The notes under the pieces: model-generated
What the model was told of the DNA's origin: nothing
What the model saw: only the letters and a program-made list of their open reading frames with translations
Database searches by the model: none
Made by a program: the position numbers and the translations under genes
NCBI RefSeq assembly: GCF_000003815.2
Contig: NC_049992.1
Coordinates: 5,406,481-5,470,480, forward strand
From: Branchiostoma floridae
Taxonomy: Eukaryota; Chordata; Leptocardii; Amphioxiformes; Branchiostomatidae
Direction of reading: 5' to 3'
Length of the DNA: 64,000 bases
Shown here: positions 1 through 64,000 of the stretch, in pieces
Position numbering within the stretch: position 1 is the stretch's first letter
Layout of the letters: each line of letters starts with the position of its first letter

Positions 1-1639
1 TCCCGACTTATGGTTCCCGACAGCGATAACGCCCGGCCCCGCGCAGCACACCACCCCTTTCAGGTGGAACTCTGGCGGCTGAACAGGGATGGAGGTCACG
101 GGGTAGTCAGGGAAAGTCTCCGCTAGGATCTTCCGACCAGCGTTATTGGACTGTGTCGAGTCACCCACGAAGAATTCTTTTCCTGTCCAAAAGAAAAGAA
201 CATACTGTTAATTGCACAACGGATAACCGCACACTTCTTACCTCCGACCTCTTCCACTCCGTTTTTGAGTTAATATTACCAAGTTTTCTGTTAATTCAAT
301 TGACATTCTGTTGTATAAATAAAAACTAAGTTGATTTATTTTATTTTAATTCACGTATGTAAATCACTGATTTTTAGTTTACCATATGTTTGCTTTCTGT
401 TATTTCAAAGTTATAATTTGTATTGTACATTTCTGTTGCTATTATTTCTGTATAGTTTTAATGTGGACTCCAGGACGACTAGTGTATTTCACTAATGAAA
501 ATCTAAATCAACCAAACCAAACCAAACCAAACCAAACCAAACCAAACCCCCAAATCCCGTGATGGTGCAGTAGGTGGATAACTTCGCTTTGTTGCACCGC
601 TTGGATTATTGTACGAAATATATGCTGGAGCGGCAAATGTGGTGTGCATGCAATTAAGCGGCTTCTACTGTACCGATTAATCTATTATAAGTTATCAACA
701 AACAAACAAACAAACAAACAAGCAAGAAGACAAACAAATGTTCCGATTCGTCATAAAAAAAAAACGACCAGTTTATTGGTTGGATTACAAACCTGTAAAT
801 ATGACGTCACCGCCCTCCAGAGTTGCTCCCTTGTCCCGTATCCTGTGTACCTCCAAACCCGAGTCCTTCAGTAACTTCTCTACACAGTCGACCTGCAAAA
901 CAGCAAGATTTCATTTATTTTATTTTATTTTACCGGGGTAAAAATCATAAACAGACCAATGTACAAAAGAGCATCGGATGCCAAGCATTCAGAATGGCGT
1001 TTTGCATGCCGAAGTTTGACTCCGACTGTTTTTCGTGTTTCTAGGATCCATCTTTTTAATGGTGAAGTTTATTTGCAAGTTCGTGCCCGAGGGCTAATTG
1101 CAAGTACATGGTATAAACATAGTAGATATACAAGTGACAATGGATAGTTATAAACAATTTTCTACTCTAATTCAATAGACGTTTCAAGTTGTAGTAGACA
1201 ATTTTTACCGTTTTCTTTATGTCTGTCGGCCGACATAAAGAAGATGGGACAAAATAGAAAGCCTAATAAAAACAACTAAACAAATATCAGTAAAGAGCCT
1301 AACTTCTGCTTGGAGAGTAGATCTTCTTACCTCTTTCCGACGTACTGTATCTACAGGCCTGGTGACCAGCGCCCTGTTGCCGACCACCACACAGGTGTCC
1401 TCCACAAACGGACAGTCCGGAGTGGACTCGTCCGCCGGCAGAACGGTCATCACGTCCAGTCCCAGGTCCCGCAGGGTCTGGGTGTAACGCGCGTGATCCT
1501 CCCGAGCTTTGACCAGGTCTATGATGTCCTTTGATCGTCTTTTCTTCCACTTGAATGCCTCGGAGTGGTCCCGAATGGAGTCAGGAATCTCGCGAACTAT
1601 GGCCCTGGAATACTGCGGTAGGCTGTGGCCTTCCGCCAT
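1..1639 (-). CDS. DDAH: DDAH, dimethylarginine dimethylaminohydrolase (partial, 5' three exons)
   Basis: Coding exons on the minus strand are 1639-1331, 892-793 and 182-1 (continuing beyond the window). Phases agree: exon 1 ends RRKE at a GTAAGA donor, exon 2 reads VDCVEKLLKDSG to GGDVIFTG, and exon 3 starts KEFFVGDSTQSNNAG. DDAH hydrolyses asymmetric methylarginines to citrulline and relieves inhibition of nitric oxide synthase. Family hallmarks visible are LPADES.PDCPFVEDT near residue 67, ALVTRP, RRKEV, GGDV.F.G and FHLKGVVCCAGPGVIAVG, which holds the catalytic-triad histidine. The catalytic cysteine lies in the missing 3' part. The start ATG at 1639 matches the family N-terminus in length. 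The gene is transcribed away from the ephexin gene that starts at 4685. Odd: the loop usually SKRTN is STQSN here. Confidence 0.94.
508..547. repeat. (AACCA)n simple repeat
   Basis: About seven tandem AACCA/AAACC units lie in the intron between DDAH exons 2 and 3. A related (AAAC)n tract is at about 700-720. Confidence 0.85.
1060..1160 (-). mobile_element. LINE 3'-end fragment in DDAH intron 1
   Basis: The stretch with CCCGAGGGCTAATTGCAAG at about 1086 matches the 3' terminal region of the LINE-like copies at 27890, 30930 and 63060. Only the terminal untranslated part is present, in the same orientation as the other copies. It lies between coding exons 1 and 2 of DDAH. Confidence 0.6.
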
Positions 1640-2107
1640 CGGCTTGGCTATGATTATCTGTTAAAGATTACGAACGAATATATCCAGTCGGTGCTTCAGT
1701 AGTAACTGCTTTTTGGCGAAAACTTGAATTAAATATTCTGCTTATATTTTGGGGAAATTATGCATAATAATTTGTACCAAAGGGACCGTTATTTGAAGTA
1801 CATACTATTATTTATTAGTTATTAACACTCATAAAACAGTGAAAGTATAGATAACTCAGTGAAAAGTCATACAACCTGAGAGAAACATGAACATGTGGCC
1901 TGCTGAAGGTGAAGTTTTAACCCGTCTTTCTGGCGCAACTAGTTTTCCGTATACCGGAAGTGACAATGAGCAGACCTGTAGCGGTGTCATGGGTCACGAC
2001 TGCAATGCAGGTCAAAGTCGGTAGAGTTAATCGTTGGTGAGGTCTTTTCTCCGGATCCGTGCTGTAACTTGGTCACAGCTTTAGAAGACAAAGGAAAAAA
2101 AAGGAAA

Positions 2108-2207
2108 NNNNNNNNNNNNNNNNNNNNNNNNNNNNNNNNNNNNNNNNNNNNNNNNNNNNNNNNNNNNNNNNNNNNNNNNNNNNNNNNNNNNNNNNNNNNN
2201 NNNNNNN
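2108..2207. other. Assembly gap (100 N)
   Basis: Exactly 100 N characters, a scaffold gap of conventional size; the real length is unknown. Confidence 0.99.
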
Positions 2208-2379
2208 CATGTTTCTGTTTTTGTTGTTGATGTTTCGGTAGCAAAATCTTTGATGAAATTGCGGCAGAATTGCAGGTCACCGTGACACCTGACTCGACCG
2301 TCACCGTCGTCTTCACAACCCCTACCGATTACTAGTATAACTACATTTAACGTTAACAATGCATCGGGAAGTTTGAAAG

Positions 2380-2509
2380 TTATGCTGTCTTTTTTTGCTG
2401 ACCACAAATATCCGGAAACACAAGCACCTGAGACAGATAAACACACACACACACACACATGTAGACGCGCGCGCGCGCACACACACACACGCACACACAC
2501 ACACACACG

Positions 2510-2548
<39 letters not shown>

Positions 2549-2650
2549 GAAGAAGAAGAAGACACACAGACACACACAGACACGCAAGCACCCACACACC
2601 GACACACACACACACGCTCACACAAGACTGTGACACGCGCGCGCGCACAT
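2380..2650. repeat. CA/GC-alternating microsatellite with dispersed-repeat tail
   Basis: A long (CA)n tract is interrupted by CG-rich alternating runs (ACGCGCGCGC). It is preceded by TGCTGACCACAAATATCCGG, the same tail that adjoins the CA tract at 29822. The microsatellite is therefore probably the end of a dispersed repeat family (see 29690-29945 and 61375-61570). Alternating purine-pyrimidine runs of this kind can adopt Z-DNA. Confidence 0.8.
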
Positions 2651-2819
2651 ATCACAAAGCAATACCTCCACTTTTCATGGAGGTAATTCAACCCACGCGG
2701 AATCAAACTAACATTAAAATGATACATGAATCAATCATAAACTACAAGCTCCGCCCCTCTGATGACCCTTTGCCATACATGGTATGTCCTGGAGTATCCT
2801 GTTACACCTGGTCTTTGTT

Positions 2820-2862
2820 ATGCAAATGAGGTGACGTCAGAGGTCAGACGACCGGAAGAAGA
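2820..2862. promoter_or_regulatory. Candidate bidirectional promoter cluster: octamer, CRE, ETS
   Basis: A perfect octamer ATGCAAAT (2820-2827) is followed 4 bases later by a perfect CRE palindrome TGACGTCA (2832-2839) and then by ACCGGAAG, an ETS-type core. The cluster lies between two divergent genes. The motif matches are seen directly; promoter function is inferred. Confidence 0.4.
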
Positions 2863-3639
2863 CCCCACTAGTTTGGGAAGCATCAAAACTTTGGCAGGGT
2901 AGCTGTAGGAAGTGACACATAAAATTACCGCGACCAGTCGTTCTTTTAGACTTGTTGGGCTCAGAAATTGTCTGGCTGTAAGTAGGAGAGGACGGATCGT
3001 TCGTCTTGGAGAAAACTTGGCGGTAAGAACGTTTTTTGTCGCTTTTTGTGGGGCGAAATTCCGTGAAACTCGTAGCGTGTCCTAGGAAAAGAGCACCTGA
3101 TGCCAAGGAGCTTGATGCTTGGACAACTTTTGTAACAACATTGCGATGCTTTCGACTTTTTATCGTCTTTTGTATATTAGCTCAGGTCTTTGAAGGGTAA
3201 TGTTTAGCCAGAATTGTTAGATTAATGGCGATTCTTCTATAACTGAGGAAAAAACGGAGGCAAAAGGATTTTTCAGACGACAGCTGAGGGAAACTTCAAA
3301 CGATAATTTGGCCTTCTCCCAGTACATTGAGAGTACACACCGTTTCGACGTACTCTCCTAGAAACTCCTCCAGCAACTCTCAAGCACAAGGAACCAAGAG
3401 TTAAATACCAAGAGAGACTATTGACTCAAATGCAAACCATGTGTTACTCAGCACCAAGAGGCCACGTCTAGCGAAATAATAGACGTTAAACGAGGACAAC
3501 AACAACAACATAATTTGGTGGGGGCGGAATCATGAGTTGCAGGAAAAATGGCGGAAATTAATCTCCAAGCAGATGTCTGTTTTGGTTGGAAGACAAGAGA
3601 CGTTCTCACACATCACGACTTAAGGGTATTAATGGGAGA

Positions 3640-4012
3640 GACCTGAGTGTTTGGGTGGCAATTGGCCTTGAAGTTAGGCTTCAGAGAGTTCGAATCCCTG
3701 ACAAGTCCCAAATGTTTGGGATTCTAGGAAATCCAGGAAGTATACACAACTATACAAACACTAGACTCAGGGGAAAATACTCGGCATCTAACAACGGTTA
3801 TTGGTGTCACGTGTGTTAGATTAAGGTGCAGCATGTTAGGAGAGTCACACCTTTAGCACATTCAAGAACCCGCAACAGTCTTTTCGAAAAGAGTAGGGAT
3901 CCTTCCCGATGTGACTGGATCTAATAAATCTGTATTGTAAAGCATGTAATTTTACTCTTCGGTACAAACCTGATCATGTGTTACTCCATTAGGTAATTTA
4001 CCATAACGCAAG
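3640..4012 (+). mobile_element. tRNA-derived SINE (copy 1)
   Basis: An A-box-like TGGCAATTGGCC is followed by a near-perfect B box, AGTTCGAATCCC (3687-3698). The body then matches the copy at 39955-40330: GAGTCACACC...AGCAC.TT.AAGAACCC, a CCTTCCCG.TGTGA block and GGTACAAACCTG. These are internal RNA polymerase III promoter elements of a tRNA-derived SINE, not a functional tRNA, since the acceptor stem is not conserved. Confidence 0.8.
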
Positions 4013-4682
4013 ACAAAAAACAGAAGTTATGACAATCTTCCGCCCAGACATCTCCAATACGCCAGAACAGTTCTGTCCCTGAAAAACAGATTGGTCTTAT
4101 CTCCAGGTAGTTGAAAACATGCCATGCCGCATATCTGACCCAGAAGTTTACTTAACCGTGACAGGTCTGTTACTAGTCTTAGTCTTTTTTTTTACAGCTG
4201 AGGTCTCTCAAGAAAGATTGCTTAACTTTAAGTAGGGCATTTTTATTCTCCAAGCAGATGTTGGGGTAACGGTAAGTGACAATATGATGCTAGGCAGTTG
4301 AAAAATGTTCCACTCAACATCTGCTTGGAGGTTTCTTTACAGAGAGTTGTGCAACTAAATGTTTATATAATGGACTGTTACTGTAGTATGAGACTGTGCA
4401 CATGTACACAATCATATGTCTATGGGTACCAGGGTAAACATACTCTTTATTGTAGTTGTAATGTAAGTTCATTATCAAATCCTTTACTAGTACTTTGCAA
4501 TGCCTACAACTTGTACAAGATAATGTTAACGTTGAATATTAATTTTGTATTTTTTTCAACATTTACATTCTTTTTTACATTCATATTACTTAGCTGGATG
4601 TTCTAAAACAGTGATTTTCAGTAGTTTAATTTTGTCCACTGACTTTGTCACTAATTAATTTCCTCCCCTCTTTTATCCCCAG

Positions 4683-5470
4683 CAATGGCAGAAGGCACTA
4701 ACGAAGGACTTTCCATCTTGGATCGAATAAAGCAATTTGACAGCAGCCCGCAATCGACCCAGCCTGTCAATCAAGTAAAACCCAAGAAACCGTCGCTCAA
4801 GAAAAGAACCGGACAAAAAGCACACATCATTTCTTCTCATGGCCACATCACCAAGTCCAAGCCACCCCCACTGACCAGGAAAATCTCTTCCCACAGGCTA
4901 GCATTGGTGGAGAACTGTGTTACATCACCAAAGTCGAAGAATGCTGACTTTTCCTCGCGGTTACCTACCAGCCCCTCGAAACCCACACAACAGAATAAAC
5001 CCGCTCTCAAACCACCTGTTGCCAATAGAAACAAACCGTTGCGGCCCATGCGGTCGCTTGACGATAACTCTAAACCTTCTCCACCTAAGGTAAAACCAAT
5101 TGTTGCAGCCAGGGCCAAAGTGAACAATGGAACAAAACAAAATACAAACAAGAACAACAATGCAGAAAATTCTGAAGTAGAAGCTCGTGAATCTACCAGC
5201 AGTATTTCAGCTCTTGCCAAAAAGTTTGAAGACGGAGTTTCCACAAAAGGACAGAGTGCACGCACAAATGGATTAGGGCAAAAGAAGCCAAAGATAGTTC
5301 AGAGAAAAATCAGCAAAGAGCCGGACAATGTTGAATTGAGGAGTCAACCCCTAAATCCGTGGCCCAGAGATGGAAGCAATTGGAACAGTCGACTAGCAGT
5401 AAAGAAGTATCGAAAACTCCTGAAAAAGTTCAAGTAAAAAAGTTACCATCTGTAGTCAACTCTACATCAG
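4683..5470 (+). CDS. Ephexin exon 1 (start codon; contains an apparent 1-base deletion)
   Basis: Acceptor TTTTATCCCCAG, then CAATGG with ATG at 4685. The frame is open to TAA at 5435-5437. However, the donor at 5470/5471 and the following exon need the frame shifted by one. In that frame (open from 5335), the sequence reads [17 protein letters not shown] then [18 protein letters not shown], low-complexity Ser/Lys-rich text like the rest of the domain. One base missing around the AA at 5334-5335 (giving VEIEESTP) is the simplest explanation. Either the assembly has an error or the allele is a frameshift. Confidence 0.85.
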
Positions 5471-8400
5471 GTATGTACACTTTGTTTATCTGATGATACA
5501 AGTATACCACAACGTAGACATATAAATATAGCAGTATAAGTGAATAACTCCAGAAAGATTAATTGTTAATTGGATTTTAGTCATAGAAGGATGTATGTTC
5601 TCATTAAATGGAAAGATTTAGCCAAGGTGATTGTTCCTTAGATTTAAAACTTTAACTATCCAACCCTTATGCTATCCAACCCAACTGTTTCAAACAATAT
5701 ACAAAGCGAATGTTGTTACAATGCCCTCAACTGAAACAAAGGGCATTGTGTCAACATTGGCTTTGTATCCTGCAGCAAAAATAGACAATGATGTCATTCC
5801 CAGCATGTTTCAGCTATTTCCTGATTTGTCGTGATCTTGACCATGGCTAATCCATCATAGACAGTTATCAGGAGTCACTTATCACAGTCTGGTAGATATT
5901 TAAATGTATCCAGGCATTTTCATTTTGGCATAGACTCATTCGATAGAGTTGAATGCATTTGTCTATCAGTGAATATATGCATATATTATGATTAATAACA
6001 GGTTTAGTAAAAAACAGCTGTTGATGAACTTGATCAGATATTCTGACAACTATCTAAAAGAGCATTTATATTATTACTAGTACTACTACTACTACTAGTA
6101 CTAGTAGTAGTGAATACCTGGCAGTGGCAGTGACTTGCCAATGTCAGCTAAAACTAAAACGTTGGCTTATTTCCTGTTGCCACACAAGAAGGCACCTGCT
6201 TATCTTCAACATCTTAATGAGGGTGTGTTGATCAATGCTTATCCTGTGTCTTAGGGCTGACCAGGATACAGAACACCTTTGTTCTTAGAACTACAGGAAG
6301 TGCAGTATCCTCATCAGCTCTAAGACAAACGTCTTGACCAACAACTTTTTTAATGAAATTGTAATTTGTATCTTCAAATTTTCAGATTTTATGTTTGCAG
6401 TTTTCATAGTGAATTCTCCATTGTGAACTGTTCTGCCTGTCTCTCACCTCATTTGCGGCGCGAATGTAAATTGCAAACATTCCATTTTTTCCTACCACAA
6501 AATCAAATCCCATTGAATTTAAGGCTTTAGGAAAATATAAACTGGTTGTAGAGAAGCAAAAAATTGAATTGGACAGGTGTAGCCTTTAAGGTCTAATGCA
6601 TTGGACTTAATTTATTTCAAACTGCAAAGGCGTTACTTGTAATCCACCAAAACAAGCAAGGAATGCGTGAGCTGTCCAATACTTGAGTGAATTACTACTA
6701 CACTGTTTGGTTTAAGCACTATTGTGACGTGTACTTGCATATAGGGTAATACTGAAAAGGCACGCAGGATAAACCATGATTGTTAACATAACAATTGTGT
6801 CTATTATGTTGTCCCAGCTGAAGTGGTTCAACCAGATATCCAGGCACCCAAGAGTTTTCTTCACCAGAATAGGTAAATTACCGTAATTATGGAGTGGAGA
6901 AGTTAATTTTATCAAATAGATCATGATGTACCTTGCCCTGTCAAACAGTACATTGTGTTTGTATTGTTGTAGACTGAGCTAACAATGATTGTACAAGGTA
7001 CAGTGTACTGGGGCACAAATTACAATGGTTTTGTAATGTTTCCTGTGTTTTTTTTGTTTTTTATTCGGGGCCATCATAATCACATCAAATGTAAAACTAT
7101 GAGAAACTTAAGTTTTTGTTATCCTGGTCTATTTGATCCATCACGAAGAAGTTTGACAAATCAAATGCTTGTAAATCATTTTTGCTCTTAGCCTGGATAT
7201 CAGACCCCAGCCCGACCTCAGAAATAATACACAATAAGTATCTTTAAGGTTGGGCGGTGTCTGATATCCAAGCTAATTTGGTCTTTTCACGATCACAATG
7301 AAGTAAAATTCATTCACTTATAGTTATACTGTAACAGTTATACAAGTAGTAGAATACAATTATAATTGTGTAGCTTGACGTTGTAGATATCTTTTTATAT
7401 GTACCTGTAAACTATTCATCAACATCAACATAGACAATATTTAAAGACAAAGAAATTGCAGACAACAGCGTGCAAAATACCCACTTGCACACTTGCACAT
7501 TGCAACCACTTTTTGCTTGGTGCAACCAACTTCTAAACTCAGGTTGCACAGGGTGCAACTTAGATTTTGAGCCTCAGAACTGGATTTGTTGTCAATGTAC
7601 TTGAATTTTAGTTTGAAACAAACATGTTTATAAGTAAAATGATTCTGTAGTAAAGGGAATATTTATTGTACCTTTTTTTCTGAAATTTTAGTGAATTGTG
7701 CAACTTGAAATTCAGTTGTGCAACCTAGATTTCGCCCCAGGTTGCACGCTGTGCAACCTGGCTCAGAAAAGTATTTTGTACACTGGACAATCATTCCTTC
7801 CTTTCAGTTTTGATTTTTCTGAACTGAACTGAACTTGATTTGTCAAATTCTCCCAGACCCAGCAGAAAGAGTAGGTCTGGTAGTAGGAAATCTCCAACAG
7901 TGAAGCCACGACCACTGCTGCCCTCAGACGGGAGAGACAAGATCACAGCTGTGACTGTCCAGGAGGAAGACTGGGATGAGGAGGAGTATGAGGATGTGCT
8001 GTTACCTCCCAGAAAGGTACAAAAAAGTATTAAATGTGTGTATAACGTCATGTTTAATAGTATGTAGATTTGGCTTCCCTGGGTACCTGCAACTTTAAAA
8101 TTGGAAATGTTTGTATTTTGTAGTGGTTTTATTTAAATCATGACCTGGAGAATATGCGCTATCACCCAAACCAAACCATGGCAGAAACTCTACTGTCTTC
8201 CAAGACAGAAGGATGCCAACAACAACTGTCACAGTGTTTGTTGCTCATGGCTCACTTTATCGGATTTTGTTAGGGACAGTTTTTATATCTAATGTAGAAC
8301 GACAACATTATTCAATTGCCCTTGTAAGGCATACATAATGTATGTGGGCATGTATGTGCGTGTGTATGTTTGTATTAGAATTTTAGTTTCAATAGTTGAA

Positions 8401-11400
8401 CAATGGATGCATTTCTTTATTTTCCAGGTGCAATCAGAAGAAAAAGCCAATGATTCTGACTCCTGGGAGACTGATGACGATGACGATTACCTACACGAAT
8501 ATCACGACATCTACGAGCCAATCGCATTCTCACCCCCAAAAAGTACCGTCGTACCAAAACCCACCTTGCCACCCCCACCAGTTCCTTCCAAGCCAGTCCG
8601 GAACAGGTTGGCTAGAAACTCGGCAGCCTCAGAAGACACGCCATCAGGAGAGGTGAATACAGTTCCCAAACCACCGAGAACAACTGGAAAAAACATCGCC
8701 CGCTCTCCCAATCCTCCCGACAGGATAGCCAGCTTGGTTGACACGGAAGAGGCCACAAGTCGACCAAAAACAGTCCCCAGAAATGTGCCGCAAATCAAAC
8801 TAGATGCGAAAAACAAGAAGATTCCTCCTGTCCTTCAAGTAGAAGGAAGCTCACCACAGACGAAGGGGAAGCACAAGGGTGTTAAGTTGTTTTTACACAA
8901 CATGTTGGCAAAATCCAAGTCAGGAGGCGACCTAACAGTACCACAACCCTCTCTAAATCCTTCGTCTTGCCCGGACACGCTCTCACCACTTGCATCTGCT
9001 GCCTTGGAAGGAAGGAATTGGAAGTCCTTAGAAAAACTTGGTGACAAGAGGGAGGAATATGAAGACATGGCGTCTACAAAGAACGGCTCTACGGGTGTAC
9101 CGAGGTTACCCCACCGCGATGACAGACCACCGGCCACCTTGCCTAGAAGAGATTTGACAGGTACATTGTTGGGTATACAAGGGTTAACACTAGTGTAGAC
9201 ATTTACAGAGTAATCATAACATGTTCTTTCCACAGGAAATGCTACTCAAGTCAAATAGCTGTGTAGATGGAATCCATGGTGTGTGGTACAGATTCTTGAC
9301 CACAGGAATGTTATTTTGGCTGGAAAAATTGTCCGCCAAGCTTTTAACTAAAATCTTGTCAAGTCATGGTCTATTGTCTTTGTTGTCAGTAAGATTGAAT
9401 GTCAGTGTTGAAGATTCCTTTGTGTTGAGCCAAAACAGTAATTTGTTAAGCAATGTTGATATCAGCTTGAAGGCATTTCTCTAGGAGTAAGTAAGTTTTG
9501 TAGATTTAGTTAGAGTGCCCAGATACCAGATATTTTTTACTTAACCTTGTAGAAAATCCCAGCAGTTTTCCTATGTTTTGAATTGAACATTTACAGTTTA
9601 AGAGAGAATAGTCCAGTGTTTGTTGTGGCTTAAGTGTATCATTTAACAATGCTCCGGCCAAGTAGAAACAATTGGCATTGGTATAATTACAAGATCCTTA
9701 CAATCTAGGGTTTTAGTGTCCTCGGCCATAAAACCACAGACTTATATTCCTACAAGAATACTTTAGTGATAGCATGACATAGTTACTGTTACAGTATAAG
9801 GATGTGATGTATATTTATTGGCTCATAAATGCTGTATTTTCCCTCCAGAGCACCAGTGGCCTTCCATGGAAGACAGCACCTACATGATCAGTGATGAGTA
9901 TCTGGATATTGTAGAGTTCCCAGCCAACCCAAACGGTGGCGATGATGAAGACCTGTATGTCTTGCCAGACGACGGAGATGATGAAGTCTATGAGGATGTT
10001 CTTGTATCGAAAGGTACGGTCAGAAAATGTCTTGAATTTACTGACGTAGATACTATTAGACAGTAATCTATTCCTTTGAACTACTTAATAGTTATACTAG
10101 GTCTAGTAATATCTCTTATATCTATAGTCTCCAGAAGCACATGTTAGATGTCTATCTATCATTGGCTATACACAAATGTACCTGTGCATGGTAATCATTG
10201 CATGTAGATTTTGAAACATTCCTGGAGTTTGTATTTTTTTGCAGTCACTTCAAATTTCTCCACTTTGAACTCCATCGTATTTTACTACTTTCAACCATTA
10301 ACTCCAAGATGCCACAAACTCTTGATTTTTTTACCTTATAGATTTTAAAAGATATGAGAATCTAAGAAATCAAATTGTAACTTCAGTTTCCTTTCACTGA
10401 ACCCCATTCATATTCTTCCAACCGTAAAGATACCATACACTCCAGGATGCTTTAACTTAAATGATATCAATGGTTTTTGTCATCTCATACAATGTATGTA
10501 TTTGTGTTTTTTCAGGAGTTCAAGACAGAAAGTTGTCGGAGCCAGCCTCAGATGTGTACATGGACTTTGACGAGGTCCCCACCCTCCAACAGCCGAACCT
10601 GCAGGAACCCTCTGGGTATGACTATGAGACTCCCATGTTCCCTGGGGGAGAGATGCCAGCCTTCCTCACACCCATCAATCAAAGGTTGGTATTGCTTTAA
10701 CTTGAACTTGAACTTTAAGGGCTTGAATTAGATTAACCATATTGTCAAGAAAAATGCAGTAACTTTTTTTTTAAATTTGCCAGCTGAGTGTAATGTTCTT
10801 TTAAAGCTATTTTATATAGCTAATCAGGTCAGTTCAGATCATCCTCTTTTGGGAGATGACACCAGTGTCTCCACTCGTTTCTGTCCAGCATTACTGATCG
10901 GAGTTCGTTGGCCTCCAGACCTGTTTCCTCGAGCATCAGCTTCCTGAGTGTGACCGAAGGGCTAATATAGCTAATATGAAGAGATAAATGGCACTGAAAT
11001 TTCAGTAAAGCCGCAGGAAGTCGAGCTGAAGATGTTTAGTTCTTTTTCATCTTAGAATCATTGATAGAACCTCAGTTAGATCTGTTCCTACAAAAGTACA
11101 ACAGTTTACTACAAGAGCAAGTAAAGAAAACAAATGAATATAAGCATCGAAATGGTACTTGCTTAAAGTATAGAATGCACATTCTCGCAACCCAACTTTG
11201 ACATCTACGTGACTGTATAGCTGATTTTACTCAGCCAAGTGTGGCGCAGGGTGCCATTAGTGATTTGTTTATCTCAGTTTGTCTACCTCTGCTTGGTGAG
11301 AGGTGACATTAAACATGACCTTTAGTTAACCCCAACAAATTCCTGCTCTACAATATCAGCAGAATGTAGCCTTAGTCTGTTAAGAAGTGCAGTACTTTCC

Positions 11401-14400
11401 AGTTACATTTCTGAAAGCTTTTTTTCTCTCTCAGACAGGAAGTTTTGTAATGGCAACACGTTTATAGAAAGCAGACCATTGGCTCACAATGCTTTATTTT
11501 TAGATCCATGCTTCGCTATCCCCTAAGAGGGATACCTAAACTGTTATTGGTTTTTGCTTTGCCGTTTATTTTTAGTGGGCTAATCGGCAATGTAGTGTTA
11601 AACTTTTTACTCCCTTTTTTCGTACAGTACAAGATTTTGGGTTCAGCTTGTCCTATTTTGTGACAGAGGTTGGTGTTTGCATTGCAGGGTTGAGCCAGCT
11701 CACACTGAAAGTTCAGGTGCAGACCTGAGTGTGGACTATGTCAGTAGAAGCAAAAACAGACAGAGCAGATTTTTCCATGGTGAGTACATTATATTACACT
11801 GTACAGTTGCCATATTGCTTCTGTGTAAATGCATTGAATGTTACTGTAAAGCGATCACAAGAATAAAAAAAAAGTTGTACTACATTGATTTAGCTTATTT
11901 GTGCTGAGATTTATTTTAGAGTTTAGACAACAAATGTGAGTTTGAAAGACTATTTCTTTTTATAAAACTTTTTGCGTGTAAGCCACAATACATGTATGTT
12001 TCTAGGTAACATCACCTCCATATACATGTCGAGTATGGGAGTTTCAGACTCTTAGCACATCCAAAAACAAAATTTTTGATTTGTACTTTGCAGTGCCTTT
12101 ACTTTATGTCCTAAACCAACACACAGCAACAATTATTATTTCACACTATATATATATCTCTGTTATACTTAACAATATCTGAAAAAATTGGTATATGATT
12201 TTCACTATTATGATAATTTCCCTTACTTGCAGAACCCCTGTATCAGGTCTACAGAGCACAGAACTCAGCCAGAAGTATCAGGAGTAACCGTTCAGATGCT
12301 ATCACAGAGGAGGACATAGAGGAGGAGGATGGTGACGATTATGAGGATGTCGTATCCATGTCTGCTAGTGAAGCTTCTCTCAAGAGAACCATGTGGAAAG
12401 ACCTACCTGAGGTTACTGTACATGCAGTTATTTCTCTACTAGTAGACATTTATGTTCTTGGTAGGAGGGAGGACAAGAGGCTTTCATAATGTTTTGTCGA
12501 AAATGGAGTTTGCCATTTAAACAATAATCTGTAGTGAAAGAAGCAGTTAAATATTCTTTCAGACCCATGCAATACCTGTTGCCATAATGCCACTTAGGCT
12601 TTGGATTTTTCTTACTGTGTCTATAGCAGGGTATACTTGTTCATATTGCCAATCCCATGATGGCACAGTCTGCAAGGACACCATACTTTACAAGGAAGGT
12701 GTTGCTAGCCCCTAAAGTTCCTCTTTATAGTCACATCTTTTTATATCATTTTAAAGACAGGTACAACCCCATTCGAGATGTCCTGACCCAAGATTGAACC
12801 TGTACTTTCTACACTTCTTACTCCAAATTCAGTCTTGAAATTTTACAAAACACACCACCATCCTTGTACTTCTAAGGTGCGGACGAGTGGATTCCTGAAT
12901 TCGCTGAGCTCTGCTGAGTTGAAGCTCCAGGAAGCCCTGTTTGAGGTCGTGACCTCCGAGGCGTCGTACCTCCGTAGTCTGAACATACTGGTGGACCATT
13001 TCATGCCTGGGCTCATCCGACCACTCAGTAGGACAGAGAGAACACATCTTTTCTCTAACTGTAAGGAAGTCAGGGACCAGAGTGAGAGGTAAGTTTGTCA
13101 TAGTCAGGACTGTTGTACAGTTTTAATGTTACCTGAGTGTAAGTACCATACAGGATTGGTTCCATACAAAACTGCTATACAGTGTCTCTCTATTTGTTTG
13201 TTTTGCGCAGCTAATAAGTGACCTCTCAGTGTAACACAACAGTTTTGTACAGTTACAAGCTGTGTGAGACTTACCGGTACTACCACTCTTTCGAGCTTGA
13301 ATCTCAAAGTCTGTACAAACAAGACATTTGCACATGACATTGATTGTACAACAAAAGTTTTTTTCTTGGGCTCTTAAATAACAAGAACACAATGTTAGAA
13401 GTTGGGCCAAATGTGTGTAATTTCATGTTACACTTACAGTGCTAGATATGGTTTGCATTTAGAAATTGCATGTAAAATGTTTGCCATTACATCAGGGTTG
13501 TAGCGAGAACCCGTCCTTCCGTCCTTTGACAGAATTTTGTAGCTGGGGATGGAAAAAAAATTGACCATTTCTGTCCTCTGTTACGGACAAAAATCGATAT
13601 GAAAAGATATGATAAAACTGTCTCCCTTGTGTAATTTTTCACCAAAACAGATGCATTGAACAGCTTAGTCTACCAACAAAATGCACACCACAAAATGCAG
13701 GAAATATTGTTTTAGAGGGTCTAGATTTCAATTTGAAATTCAAAATTTTCCGGGGGTACATGCACCCGAACCACCCTAGAAATGTCGCGACGTTTCGCGC
13801 CTTGGGCACTCAATGCCATAGGATTCAACATCGAGGGGACGGAAAATGATTTCAGGCTGGCTACATCCCTGCATTACATGCAAGTTTGCTTGTAACCAAC
13901 GCAAAGTATTACAAGCACTAAATCTTGTGTCTTGATGATGCTTTTTTTTTAATCATTGCGATCTTCCTGTACCTTTTGTTATCTCCAGACTGTTACTTGC
14001 AATGGAAGGGCAGCTCCAGAAAGACATCCGCCTGTCCAAGGTGCCTGACCTGGTGCTGAACCATGCCAGGAGCTATTTTGAGGAGTACATCAAGTACTGT
14101 AGGAACCTGGTGTACCAAGAGAGAGTTCTACGCAGGCTCACGTACGCTTACTTCTCTTAATCTAACTTGGATGTAGATAAGCATGTTCTTTTGGTCCAAC
14201 GAAACTTAGAGTCAGTAAGACACAGAGAAGTTTGTTTTTGATATCTCATTGCTAGACTTGTTTTTCTTGTAAAATTCACAGTGATAAGGTGCTTTTTCGA
14301 CTTCACTGTAGAAGGACCATCCAGAAATTTGATGTAATAACAGTCATAATTACAATTTGTACACAACATCAATGAACACTTCTTATCCACTCTTTTTGTA

Positions 14401-17400
14401 AAGCATGTTTGGAACCTCTGTGTTGATTTAATCATCAAGATTTAGACTCTCCTGATACATGTAATGTGTAAAAGAACCCAAAATGCTTACCAGTATAAAA
14501 GAAGAGTACTCTCATGTCCCTAATAAACATACCCCCCGGAATAAACATACCCCCCGGACAAATCTTCAATATCTAATAAACATACCCCCCGGAATAAACA
14601 TACCCCCCGGAAAATTACCAAATTGACAAGTATTTAACTGTGACCATGCTACTTCTGTTCAAAGAAAAGAAGATGATAAGCAGGTAGGTTCTTTTTATTT
14701 ATTTATGCCTAAGAACCACATCAGTTGTATAAATAATGAATTGAAGAACTATGGATAGAAAAATTATCTTGTTCGAATTATGATATTTTCTCCATTTTGT
14801 AATATAAGGTACAGTGAAACCTGCCTTATGGGTCACCTGAGTATAGGGGCTACCTGTTTTCTTCGGTTCCTTGGATTTTTCCCATTGACCTAAACATTAA
14901 GAAATAGTCTATAGCGGTCACCTGTCGAATGCGGTCACGGCCAGACGATTTTCAGTCCGGCCGCTATGCCAACACTGCCGATAGCGGTCACCGGCGCGAC
15001 TGGCCGGGTTCACTTTTTTTTTCAATTTCTGCACTACATCAACAAAATGTAGGCTCAACTTGGACGATTTACGAAGGAAACGTTGAATAAAGAAACATTA
15101 TACAAAATTATGTGATTTTATGCGAAGTTTTTCCACCAAATTATGTTGGCGTTTTTTCTCATCTCAGACTCTTTGCACTTCTACCTTTCTCTACATCGTC
15201 ATTTCTGTGCAGACTGGAAGACTATATGGACAGATTTTACAAATAGACCGTCCGTTCATGTATCTGATGTTTTAGGTTCTTGAAATGCATGTACGCTGTC
15301 CCAATTTTCGTATTCCGCGGGCCAAAAATGGAAAATTATCTCCGTCTTTGCGTAATTTGCCAAGATGGCGTCGCTGCAGCAAAACAAGGTCACTAGGGGT
15401 CAATGGACGACTCCATTTTTACCAAGGTAAAATGTCGCAACAAGAATTCTGATGTTTAGCATAAAATACATCGATTACGGTATAAAAACAATTAAAATCT
15501 ATTACATGAACGTTAGTTATGTGAAAACTAGACTAAGGCTGATTTTTGTCAAAGAAATAAGCATACGTAGAGAAAGTTTATTTCGACGTGACCATCTCGG
15601 CATAATGGCACATGCATCTACAGAGGAAAGTTTTAGTCGCGGTTCGAAGCTTAGAAAAAATATGATTATCAACTTGCTGTTTTTACCAACGAATTCCTGC
15701 CGTTTTGGACAATTTGCGACGTCAAAACTCTTATCACAAGGGAAACGAAGTTATAGTTATTTTTACGTCCAGCATTTATTATGTCAACGTATCACTCTTC
15801 CGCCTCGCGGCCGAAAGCGCATGGAACCACAAGACCGGAATTTCCTCATGCAAGGTGCTGGTTTACGATGTAAACAGAGACTGTAAACTACTACTAAATT
15901 AAAACTAAAAGTTATTTATGTAAAAATTGTATTTCAAAACGTCAGTGTGGTGTCTTATTTTCCCCCAAGAACAACATTTACTTCGTAGCGTCATAGCGAG
16001 ATGGACCGAAATCACCGAAAGAGTAACGTTACCGCGTACGCTACTCATGTTTGGGTCAAAGCCGCGGGGAAATCCTCGCTGTTTCGCCTGAAAAATAGTG
16101 AATTTTGAGCAAAAATACCGCGGAAATATGGGCAGAAACCCCCAAAACTTCAATTCTTCGAGGGTCCTGGCTTAGCAAAGCCCCAATTTTCAGAAAAAAA
16201 TAAACGTACCGTCCAAAATAAGAACGTACCGGGTGGATTGTGAGGCTGAAAAAAATAAACGTCCCGGTACGTTTATTAGGGACATGAGAGTAAGGATGGC
16301 CACAAAAGGCATGTGATGAGGCTAAATGATATGAACTGTGTGCCATAGCAAAGCTGCATTGCACACCTTGTTCTGGAAAAGCATTAGGCTTCATGATAAA
16401 CATTCAGCTTTACATTTTTCACTTGATTCATACTTGTAAACTTTACAGGACAGTAGTTTTTGTTTTTGCACAGTTGGTGTTTCATAGTCTGTATAGACTG
16501 ACTGGCAGTTATATTAACTTTGCAGGACCGAGAACACGGGGTTCCACAGCATGCTGCAGAAGCTGGAGGTAGACCGGATGTGTGCAGGGCTGGACCTGCA
16601 GTCCTTCCTCATACTCCCCATGCAGAGGATCGCTCGGATGCCCCTCCTCTTCGATGTGAGCACTTTTAATAAGGAACATCAGCCATTTTAATTGTGATCT
16701 AAATCTTCAGTTTGATTTGGATTGTATTTTTCTTAGTGATATGTCAATTACTGATCAGATGCATCTCTCTTGTTTAAGAAAATTTTTTTACCCACGTATT
16801 GTGTTTAGCAGGATAAAACTGATACTGTGTATTTTTATCAACAGGCAATCATCCAGAGAGCTGAAGTTGGGACATCCCTTTATAACTCTGCATACAGAGC
16901 ATACAAGTTTCTGAGCAAGGTCAGCAAATTAATTTTAGTGCCAGTTATAAGACTTATAAACTTTGTTTTCATTTGTACATTGTGTAAATGCATATACAGT
17001 GTTATTATGGACTGTATATGATATTGTGTGGAGTCAGTATTTGATCATAGCAGATTTTAAGAGTATTCCACATTCAAAACTTGAACAATTGTGCATTCAA
17101 TCATCGTGTAGCTCTTAAAGAAAAGACTGAGATGTTTTGGGTCTGTTGTAAAGAATATTACATGTATGTTGTTGAAGACAGCAACATAATGTCATAGTAC
17201 ACACTAAGCTGTACTTGCAAAATTGTATAATCATGGTATATCAGGAATTAGTGAAAGATATGTCTAATCCTATTAATTGTTTATCAATTGTCCATGACTG
17301 TATGTTTATGAATTAAAGCCCATCAAGAATATGACTAATCTTCATAATGTAAGTCTTTTTTCATTTTGCCATCAGTTTAAGTATGAGTATTTTTCTCCTC

Positions 17401-20357
17401 AGACACTTAAAGCCTGTAATGAAGAAGCCAGGATAATGGCTAAGACAGAGGAGATGGTTCTGCTGCAGAAACAGTTGACTTTCAAGCCAGGAGTAAAGGT
17501 ATGCTAAACAAATACATTATTGTTAAGCTTGATATGATTCCAGGTATATTTAGAACTGGACTTTGTCAGAACCAAGCCTTTCATGGATCCTGAATAGATT
17601 TTTTGAAACAATGACTACTTGATAATCATAGTATTCATACAATTTGATGCAAAGGACCAGAGAGTAGGTTGTTCACCTTGCACATTTAGTAGGTAGTTGA
17701 GATTTATTCCCAGCAGACTTTTGAAATGGTATATACATGTACTGCTTTCTCTGCTTAGCCCTTGGGCAAGAGTGAAACACACACCACTTCCAGTGTACCA
17801 ACCCGCTACTGTTAATAATTCTGCAAAGCCCTTTTGACACGAAGATGGGCACCATCCTTTGCACCAAGAAGAACTTTCACTAAATGATTGTTATTATACA
17901 TAGCATAAAGTAAATTGAAACCTGAATGAATTCTGTCATTTCAACTTCATACTATGTTTTAATACCATGTCGTCATGCCATATCTTTCACTAACCAAGCG
18001 ACTTGTACATTTTGTGCTTGTCCCAGGAAATCGCAGTGGTTTCTGGTAAGAGGTACCTGGTGAAGAAAGGAGAGCTGACTCAGATCACTCAGGAGAAGAA
18101 AAAGTACCTGAGACAACCGCTACACATGTTCCTCTTCACCGATCTTCTACTCGTCACAAAGAAGAAAAGGTAGGGTGACTTCCTTCCAAAGAAATTTTCA
18201 TAACAGAAAAAAAGCAATGAGAATTGTCAGATGTCACCCCCCAACATAAACTGCTTTGCAGCCTACCAGCATAATGATTGAAGAATAAAAAAAGAAGCCC
18301 AGCGCTGAGCATGTTTAAAAATACTGTACAATGTAATACACCTTTGTACAACTCAGTCATACAGTAAACACCTACTGGAACACTTTTCTATTGCAATTCC
18401 TATACTCAACTGTGGCCTATCTTTATTGCTCAGTGATTTGCAGTATACCATCATCGATTATGCCGAAAGAAGTTTTGTGGAAGCCAAAGAAAAGGAGGAT
18501 CCAGACTTTGCCCTGTCAGCCACCAAACTCACGGCCACTCAGAAGCTCCGCCGGTTCACAGGCACACTGACCATCCCTCCTATAGAGTCTCTCTTCACCA
18601 TGGAGCTGTTTGAAAACCACGAGGGGAAGCATGTCATGATAGACCTTGCCTCAACTTTGTAAGTAGTGTCAATTCTTATTGAAGTAAGGATTGTTGCAGT
18701 GTTGTTGTTGTTTGTTTGTACTTATTTTTGTTTGTTTATTCCGTGTTTTCAGGAGTGAGAGGACTCGGTGGGTGGAAGCCATTATGCCACCAAAGTCGGA
18801 CGTGTCGGGAGAAACTATTTATGAGGAATGGGGTATGTCAGATGTTTCTATTTTTCTAGCAGATTTGTTTCTTTTTTTAAACCTTTGTTTATTCATGAAA
18901 GCTCAATTTGGCCCGCAGGCCGCTTTTCATTGAGGCAATGAGGGAAGATGTAAGGGTAATACAAAATGTATATTAAACAGAGGTTAAGTATAGCAGTTTA
19001 AAAAGAAACTGGACATCGAAATCTTGCTCACAAACAAATATTATCAAATATCGAGGACCTTTAGTCTTAGACTAAGAGTAGATTCGAGTAGATGACTCGG
19101 TTAACTGTCCTATAAAATGTTGACAATCCTGTGTTTTTGCCCTTGTAGACTGTCCACAAGTCCAGGTGATCCACCCGTACCAGGCCCAGCAGCCAGACGA
19201 GCTGGAACTGGAGCGCTCCGACATTATCAATGTCAGCAGGAAGATGGCAGATGGTAGGATGATCATTCATCTGTTCTTTCGTACACTTACATTCCTTCCT
19301 TCCTTCCTTCCTTCATTAATTCATACATTCATTTGTTAATTCATCCGTACATGAATTCATTCTTCCATTCATTTTTTTTCATTCATTCATTTATTCATTG
19401 ATTTAATCTGTCCATTATTTTTAATTCCACATATTCATACCAATAGATTCTGACTTAAATATATGAAGCTATTTTGTCTATTTGGTCCAATATGTATACA
19501 AATTTGGATACAAATTGCATCAAGTCTTACAATTTTTGTTTTACTCCCTTTAGGTTGGTATGAAGGAGAGAGGATCAGAGATGGTGAGAAGGGCTGGTTC
19601 CCTTCCAGCTACACTGAAGAGATTGAGAATTCTCACGCTCGCGCCCGCAATCTCAAGTACAGGCACAGGAGACAACTATCCCTCGGAGAGGCCTAGGCAG
19701 AAAGTTACGGATCACAGCTACACTGAAGAGATTGAAAATTCTCACGCTCGCGCCCGCAATCTCAAGTACAGGCACAGGAGACAACTATCCCTCGGAGAGG
19801 CCTAGGCAGAAAGTTACGGATCACAGCTACACTGAAGAGATTGAAAATTCTCACGCTCGCGCCCGCAATCTCAAGTACAGGCACAGGAGACAACTATCCC
19901 TCGGAGAGGCCTAGGCAGAAAGTTACGGATCACAGCTACATTGAAGAGATTGAGAATTCTCACGCTCGCGCCTGCAATCTCAAGTACAGGCACAGGAGAC
20001 AACTATCCCTCAGAGAGACATAGGCAGAAATTTACTGATCACAGCTACACCGAAGAGATCGAGAATTCTCACGCTCGCGCCCGCAATCTCAAGTACAGGC
20101 ACAGGAGACAACTATCCCTCGGAGAGACATAGGCAGAAATTTACTGATCACAGCTACACCGAAGAGATCGAGAATTCTCACGCTCGCGCCTGCAACCTCA
20201 AGTACAGGCACAGGAGACAACTATCCCTCGGAGAGACATAGGCAGAAATTTACTGATCACAGCTACACCGAAGAGATCGAGAATTCTCACGCTCGCACCC
20301 GCAACCTCAAGTACTGGCACAGAAGACAACTATCCCTCGGAGAGACATAGGCAGAAA
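4683..20357 (+). CDS. Ephexin-family RhoGEF (DH-PH-SH3), 18 coding exons
   Basis: Guanine nucleotide exchange factor for Rho GTPases, of the NGEF/ARHGEF5/15/16/19/26 group. Coding exons: 4683-5470 (ATG 4685), 6818-6872, 7857-8016, 8428-9160, 9849-10013, 10516-10684, 11688-11779, 12233-12411, 12877-13088, 13989-14141, 16526-16655, 16845-16919, 17403-17498, 18027-18169, 18434-18658, 18753-18832, 19149-19253 and 19554-19696 (stop TAG). Exon phases fit throughout and give about 1233 residues if one missing base in exon 1 is restored. Domains: Pro/Ser-rich basic N-terminus, acidic tyrosine motifs (YEDV type), DH about 790-985, PH about 1010-1140, SH3 about 1160-1212. The linker [15 protein letters not shown] before the DH and the [19 protein letters not shown] start of the SH3 are typical of ephexins, which act downstream of Eph receptors and are switched by tyrosine phosphorylation. 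Confidence 0.93.
6248..6326. repeat. Short inverted repeat (fold-back) in ephexin intron 1
   Basis: GTCTTAGGGCTGACCAGGAT (6248-6267) pairs with ATCCTCATCAGCTCTAAGAC (6307-6326) with a few mismatches, across a loop of about 40 bases. Probably a small non-autonomous element. Confidence 0.55.
6818..6872 (+). CDS. Ephexin exon 2, 55-nt micro-exon
   Basis: Acceptor ATGTTGTCCCAG and donor AATAG|GTAAAT. It supplies two bases to complete the codon left by exon 1 and leaves two for exon 3, reading [19 protein letters not shown]. Without it exons 1 and 3 are out of phase. No ORF search would report it at this length. Confidence 0.75.
7198..7276. repeat. 79-bp fold-back repeat in ephexin intron 2
   Basis: TTAGCCTGGATATCAGACCC at the left end pairs with the inverted GGTGTCTGATATCCAAGCTAA at the right end, with few mismatches. 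This forms a near-complete hairpin. Confidence 0.65.
7466..7785. mobile_element. hAT-like MITE next to ephexin exon 3
   Basis: Imperfect terminal inverted repeats CAGCGTGCAAAATAC and GTATTTTGTACACTG flank an interior rich in GTGCAAC motifs. GACAA stands immediately outside both ends, shorter than the 8-bp duplication expected for hAT. Confidence 0.5.
7857..8016 (+). CDS. Ephexin exon 3, first YEDV motif
   Basis: Acceptor AAATTCTCCCAG, donor AGAAAG|GTACAA. It encodes a basic Ser-rich stretch, [12 protein letters not shown], followed by an acidic motif, [15 protein letters not shown]. It lies 71 bases after the end of the MITE-like element at 7466-7785. Confidence 0.88.
8428..9160 (+). CDS. 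Ephexin exon 4, largest internal exon
   Basis: Acceptor TTTATTTTCCAG, donor TTTGACAG|GTACAT. It encodes an acidic cluster ([18 protein letters not shown]), a polyproline segment ([19 protein letters not shown]) that could bind SH3 domains, a basic stretch and REEYEDMAS. It ends in phase 1. Confidence 0.92.
9849..10684 (+). CDS. Ephexin exons 5 and 6 (9849-10013, 10516-10684), acidic tyrosine region
   Basis: Exon 5 reads [19 protein letters not shown] and then [15 protein letters not shown]. Exon 6 reads [16 protein letters not shown] and [12 protein letters not shown]. Exon phases 1/1 and 1/2 are consistent. The acidic tyrosines resemble Src-family and SH2-binding sites; phosphorylation is inferred. 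Confidence 0.9.
11688..12411 (+). CDS. Ephexin exons 7 and 8 (11688-11779, 12233-12411)
   Basis: Exon 7 encodes [20 protein letters not shown]. Exon 8 encodes [19 protein letters not shown] and ends MWKDLPE, which joins in phase to [10 protein letters not shown] of exon 9. The exon 8 donor, GAG|GTTACT, is weak, but the phase and the family alignment both require it. Confidence 0.85.
12877..16919 (+). CDS. Ephexin DH-domain exons 9-12
   Basis: Exons 12877-13088, 13989-14141, 16526-16655 and 16845-16919 encode the catalytic Dbl homology domain. It has the CR1 helix [37 protein letters not shown] (the conserved CR3 helix, L..P.QR..R.PLL) and AYKFLSK. CR3 contacts the GTPase, so catalysis looks intact. 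The 2.4-kb intron 10 (14142-16525) hosts a 1.8-kb TIR element. Confidence 0.93.
13493..13871. mobile_element. hAT-type MITE, 379 bp, in ephexin intron 9
   Basis: Terminal inverted repeats CAGGGTTGTAGC and GCTACATCCCTG (one mismatch) are flanked on both sides by the 8-bp direct repeat CATTACAT (13485-13492 and 13872-13879). An 8-bp duplication with CAGGG ends is the signature of the hAT superfamily. There is no transposase. Confidence 0.88.
14509..16290. mobile_element. TA-flanked TIR transposon, 1.78 kb, non-autonomous
   Basis: Perfect 20-bp terminal inverted repeats CTCTCATGTCCCTAATAAAC and GTTTATTAGGGACATGAGAG are flanked by TA on each side. That fits Tc1/mariner/pogo-type insertion. Inside the left end, the motif ATAAACATACCCCCCGG is repeated four times. 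A second element-like start, CAGTGAAACCTGCC (about 14815), lies within. The only long ORF (15452-15886) has no recognisable transposase features. Confidence 0.8.
17403..18832 (+). CDS. Ephexin PH-domain exons 13-16
   Basis: Exons 17403-17498, 18027-18169, 18434-18658 and 18753-18832. Seen in order are [18 protein letters not shown] (DH/PH linker), [37 protein letters not shown] and [12 protein letters not shown]. That is the standard PH order of beta strands and a C-terminal helix with its invariant Trp. Confidence 0.93.
19149..19696 (+). CDS. Ephexin SH3-domain exons 17-18 and C-terminus
   Basis: Exons 19149-19253 and 19554-19696. The SH3 fold runs from [15 protein letters not shown] through [21 protein letters not shown], with the conserved ALYDY-like start, WW pair and PSSY end. 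It is followed by a basic tail, [15 protein letters not shown], then TAG. The last 85 or so bases are unit 1 of the 109-bp tandem array. Confidence 0.95.
19609..20357 (+). repeat. 109-bp tandem array, 7 copies, duplicating the ephexin stop-codon region
   Basis: Unit starts are at 19610, 19719, 19828, 19937, 20046, 20155 and 20264, an exact 109-bp spacing. Every unit carries the code for [20 protein letters not shown], then RQLSLGE and a TAG, without any internal indel. Units 1-3 are almost identical. Units 5-7 share TTTACTGATC and GAGACATAG variants. Unit 1 is the real coding end; units 2-7 lie in the 3' UTR. Confidence 0.95.
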
Positions 20358-23289
20358 ACATGTTTTTAACAATGGGGAATCCTGTTGTCCTAAAGTTTTG
20401 TAATCAAGAACAGACTTTGGTCGTGACACTATTTCTCGACAGATAACAGAAGACAAGATACAAGTTTGTCACTCTACAAGGTACTGTCGGGTTGTGCGGT
20501 TATTTTGCTTCCTAAACGCTTTTTGCTGGTTGGCAAAAGTTACTGATCAAGGAACATCCATGTACCTTCTCAAGTTGTACAGTTTTTTTTGAGGGGGGTG
20601 CGGCTAAAAGATAAAGAAATCATGCAAGATAAATTTAGTGGTGTATTACAAATTATCAAATTGGTGAGGTGTATAGAGGGTGTTGGTCATCGCAAAGGGA
20701 TGGATTGTGCGNNNNNNNNNNNNNNNNNNNNNNNNNNNNNNNNNNNNNNNNNNNNNNNNNNNNNNNNNNNNNNNNNNNNNNNNNNNNNNNNNNNNNNNNN
20801 NNNNNNNNNNNCTTTTAACACTGGGCCCATATATAGTCAGATTTTAGATATTGTATATAAAGAAGAAGGGAAGTTCTTTTTTATTTACAATGCACATTTA
20901 CACATTGTAAGTATATATTCAATCAACCTGGTAGCAATGGACACATTTTTCATGGAAGAAAACATAGACCATGCTCATGTAATATATGTAAATTTTGTAT
21001 AACTTAAAAATTCACCATTTTATCAAAATTGGGCTTGACTATGTTTGCTTAAACTTTTAAGAGTGTGTTGACCCTTATCAAATTCACTGCCTTACTGTTT
21101 CTACTCTTCTCATTTCCAGTCATTTAGTTATCTGTTACTGGAGTTTGTAGTACATGTACATTTGTCCCCCCCCCCCCCCCAACAACCTGGAGGTCAAGGG
21201 ACTAGGTAGGTAGGTAGGTACACTTGGGGGAGATGTCAGAGCTGTCTTGAAGGTAGTGTTCCAAAAGTAATATCTCGACCCCAAAAAATTAAAGGAATAT
21301 TCCTTAAGAATGAAGCAATAAAGACTCAGTGAGGCAAAATTTCAGTTTCTGTCAAAAGCGATGTATTATGCAGATAAGATATGTGACTCAGCATTTAATG
21401 GATCACAATATGCAGAAAGAACAAATGTTTGTATTAGATTCATTCCTATGTTGCATTTCCCATTGCACATTTGACCGATTGCTGGCATTTCTTAGCCTTT
21501 TGCAGGGGAATTATACAGTCACACAAAAATTAATTGACAAGAGGTTCAGCTCATATACAAAGTAGCTTTCAGTTGCACCTGTTTCAATAAGTAATGCCTT
21601 TTGAAATTCACAGTTACTGTATTATTGAGTGACTTCTCTCCTTTTTAAACTGTGCAATGTTAATTGCTTGACAATGGCTTCACAAAAGTACAAGTTAGAC
21701 TATCCAAAGTCTATGAATGTCATTTTATTTTTATTCTACACCAGCTGATGATGGTATAATTGATTTTATTACTGTACTATTGCCTTCTGTTGCAGTCCAT
21801 ATTATTTTAAACATGATTTGTCGTTTTGCTTTTGGAACAATACACATTAATCAGACAATGTTAGTTTGATTATGTATGGTTTATTCCCTATTGATGGAAT
21901 GATGCTATGATATTTTATAGCAGGATGTTGTAATTAAGTCTATTTTTAGTTTATACACTGTAAAACGTTTTAAACTTCTTTTGTTTCTAATCACCAGTTG
22001 TGTAGATAGACTTTAATTTAACATCTAATTTTTGGGGTGTTTAATCAAAACTTTGATTTATGGGGGGGAAGGCGTAAGGGAATTAAAAAACACAGACTGG
22101 AAACAACAACATATACAGCTGTATTCTGTTTATCTTTGCGCACTGTACATAATTGTATATGAATCAAGTTTCTGCAGTTCTTACAAGTTAAAACAGAATA
22201 CTGTAAAACATACTGAAGATGAACAATTGCTTGACTCTGCTCGAGCTGTTTTCGAAAGTATTTGCATTACGATATGTAATTATAATGTTATCAGATTGAA
22301 TGTGATTCCCATTTTATTACTGACGTGTGTCATTCTGTAAGTTTGATTTTTTTTAAATATCCAACATAAATTTTTTTCATACAAAAAGGAACATTTGTGG
22401 GTCCTTGCTATGACATACAATACTCCCCCCCCCCCCTGTGTAAAATGATAATAATTCAGAAGGGGCAATACTGTTTTGTTTGGGACAGGGGCTTAGGCCA
22501 TTATTTACGGTCATCATGATCAAATAGATATTTTTCTGGTCTGACTTAAATGTTTGTTTAATGCTGCACATATTTTGTCCTTTTTCTGCTGCACATGCAC
22601 TTGGAGTACTCCTTATCATGTTTTTGTGATTGGAGTATAACCATTCATGTTATCTTATAGTACATGTACACTCAATGAAGCAAAAGATCTATTAAACTAT
22701 GACATCGACAAAAGGAACACAAGTATACATCAAAATTTGGAACAAAGTAATGAAGAGATTTTATTTCAGATTGGCACGGTACACATTCAGAGTACTATTG
22801 TCTGCTATTTCACATGACCATTGTTCCATTTTTAAATGATCAACTACTGTGACGATTGGCGCTCAGGAATATATGCATTGTAATACGTTTTCATTGTTTT
22901 AATCAATTTTTTTACTAAAACCGGTCTTTTTGTTTCTTTTTGGCTAAGAATTCTCGTGCAATATGATGCTAAAGTTTATGATGATTTTAAGGATTATGAC
23001 TGAGTCGGCAACTTCAACAAGTTGATATATTAAATTACTAGTACTACAAACTGGAATTATTTAGTTGCTTTAACATTTTTTACTTCATTGAATACTGCAA
23101 TGGATCTGTGATTATACGATCGATGTAATGATGAATAACTAGAGGGAACTCTGTATATGTCTAGAGAATATAGTACATCGAAGAAACTGTTATATTTTGA
23201 AAGAACATAATGCCTGAGTTTTAAACGGAAAGTTGGATAATCTGTTCGCGGCCCGTCATATTCTCTACATCAAACTATTCTACGTGACG
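20358..23289. other. Ephexin 3' UTR and intergenic, no gene recognised
   Basis: AT-rich, with an assembly gap (20712-20811), C homopolymers at about 21168 and 22425, and a short AGGT repeat at about 21205. AATAAA at 21317-21322 is a candidate polyadenylation signal. No coding pattern was found on either strand. Confidence 0.7.
20712..20811. other. Assembly gap (100 N)
   Basis: Exactly 100 N characters, within the region downstream of the ephexin stop codon. Confidence 0.99.
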
Positions 23290-24668
23290 TCACTTCCTCC
23301 TCTCTGTGAATATATTTTCTGAAGATGACGCCATCAAGTGCTCCTTGCACTCCAACAGGCTGTAGGCAGATAAAAAAGAAATGAATCTTCTATGTCATCA
23401 CAAATATTACTATCAAATCATCTGGGTTAAAAAGAAAATCCGACACAATTCCACCTATATATGGTTTGATACACCCCGCACCAAGTCTGCAAAATGTATG
23501 CAAGTATGTATTATGGTACATAGCAATTCATTGTATAAAGAATTCTGAAAAATCGCAAGTGTATCTCCTCAGCAGTTTTGAAATAACATTTAAGATGGTT
23601 TCAAACTACGAGTAGTTATATGTGCATTAACGTGACAGCATCTAAACAATAATTGCTGACTTCATTTGACATTCATTATATCCTAATAACTATATCATCA
23701 CTGCAAGCTTTCTCTCACAGGTTAAATTACTGCAAATGGGAAAATAAGATTGTAACAGACTGTTAAGCGCAATTACAGTATGAATTCTTGATAAAACTCG
23801 TGTCCTCTATAACCAAAATAACCCCCAGCTATTTCTAACTTGAAGATAAAAAAATGATGCTGAAAGTTAGTTACCTATGAAATCACGCACCCTATCTTAG
23901 CGTTGATGCTGAAACCAGGGAAGAAGAATCAATTAACAATTTGAGTTTGCAGAATGATATTTGAGGCCATGAATTAAGGTAGAGTGCGTAGATGGGTAAC
24001 ATGTCTGTGCAATTTTTTTTATCACAAGACATTGAACACTTTACATTCAACACAGTTTACAAGCATTCGACTAGACGAGGACTACAACAACAAATGTTTA
24101 ACAGACTCAAATACACACAAACACACTCAAAAGCACACACTTAAACTCACACACACAGTCAAATGCACTCACAAACACACACACACACATGTACATGCAC
24201 ACACTGAAAAACACACTTAAACACACACACACCTGTTGTCATCATCTGCGGGGTCGGAAAAGGTCTTGGGTCCTCCTTGAGCCGCTGTTTCCTTGCGGAG
24301 ACCCTCCATGTCCACTGCAGCAACAACAGCAGTATCCTCCACATCTTTGTCAGTCACAACCTGTTTGTTTAACACGGGGAAGAAAATAGGACATGATTTG
24401 CTTGTATCGTTTGCTGGAATAGAAATCTATTTATTGTAACTCTGGTCGACTCTTTGCCAACAAGGTATATGCAAAGGCACTAGTAAAGAAATATGAAATT
24501 TGGATACTGTAACAGTGCATTCAATAGCTCATATCTAGACATGTTGCTTTACTTGGCTTACAATCAACAAGAATATGATGTTAAGCTATCAAAGTGCAGT
24601 ACTCCAGTTCGTACACAAGGTGAAAAGGTTCTTACAAATCTTACCTCAATTGAATTCTCGTTGCCCAT
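23290..24668 (-). CDS. Small three-exon gene, 73-residue protein of unknown function
   Basis: Minus-strand exons are 24668-24645 (MGNENSIE), 24360-24233 (VVTDKDVEDTAVVAAVDMEG... ending DPADDDN) and 23359-23290 (SLLECKEHLMASSSENIF... ending ERRK, stop TGA). Donors GAG|GTAAGA and CAG|GTGTGT and acceptors AAACAAACAG and CTGCCTACAG agree in phase (0 and 2). The start MGNENS fits the N-myristoylation consensus (Gly2, Ser6). Exon 2 is acidic and the C-terminus is basic. I do not recognise the family. An inverted CCAAT box and a CRE-like GACGTGG lie 130-170 bases upstream. The third exon is the least certain part; another short exon could intervene. Confidence 0.6.
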
Positions 24669-24780
24669 TGCTTTTTGTCGCTCTGGCAGACGGATCTCAA
24701 ACATTCGCCAAGTTGTCTCAGTCCGATAACGGTTGTCTCTGCTCGCAGAATGATCTTCCAGCGGTGGACACACGGTGATC

Positions 24781-25110
24781 AGTGGCCTGACACGCAGGTA
24801 GATAGATGACGTGGCAAACACTGATTGGTCGTTTGAGAATAGTTTGAACGTTTTTCACGTCTAGTGCGTGATATGTGCGTGATAGACGCATGTGGGAAGG
24901 GTAGGTAGGGCGAGGATCTCTGGCGCCGACGTGGGAAAATTGTGCCTCTTTCGTTCTATAAGCTAAAAAGCCCATTGAGAATATTTGTATAGATGAATTA
25001 TAACTCCTAAAGGTAAAATATATCTATTTTTCCTCAGTGACAATGCAGATTTTGCTTTCTGGTAAGAAGTACAGTAAGATTAACAGTACATAATTCTAGG
25101 ACTTATTATA
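24781..25110. repeat. Dispersed repeat / promoter segment, copy 1
   Basis: From CCTGACACGCAGGTAGATAG onward this segment matches 25817-26150 at high identity, including ATTGGTCG (an inverted CCAAT box) and GATGACGTGGCAAAC. It directly adjoins the 5' end of the small minus-strand gene. Confidence 0.8.
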
Positions 25111-25180
25111 GGGTTAAGAACACACAAACACACCGATTCTACATTATTATGTTTTACCCCAGTATTGAGTTTTCAGGATA

Positions 25181-25658
25181 AGGCCACAGCAAGTAAATTA
25201 TATGGATCCGGATGACGTCCTATGCAAATTGCAAAAATAAGAAGATAGGGCGTAAAACAAGATGGCTAAATTGCTTAGAATAGAAGGGACAAACCATGGT
25301 AGCACAGCCACAACCCATTCATTCCTGCATTGCAATAAGTGCACTAGTGTAGTAAAGACGTCTCAAGTAACAGTATGGTAGACTGGTATCACTTCCCAAG
25401 TTGGTAACTACAATGATGACTTCCATACTGGTACCATTTTTATAACTATCCAGCTAGTTTCACTTCAACAACAACAGTCAAGGCTACCTCACTAATGTGA
25501 CTTCTTCAAGTACAATCATTAGGCCACAGTACATTTTCTTATTTTCGTACTTTCTAGTCATGTTGACCATCCCCGAATGAGAAAAATGTTGTTGTTTTAA
25601 TCAGGCGAAAATTAATGAGCGCGCTGATGCCATTCATAAAATTGACATGCTGTGGCCT
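25181..25658. mobile_element. TA-flanked MITE, 478 bp
   Basis: Terminal inverted repeats AGGCCACAGCA and TGCTGTGGCCT are flanked by TA at both sides (25179-25180 and 25659-25660). There is no ORF. It sits between the two copies of the duplicated promoter-like segment. Confidence 0.65.
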
Positions 25659-25816
25659 TAGCGTGGAAACAAAGTAGCAGTTATGTTAGCCTTGAAATCA
25701 GGAATCGGGGGAGTTAATGGAGGTAGCGACTGTCAAATGTCGAAATAAAATCAGCAATTTTCAGGAATTTTATGGTGGGGATAGCTGGCAGAAAAAAGAC
25801 AGCATATAGTGATAGT

Positions 25817-26460
25817 GACCTGACACGCAGGTAGATAGATGACGTGGCAAACACTGATTGGTCGTTTGAGAATAGTTTGAACGTTTTTCTCGTCTAGTGC
25901 GTGATATGTGCGTGACACACGCATGTCGGAAGGGTAGGAGAGCGAGCATCTTTGGTGCCAACGTGGGAAAATTTGTCGTGTTTCTTTCAAAGCCGAAAAT
26001 CCCGGTGAGAATATTTGTATGGATGGATTATAACTCCTGAAGTAAAACGTGTGTATATTTTCCTCAAGAATGGGGTAAAACTTTGCAGAAGTTTATTGCT
26101 ACAATCGATATAGTACATAATTCTGACATAGTATAGGCAATATCGTTTTTAGGAACATGAGGCTCTTTTAGTCAAGTATATATGTAAGATGATAATTCTA
26201 CAATAAAATGCATAGAGAGAGCAGGCAACTCCCACCTTATACTGTCTACTTGACACCACATTTAATTGAAATATGCTCTGAAACAAACTCAAACGCAGCA
26301 AGACTGAGCCAGTCAAAATACACCTTGGCCGCAAAGTAGAAAATGGCGAACAGACTACGTTTACAGTGCTATAAGATTCTCAATGTAATCATACCTTTGC
26401 CACAAGAAACTGCTTACAAACAGCAGTCGCAAAGTCAAAGAAATAATGTTACTGAGGCAA
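25817..26460. repeat. Dispersed repeat / promoter segment, copy 2 with extended part
   Basis: The first 330 bp match 24781-25110. The following part (26130-26240) recurs inverted at about 48506-48622. The next (26290-26460) recurs inverted at about 30420-30590. A multi-copy family is thus represented by overlapping fragments. No coding exon follows this copy. Confidence 0.7.
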
Positions 26461-26557
26461 TAATGATTCACATCATTTCATTTCTACTTGATGTATGATT
26501 ATTTATATCTTTCTCAATTTTGTATTTCGCTTAGTTCAGTTATGTATATGTCTTTGT

Positions 26558-26606
26558 ATAGTGGTGGCGTGAATGTAAGTTCCCAACTTGAGTGCGCCAC
26601 CACTAT
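26558..26606. repeat. Perfect 12-bp-stem hairpin
   Basis: ATAGTGGTGGCG (26558-26569) and CGCCACCACTAT (26595-26606) are exact reverse complements. The loop contains a second small palindrome, AAGTTCCCAACTT. Confidence 0.8.
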
Positions 26607-27114
26607 GTCTTTTGTATCTTATTTGTCTAAAACACTACAATGAAGTCATTGTAACGGTTTTCAGACAAATCAGTTTCAGAAACAGGCGATGATTGCAATG
26701 CGTTACAATTCTAACGCGATACATGTCTAGAAACTAGGTTAAAAAACAACAAATGTATGGTATTTCAACAAACAAGGTGACTTAATCAGCAATAACAACA
26801 ATCAAATCAAAATCGTCTAGTAGAGATAGAAATGAAGCAACACGGTCATGAAATTACTCACTTGGCAAAAATAGGATAAATACATATTAAAAACGTTTCA
26901 TGTTGTTGTTTTCTGCAAACAAGTCTGTCAAGAATCATTCACCTCCAAGAATCATTGACTTCCAAGAATCGTTGACCTCCAAAAATCATTGACCTCCATT
27001 GTAATTACTGCAGTCTGCATACCCACTTCCTTAACTTGACCTGCAGCTGGTGGGTGAATGGTAGGTTTAGACGCATGTATATGTATATATTATCCTCGCT
27101 ATTTTTGGTAGCGT

Positions 27115-27387
27115 TAACCTGGAATCCAGTCTACCGTGGATTGGCTAGGCTACCTTAGGGACAGGTGAGTCTTTCCGCCGCCGGGGTAATCTTTCACACC
27201 CAGTAAGAGTTTTGCACGATGGCCATCCGCGTGGCCTACTAATTAACTCGCACTGGGCAATTCCTACCGCGTAAAAATGCTTCCAAGTGTGAACAATTAC
27301 CCCGGCGGCTGAGAGCTGCACTTGCCCCGTAGAGAGCCTACACTAACTACGGTAGGCCGTGCCACAAGGAGACTGGAGTCCAGGTTA
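27115..27387. mobile_element. MITE, 273 bp, with 9-bp target-site duplication
   Basis: Ends TAACCTGGAATCCAGTC and GACTGGAGTCCAGGTTA are inverted repeats (one mismatch). A second internal inverted pair, GCCGCCGGGGTAAT and ATTACCCCGGCGGC, is present. TGGTAGCGT stands immediately outside both ends (27106-27114 and 27388-27396). A 9-bp duplication suggests Mutator-like or a related superfamily; assignment is uncertain. Confidence 0.85.
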
Positions 27388-27889
27388 TGGTAGCGTTTGT
27401 GTGTGTCTGTACGGTTGTATGGCTGTCGGTGGAGAGCATAGCTCTCGAAAGCCAGTAAATGGATAGTATTGATATTTGGTATGTGGGTAGATCTTGTGGT
27501 AGAACTTGAAATAATTAGATTTCAGACCCCCTGGCGGCTTATTGCTGTACTGCAGAGGAACTATCGGGTTTGATACCTCGTGTTACGGACATGCTATGGT
27601 GGTGATATTTGAGCAGTAGATAGCTAGGTTAGGGTAGACTGGCAAATGGCGTCCGTTAGGGCCCCTAGCGGCATTTTGGGGAACTGTATAGGATCAGGTT
27701 TAGTTTCATACTCTGAATGAGAATTACTCATTAAAATTAAGGGATTAAATCACAATGATTTTGAACCAACTTTTCACTTGCCCGAAATTGGAATGACCCT
27801 TTTCTATGTATTTTCACTTCCAATAATGGAATTCTTTTATTTTGGGGGATATATGGGATATAGGTTGTTTACAAGTACTTTAATTCAAT

Positions 27890-28262
27890 AATAATAAGTT
27901 TTATTGCAAATTCTTTCCCGAGGGCTAATTGCAAGTGACAAAAATGACATACAATTAATAGTGATATACAAATACAAGTAACAGTATAGTAAGCGACTAT
28001 TCTAGTCTATCTTAAACTAGTTAAAGATGTAACTTATTGGGTTTGACTTCTTTTTCTGAGACAGTGGAAGACGAAAGATCCCACTTTTTCTGTAATGTGT
28101 GGGTTTTGTGACGTTAAAAGGAGAGTAGTTTTCTTTTTGTCTGTAAATGTGGAGATATTAGGATAGAATTTTTTGGATTCTTTTAAGAGCTCTTTTCTCT
28201 CTTGATCATAGAAGGGGCAGTTTGAAATAAAATGTGTTTCGTATTTCATGTTTACAAACATG
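27890..28262 (-). mobile_element. 5'-truncated LINE, C-terminal reverse-transcriptase ORF fragment
   Basis: The minus-strand reading frame contains ETHFISNCPFYDQERKELL, then SQNPHITEKVGSFVFHCLRK. This is the typical extreme C-terminus of animal non-LTR retrotransposon ORF2 (HF...C..Y...R..L followed by a helical KF.. end). The 3' UTR contains CCCGAGGGCTAATTGCAAG and ends near AATAATAATAAG. Confidence 0.75.
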
Positions 28263-28865
28263 ATTACAGAAAGCCTGATAACTATAGGAGTATTTCAGAG
28301 CATGTCATAGTTAGTTTCCTCATTGGTGGCAGTTAGGGCTGTCCATTGGAAAGCATGTTAAAATACACTGAATGAAGGCTTAAAAAAGTACTAACCCATA
28401 TTTCAATCTTAAAAATTCTTCTCCACCAGAAAGTCACTTGGGTCTAGTTTATAACCATTCAAAGAAAACAGAGGGTTGTTCGGCTCATTCTCCGAGAAAA
28501 ACTCGCTCTATGAAAGAAACCTCACCTTTGACCCCAGTTCCCTCCTGATACAACCGAAAACCTGTCCTCACACCAACTAAACTGCTGAACTGAACAGAAT
28601 TTTGACCCAAACAGGAAAGCTTAGACCCTACCAGGCACTTCTAACTCAAAAAGTCTCCAGATTGGGCAAAAATTTTCAAGGAAAAGAAAGATTTTCAAGG
28701 ATTTTAAGTCACACCCAAATCCATTTTTGCCCTCTACTGCGAAACGCAGCTCTGACGTCAGTCCTAATTGGTGGTGAACAGGGGGAAAATAACAACAAAA
28801 GCATCAGCACATGCAACGGGTAAATACTGTAGTGAGGCGGATACCCCACTCATGAAAATATATTA

Positions 28866-29564
28866 GACCCCGTTCACACTCAAAAAAATGAAGCGGCTTC
28901 AACGTGGAAGCCGCTTGATCCGGATCGTTTTCTTGAGTCTGAACGCTCCAAGTGGCTTGGATTTTCACCGATCCGGCTCGTTTGCAATCCATCCCTGGGA
29001 GGTAGTTTGAGACACTTGTGAACAAGCCGCTTGGCTGAAATCGCGAGTGTGAACGCAATGTGGCTAGATTCTATGTAAATTTCCGATTTGCCCCCTGTTG
29101 GAGGTTATATATCCATGTATCAGCGGGAGCAGGAACACACGCCACATTGAAAGGTTTGCTCACGTTACTAATTTTTGTGCCCAATGATAATGTGGATAGA
29201 AAGAAAAAAAACGCTGTAGGGTCAAGGCAAGTGGAATGGGAAGCAAACATAGCTTTTTTTTTATCACGCGAAGAGAGGGGAACCACAGCAAGCTAAAAAA
29301 AACACAAAAAACAAGCATATCTTTGAACAGATCTCTCTCTGGATCATGATATAAGACTATTAAGAGTGGGTTTGAGAAAACCTACAAACAATGTTGTACA
29401 AAAAGTACCTGAAGTCCAGGTACGGAATAACAATCAGCTTGGATTGTGTGCGATTAATCTGATTGTCTGTAATGAGTGTGAACGTAATTTTTTTTGAAGC
29501 GGATTGCACGTTCAAGCGGCTTCCACGTTGAAGCCGCTTCATTTTTTTGAGTGTGAACGGGGTC
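28866..29564. mobile_element. PIF/Harbinger-like MITE, 699 bp, long TIRs
   Basis: The ends are inverted repeats of about 50 bp, starting GACCCCGTTCACACTC and containing AAGCGGCTTCAACGTGGAAG. They are flanked by TTA on both sides (28863-28865 and 29565-29567). TWA duplications are characteristic of PIF/Harbinger elements. No transposase remains. Confidence 0.85.
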
Positions 29565-29689
29565 TTACTTGCCTAATTGGATATGCACAAGACAAGTGTA
29601 CTTGTCCAACTCTGAACAAAAATATTTCTCACGTCACAAGCTATCTGCCACCAAAAAATCAAGACCATAGCACATCCAGATCAAAAGAT

Positions 29690-29842
29690 ACAAAAAACAT
29701 AATTCCTGCTGCAGTACCAAGATCACGTACCAGGGGGTCGAAAATTAACCTTGACCTTCGTCTTTCCAACATCTACCCACATACTAAACATCATGGCAAT
29801 TCGTCCAGAGGTTCCTGAGTTATGCTGACCACAAATGTCCGG

Positions 29843-29929
<87 letters not shown>

Positions 29930-29945
29930 AAAAAAAACTATATCT
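29690..29945 (-). repeat. Dispersed repeat with (CA)n terminus
   Basis: On the minus strand this reads (GT)n, TTTCCGGACATTTGTGGTCA, CCTCTGGACG and TATGTGGGTAGATGTTGG, ending GTACTGCAGCAGG. The plus-strand copy at 61375-61570 and the fragment near 27460-27545 match it, and the CA tract at 2380 has the same junction. Confidence 0.75.
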
Positions 29946-30419
29946 CCATTTTTCATAGAGATAATAACCTAAGTTTCATTTGTGTTGATACCCAGCATTA
30001 TAGTACAGTTTAAATAGGATCCTGAAAATATCCTGATGCTTTTCACTTTTGCATTGTTAAGCTGTATATGTGGGTTCTTTTATACTGAATTCTGAAACAA
30101 AAATCATAAATTTGTATATGTTATATGCTGTTGTTTTTTAACATAGTTTCTCAGAAACTGTTCAAGATTTGTCTGAAAATCGTTTCTAGTGCTGTGCATC
30201 TATATTGCGTGGGTTTGCACATATTGACGTGCTGTCAATATTGATTTGGTTTATTCAAGAGGTTATGTAATCATGGAATATAAAACTTCGATGGGAGCCG
30301 CTCTATGACGCAAGAGGGTGAATAAATATCCAACATTGCAGCCATACTGTTATACTATTTTGTTGATATTGCTGCTGTCAACATAGGAGCAAAGTATCTA
30401 AATCCTGTATCATTCTTGT

Positions 30420-30590
30420 CTCGGTAGCATTATTTCTTTGCGATCGCTGTTTGTAAGCTGTGCCTTGTGGCGAAGGTAAATCAAGTTATGATTACATTTG
30501 AGAATCCTATAGCACTGTAAACGTAGTCTGTTACTTTTCACTTGGCGGCCAAGGGGTGTTTTGACGGGCTCAGTCTTGCTGCGTTGTTTT
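30420..30590. repeat. Inverted copy of dispersed repeat 26290-26460
   Basis: The reverse complement matches 26290-26460, including GCAAGACTGAGCC, AACAGACTACGTTTACAGTG and AGCTTACAAACAGC blocks. Confidence 0.75.
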
Positions 30591-30929
30591 CTTGCAGTGG
30601 TCTGCTTTTCAGGTATAATCGTTTGCTTTTTTCCTTGTTTCTAAAAATGACATGCAGTATGTTATATTGAAACGTAACTGATAAGTTTGCACAATTCGTA
30701 AAACCATGTATCGCCGGCCAATTGCTGATGTTTTTGGTGTCAATTGTTGTTTTCTTTGTTGTTATATAATGATTACAGAACGTGTGTAAGGTGTCCATTT
30801 TTTTCAGCTTGTGGACAAAATATTGATTTTCGTACTCGAGTAGTCTCTTATAATTTAAAAACTTATACGTTATGGCTTAGTTGTCAATAAGATGTTTAAT
30901 TAAAAGGAATTTTAAGCCTAATATACTAG

Positions 30930-31315
30930 TAATAGTATGTTTATTGCAAATTCTTGCCCGAGGGCTAATTGCAGGTACAAACAACATGTAAAATAAGGGA
31001 AATACAAAGGTGCTAGGAACTACATTCTATGACTATGTTATTAATTGTGCTACTGAAGTGTACATTATACTGGTTTGGTTGGGTTTGACTTCTTCTTTTT
31101 AGGAAGTGGAAGACGAATTTACCCACTTCTTTTATAATGTGTGGGTTCTTTGATTTTAATAGTAGGATTGCTTTATCATTGTCAGGAATAGTTAGAAAGT
31201 AAGCGTGTATTTTGGATACACTCATCACAAATAGTTGGTTTCTTATATCATCATAAAAAGAACAATTCGAGATAAAATGACTGTCGTCTTCCACCGCATT
31301 AACAATAATAATAAG
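30930..31315 (-). mobile_element. 5'-truncated LINE, second copy
   Basis: The minus frame reads NAVEDDSHFISNCSFYDDIR, then KSKNPHIIKEVGKFVFHFLK, homologous to the copy at 27890-28262. The same 3' UTR block, CCCGAGGGCTAATTGCA, is present. Frames are open in the fragment, so it is relatively young. Confidence 0.8.
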
Positions 31316-31427
31316 GTAGTAGACTTGAAGTAATAAACAAGTGATTTGTCGGGTATGCTCCACAGAAATGCATTGTGTTTTTTCTTCTTGGAATTTTGTA
31401 ACAGGGAGCCTTGTACGCCTCCAACAG

Positions 31428-31718
31428 GCTAGGCTGGGTACCATACCATCGAGGTGCTCGAGATACTCTTCGGCGCTTTGGGCGTAGCGGGCCCGTGCAG
31501 TTAATTGGCGCAGGCCGGGGGAGTTCTTACGGGGTTGGTTAGATTTCGTCGCTGGCGGCGTAATTAATAAACTCCAAAGGCCGGCTACAAGCTCTGTCAG
31601 CCAAATCTGAAAGGGCAGCTAATCAGACAGGCTGCTGACAGAAGCAGGTCGGTTTCTTAGAACCGGGCAGGGTAAAGCACTCCAAAGCCGACCAGCGGAG
31701 AATGGTACCCAGGCTACC
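31428..31718. mobile_element. GC-rich TIR element, about 290 bp
   Basis: GGCTAGGCTGGGTACCAT at the left and ATGGTACCCAGGCTACC at the right are imperfect inverted repeats. The interior is markedly GC-richer than its surroundings. The exact ends and target duplication are not resolved, although CAACAGGC occurs just outside both ends. Confidence 0.5.
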
Positions 31719-31823
31719 AATTGCAACAGGCCGACCTACATGGGTACGGTGATCGTAGAATTCGGCAAAAATTGGGGGATTGACCAGGGGAGTCAGGAAA
31801 TGCTGCGATGCCGGCCAAACTAT

Positions 31824-32222
31824 CTCGTAGCAAATCTCTAGCTTCCTTCACCGGCGTCTCTAGGGCTTTGGCGAAGTTTTTTTTCTGTGAGGTGGGGAGG
31901 GGGGGTGGACGTCGATTCGCGATTTTTATCCGAGAATACGACGGGAAAGGAAAATATGCGGGGGAAGGAAAAATGCCCGGGAGAGGAATATATCCCGGGG
32001 GGCTTGTACCGGCCCTAGCACGCCTGCAAGCCTTCGGGAGATCTGAAGCAAGATATATATTCCTCTACCGGCATTTTTCCTTTCCCAGCATATTTTTCTT
32101 TCCCGTCGTAATAGTATTCCCGGGTAAAAATCGCGAATCGACGTCCACCCCCACCCCCACCCCTCAAAAAAACTTTCGCCAAGGCCCTAAAGACGCCGGT
32201 GAAGGAAGCTAGCAAAACTCGA
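31824..32222. mobile_element. Fold-back element, about 400 bp
   Basis: The left arm (CTAGCTTCCTTCACCGGCGTCT, then GTGGACGTCGATTCGCGATTT) is inverted in the right arm (GCGAATCGACGTCCACCC, then AGACGCCGGTGAAGGAAGCTAG). Only about 40 central bases are unpaired. The long ORFs on both strands here are by-products of the fold-back. Confidence 0.85.
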
Positions 32223-32322
32223 TCCCCTACCAACTTATTGTCCCTATAATAGCCAGCGTAGTCAGTCTGGTAGAGACTAGAGACTTTTGTGTCAATTATG
32301 TTTTTTGTTGTTGAAATAACAG

Positions 32323-32556
32323 AAATATCAGCAAAAAACAAAATGTTAGAACAGGAGAATCAACAAGAGAAGTCTGGTGATAACGGCACCAACCCGCAGC
32401 CTGGTCCATCCGCACCCCGATATCTCCAGATGGAAGACCACTTGTGGGAGTATCCGAGGGACGAGGGTGAAGCGTGCTACGATCAGCACTACGAACAAGG
32501 GGAGACTTACGATTACAAAGATCCCGAGGATGTGAACTTTCCAGACACGGCCGAAG
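32323..32556 (+). CDS. Lectin cytoplasmic cassette A (tyrosine-rich)
   Basis: Phase 1-1 exon, acceptor GAAATAACAG, donor GAAG|GTATTT. It contains [32 protein letters not shown] and [11 protein letters not shown]: six tyrosines in an acidic context. An internal Met (MLEQENQQ) could serve as start. Confidence 0.75.
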
Positions 32557-35500
32557 GTATTTTTAGATGCAGCATAACGTACAGATAAAATACAAGCAGG
32601 AATACTCTCCAAACAGAGGTTGAGTCGCGTAGATATATGGGGGCCCCAAAGCCCTTTTCCGTAGAGCGTAATCGGCGGTTTTAATTCTACGTACTACGTA
32701 GCGGGACCGCTTGAATTCAACGTAGAGCGTAATCGGGGCATTTTGCGTCGAGCGATATTGGCTTCCTTAATTTAACATATTACGTAGAAGCTAACCGGAT
32801 TTTACCGTAAAACGTAATTCATATCAATTTTTCGTAAAGCGTAATCAAAGTTGCATTAAACTTAACTTGTCTACCGGCAAATTTTACTCGCGAAAATGCA
32901 GGAAATTGCGTTTCAAAGGGTCCAGATTTCAAAATTTCGCCGGACCTTCCTTGCGATGGCTTACCCCTTCGGCATTGGACATTTTGAAAATATGTTGCGG
33001 GAGCGTCGCCCCCCAACTAGTAGAAATTTTTTTACCGAACTTAGTTAACAAGCAAAATGTGCCCCTTAATAAATGCAGGGAATGGCATTTCAAAGGGTAC
33101 GGGTCAAGATTTCAATTTTTCTCCGGGCGCCGGGTGGCCCTTGGGCTGGCGACGGCTTGGGCCTCTGGTGCTCACGACTCGTCGCCCTCAAAAACGTTTC
33201 TCTGACAGAAATGTCATTACATTGAGCATATGGTCTGCCAGCAAAATTTATCCCTCAAAATGCAGGAAATGGTGTTTCAGAAGGTACAAGTTTCCAAATT
33301 TTCCCGTACTTACCTTGCGACAGTTCGTCCTTTCGGCACTCGAAATCTGAAAATGATGTTTTGGGGCGTTGCCCTCAATAACTTAAAACCATGTGAATTT
33401 CTAATTGGAATGCTATTTAACTTAGCTCAGTATAGTCTGTGAGCAAAATGTGCCCTTTAAAATGGCGTTTCAGAGGGTCAAGATTTCACAATATTCCCGG
33501 GGGAGCATGCCCCCGGACGCCCTAGGATTGTCGCGCCTCCACTTTCGGTGATACAAGTGCTGAAAATTACGTCACATAATAAATTTGCTGTCACCGCCTC
33601 TGGCCAGCAAGACGTCTAAGTTAAGTTTGAATCTTGTTCATGGAATTATCAGTTTTGTTTAGATCTCCTCTTCACGTGTTCTGCCGTCGGCGGATTTCAG
33701 CCAAAGACGATAATTTAATGATTTGCATAATGCATTATGAAATTTCTTAATTTAGCGTAGAGCGTAATAAAGTGTCTATAATTTAGCGTATTACGTAGCC
33801 GGCCCTCCCGAATTTAGCGTACAGCGTTGTCGGTACCCCCCCCCCCCTTGGGGGCCCTCATATATTGTAGTAGTCGGAAAATTAACAGGCGCGCTCCTCT
33901 TACCTCTGCCTCAAACACTGCATGATCGGATTTACCCAATTGGTAAATGCAATGTATAGCCGGGTAAAGTTTAGATTTACCAAGGATTTATCGACATTTA
34001 CTCGCCGATTAAGGTGCCATTTACCTGCATGGTATAGCGGGGTATGTTTGCCTGGTTTACCCGTATTTACCAGGTTCGTGTAAATATACGTTTACCGAGA
34101 TTTAGCGTACGAGGTATTTCTCATGTATTTTGATGCTTTTTGATTACTGTACTGTTTTTCTATTACTATACTGTTTCTCGATTACTGTTTTATTTCTTGA
34201 TTACTGTACTTTTTCTTGATTACTGCACTGTTTCTTGATTACTGAACTGTTCTTGATTACTGTACTCAGTATGATTCTTGATTACTGTACTTTTTCTTGA
34301 TTACTGCACTGTTTCTTGATTACTGAACTGTTCTTGATTACTGTACTCAGTATCATTCTTGATTACTGTACTTTTTCTTGATTACTGTAGTGTTCCTTGA
34401 TTACTATAGTGTTTCTTGATTACTGTACTGTTTCTCGATTACTGTAGTGTTTCTTGATTACTGTACTGTTTCTCGATTACTGTAGTGTTTCTTGATTACT
34501 GTACTGTTTCTTGATTACTTTACTCTTCTTGATTACTGTACTAAGTCTGATTCTTGATTATTGTAATGTTTCTTGATTACTGTACTGTTTCTCGATTACT
34601 GTACTGTTTCTTGATTACTGTACTGTTTCTTGATTACTGTACATGTTTCTTGATTACTGTACATGTAGTGTTTCTTGATTACTGTAGTGTTTCTTGATTA
34701 CTGTACTTTTTCTTCATTACTGTACTCAGTCTCTGATTCTTGATTACTGTGCTGTTTCTTGATTACTGTACTGTTTCTTGATTACTGTACATGTAGTGTT
34801 TCTTGATTACTGTACATGTAGTGTTTCTTGATTACTGTACATGTACTGTTTCTTGATTACTGTACATGTAGTGTTTCTTGATTACTGTACTGTTTCTTGA
34901 TTACTGTACTGTTTCTTGATTACTGTACATGTACTGTTTCTTGATTACTGTACATGTAGTGTTTCTTGATTACTGTACATGTAGTGTTTCTTGATTACTG
35001 TACATGTAGTGTTTCTTGATCACTGCAGGGTTTCTTGATTACTGTACTGTTTCTTGATTACTGTACTGTTTCTTGGTTACTGTACATGTAGTGTTTCTTG
35101 ATTACTGTACTGTTTCTTGGTTACTGTACATGTAGTGTTTCTTGATTACTGTACTGTTTCTTGATTACTGTACTGGTTCTTGATTACTGTACTGGTTCTT
35201 GATTACTGTACTGGTTCTTGATTACTGTACTGTTCCTTGATTACTGTACTGTTTCTTGATTACTGTACTGTTTCTTGATTACTGTACTGTTTCTTGATTA
35301 CTGTACTGTTTCTTGATTACTGTACTGTTTCTTGATTACTGTACTGTTTCTCGATTACTGTTCTATTTCTTGATTACTGTACTTTGTCTTGATTACTGTA
35401 CTGTTTCTTGATAACTGTACTGTTTCTTGATTACTGTACTGTTTCTTGATTACTGTACTGTTTCTTGATTACTGTACTGTTTCTTGATTACTGTACTGTT

Positions 35501-38500
35501 TCTTGATTACTGTACTGTTTCTCGATTACTGTTCTATTTCTTGATTACTGTACTTTGTCTTGATTACTGTACTGTTTCTTGATAACTGTACTGTTTCTTG
35601 ATTACTGTACTGTTTCTTGATTACTGTACTGTTTCTTTATTACTGTAGTGTTTCTTGATTACTGTAGTGTTTCTTGATTACTGTACTGTTTCTTGATTAC
35701 TGTACTGTTTCTTGATTACTGTAGTGTTTCTTGATTACTGTAGTGTTTCTTGATTACTGTAGTGTTTCTAGATTACTGTAGTGTTTCTCGATTACTGCTC
35801 TATTTCTTGATTACTGTACTTTTTCTTGATTACTGCACTGTTTCTTGATTACTGAACTGTTCTTGATTACTGAACTGTTCTTGATTACTGAACTGTTCTT
35901 GATTACTGTACTGTTTCTTGATTTCTGTACTGTTTCTTGATTACTGAACTGTTCTTGATTACTGTACTGTTTTTGATTACTGTACTGTTTCTTGATTACT
36001 GTAGTGTTTCTTGATTACTGTAGTGTTTCTTGATTACTGTAGTGTTTCTTGATTACTGTAGTGATTCTTGATTACTGCACTGTTTCTTGATTACTGTACT
36101 GTTTCTTGATTACTGTACTGTTGCTTGATTACTGTAGTTTTTCTTGATTACTGTGTTGTTTCTTGATTACTGTACTGTTTTTTTTATTACTGTACTGTTT
36201 TTTTTATTACTGTACTGTTTCTTGATTACTGTACTGGTTCTTGATTACTGTAGTGTTTCTTGATTACTGTACTGTTTCTTGATTACTGTAGTGTTTCTTG
36301 ATTACTGTAGTGTTTCTTGATTACTGTACTGGTTCTTGATTACTGTACTGTTTCTTGATTACTGTACTGTTTCTGGATTACTGAACTGTTTCTGGATTAC
36401 TTCACTGTTTCTGGATTACTGTACTGTTTCTTGATCAACAGCAGAAATGGCAGGAGACAGCATAATGTTGAAACAGGAGGATCAACGTGACATAGGTGAT
36501 GCCAGTTCCGGTAACAGTACCGACCCGCACCCTGGTTCACCTAAACCCAGATACCTTCAGGTGGGAGATCACATGCTGGAGTACCCGACAGACGAGGGAG
36601 AGACGTGCTACGATCAGCATTACGAGCAGAGGGAGCCGCACGTGTATGAAAAACCCGAGGATGCTAGCTCTGCGGGCATGGACGGTGGTAAGTTGAGATA
36701 CAACATAAAATGCATAGATATAAAAACAATAGGTGGTGTAATAGAGAAAGTACTAATAATATACAATGATTCAATTATCGAAGATATAAATGACAGAAAA
36801 AATGTTGCATTCATGATCATGTGAACAAGAATCTTGGGTACCCCGCTGCAAATGGTATTGAATACTGATATGGCCAAAAGACGTAAGGATTGATGTATTT
36901 ATGGTAAAATAGGTCTTGGGTTCAAATCTTACCTTCGAACTTTATGTATTTATTTTTTTAGTTTTACCACATTACATTGCATCATGTAGCAGAATAAGTT
37001 AGATCATAGTGAATATTTGGCTTTACTGCAAGTACAGTCAAACCTGCCCGAGCGACCACCTCTTCTCAGCGACCACCTGGCTATTTCGACCGCTTTTTCT
37101 CGGTTCCGATTTTTTTTCATTGACGTAAGCGTTAAGCGACCTTTTCTCAACGACCACTTGGCCAACTCGACCTGTCGACCGCGACCGGCCCAAATTGGGA
37201 CCCATAACGACCGCATCATTTTTAAAATTGAGGTTTTCATCGATTTTTGATGATAACTAGCGCGATTTTGTGGCGGAATCGGCCGGTTTACGTCGGATTT
37301 TGACTGCCATTACAATGTTATGTTTAGAATAAAGATGGCGGCGGTCAACGTAGTTTTTTTTTAAAATCTATATTAACATAAAGTGAACGAATGCTGAAAC
37401 GTATATAGCCTCATACTTTTTAAAGAAAAATCTGTGTAGCTCATACCTTTCTCAGTAAGATCTGTTTGAGTGCTTTTGCAACTGTACTGTACATTCACCC
37501 GTGGGTAAGTACGCTATCGGGACGTACCGGCATCGAATTCGAAAGGTGCACCGTAGTTATTTCAGATACGGCGATCAAGAACACAGCGACGCATAAAGGC
37601 TTGTATGGTAACTGACAGCATCAAAGTTCCCTAACTGTCTAAAACGTTAGTGTGCAAATATTGAGCTTTAAAACACTGTATCGAATAAAAGCTCGGGGTT
37701 AAATCTACAGTTTACAGTGTGCGTGTTGTATTTGACATTAAAGACCTCGCTTCTTTGCGTGCGTGCAGTGTTCTTGCTATTTGCCTTTAAACACAACGGA
37801 AACCATTTATACCTTGTATCGGGCATGTTTTGAGTCGATACTCTTCTCAGCGACCACCTGTCCAAATCGACCGACTTTACCGGTCCCACTGGTGGTCGTC
37901 TTGTGCAGGTTTGACTGTAACTGAATACTGTAAATGTATTAAAGTTCGCGGGGATTTAATTTCGCGGTAGCGGGAAAAAGGACTTTTCGCGGTTGATTTA
38001 AGTTCGCGGTAACACCATAGACTGCAATCTAATATCATGATAGAATAATATTCGCGGTGGTTTTAAATTCGCGGTGAAGTGGTCACCGCGAAAACCGCGA
38101 ACATTAATCCACCGCGAACATTTCTGCATTTACAGTATGCCATTATGTATCTGACAACGTATTTTAAAGTAGAGCCGGAGAAAAACACATTTGAAATAAA
38201 CGACTGAAAGTTGATATGCAATTTACTTTTGTCTGATACAGTACTGTTATGCTGTACCACAAAACTTTTCATAATTGCAAAATGGCCTGAATACCATTTT
38301 AATAATTAATCATTTATGATGTCTAGGCGATTCTCTGGGTCACGTCAAATACAAGTAATTTTGGAATTTTTCCTTTTCCCTTTGATACGTAGAGTTAATT
38401 TTTTGCACATAGATTTGTACCATTCATGTTTTGGTTATTGAAGAAAGATTGCAGTATGTTCAGACAGGTACATGTATGGCCCAGTCAAGCCTGCATTCTA

Positions 38501-41500
38501 ATCTTTACTTGCGATATCTAGGAGTAGCTGTCGGAAATCATGCTCTTGGTGTTTATTTTGGCAGCAGAGAAAATAGCCGAAAAGAACGCAAATAAAATGA
38601 CAGAAGAGGGAGATCGCCACGCGACAGGAGATGACCCGGATGCTGCCGCTTCTGGTAATAGCGACACCGACCCGCACCCTGGTCCATCCGTAGTCCGATG
38701 TCCCCAGGGGGAAGATCACAAACCGGAGGATCCGAGAGACAAGGACGAGACTGGTTCTCATCAGAACTTCAAAGAAGAGGATCCCGGCGAGAACAAAGAA
38801 CCCGAGGACGTGAGCTTCGCAAAGAAGACCAGAGGTATGTCGATGAAGAACATGGCATAGAGAATCCTTGCATTACGTACACCTATGATTTCAATTTCTG
38901 GCAGGTAAAGCTGTTTTCGTCTTTTTAGAAAATGTTCTTTCGTAACCTTTATGAAATGGTTGTCTGTTGGTATGGTGGTGGTTTGACCTGGTATCCAATC
39001 AGTTTTGCATGGGAGGTCGTTTGGAAGCGTTCGTTTTTTATAACTCGAAAATGTCCCTCTGATCGGGATGACTTCAAATTTGGAACCACCAATATATTTA
39101 GATACCAGTTGTTTTTATTAGTTGATCTAGGAACAGCCAGAAAAATATTCATATTTGTTTCTCTAAATAGTTAAATCATTTTTACTGAGAGTGTGTGTTT
39201 TTTAGTTGATTACAGTTAGCTATACGTCTTGTGCTTTGACAATTATATCATCATGATTTGATATGATCAGATGGCAACAGTTTCATCCTGATCGTTTTTT
39301 TTTTTTCAGCCCGTGTCATGGCGATGTGGGGTAGAGCAAAAGCTAGTAAAGTTCTGTGGTTTATCCTGGGTCGTGGACTCTTGGTGATAGCATTAATTGT
39401 CAGCACTGCAACCCTGGCACATATCATTGGATCTAGAATAAAAGAGAGAGTAAGTTTTTTTTACATCATCTATAAGTAGTACTGTAAATGTATTTAAGTT
39501 CGCGGGGAGTTAATTTCCCGGTAGCGGGAAAAAGGACTTTTCGCAGTGGTTTCAAACTCGCGGTAACACCATGCTCTGTAGCCTCTTACTGCCATGGAAA
39601 AATGTTCGCGGTGGTTTTAAGTTCGCGGTGAAACGGCCACCGCGAAAACCGCGAACATTAAACCACCGAGAAATTTTCTGCATCTACAGTATTATCGACT
39701 CTATCTTATTTCCATGTATTCATCGACAATTGCACAAAAAGTAAAATGCTGAATACAATTCCTATACTTAGAATATGAAAAGATGAAAGAATTTTATTAA
39801 TAAAGGACACAGCATACATAGCACAAGAGGGATATTGAAACAAAATAAGGGAATACAAGATGGTTCTGTGTACAATCACGAAAACGAAACTGTACAATCT
39901 ACATCAAGAGACGATCAACAGAAAATTACTTTTGTAAGTAAAGATATGTTTCGCGGGATCGTGTGGTGCAATCGGCTGGGAGTTCGATTCATAACTCAGA
40001 GGTTTACGGTTCGAATCCATTGATGTTCCACCGATCATTTTTTTCACCGGCACTTTACACAGATTTCTCACTTCACTCAGGGGAAATTTAGTACCTAGCT
40101 TCGTCCCTTGGATAGGGTGTTAAATAGGGGTCCGTGTTGTAGGCGAGCCACACCTCGAGCACGTTGAAGAACCCAGGGCACTTATAAAAAAGAGTCTATT
40201 AGGTGTCCTTCCCGGTGTGAGTGGTTTAAATTAATCTGACTGTGCATGCAGCTTGTACTGTTCAGTACAAACCTGGTGTGTTACACCATGAGGCGAATTA
40301 CTAATAAGTAACAATTACTACGCTATAACTATTATTAAAATATGTTGTCGCTATTGATCTTCAATTTTTTTCTCCACGTCTGGTGCTGTTTCCCCAAAAT
40401 GAAATTGAAGATCATTATCGCATATTTGTAGGAGCCACACCATGGCAATGATCATGAAAAGGCCGGGGACCCTGGCACTCCATTGCTGATGACAACCTTT
40501 GGGATCATGGAGAACAGCTCGCAGGTTGGTCATTCGACCTCACCCTTCTCACCATCGGACGCAGAAACAAGAGAATCACCTACAAGGTTTGGTCTAAACG
40601 TCGACACCTTACCGGTGACCGTCACATCTCTGCCAACCACAGGTATCACATCTCTGTCAACCACAGGTAAGAAATGATTACACAAACATGCATGTTTACG
40701 CAGTACTTTGAGGATAGGCTGTGTATCTTTCCCTTTCTATGTGGAACTATGCTCATGTCTGTATCTATAATCGTTATGTCACACGCGTAGTTGCACATGT
40801 GGGCTAGTTCAACTCAGGAGGTGCTGTGTATATATATATATATATATATATATGCAGCTGTTATACCTGTTCTCTTCACTGCTGTGTGCTAATCAGAGAA
40901 CGCAGTATATATGCCAAGTAGGTGTGGGCACCGGTACAAAATCTGTTTTCCTTGTTGGACCGGTCCGGAAGAACCGGACCTGATACAAACAAATGAACCG
41001 GACTTTGGACCGATTAGAAAATTAACACATTATATCAGCAGGAATTCGCACGTTTGTGGTTTTCCCGGTCTAATAGAATAACAAGATAAAAGTAGAGTAG
41101 AGTTTATAGTAATTTCTACCGAATTTACAGTCACACTCGGCCTAAAAACGATCACTTACAGTTCGCCCCAAAATGTTAAGTCCTCATTTGACCAGTAACT
41201 GGCGTCACGTATACGCAAGATCACGCGTTTGTAAGGTTATTTTTCGCGACATCTCAGGGGCGGAGGCATTCTTTACAGTATTATAATCGCTTTGAAAATA
41301 ACGTCTATATAAAGAGGGGAATTCAGGCTATGATATCTTTACTTGTGATTTATGAGTTAGCACGTTACGGGGCTTAATAAGCCATGGAGATAAAGAGAAC
41401 AGAGAGTTTTCATTCCCGACAGCAAGTTACGGGCTAGCCGTTGGGACAAAGAACAAAGAGTTTTCATTCCCAGCAGTCTGTTTCGGGGCTAGCCATGATT

Positions 41501-43693
41501 TTTCCGCTCTTTGTGTTTGAACTTGACACTGTAGGTTACATTTGTGCGGGCACGGCACGTGCGCTGTATCTCTAGAACGTAGATAAGTTTTCTGATGGAC
41601 CATGTCTTTCAAGGGTACCCACCCTAACGTTAGCATCTGCAGTAAAGAGTCTCTATGGTGCTGTCATATTTGATTTATTACACTATCAATGGAAAAGGCA
41701 AAGGTACATCATGCATATGCCATTTCGAATCAAATAATCAATGTATTGAATATAGTTTTCATGAAAGTTCTAAATCTGCTGAGATAATAGACATACTATT
41801 AATAGCATTCATGTGCCATTTAATGAGCCCTCTTTAACTGCTAATAAGAAAATTGTCGCTGTAGTAGCCGTCTTGAAAAGCTGTATTTTTAGTTTGTTTC
41901 AGATTACCTTTTCTCTGTTTTCCATGTAGTTGATGGCGGCTGGTCTGACTGGAGCGCATGGTCTGACTGCAGCGTGACGTGTGGAGTCGGTACGCAGACT
42001 CGGGACCGAAGCTGCACCAATCCGGCACCAACTGACGGCGGGGCGGAGTGTGATGGAGATACTGAGGAGACACAAGAGTGCGACTCGGGAGTTTTCTGTC
42101 CAGGTAACTTTAAGTTCCATTGTTGTTCATGTGTTTGGATTTCTAAGCTGTTATCTTTGATTTATTACATTATCAATGGAAAAGGCAAAGATACATCATG
42201 CATATGCCATATCGAATCAAATAATCAATGTATTGAATATAGTTTTCATAAAAGTTTTAAATCTGATGAAAACATTGAGATGATAGACATACTATCAATA
42301 GCATTCATGTGCCATTCAATGAGCCCTCTTTAACTGCTAATAAGAAAAATCAGAATTGTCGCTGTAGTAGCCGTATTGAAAAGCTGTATTTTTAGTTTGT
42401 TTCAGACTACCTTTTCTCTGTTTTCCATGTAGTTGATGGCGGCTGGTCTGACTGGAGCGCATGGTCTGACTGCAGCGTGACGTGTGGAGTCGGTACGCAG
42501 ACTCGGGACCGAAGCTGCACCAATCCGGCACCAACTGACGGCGGGGCGGACTGTGATGGAGATACTGAGGAGACACAAGAGTGCGACTCGGGAGTTTTCT
42601 GTCCAGGTAACTCTAAGTTCTATTGCTGTTATAGTACTTGTATTTTTGGCGACGCCTCAGGGGCGGAAGCATTCTTTACAGTATTACGATCGCTTTGAAA
42701 ATATTTCAAAAATTGCACGAATGCATTCCATAGGGAATTTTTTTTGAGGTAGCCTTTGCTTGTTTGGTCTTTTGTCGGAACAGAAACGGCCTTTGTTTGT
42801 TGGTATCTTGGAGCCACGTGTAATGTCTTATTTTGCTTCTTTCAGCACAAAAAAATTGTCACAATGTTTTAGTGCGTCTTCTGTTCCTGGAAAATGAGTT
42901 ATTTGTTAATATTACAGCTCTAAATCCCTATTTTGGTGTTCTTTGAGAGAAATAGGATCACTATATTAAAGCTTTTATGCTTCAAATATGTTTTTTGTTT
43001 CAGCCGTGAACACAATCGTATTTTGAATTTGCTGAATATGATTTCAAACAATGCTTATTTTTAAGATGTTTGTAGAAAGCGGAAAAGGCTATGACTGTCC
43101 ACATTGAAAGAAACTAAGACAAACGATCCACACAATTGTCTATGCCTTTATTCCATCATCATTCACATCAAACACACGTTTGTCACATCTCAAGACACAA
43201 ACATCGAGAATATGAAGACCTTGCAGACTGCACATGGCAAAGACGTGGTGTTCTTACAACTTTATAACTGGATTTACTTCAGAATCTATAACAATGACCC
43301 TTGAAAATACATTCAAGCAAAACACTTTTTTTGTAATTCTGTTGACATTGTAACAAATTGTTTGCAAACATATTAGTACCACAAAATTACTGGAACTATA
43401 GAGTGATTGACTTCCGTTTCGTTGAGGCGATAGATTTTGTGCATATTATAGCTACTGTTACCGCAGTCCAAGTTTAACTCTTAATTTCTTGGGACTGTTG
43501 TTGTTGTCACGTAGAGCTGAAAGAAATAATATAGAGCAGATTAGGAATACTTAACACATGTTGTCAGACCCGAACATCCTACACAGTGTGGTAACAGTAT
43601 TCTTAGCCTTGGATGGTAGGAATTTATGCACATTACCAAACACCAAGTTTAAGTCCATACCAAAGTACATTACCTGGATATCCTTAATTTAAT

Positions 43694-43777
<84 letters not shown>

Positions 43778-46700
43778 ATGGAAAGAGAGAGAAAGAGAAG
43801 GACAGGAAGACAGAGATAATGTTGTATATTCAATACAATAACAGAAGTTAACTTATTATGCCTAGATTTTTTACGCATATGTTTCAAGAAACAAACTACT
43901 GGTTGTAATTAGTATTATACATTAACAAAACAAAGTAATACATACAGAATGGAAATAACGTCTATATAAAGGGGGGAATTTAGGCAATGATATCTTTACT
44001 TGTGATTTATGAGTTAGCACGTTACGGGACTAGTCATGGAAACAAAAGAGAACAGAAAGTTTTCGTTCCCGACAGCATGTTAGGGGCTAGCCATGGGGAC
44101 AAAGAGAACAAAGAGTTTTCATTCCCGACAGCACGTTACGGGCTAGCCATGGGGACAAAGAGAACAAAGAGTTTTCATTCCCGACAGCACGTTACGGGCT
44201 AGCCATGGGGACAAAGAGTACAAAGAGTTTTCATTCCCGACAGCACGTTACGGGCTAGCCATGGGGACAAAGAGAACAAAGAGTTTTCATTCCCGACAGC
44301 ACGTTACGGGCTGGCCATATGGGGACAAAGAGTTTTCATTCCCGACAATATGTTTCGGGGCTGTGACACTGTGAATATGAACGTGACAGTGGGTACCTGT
44401 TTTAAACACTGTCCCTTGAGCGCAGCGTTCAGTTGTACAGGCGGTGGTGCGAGTGAAACGTTTTCACAGATGTCCCCATGAACTCCCAGTTCTAAGCTTG
44501 ACAGCACCTATCAAACACTTTCATCTGAGTTCGGGTTTCAGCTATACAGGTGGTGCGAGTGTTTTGATTTCACAGATGTTCCCACCAGCACGGTATACTG
44601 AAATAGTAATTCCCCGCCAGATGTCCTGGTCTAGCAGTCTGTGCTTTGAGACTTTCAATCAGCTACTTCGGGCCACCATTGTGACATTGTCAATCGACCA
44701 TGAAGCGATCAATCCCCTGATAAATCTAAAAATCTCCACTTCGTCATGGATTGTTCTAGATATGATACGTTACGTCGTAAGTTATTCACATTTCTCGAAT
44801 CAAGTAGATCAGATTTCACGAGACTTGATGCTACAGACAGATTTGAATATGAATATCTTCAATGGCAACTCCCACAACGCAAAAATAGACAAATATATAA
44901 AAGACAGTTTGTTATTGGAAAATATACCGACAATCATGATTAGCCCCAATCGATTGATACATGATATCAAAACTTATGCTAGCATTTATTGTTATAGTAA
45001 TTAAGATGTTTAGTTTTATCCTATATCTTTATTTCATAGCCTGTGTAATAGTTGCTGCCATACATTGTACCGTATACAATTGTTTTGCAAAAAAGTTCAT
45101 TCATTCATCCATATACTGTCAAGGCACAGACAGTCCACATCAGAGACAAAGGGTGTCTATGACAGCAGAGGTCCTTATAAAACAAACAAACAAGCAAACA
45201 AACAATTATTCCATTGTAACCTTTCGTCGCCTGTGCTTTTGTAAACGCCATGCTTGTTTATAACACTCACGTGTTTACGCTTGGAAGTTACTGGTCATTA
45301 TTGAACCTAAAGAAGATGACAGACAGTGGTCGTTGAACATTTGATTCGTATATACCTTTGTGTTGGAAGAAAATACAATATTATAATGTTTAGTTCTGAT
45401 TCATTAACCCTGCTAAAACATTTCGAATGAAACCACTTTGACCCCAGATTTGGTCCCCTTAAACGCCTTGCAGCTCGATGCCAAGGTGACTGGAGTGAAT
45501 ACAATGGTCACTGCTACAAGCTGATGACGGACAAAGTCAACTGGTTTAAGGCAAATGAGCAATGCAAACAACATGATGGAAACCTTGCTTCCATCATGGA
45601 CGAAGCCGAGACCCGCTTTATCAAAGATATCATCAAAAGTGGTGAGTAAAATCCAACTCATTTTTTGGCAGTGGTAATCACACGTTAGCCAACAAAATGA
45701 ACTTTACAAAATTCCCTCATGCAAGAATGGACTCTTCCAGTGCATCCCATGTGAATTCGTACAATAGACCAGTCCAGAAATACTCCCACTGAAAATATGA
45801 TCTTTTGAATAAAAAATCCAGTCCAATATTGAATTTTGAAAAAAAAGTCCCCGTGCATGAAAAGATAAAATAGACCAGTCCAAAACCTCTAAAAATGTAA
45901 CTTTGAATCATCACCCGTCCAAAACTGAATTTGAAAAAAATTCCCCCTCTGTGCAAGAATTGACTCTTCCTATCATAGCCCTATGTTAAGTTCAAAAATT
46001 AATCCAATAAGACAAGACTTTTGACATATTAGCCTTTCACCATAAAAAGAATTCTCTTAAAGAAGATCAGATGTCCTTGCAATAAGATACACAAAGTAAT
46101 ACTTGTCTACTAGTTAACTAGTTACTCGAGGAACTGTATGAAATTTCTACTTGAAGTTTCATCAGACCGTTTCAAAATCTTACCCTGTTGCTTATAAAGT
46201 AGTTATTCCTTTGTGTATGATTTTTTCTGTTGCATCCTATACAGAAACGGACTATTCCAATCTTTTCTCGTTTAATCTTGATTGTTTGAGACCTATGAGA
46301 TTTAAGATAAATTCTAATCCTAATTAATCTATGGAAGTATGGGGTCTTCAAACATGTTTTTAATAGATAAGCGCCTTATATAGAGTTCCTATTGACATTG
46401 GAATATTTGTAGTAAGTTGTCTCTCACTAACCGACGAGTTACATGAATTCCAGCCCCTAGCGGCTTCAACCCATCCGTTTGGCTGGGACTACACAAAGAC
46501 AGGAATTGGAAATGGTCGGACGGATCTCCTGTTACCTACACCAACTGGGGTCCGGGGGAACCCAACAATTTTTTCCTGTTCCGTGGGATAGAGGGAGAGA
46601 AATGTGCCGGCGTGTACTTCAAGGTGGGTTTTCTACGTTGTTCTTTTTGAGAAGGTAACCCCAAATGTTGTAAGAATGTATGTTTCGGTTTGTTTTCCTT

Positions 46701-47357
46701 TTCTTGCTTTAATCAGTTAGAGAGCATGTGTGGGATTGAAAAAAAATGTCGAATTAGTATTGCTTACTATTAGTCTTGAACAAAGTTATACGGGCTGAAC
46801 AAAGTTTAATATAGATATCGTTTTATAGACGAAGAGATCTTGTTTTTTTGTAAATCATGGTCACATTTTCTCATTTAATAAGTTGATAAAAAAAGTTGAA
46901 TATTCTTTCCATGGAAATTATCACAACAAGATTTTCATTTATTTTCTTAATAAATCATTTCTCAAAATGATGTTTACTCTCATGGATTTCTTTTCAGAAA
47001 TGCAAGTCAAAATTCTTTTTTTGTCATTTCCAACAAAATATCTTTTTCTTGTCATATTTAAGAAAATGAGAATTTTAGGAAGGATACTCTCACTTGAGGA
47101 AAAATGCTCTTAGAAAAAATAGTTATTCGAAAAGCTGTGGAAGAAATGTTTTAATAAACACAGAAAGTTTTCTTCTTTAAAGAAAGTCTTGCTGTGAATC
47201 AGAAGAAATAAATTATTAGAATAACGTTTTATAGTATTTTCTCTGTTAATAACAGACGGGAAGAGATTTCTTCATCGGTCCACATCGGAAAATGGGACAA
47301 TGGAACGACTTAAACTGCAACAAGGAGTTCTCATTTCTTTGCAAGACTCTTAATTAG
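32323..47357 (+). CDS. Type II transmembrane C-type lectin with thrombospondin type 1 repeats
   Basis: Exons 32323-32556, 36445-36687 and 38568-38834 (three homologous cytoplasmic cassettes), 39310-39449 (membrane span), 40432-40666 (stalk), 41930-42103 and 42433-42606 (TSR), and 45474-45641, 46454-46623 and 47256-47357 (CTLD, stop TAG). All junction phases agree, and cassettes and TSR exons are all phase 1-1. Predicted order: cytoplasmic tail, TM helix [20 protein letters not shown], Ser/Thr/Pro stalk with an NSS sequon, two TSRs, and a long-form six-Cys CTLD. The CTLD has EPN and WND, the known signature of Ca-dependent mannose-type binding. The topology suggests a cell-surface recognition receptor. 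The initiating exon is uncertain; each cassette has its own Met. AATAAA at 47436-47441 is a candidate polyadenylation signal. Confidence 0.85.
32632..33872. mobile_element. Composite TIR element, about 1.2 kb
   Basis: The ends TATATGGGGGCCCC and GGGGGCCCTCATATA are inverted. Subterminal direct motifs CGTAGAGCGTAAT and ATTACGTAG recur several times near both ends. The interior holds four degenerate modules (AAAATGCAGGAAAT.G.GTTTCA.AGGGT type) related to the interior of the hAT MITE at 13493-13871. It lies in the intron after lectin cassette A. Confidence 0.7.
34137..36435. repeat. 19-bp minisatellite, about 2.3 kb
   Basis: The unit TTTCTTGATTACTGTACTG is repeated for roughly 115-120 copies. 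Variants include ACTGTAGTG and 25-bp units with ACATGTAGTG. Homogeneous runs alternate with mixed runs. The array ends 9 bases before the acceptor of lectin cassette B. Confidence 0.97.
36445..36687 (+). CDS. Lectin cytoplasmic cassette B (tyrosine-rich)
   Basis: Acceptor AACAGCAG (tandem NAGNAG), ATG at 36447, donor GGTG|GTAAGT. It contains [32 protein letters not shown] and HVYEKPEDA, clearly homologous to cassette A. The acceptor sits directly at the end of the 19-bp minisatellite. Confidence 0.78.
37035..37917. mobile_element. Non-autonomous pogo/Tc1-mariner-like element, 883 bp
   Basis: The ends CAGTCAAACCTGC and GCAGGTTTGACTG are perfect inverted repeats flanked by TA on both sides. 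Subterminal GCGACCACC motifs are repeated. CAGT.AAACCT termini with TA duplication are typical of pogo/Tigger relatives. No transposase ORF is recognisable. Confidence 0.85.
37928..38135. mobile_element. 208-bp MITE, copy 1
   Basis: Inverted ends CTGTAAATGTATTAAAGTTCGCGG and CCGCGAACATTTCTGCATTTACAG are flanked by TA. The interior is full of TTCGCGG/CCGCGAA alternations. It is the same length as the copy at 39482-39689. Confidence 0.88.
38568..38834 (+). CDS. Lectin cytoplasmic cassette C (tyrosine-free)
   Basis: Acceptor GCAGCAG (NAGNAG), donor AGAG|GTATGT. It aligns with cassettes A and B ([45 protein letters not shown]), but every tyrosine position is replaced. It joins in phase to the membrane exon at 39310. 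Confidence 0.75.
39310..40666 (+). CDS. Lectin membrane-span and stalk exons (39310-39449, 40432-40666)
   Basis: 39310-39449 encodes [13 protein letters not shown] (basic, cytosolic side), then about 25 hydrophobic residues, then RIKER. With the C-terminal CTLD, the arrangement fits type II insertion. 40432-40666 encodes a hydrophilic stalk with ENSSQ (N-glycosylation sequon) and a Thr/Ser/Pro-rich end with the small duplication VTSLPTTG / ITSLSTTG. Confidence 0.85.
39482..39689. mobile_element. 208-bp MITE, copy 2
   Basis: Same family and exactly the same length as 37928-38135. The right end is diverged (CATCTACAG), TA flanks are present, and CGCGG blocks are conserved with point changes. 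It lies 32 bases after the membrane-span exon. Confidence 0.88.
39955..40330 (+). mobile_element. tRNA-derived SINE (copy 2)
   Basis: GTGGTGCAATCGGCTGG (A-box region) and a perfect B box, GGTTCGAATCC (40008-40018). The body and tail are shared with copy 1 (GAGCCACACCTCGAGCAC, AAGAACCC, CCTTCCCGGTGTGA, GTACAAACCTGGTGTGTTAC). Confidence 0.85.
40826..40855. repeat. (TA)n microsatellite
   Basis: Uninterrupted TA dinucleotides in the stalk/TSR intron of the lectin gene. Confidence 0.9.
41930..42103 (+). CDS. Thrombospondin type 1 repeat exon 1
   Basis: [20 protein letters not shown] shows the W..W..W ladder (C-mannosylation type) and the CSVTCGVG O-fucosylation consensus. RDRSC, ECDGDT, QECDSG and FCP supply six cysteines in TSR order. 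Phase 1-1. Confidence 0.95.
42433..42606 (+). CDS. Thrombospondin type 1 repeat exon 2
   Basis: Nearly identical to the exon 503 bp upstream; the only coding difference I see is GAG to GAC (Glu to Asp) in GGA(E/D)CDGDT. The intron upstream is also duplicated, so the unit was copied recently in tandem. Confidence 0.95.
43695..43777. repeat. (CA)n(TA)n(TG)n compound microsatellite
   Basis: A short CA run, about 30 TA units and then a TG run: together a long perfect palindrome likely to extrude as a hairpin. Confidence 0.92.
43955..44360. repeat. About 56-bp tandem repeat, 5-6 units
   Basis: The unit GCACGTTACGGGCTAGCCAT, then GGGGACAAAGAGAACAAAGA and GTTTTCATTCCCGACA, recurs from about 44020 to 44350. 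A two-unit diverged relative, with the same left flank, is at 41320-41500. A short ORF (43987-44202) runs through it only because the repeat is open. Confidence 0.9.
44690..44945 (+). pseudogene. Possible LINE ORF2 C-terminal relic
   Basis: One plus frame reads [19 protein letters not shown] and later [15 protein letters not shown]. This resembles the HF..DC..Y..LR..L pattern at the C-terminus of non-LTR reverse transcriptases. An upstream stop and a short length indicate decay. The overlapping 186-codon ORF in another frame is then probably accidental. Confidence 0.35.
45474..47357 (+). CDS. C-type lectin domain exons (45474-45641, 46454-46623, 47256-47357)
   Basis: In order: [93 protein letters not shown], stop. 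Six cysteines (long form), WLGL, EPN and WND are all present, so calcium-dependent sugar binding is plausible. Confidence 0.95.
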
Positions 47358-47614
47358 CAATGTCTTATTGTTTTCGATTTTTATTTCTTTCTGGCATTGT
47401 TCCTCAACAGCTAATTTAATTGTTTGAATACATAAAATAAACTACTAAATCCAATTTTTGTTGATTTTGCTGATGACCCGCGAAGAGGTAAACATACAGT
47501 TAACATGCTAAACGTTATATAAACACAAAACCTTTCAAACTCGCAAGAGTCACTCTAAGTCAATGACGAAATAAGATGGATTGTATCTCCAATGTGCAAC
47601 CAACTTAATACATA

Positions 47615-48001
47615 TTATAAGAATGAAAATGTTGTCTTTTGTATTTTAAGGCTGTATTTTTGGCTCTGAGCAGAGATTTGTATCAGAAAACATTTCAAGA
47701 ATTCTACTAAAGGATGTTTACGTAGGCTTGCATTGTAATGAGAATATTGCTCGACGTACGTTTCTCGATCTACTTCATCCAGTTCGAATTTGAATGCCGG
47801 GAAGTTATAGCTTATGACCTTTTCATCTAGAAGACCGGTTGTTACAGATGTGTGCAGCAGCTCAGTAGTAGAACCATCAAAGGTCCAGTGTGGCCGATTT
47901 CTGAGCATAAGAATAAAAACGCAGAAAAAAATGTAGAAATTTGCACCGGCCAAGGGATATAGTAATGAAAATGGCACCATCCCTACCCATCTGATTGACA
48001 C
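47615..48001 (-). CDS. Unrecognised 128-residue ORF with N-terminal hydrophobic segment
   Basis: Starts MSIRWVGMVPFSLLYPLAG, followed by NFYIFFCVFILMLRN, a potential signal anchor, then a charged region (FELDEVDRETYVEQYSHY, with one NAS sequon) and a basic end. It is open for 128 codons in AT-rich DNA just downstream of the lectin gene on the opposite strand. I recognise no domain. It could be a short membrane or secreted protein, or chance; no splice sites are required. Confidence 0.35.
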   Translation of the reverse strand: MSIRWVGMVPFSLLYPLAGANFYIFFCVFILMLRNRPHWTFDGSTTELLHTSVTTGLLDEKVISYNFPAFKFELDEVDRETYVEQYSHYNASLRKHPLVEFLKCFLIQISAQSQKYSLKIQKTTFSFL

Positions 48002-48505
48002 GCCAAGGCGTCTTCAACTGTAACCTACATGCATGTGTCCATAGACAATTCTTATTACATCATAGTATTGGAGAATAATGGTGTTTTTTAACGATTTGTA
48101 AAAAAGATAGTTCATTGTAGCAACAGAAATGCGATCTTGATAATCTTACCTAATATTAATTGATGTTCGGCTCTTGTCGTCTCGGCAGACGGTCGACAGC
48201 TTCAGTCAGGGCCTAATTGATAATATTTATACCAATGCTAATAATGAATAATAAAGATGAAAATTAAGAAGGACATTTTCAGTCGGAAGTTCTAATTATA
48301 TCACTCATAAGCAATATACTGCATGGTCCATCATTTAAAACAAATGAACAAACATTTGAAGTAAAAAAAAATCACAAGTCTGATATAATGTACCTTGATC
48401 AAATATATTGCAGCAGTAGAATATACTGAAGTACATAAAAAACTAGACATTATGTATGTATTTCAATACATAGAGCATATTAAATGTGGCGTCAACTAGG
48501 CAGTA

Positions 48506-48622
48506 AAAGCTGGGAGTTGCCTGCTCTCTTGATTCGTTGGTATTCTATTGTAGAATTATTATCTGTGTGTATACTTACTTAAAAATAGCCTCGTGCCCCT
48601 AAAAACGATATTGCCTATTTGT
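48506..48622. repeat. Inverted copy of dispersed repeat 26130-26240
   Basis: The reverse complement matches 26130-26240: AGGCAATATCGTTTTTAGG, ATAATTCTACAATA and GAGAGCAGGCAACTCCCA. Confidence 0.75.
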
Positions 48623-49279
48623 CTTAATGTAGTTTTTTTTGCTACACATCTTTGGGAACTTCGGCAGGAGAAACCGCTCAAAAACTGGCATAGGAACACA
48701 ACAAAGGTCCTGCTGCCATTTGTGAACAACAACAACATTGAATGACACAGGTTATTCCAATCCATTATAAACGCAAAAAGAAATGAGAAGAAAAAAAACA
48801 AGCATCTCTACGTTTTTTTTCTATCTACACCTGTGAAAGTTGGCATTGAAATTTTGGATGCTTTTTTCCTTATCTTTGTGAATATCGTGTGATTGTGTTT
48901 GTAAATTTCAAACGTTTCAAGTCTATGGAAACGTCAAGAACGAATGATACAGATTATATCAATGCGTTAGAAATACAAAAATGAAATGAGACGAAAAAAA
49001 TGGGACAGACATTTCTGTTTTCCAGCCTTACGTTGTTACTCCCTACATCCGGGAGCCTAAGAAGACATAAACCGGTACTATTGTAACGAATCGATAACAC
49101 ACGCGGCAAACCCCCAAAACGGTTTATATTTCCAAGAGGTTGTGGTGACCTTTGATGGAAGTCCGTCGTTTCTTGTCGGTATAAAATTACCTTCCACCTC
49201 GTGCCATCCAGAGACACTTGGATTACGATCGGGGTCCCTTTTTCAGCGTGGCGTAAATGTTTAATAGATTTTCCTATAC

Positions 49280-49455
49280 CAATCCCGGGTGCTGGTGGTA
49301 TAACACACGCGCTGGCGCTGCGGACGGAAGGGGTTCGGTGTGACGCGGAGGTGGTAGTGCCTGTGATTGTGTGATAATCACTTATTCTGCCTCATTCCGC
49401 GAGCTGCTGGAGCTTCACCTGACAAATTTCACCATTCAAGCACGGCAAAACACAG
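49280..49455 (+). promoter_or_regulatory. Possible promoter and non-coding first exon
   Basis: A local CpG- and GC-rich block (GCGCTGGCGCTGCGGACGG) in AT-rich surroundings ends at an excellent donor, AACACAG|GTAAGC (49455/49456). No long ORF precedes the donor. It could be the untranslated first exon of the glutamate receptor gene 7 kb downstream; this is inference only. Confidence 0.3.
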
Positions 49456-49929
49456 GTAAGCAATTATAACTATTTCTACCATTGAGTTTTGTTACATGTG
49501 ATCTAGTTATTCCTCTGACATGTGAAATATGTCTAGAATTGGTGTTTCACAGGGGCTCCTTTTAGGGGCAAGTACATGCATGTTGAACGCTACGTGAAGC
49601 ATTGCCGGTGCACAGCCAACAGTTAAACCGTTATTCTGGTAGAAATTCTTGCTCTTAAATGTCGTTTCTTTGATTATTTTAAGGAAGATATAATTTTGCA
49701 AATTATGTGCATCGTAATCTATAACCCTGTTTGCAAGGACATAATTTAATGGCGATGGTATCTTTGGTGGGCAAATCCTTAAACCCCTTTGGGATCATGT
49801 AGGTTTTACCCTGTATTAGTCATTGAGATGGCGTATGATTTCATACAAATTGCAACGTCAAATAAGTGCATACTGTCATAGATTAGGATGTCACCAATGT
49901 GTCAAGATACAATCTTGCCTAGCGAAACG

Positions 49930-51480
49930 TTACCTCAAGAGGCAGTAAATCCAGTTTCAATTCAAATATAGCAGCATGGCAAAAAGAATTCACCAGGAAT
50001 GTTGGCTAGCTTTATCTACAATACTTACTACTTAAAGTAAGAAGAATATTCGTACTTGTTTTCTAACATCTCAAAAGGCTGCTCTGGTATGTTAGAGTAT
50101 GTTTTTGTCAATGGTCATCGTCGATAGCTAATCTGTATGCTTTATCTGCGTTACGGCCGTCGCCGTTAGGCCACAATATAACATTCATGCCGTGATTGTG
50201 CATGTATGTTGAACCGTCTAGGCTAGACAAGGCCAAGGTTAAGACGGGATATGTCTATTAGCTTTAGCTTAAAGCCGACTCGCTGGGTAGATGATCTCAC
50301 ATGAATGGAGGTAAGTAATAACAGGCCATGAACCGTGAGACATAAGTATACTACACGGAATACCATCTTTCAGTACACTACAAAACATGGGCTACTGTAA
50401 GCATAGAGGTTACGGTTTTTACTTTTATATGCTAAATATATATGCTTTAAGTATATGCTTAATGTATGCTTTACAAATGAGGTTTCAACTCAGATATAGC
50501 AGCACGGTCAAGAGAATTGGCCAGGGATCTTGGCTTAAGTTATTTTTCTACTTACTACTGAAAGTAAGAGCAAAAGAGGTTGCTGTTTTTATTAGTGAAG
50601 TTTATGCTTAACATATATACTTAAAGACTATGTTTAACACTTGAATCAAATGACCATAAGCCATGGGTTACGGTAAGGATAGAGGCTACGGTTTTATTTT
50701 CAGTATATGCAAAATATATATGCTTAAAGTATATGCTTAATTTATGCTTTAAAAATAGGTTTCTATTCAAATTTAGCAGCACGGTCAAGAGAATTGGCCA
50801 GGGATCTTGGCTAAAGCGATTTTTACTAAGTACTGCTAAACGTAAGAAGAAAAGAAGTTTTTAAGTATATGTTTAACACATATGCTTAAAGTATATGCTT
50901 AACGTGTGGTTTATGAATTTCTACGTGTGATAAAAAGATCATAATTCTTATAATGGGACTGGTCTCCTATTAGGAATGCACAATGTTACAACAGACACTT
51001 AAATCAAATGACTGTACACCATAAACCATGGGTTACGGTAAGCATAGAGGCTACGGTTTTTATCTATTTTCAGTAAATGCTAAATATATATGCTTAAAGT
51101 ATATGCTAAACGTATGTTTTACAAATGGCATAAGTTACGGTTTTTATCTTTTAAGGCTATGCTTAACATATATGCTTAAACTATATGCTTAACTTATGCT
51201 TTACGTATGTTTGCGCATGCTTGAAAGATCATATTTCTTATAGTTATAATCCTATTGGGAATACACAATGTTACAACAGACACTTGAATCATGGGTTACG
51301 GTAATCAAATAGGTTACGGTTTTATTTTCAGTATATGCTTGACTAAATGCCTAAAGTATGCTTTACGCATGCTTAAAAGATCATATTTCTTATAATGGTA
51401 CCAGTCTCTCATCGGGAATGCACCAGGTGCGTGTGCACCAGTAATGTTACAACAGAGACCTGAATCAGATGACCGTACAA
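49930..51480. repeat. Degenerate tandem array, units about 260-370 bp
   Basis: The block CATGGGTTACGGTAAGCATA, GAGGCTACGGTTTT, then TATATGCTTAAAGTATATGC recurs at about 50385, 50663, 51029 and 51293. The block AGCACGGTCAAGAGAATTGG recurs at about 50500 and 50780, with a diverged copy at 49970. Unit length varies, so it is an old array with internal deletions. Confidence 0.8.
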
Positions 51481-54325
51481 CAGCCGCGTAATTACATAGT
51501 CTCCTCTGGTATCGATGGCTACTTGATATGCCTCGTCACAACCTGAATCACCTGTGACGTCATGGCGTTCTCCAATAATCTTGTAACCATCAATGATTAA
51601 GAGACTGACCGTATATAAGAATTGGCTCTTTTACTAAGTTAAAGACTCGTACTTTAGGTTTGTTTTCTATACTAGAAAGCAAGATTTTATCCAGTTTGAT
51701 GCATACATTCAGGTTATGCATGGCTTTTCTAATTCTAAAATCCTTTCAGACTTAATAATGTAGGATCCAAGATATTTGAAGTCCTCTACTTGTTTTATGC
51801 AAGTTCCAAAGAGAGATTTCAGTTTTATCGATGGCTACGTATACTTGATATGCTTTACCACAACCTGACTCAACTGTAGACAGGCCTCGCCATGAATTTG
51901 GTGACGCCATGGCGTTCTCCAATAATCTTGTAAACGTCAACGATTTAAAAAATCGAAGAAAAAAAATCACAATCATACAAGCTATTAGGGTGAGTTTCTG
52001 TAAGTTGGGTTTCTTTAGCAAAGCTAGTCAGGGGATGGTGTACAAGGTATTTGTTTACCTTTGCTACCCGCTAAGTTTTCCTTACCTTTACGATGGACTC
52101 AAAACAAGGTGTACGCGAATTGATGGAAGCTCTTCTTGCATGTATGTTCTTAAAAGCTAAGACTTTAGTGAAAACGAAAAATTACAATCACAGCAATAGA
52201 CGGCTGTTCTTTTACTTCAGTTTTAGTACATATACGAAGTGTAATGTATAGTATTATGTAAATATTCTTTTCGCTTGTCATGTATATGTAAAGACAGATT
52301 GAGCTTGCGAATCTAATTGTACAAGAAACATGGATACAAAACTAATGAACTATATGATTGAAATCAAATTTTCAAATTAAAGAATATGTTGATTGTTTTC
52401 AACCAGGTACTGTAATGGTAATTGCAAACTTGTCGGTCCCCTAATTAAAATGTAACATTTCTGAATGTATCTTGAAAACATACATGTACGACCATAAATG
52501 GATGAATTAAGTAGTTTGGTCACGATTAAGCTGGTAATTACCGACCCCAGGGTTACGGGTAACTATAGCTACCAGCATAGGGCTGAGAGTGATTTAGCAA
52601 CAACAAAAAATCATTTCGACCTAAAGCAGCATTTTGACCTAGATCCGTTAGAGCTCATTCACGGTAGAGCAATCCGTTAGAATTCGAACACACACGTGCG
52701 CATGGATTTATACGTTGCTACAATCAAATATTTCAGTGTCAAAACGAATTACACACCACCTGAGAAAGAAATGCCAACAAAACATTGAACGGAAATAACA
52801 TGATCAGCCCAATTATTCACCAATCTTGAATGGCAGATAGGCAATAGAAAGATTTAGGTATGATTAAAAAATAAGGAAATTTTGTTACATTGACATACAT
52901 AAAGGTCGAGGCTGCCTGGAGTACCTGTGGCAAGCTGAGCTTTTAGAGAATCGGATATTATATTTCTTTTATCGACCAAATGGCTAAGGTTCCGACCCTT
53001 GTCGTCCATTCGAATCTGTAAAATATTGCATGGAATGGATCTTGCAACTCCAATGTCATAACGTGCAGTCCATCTTCGAGGTTTTGATGTAGTATGACAC
53101 AAATCAGATGGAGGACAGTCGAGCAATCGTTTTACGGCACATACTATGTAACTAGCTGCTGACTGACAGCTGGCTAGCTGATTCACACACTCTGACACTT
53201 ACTCGCTCACTTGCTCACTCACATTTACACACACACTCACCCACTCACTCACTTTGTGACTTTCTACGTGGATGTTTTTATTTTCACAACTTTTTAGTAT
53301 TTTTATCAAATTGATCTACTGGTAATTCTCGACAGTTTGAATATTGTTCTGAAAATTCTCCTGAATGCTAAGATGCAGGAACCCACAGAGAGAAGCAGGT
53401 GGTCGATAACTTACCTAAGAATTTATGCAGGAAGGCTAGCAGGACATATGATAATTTTTGTTAATTTTACACGGGTTCCACCTGGAACTGTTAATAAATC
53501 TCAGCCTGAATTCTTGACAGTCTGTTGCTTTTTACAGCTCTGTTTAATTGGTTCTTTGCTAGAAACACTATCTTCATAAATATTCCATAAATATTCGATC
53601 ATAAGATCGTATAAGGTTGAGGAAGAATATGGGCATGTTCTCTCTTGTATCTTTTGATAGAACCTGTATGAAATGAAAGTGTTATAACTGTCACACAAAT
53701 TAAAAAACGACATGCATTGTCTGAAGTTTTTTACCTGGCACGACTTCCTTCTTTTAGTATGTTGTATGAATGACAAAGGAGAACAAAGTACTTGATGTGC
53801 TTACGGAAGGAGAGCATGCATTCTTCGTCTAATGATAACCACAAAGACTTAAATGGCAGATTACCGACCTAAGAACAAATATTTAACACGTTGTATATAG
53901 AATTCAATTAACTACATACATATTTTCATTCGAACTTAGTTGTGACTTAATGTGACATGTAGCTTTGGCTTCAATCCGTATAGAAACTTAATTTCCCCTC
54001 CTTACTTTTTGTATTCCACCCCTGCATGATTGGATCTGATAAAGAGAAAATTAGGCTGATGATACAGGAAGATTGGGTCTAATTTGGTCCATTTTCCTCC
54101 TTAAACCCACCGCCCCACGAGGAACGGCCCAGTTTTACCGTCGCACCGTAGCGTATTCCCACCTCACTGATTATTACAGGCATTTCAAACAACTGGGTCG
54201 TTTCTGCACAACAGCGTGATTTGTCTCACTGGACTGGCTGGGACGATCTCTGTCTTATCAATCCGGCCTACATTGGTCCACCCTACAGCAGCACTGTGCG
54301 TGATTTGTGGGAATTACTTAGTCTC

Positions 54326-54475
54326 CAAGCAGTCTCTACGGTTCCTTAGAGATAGTATCAAAGCTAGCTTGCCAAGGCGTATAGCGGGTGCCCGTTTTTC
54401 TTCCTTTTGCCGGCTATACTCATTGGCCAGCTTAGATACTATCTCTAAGGCACCGTAGACTCTGCTAGGAATTGC
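54326..54475. repeat. Fold-back element, about 150 bp
   Basis: CCTTAGAGATAGTATCAAAG (left) and CTTAGATACTATCTCTAAGG (right) are inverted, and the match extends outward (CTACGG/CCGTAG) and inward (TATAGC/GCTATA). Probably a MITE. Confidence 0.75.
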
Positions 54476-56340
54476 TGCCATTTGTCTAAGTGTGTTACAG
54501 TAACTGAGTGGCCAACATTTCTGTAACGTTGATTTGTTCGTCCGTTTGTTTGTATTGCATATTCAGTAAACCAGCTGAAGCTATAACACTCCAGGTTTGC
54601 ATTGAAGAGTACAAACATTGTATCCGGACAGATTCATTTCAACCACTCTCACCGGGAAGGACCACTAGTCTTATCTGTAAGTTTGCTGGCCGGGGCTGCT
54701 CGATATGTTGCTCTTCTCTTCTCAATTTAAGGTCCTATCCGAGGAACGGCGCTAACCAATCCTTCCTTCCGTAACAGACGCGCACTTAAGGACTGTAGAA
54801 TTGTGATATATCCCTGATATCGGAAAGCCTAGCTTCGGGAAGTTACCTTAGTCAATAATCAATGTACCATACTCATGGGAGATGTACATCCGGTGTCAAG
54901 CCGATTTTTTTGCCCTTGCCAAATATATGCCCCAATATTGCTTGCATTGCCGGTGCATCATAATCATTCGGCGAGATAATATTCAGGCAAAATATTGTTT
55001 GGATTTTGGTCAGTCTCTACCAGACTGTGGCCTGTCCGAATTGTAATAGGGGACTTTGGCCAAGTTAAGAATAAAAGCCTAGTAGGAGTTCATTGGCCTG
55101 AGTGATGATGGACAGCCACTCATAGCCTCATACTCGAGTATGGCGAGTCTACTGGTACTGGCCGGTCTGTGTATATAGTAGCTGCAAAAGACTGACTAAA
55201 AGCCCAGCTGACACGTCTGCCTAGAGACTAGGAATTTGGGAGGAGAGGCTAACTCTATCCCAAACTCTAATCCAACACTAACTCTAGTAACACTAACCAT
55301 TAGGCCGCAGTTCTACCTCTAACCCCCGTGGCAAACCCACACTGCCTCCAGGAGCAAAATCTGGCGGAGCAGAAATTTGGCTCGACACGAGGCAGCCCGA
55401 ACACATCAGAATTATGTTTGCACATAAAGATTAAAGCCACATCATTGCCCTTCATACGACCAATTTTGAACAAAGCGCATCTTCAATCACTCTTATGAAG
55501 GGATTTACAGCGTGCTGCATGCTCTAGTTGCACTTTAGGCTAGTGTTTCTCAAATAGCGGTCTACAGGCGACATTGACAAATTAAGCACAAGCGCGCCGG
55601 TTATCTACATCTATAGTCGAACGTTAATTGACCCCTGACCCTGCTGCGCGGTCATTTTTCCTTTATAGATTTTATCCAACCGTGACCTTAATTCCGTCAC
55701 GTCCTACAACCAATAAAAACCGATTCTGCCTCTTCTAAAATCAATCATGCTTCCCTTAGATGGAATCGGATGAGAATACGTGATCCAGTAAATATATCAA
55801 ATACTAGCGGCATTGGCAACACTATCGATGTAGTTATGTATAGAAGATCAACTGTTATTTCCTATTTGATAAGTGTAGTTATTTACCGATCTATACTAAA
55901 TTTGATCAACTTTCATTGTAAGACAATCTGATTTATATTTACATTCTTTACGAAGTGCAAGTCAATATACAGTGTGACATATAGCGTTGTCAGTTGCAAC
56001 AGTAAGCATATAATATCTAAAATAAAGATAAATGGGTAGTATCAGTACAAAATTTTTCTCAGCCAATGTAATTCTAAAGTATTTCTGTTTCTTAATCGAC
56101 AGTAACATTCTTCAGGGATTTTTTTTCTTCAAGGGCTTTACAAAACGTACGTTAATGACATCTTCAAATAGGACGTATTTGTCTCAAAGGTACATAAATA
56201 TTGATCTTGTGGACGAGCGTTTAGCCATAAGGGAGCAACGCGCAGGTGAAGGTAATGCGATGTTACCGCTTCATTTATTACCTTACAGTTTCCGTTTAGA
56301 ATCACAATATAGTATACGTGCTCCTTTTTTTCTATTTCAG

Positions 56341-59300
56341 AAAGAAGACTTAACAATTTTTAAAGGGGATATTGTGCCTCTGGCAAAAGAGATTGTTCCA
56401 CAAAGCCATGGAGGAATCTGGTAACATCCTACGCGTGGCTGTTTTCGAGGTAAGACATTTATTGATGAACCATTTAAGAATAAGTAATATTGATTCGAAG
56501 ATGATATTTGATATACCGTGAAGATACCAGTCTTTTGTTGAAGAAGCCCCTGGCTGTGAGTTTATGTGGAGGCACTTGATGGGTGGTTTCGTCTTCTGCC
56601 TCACTCCCCGATTGGAGCTATCGGTTTTATGGCTCAACTGATTATAGTGACTCGAATTGCCATGTTATCTTTGGTATGAAGACTGCAAATAAGTAGAATT
56701 CCTCCCATGAAGGGCTGTAGGACACTTACTGTGTTGAAATTTTGACTCTGAGGCTTTACAATATTTTTCAGTTATGAACTTAAAGCTCTGTAAAAAGCCT
56801 ATTGAAAGCCTCTGTAAAAGGCCCATAACTAGTTTTGTGAAGAACAGAGGATTGCTTGTAACAATATTAATTAATTATTATTTTTTGCTAAATTTGTTAC
56901 AATCTTTGAAAATCTATTGTAGCTTAATTTTCACAATAAAAATTTACACATAAACTATTGCTTTGTCGCAAATATTATCTTTTATAATAAAACTTATCAT
57001 AGTTACTTTATTACATGTTCTACGTTGAACCTTGACGTAATATCGCATAGTCCTCTATTTGTATAGCAGCTTCTGGGAATTCATCGGAATGAGATTTACT
57101 TGTTATCATATTACTTGTTTGTACTTTAATTATGTACATAATATCTATTTCTTCAATACAGAGACATCCATTTGTGGTAAAAGCATCTAGCCCTATAGGA
57201 AATGAGTGGGTTGGATTCTGCATCAGTCTTTTGGAAGAGTTGTCCAAGATTATGAACTTCAACTACGAACTGTACGAAACTCCGGATGGGATTTCCGGAA
57301 ACGAATTGCCTGACGGGACCTGGTCAGGGGTCATTGGTGAACTAACTTCCGGGGTGAGTTTATTTGTCTTCAAATATATGACATATTGAGTGGTGGAAAA
57401 AATAAACAAAATCTCTAATCTATAATAGTGTTGCAATCGATCCGCTGTATGCAACCATACTACAAAATGTTGATGCTCCTAAACTGTAGGGTAATATGGG
57501 ATAAGACATTTGACTTTGTTTCTCGTATTTGTTTGCCTTTATGTGTCAAATGTAAATGATTGAAAACGAAATATGTTGGTAAACAAGCCTTAACAAGTTT
57601 TACATTTAAAAGTTGGTCATCTAATAGCTCCAGGAAAACATCGAACAAAAATGACCTAAATTGACCTTCTGTATGCAAAACACCTATCTTCATTACATTA
57701 TTACCAACGAAAATTAGAGCTTCATTTTGTAATGAACCTTTACTTGTAGAAGGCTGACCTGGCCGTCTCGGCATTGTCCATTACGTCACTGCGGGAGAAA
57801 GCAGTGGACTTCACCAAACCGTTCATGGAGTACGGCAATGTACTGGTAATGCGCAAACCATCGGAACAGGATAGGGACTTGCTCGCCTTTGTGCACCCTT
57901 TCCAGTGGAAGGTATGTAACCATCGACACACCCTGAATGTGGGTTATCGTTAGGTTAGGGTTAGGCTAGGGTTAGGGTTAGGGTTAGGGTTAGGGTTATT
58001 TTAGGGTTTGGGTAAGCAGGGCTCGAAATTCATTTTTGGGATTAGGTGCACTGGTGCACCCAGCTTGAAAGATTGGGTGCACCAAAATGTTTTGGGTGCA
58101 CCACTTAAATTCAAGTTATAACCTAAAAATAACACTTAGTTACAATCTGTCAAATTCTTAAACAAGTACCATGACAGACATTTTTATTATCTTTCTAACA
58201 CTTAGATGTCAAGAATATGATGTATAATTGTATACTTTGATATGATATCTTTACATACATAAACCTAACAAAATATAAACTACAGAAAATCATTGGATGC
58301 ACAGCTCCAATTTTGGTTGCACCTGGGTGCACATGCACCAAGTATTTCGAGCCCTGGTAAGGGTTTCCGTTTGGGTTATCTTAGGGTTATGGTTATGGTT
58401 ATGATAGGGTAAGGTAAGTTAGGTTGGGGTAAGGGTTGGGTTAGGGTTATGGTTAGGTTAGGGTCATTTAAGGGTTAGGGTTATCGTAGGGTTATCGTAG
58501 GGTTATGGTAATGATTATGGTTATGGTAGGGTTAGGTTAGGTTAGTTTCGGTTAGGGTTAGGACTGGGTTGGGGTTAGGGTTGGGTTAGGGTTAGGGTTA
58601 GAGATGGAGGCAGTACTGTGATCGTTGGGATTTTACAGGTTGCTCAACGAGATGCATATAACTTTGTTACCATTTTTCAATAAGGTGTTTTCTTGCGTTT
58701 TAAATCATACTTTGACAACTGAAATCACATTCCAATCATGACATCAAGTCACACAAATACAACTTCGGTCATTGTACGGTTGCTTAGCGAAAAAGTGTTA
58801 TAGGAAAATGTCTATCTAAATTCCAAGCTGTTCAGATTGTTGGAATATACTTTTAATTTGGTGCACTTAGACTCAATGACTTCACCAAGCTTTTTGAGAT
58901 CCCGTTATTAGTTTGATTACCTAAAGAGCGTCAATGAGAATCTGTTCATGTCCGGCAGGTGTGGCTGTGTATCGCAGTCAGCATGTTCACGGTGGGGATC
59001 CTGCTGTTCCTGACCAGCAGACTCAGGCTGAAGATGAACGCCGGGGACAGACATGCCGACAACGACAGGGCCTTCAACCTCAGGAACAGCCTCTGGTTCG
59101 TCTACTGGTCCATGATGCGGAAAGGTGAGCTCTCATTTTTTGTTGACAGCAAATTTGAGCTTCTGGTGCTTTATAGGACACTCTTCTTCAAATAACTCAT
59201 TGATAACAAGAGGCGATCATCTCCAATGTCATTGCATTTTGTCTGTATGGCTGGTTTAAATACTTTCTTTCCAGGGCGATATCTTAAATTAGAAAGCAAA

Positions 59301-62300
59301 TGTCAGGAAATGTCTGGTAATATAGAATGTAGTTACCATGGCGTATATTCTAGTATAAAGGCACAAAAAGTCATGAAGCTTTTACATTTATTTGTTTACG
59401 ATTACATCTATAAGTTAATTACATGCATTGGCGGTTTAGGTACAAACAACGGTACCTCTACCTAGTCAAACTCGAAACTGGCTCCACGCCTACATCTGGT
59501 GTTGATGCAAAAAGTCAGTCCGTTGATAAATAGCTATACAGTAGTGTCTAATTACTGCCTTCTATCATCATTGCTTAACGCCTTTTTTGCATGGCCACTG
59601 TGATACGCAAAATGTTTCCCTAAAAAAAAAGAAGAAGAAAACTTCATCTATTTGTAGGAGGGGAGCCACCACCAAGATCTCTCTCCACAAGGATCATGGC
59701 AGGGTTCTGGTGGCTGTTCGTGCTGATTGTCGTGTCCACTTACACCGCCAACCTCACGGCTTTCCTCACCGTCAAACGCCTCAAGCACCCCGTCACGTCT
59801 CTGGACGACCTCGCCTCGCAAACCAAGGTCAAGTACGGCATTGTCAACCACGGGTCGCTGTACGATTTCTTCAAGAGCCAGATAGGTATGTGTCTGATTG
59901 TAGTGTAATCTGAAGATGATGGAATAGGTAACATTTTTGTGTGGATGAATGAAACGCGTTGACAAAATTGAATTGTACTCTTAAGCACAATGAAAAAGTC
60001 AAACAAATTTTAACACACATTCTCGTGAAAGAAAATCCCTTGTGTGATGTACATCACCTACATTAGGTTTGCAGATTGGGCATAAGACTCTGCATTTTAA
60101 CCTGCAGAACGCCTATAGCGTCCCCCGTCTCCCATCTAAGAGGCGTTTGCAAAGCCCTGATGTAGATTGATTGTTGGTGAAGGTTAAAGTATGAGGGTCA
60201 AGTCACATAATTGAAAAAGTGTTACACTATCTAGATCTTTTACTCAGTAATATATATATATATATATATATATAAGTGTTTACTGACAACAGGGTATTCA
60301 ACTGTCATGGCATGGTGCATTAAACAGCCAAATGCTGCTATTACTAGTACGTGATATAACTTGATATCCTGTAAAATATCAAGTATTTTATTCGAATCTT
60401 TGTCGAAGTTTATAACTGTCATTTAACACGAGTGCTTACCTCGAATTTTCTATAAATCTTATTCTGTAAGGGACGAGTTCAACCTACGAGAGACTGTGGC
60501 ATGGCATGACAGCTAAACCAGACGACAGCTTCGTCAGCACATTAGAGGAGGGGATGAAGCGAGCCAAGAAAGGCGGATATGCCTTCATCGTGGATGGGAC
60601 GTATTTCGTTTATGAGGTGAGGATATCAATCTACTTATGATATGACTGAAGCAATAAATATATTCTAGAATAAATAAAAACAAATAAGAGATGAATGGTA
60701 AAGTTGCACAGATGACGGTTGCTAGCATGGACGTCTGTTAATAGATATCTAAGGTTAAGAAGAAAAATGTGTACAAAGATAGGGATTGCTAATTGCTGCA
60801 ATCGATTTCAAAATGTCGGACTTCGTTAAAAAGGACTAATTCTCATCGGAAGCTTAGTAAAAAATACAATTTACAATACTACATATTTGTCTGCAAAGTT
60901 ATTACGCATATGTTACATTTCATACGGTGTGTGTTAATGGGCGTAAATGTAATCATTGTGCAAAAATATCTTATGGATTTATTATGTGCATTGATTCTAC
61001 ATTTGTGCATTTTGCATAAAATGTTTGTCTTTTCCCCTCACCAGGCCATGAAAGATCCTGATTGTGCGCTGACAATGGTTGGTGCACCGTTTTTATTTGG
61101 GGGCTACGGAATAGCGACAAGAAATGGCAGCCATTGGGCAAAGAAACTATCAGTAGGGTAAGCCAAAATGTGTTATATACCATTCACATTGTCCTTTAAT
61201 ACATAGAGACACCTCTACAGACATTTGGTTTGGTTGATTAGCTGAATTTAGTCATTAAACATTTGTATACCTTATACATCGATTTATGTATTTGCTGAAA
61301 CTGTTAACTGATTTATGGAAACTAGCTATAGTAGCATGTTGGTATGATGCCACGGTCAATACCTTTAATTATATATATGAAAATGGAGATATGGTTTTGG
61401 GTGTGTCTGTCTGTTTGTGTTTTTCGGATTTTTGTAGTCAGAATAACTCAAGAACCTCTGGATGGATTACGATGATATTTGGTATGTGGGTAGGTGTTGG
61501 AAAGAAAAAGGTAAAAGCCCCCCCCCTAGTATGTGACCTTGGTACTGCAGCAGAACTTTGTTATATTGTATCTTTTGAACTGGATGTACCGTGGTCTTCT
61601 TCCTGTCGTTTTGGGAGCAGAATTCTACAATTACGGGAGATGGGGAGGATTAACGCACTGAAAGACCGCTGGTGGCCGGCTGCTGGGTGCTCGCTGGACG
61701 GTTCCGAGAGCAGCATGGAAGCCAGTGGGCTAACCCTGCAGGACTTTCAGGTCTGTGTTCTGTAACTTGAAACCTACATTTCCTCCACACAACGGGTCTT
61801 CCAGATAAACCACTCAGATCAATCTACTGTTGATTCCAATCTTTAACTTAATAGTTAAAGATTGGAATAGTACAGAGACTAGACCTCTGACTCCAATTTT
61901 AAAACCTATACATATGTATATATATATATATAAAGTTTAACTTTCTACTCAAGAAGGCTGTCTTAATGCTTAATCTTGTTGTTTTACTTGAAGTATACGT
62001 TAACCATTTGAATCGATTATGTGTATTCCATGAGAAGTGTAAATACTATGTAACTATATGTTGGCACCCAATATCAGCGCTACGCTGCCTGGGTTTGCCA
62101 TTTAATGCATTGTCTGCAATTTCAATAAATCTAAATCTAAATTGTTGCAACGTTTATTGTTGTAAATCAGGATGTATCCTCGATTTGGTTTATCGATAAC
62201 AAGGTCCTTCATTCACAATCAGCTACTAACTACGTACAATCAACAGCTAACGTTCCTCATAGCAATTCTGACTCGTTCTATTCCACACTGCAGCTGTCCT

Positions 62301-63730
62301 GTCGCATGTAATGATGCGATCGCAAAACGTCAATAATTTACGTCTAAGTACGGTCCTACGAGTAGTGACAATAGTCATTCGTGAATAGTTTCATCAAGTT
62401 GGTACGTCACTAAATGAAGAGAGTCTTTTCACATAGCCATTGCTTTATTCTAACCGACGTTTCGCTGACCGTCTGTCACCTTCAGGGCAATTCTGACAGG
62501 TCAACATTGTACTGATCAGAATTGCCCTGAAGAAGGTGACAGACATTCTTGTACTTATTACAAAACATTACGTTTTGGACCGCACTTATGCTAATCATTT
62601 ACATTTGCAGTCCGCTGAGAGGAATTCAGGAATGAATTAGGATCTTTTAGTCAAATAGAATATAGCCCTCATTGGCTAAACATAAATGCAAGCAAATTTA
62701 ATGACGTTTGAAAAAAATTGACTAGTTTTCAATTACTCAAAAGCGTTTAGTTAATATGATACTTACAGACAGACATGAAATACATACAGGTAATTTAAAT
62801 CTGTAAGCAAAGACTGAATGCATCTACAGGACTCTTCAAAGACTGTAGAGACAGAACACAGTGGACGATGATGATGATGATGATGAATTTTCATCTCCCC
62901 ACAGGGTGTTTTCTACCTTCTGTTCTCTGGCTTGGTGATTGGACTGATGGTAGCCGTTGCTGAAATCTCCTGGCACAGAAACCATCGCATCAAAAAGGTT
63001 AGCAGCGACCCTGAAAGCCTTAAGGTACGCGTACAGTGTGTTCATAACTTAATTTAAGGAGAGGTTTGTTGCAAACACAAGTTTGAGAGCTAATTGCAAG
63101 TACAAGAAGACATGTACATTTAAGAATAATGAAAATGATATAAAGACCTAAAATTGATGTTAAAATACACTCTGAAATATTTTTGTTGTGCTTGACCTAA
63201 CTTTTTTGACCGAGTGGAAGACGAATTTTCCAAAGTCCTCTATAATGCATGGTTTCTTCAAGTTGATTTAGTAATGATAATAATGGTAGTATATGACAGA
63301 GCAAGTGAGAATTTTGCGCTCGCTGCAAAACACTAGTGACCCGTTTCCTGTAAAATTGAGAGGTGAAATAACGCTTGCCTTCTGCTGATTTTAAAGTTAT
63401 AGTATTTATCAATCCTCTATCACAAATATACAAAACGTAATACTTATTACTGGTGTTTTTTTATATCATGTACTGTCTACGTAAAATGCTGACAACCGTT
63501 TGAAAGATACTCTACATGATGGCATGCCGGCACTTAGAAAACTTAGGTGAACAATTAAATTATTATGTTAACGTTCTACATTTTGCTAATTTATATCTCT
63601 GTGATTTTTACAGAGCCCAGACGTGAATGATCACAACAAACGGCCTCAACAGCCCAAGGATCACGCTATTCTCAGGGAGTGTCTTCAACTGGCGGAACAA
63701 GGAGAAATTCGTATCACTATTCAGAGATAA
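56341..63730 (+). CDS. Ionotropic glutamate receptor subunit without amino-terminal domain, 10 coding exons
   Basis: Coding exons: 56341-56449 (ATG 56408), 57162-57353, 57750-57911, 58959-59124, 59658-59885, 60471-60616, 61045-61157, 61621-61750, 62905-63024 and 63614-63730 (TAA). Phases agree; the product is 471 residues. Order: ligand-binding lobe S1 (7-130), M1 (133-154), pore loop M2 (about 172-190), M3 with TYTANLTAF (215-223), S2 (227-390), M4 (394-414) and a cytosolic tail. R93 in [13 protein letters not shown] is the conserved amino-acid-binding arginine. The S2 cysteine pair (DPDCA and AAGCS) is kept. The ATG is in GCCATGG and an in-frame stop lies upstream (56351-56353). No signal peptide or ATD is visible. 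Class is uncertain; the Asp in YAFIVDGTY resembles NMDA/delta/epsilon-type rather than AMPA/kainate receptors. Confidence 0.92.
57162..57911 (+). CDS. Glutamate receptor exons 2-3, ligand-binding lobe S1
   Basis: Exon 57162-57353 reads [20 protein letters not shown] to [14 protein letters not shown]. Exon 57750-57911 reads [34 protein letters not shown] and FVHPFQWK. The usual Pro and Thr that contact the ligand amino group are Ala86 and Ser88, while Arg93 is retained. Confidence 0.95.
57940..58610. repeat. Interstitial TTAGGG-like array, split by an hAT-type element
   Basis: GGTTAGGGTTAGGG and variants run over 57950-58010 and again over 58360-58605, in glutamate receptor intron 3. The units are degenerate (GGTTATGG, GGTTATCG). 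TTAGGG is the animal telomere unit. Confidence 0.92.
58017..58356. mobile_element. hAT-type MITE, 340 bp, inside the TTAGGG-like array
   Basis: Perfect 13-bp ends CAGGGCTCGAAAT and ATTTCGAGCCCTG, with an interior rich in GGTGCACC. Both flanks are array sequence sharing GTAAG, so a clean 8-bp duplication cannot be read. There is no transposase. Confidence 0.85.
58959..59885 (+). CDS. Glutamate receptor exons 4-5, M1, pore loop and M3
   Basis: Exon 58959-59124 holds M1 and [17 protein letters not shown]. Exon 59658-59885 holds [19 protein letters not shown], the M3 helix, [18 protein letters not shown] and [16 protein letters not shown]. Aligned by PRSLS, Arg186 occupies the Q/R editing position and Lys187 follows it. 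Confidence 0.95.
60249..60273. repeat. (TA)n microsatellite
   Basis: Uninterrupted TA run in glutamate receptor intron 5; a shorter one is at 61915-61932. Confidence 0.85.
60471..61750 (+). CDS. Glutamate receptor exons 6-8, lobe S2
   Basis: Exons 60471-60616 ([30 protein letters not shown]), 61045-61157 ([29 protein letters not shown]) and 61621-61750 ([28 protein letters not shown]). Exon 8 begins about 50 bases after a dispersed repeat, and its acceptor TTTTGGGAGCAG is weak. Confidence 0.93.
61375..61570 (+). repeat. Dispersed repeat, plus-strand copy
   Basis: Matches the reverse complement of 29690-29945: AATAACTCAAGAACCTCTGG, TTTGGTATGTGGGTAGGTGT and CTTGGTACTGCAGCAG. It lies just upstream of glutamate receptor exon 8. 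Confidence 0.75.
62450..62552 (-). ncRNA. Hammerhead-ribozyme-like motif in a repeat relic
   Basis: On the minus strand, CTGAAGGTGACAGACGGTCA is followed by GCGAAACGTCGG. A CUGA-A-G core, a TGAC/GTCA stem II and CGAAAC-GUC match the hammerhead layout with one core deviation. A nearby inverted copy, CCTGAAGAAGGTGACAGAC, carries the intact CUGAAGA core half. Such motifs are known in Penelope-like and related retroelements. Activity is unproven. Confidence 0.3.
62867..62886. repeat. (GAT)n microsatellite
   Basis: Six or seven GAT units immediately upstream of the polypyrimidine tract of glutamate receptor exon 9. Confidence 0.85.
62905..63730 (+). CDS. Glutamate receptor exons 9-10, M4 and tail
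   Basis: Exon 62905-63024 encodes M4 ([20 protein letters not shown]) and the basic RNHRIKK. Exon 63614-63730 encodes a 38-residue hydrophilic tail ending IRITIQR, then TAA. The intron between them carries a LINE 3' fragment. Confidence 0.93.
63055..63300 (-). mobile_element. LINE 3'-end fragment in the last glutamate receptor intron
   Basis: GAGAGCTAATTGCAAGTACA and AGTGGAAGACGAATTTTCC correspond to the 3' UTR and the end of the ORF2 of the copies at 27890 and 30930. It is more diverged but in the same orientation. Confidence 0.6.
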
Positions 63731-64000
63731 AGCCATCAGAAAACGGACAACTGATGCACAAATGCACAATGTAAAAAGTACACGTCCCAACGACGTACAG
63801 ATACCTAGAATGAAATCCTTCAGGAATTCGTGCCTTCACTGCACGGCGACAGAGATGGTTAGGTCTATTTGCAGCATGTGGCACAGCGCCAAACTACAGT
63901 GAAGACCACAGTGAGCATGGACTTGTTTTAATTTTATTCGGTGCCTGGTAACATAAACAGGACTACAGCTTGTAAAGTATTGCCTACAGCGAAATAACAG

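Follow-up and report, generated by a model that had tools for sequence, protein, structure and literature searches.

The lectin gene on the + strand of the window (the whole 64,000-nucleotide stretch of Branchiostoma floridae DNA that was analysed) carries three homologous exons, A, B and C, upstream of a single membrane exon (Table 1). Judged from the sequence, use of these exons by transcripts as alternative cytoplasmic tails is the slightly favoured explanation, with a probability close to even and with constitutive concatenation of the three as a close rival. In the proposed mechanism, a tail exon would have been duplicated twice in tandem, long ago, and these two duplications would have supplied three frame-compatible tail options for one membrane exon. 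Alternative use, whether it comes about through exon skipping, mutually exclusive choice or separate leaders, would then place on one lectin head either a YLQ(M/V) plus YDQHYEQ tail (A, B) or an acidic, Tyr-free tail (C). The likeliest consequence would be a difference in the uptake and trafficking of bound material, and a difference in tyrosine-kinase signalling may be a second possibility.

Table 1 Features of the lectin gene and of the repeat within its A-B intron
Feature	Position	Strand	Properties
Tail exon A	32323..32556	+	234 nt, phase 1-1; 6 Tyr, YLQM; first in-frame Met 32343
Tail exon B	36445..36687	+	243 nt, phase 1-1; 5 Tyr, YLQV; in-frame Mets 36447, 36465
Tail exon C	38568..38834	+	267 nt, phase 1-1; 0 Tyr; first in-frame Met 38597
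Membrane exon	39310..39449	+	Phase 1 to 0; mean Kyte-Doolittle 2.21 over 19 residues
Stalk exon	40432..40666	+	Phase 0 to 1
First TSP1 exon	41930..42103	+	Phase 1-1
Second TSP1 exon	42433..42606	+	Phase 1-1; protein 98% identical to first TSP1 exon
C-type lectin domain exon 1/3	45474..45641	+	
C-type lectin domain exon 2/3	46454..46623	+	EPN tripeptide
C-type lectin domain exon 3/3	47256..47357	+	WND tripeptide; coding to 47354, TAG 47355-47357
19-base tandem repeat, 116 copies	34140..36435	+	Inside A-B intron; ends 9 bases before exon B

The gene begins at 32323 or further upstream and ends with the TAG stop at 47355-47357. It is uninterrupted by assembly gaps: runs of N occur in the window only at 2108-2207 and 20712-20811, which leaves 20812-64000 gap-free. 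The spliced translation gives the order tail, membrane helix, stalk, two TSP1 domains and C-type lectin domain. Pfam assigns Lectin_C to the product (E 6.7e-20; 72.3 bits against a cut-off of 22.6) and TSP_1 to two stretches of it (E 1.2e-29), and no domain was found in tails A, B and C in a Pfam search carried up to E 1. The lectin domain matches 211 distinct PDB sequences at E <= 0.001 (best 60 of the 211 listed). Both EPN and WND, the tripeptides of a putative mannose-type Ca site, are present in the spliced product. Hydrophobicity along the product shows a single peak (Kyte-Doolittle 2.21, residues 92-110), preceded by the basic segment WGRAKASK. Because this lone hydrophobic stretch follows a basic segment on the N-terminal tail side, we infer a type II orientation with the N-terminus inside. 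With this inferred topology, the product is a type II membrane receptor whose N-terminal tail is acidic and cytoplasmic and whose outer part combines two TSP1 domains with a C-type lectin head of the Ca type. Upstream of exon A, no leader exon could be named in a by-eye reading of 26500-32340. A TATA-like string near 32245 is unpersuasive, being too near a possible start. The window contains no Rfam match.

The description of the three tail exons in the first-pass annotation, as homologous and phase 1-1, is confirmed. All three have this phase and are bordered by AG and GT, with lengths that are multiples of three (Table 1). Two-sequence BLASTP gives 55.9% over 68 aa for A-B (E 2e-28), 38.2% over 76 aa for A-C (E 5e-16) and 41.3% over 75 aa for B-C (E 2e-15). 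In the codon alignment the identical residues number 38/77, 30/77 and 28/80, respectively, and about a quarter of the aligned columns are invariant across the three. At the nucleotide level the exon pairs reach alignment scores of 561 (A-B), 516 (A-C) and 425 (B-C); the best of 200 shuffles per pair reached 238, 250 and 254, respectively. This homology ends at about the splice sites. None of 12 flank comparisons scored above its shuffle maximum, though three or four exceeded the shuffle mean to some extent; with the gap costs used, the test was rather insensitive. The intron bases just past the donor (intron positions 3-20) are still 44-72% alike among the cassettes. Strong exon scores beside flanks that stay within their shuffle maxima indicate that the duplications of the tail exon are old, the introns having diverged while the borders were kept. 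The chance of an open frame, given composition, is 0.028 for A, 0.021 for B and 0.040 for C, an argument weakened by the single open frame that A and C each show on the complementary strand as well. The DPHPGP string had been ascribed to all three exons and does not hold for A, which has NPQPGP, or for B, which has DPHPGS; it fits C alone.

As had been claimed, the cassettes can be spliced in frame to the membrane exon at 39310 or to each other: all seven ordered combinations (A, B, C, AB, AC, BC and ABC) read through the membrane exon to the lectin stop. This result depends on placing the end of the first lectin-domain exon at 45641, as an end at 45640, where there is no GT, gives 0/7. The claim that the cassettes are interchangeable stands as far as frame is concerned; the phases equally permit joint use, and no feature excluding it was found. 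No frame constraint, short intron, U12 site (judged from the GT-AG borders) or shared selector was found that would forbid joint inclusion. Comparisons for selector and docking elements of the Dscam type (18 in all) gave nothing beyond chance: 17 had zero matches, and the two matches of the remaining one were equalled in 4/40 shuffles. Steric exclusion by a short intron was rejected, since the introns measure 3888 nt (A-B), 1880 nt (B-C) and, at the shortest, 475 nt (C-membrane). With lengths divisible by three, introns of this size, GT-AG sites and no shared selector, exclusivity does not appear to be forced. When scored with a matrix, the acceptors of A, B and C fall in the top 15%, 8% and 5% of AG sites, respectively. 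The gene's remaining acceptors, apart from those of the two TSP1 exons, rank from 0 to 39%. Acceptor weakness as a hint of regulation was rejected, those of the cassettes lying inside this span and scoring no worse than several others of the gene.

Each cassette had been credited with its own Met, and this is true, with two in B; an in-frame Met occupies one common alignment column of A, B and C. The segments that precede the first Met (20 nt in A, 20 nt in B and 29 nt in C) are all 2 mod 3 and so keep the frame; in C both other frames are closed by stops and only the coding frame is open. These frame-keeping segments lean slightly towards internal, fully translated tail exons and speak against reading the cassettes purely as first exons. 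Neither the common-column Met nor the pre-Met frame is a strong argument, and the two roughly cancel, because about a quarter of the columns are invariant anyway.

The tyrosine counts (6, 5 and 0 in A, B and C) bear out the reported contrast between a tyrosine-free C and tyrosine-bearing A and B, and the YDQHYEQ cluster is present in both A and B. At columns where A and B agree and C is not gapped, C has the same residue in 18/38, and at the tyrosine columns in 0/5 (hypergeometric p 0.031, a nominal value from a single test on a feature noticed beforehand). Negative charge is kept in C, the net charges being −13 (A), −12 (B) and −10 (C). Of 13 patterns scanned over the three tails, three had a match: YxxPhi in A and B, YxxM in A, and RxR in C, where it spans the junction with the membrane exon. 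The YxxPhi matches, YLQM in A and YLQV in B, take the same alignment position and have no counterpart in C. Shuffled versions of A and B contain YxxPhi in 54-57% of cases, and the motif is suggestive of a sorting-type signal only through its common place in the two tails. ITAM, hemITAM-like and ITIM patterns were found in none of the three tails, and ITSM, NPxY, YxN and YxxQ had no match in A or B. The proposed distinction between signalling-competent and signalling-silent tails is supported as to the lack of tyrosines in C and not as to the competence of A and B, in which none of these seven patterns is present. Without the classic signalling motifs of lectin receptors, ‘sorting-competent’ is as good a guess as ‘signalling-competent’.

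Several other explanations bear on these observations. That A and B constitute a separate upstream gene or pseudogene, never joined to the lectin, would fit their lying 2.6-7 kb before the membrane exon, on the far side of a 2.3-kb tandem repeat. It is nevertheless highly improbable: A and B have the same borders and phase as C, there is no assembly gap between 20812 and 64000, and a search of the window for additional membrane, TSP1 or CTLD exons gave none at E < 0.1. In tblastn of eight gene pieces against the window, matches outside the gene's own exons were weak only (E 0.17 to 0.99). The possibility, raised earlier, that A and B belong to a different gene is unsupported: the intervals that separate the cassettes and the sequence before them contain no second copy of a membrane, TSP1 or lectin exon. 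Decay or disuse of C (or of A and B), the remaining tail or tails serving a working receptor and the tyrosine loss being drift, is also unlikely, if less so. The pN/pS ratios with bootstrap limits are 0.59 (0.38-0.93) for A-B, 1.02 (0.63-1.93) for A-C and 0.63 (0.46-0.86) for B-C. The A-C value speaks for decay, as do the star-like divergence and residue identities without significant excess over neutral simulation (P 0.055 for A-B, 0.77 for A-C and 0.10 for B-C). In contrast, the B-C ratio speaks against it, and neutral simulation of the observed divergence left a path this long free of stops in only 4-10% of runs across six settings. In addition, C keeps its frame, its indels are in frame, both of its splice borders are intact, and its acceptor and donor outscore those of A. 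Exon C is thus maintained as an open, spliceable exon, and amino-acid constraint on it is not demonstrated. The signal of protein-level selection is mixed and mostly non-significant, and because only three short paralogues are available, a relaxed and a shaped C look alike in these tests.

Constitutive concatenation, to which we assign a substantial though less than even probability, has A, B and C always included and forming one tail of ~245 residues with three repeats, the last of them Tyr-less. The lengths, the phases and the in-frame ABC combination agree with it, as do the frame-keeping pre-Met segments, the exclusively coding-frame opening of that of C and the failure to find a mechanism that enforces exclusion. 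Moreover, the TSP1 exon of the same gene has simply been duplicated in frame. This duplication (292 nt, 96% alike including the intron) is much more recent than those of the tail and indicates that the lectin gene gains repeats by plain exon duplication. A permanently joined tail would, however, have no need of an in-frame Met in a common column, a point tempered by the share of invariant columns. Alternative use of the tails is in turn suggested by homologous exons with exact borders, the seven in-frame combinations and open frames that rarely survive without constraint (P 0.04-0.10). The common-column Met, the loss in C of all five tyrosine columns with retention of negative charge, the placement of YLQM and YLQV in A and B and not in C, and the precedent of CD23 for two tails point the same way. 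Against alternative use stand splicing signals that permit joint A-B-C inclusion, the kept pre-Met frame and the lack of a selector. The frequency of YxxPhi in shuffles, the nominal tyrosine test, the A-C pN/pS, residue identities that do not significantly surpass neutral simulation for any pair, and the unexceptional acceptors also count against it.

Spliced tail exons change uptake or tyrosine signalling in Fc gamma RIIB1/B2 and in CEACAM1 long/short. These differ from the present case in being immunoglobulin-type receptors with C-terminal tails and not homologous cassette sets. The tail of CD23a carries a tyrosine signal. CD23 is the nearest known system in working, a C-type lectin receptor with a shared head and a varied N-terminal cytoplasmic tail. 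According to PMC10089267, PMC8780385 and PMC11270207, the use of two start sites, together with splicing, gives its isoforms CD23a and CD23b different cytoplasmic tails, and the two are tied to endocytosis and to phagocytic uptake, respectively. The CD23 tails differ by only six or seven residues, whereas here there are three homologous exons of 78-89 codons, whose alternative isoforms are a proposal, and TSP1 domains in the ectodomain. The hemITAM receptors Dectin-1 and CLEC-2 resemble the present gene in being C-type lectin receptors with a tail tyrosine and acidic residues, as described in PMC11624271; unlike theirs, tails A, B and C give no hemITAM-like, ITAM or ITIM match. Tandemly duplicated exons occur in ~10% of animal genes, a figure cited in PMC9013439. 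The mutually exclusive exons of Dscam, tropomyosin and others are likewise tandem, homologous and mutually replaceable, but here nothing is seen to enforce exclusion: the cassettes have 3n lengths, the introns are long, and the selector comparisons showed no shared element. In the titles and abstract openings listed by the literature searches, a triplicated lectin tail is not named, nor is ‘alternative first exon’. Should the tails be chosen, this invertebrate-type innate lectin would adjust its uptake or signalling by selecting from a tandem array of tail exons, in a scheme convergent with that of CD23a/CD23b and more elaborate than it. If the exons are concatenated, the locus would represent an ordinary in-frame exon triplication.

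An extension of the alternative-tail reading, which we regard as unlikely, is a combinatorial array of up to seven tails in which inclusion of B would be tuned by the 19-base repeat, with length-dependent receptor behaviour between individuals. Such tails could range from uptake- or kinase-competent to Tyr-free, all on one lectin head. Judged by splice-site consensus, the repeat is branch-point-like and pyrimidine-like, so that the acceptor region of B is made of repeat sequence. Within the repeat, TTGATTAC occurs 93 times, and AG is found 34 times against 66 expected by composition; the stretch 36309-36440 has no AG.

The two copies of the TSP1 exon in the lectin gene, each accompanied by flanking intron, share 96% identity (window positions 41851-42142 vs 42354-42645), the product of a recent in-frame exon duplication. 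Exon C, one of three homologous cytoplasmic-tail exons, and the membrane exon lie between the copies of a repeat pair that are 84% alike (37926-38138 and 39480-39692). With its inverted arms (37918-37960/38103-38145), the first copy resembles a small mobile element. Immediately upstream of tail exon A is a large inverted repeat (31838-32212), the arms of which (31838-31977/32070-32212) are in pieces and 81-93% complementary. Tail exon B is preceded by a minisatellite of 116 copies of a 19-base unit (34140-36435), which ends 9 bases short of the exon and is AG-poor on the + strand.

Pfam matches were obtained for six of the seven ORFs tested in the window. TTAGGG-type tandem arrays are found between the glutamate-receptor exons (57941-58013 and 58381-58601), and a 109-base unit is repeated in tandem approximately seven times at 19606-20357 (96% matches).

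Pfam matches among neighboring ORFs
Match	Window position	Strand
DDAH_eukar	1217-1660	-
RhoGEF	12787-13092	+
Ionotropic glutamate receptor, several exons	57093-59908	+
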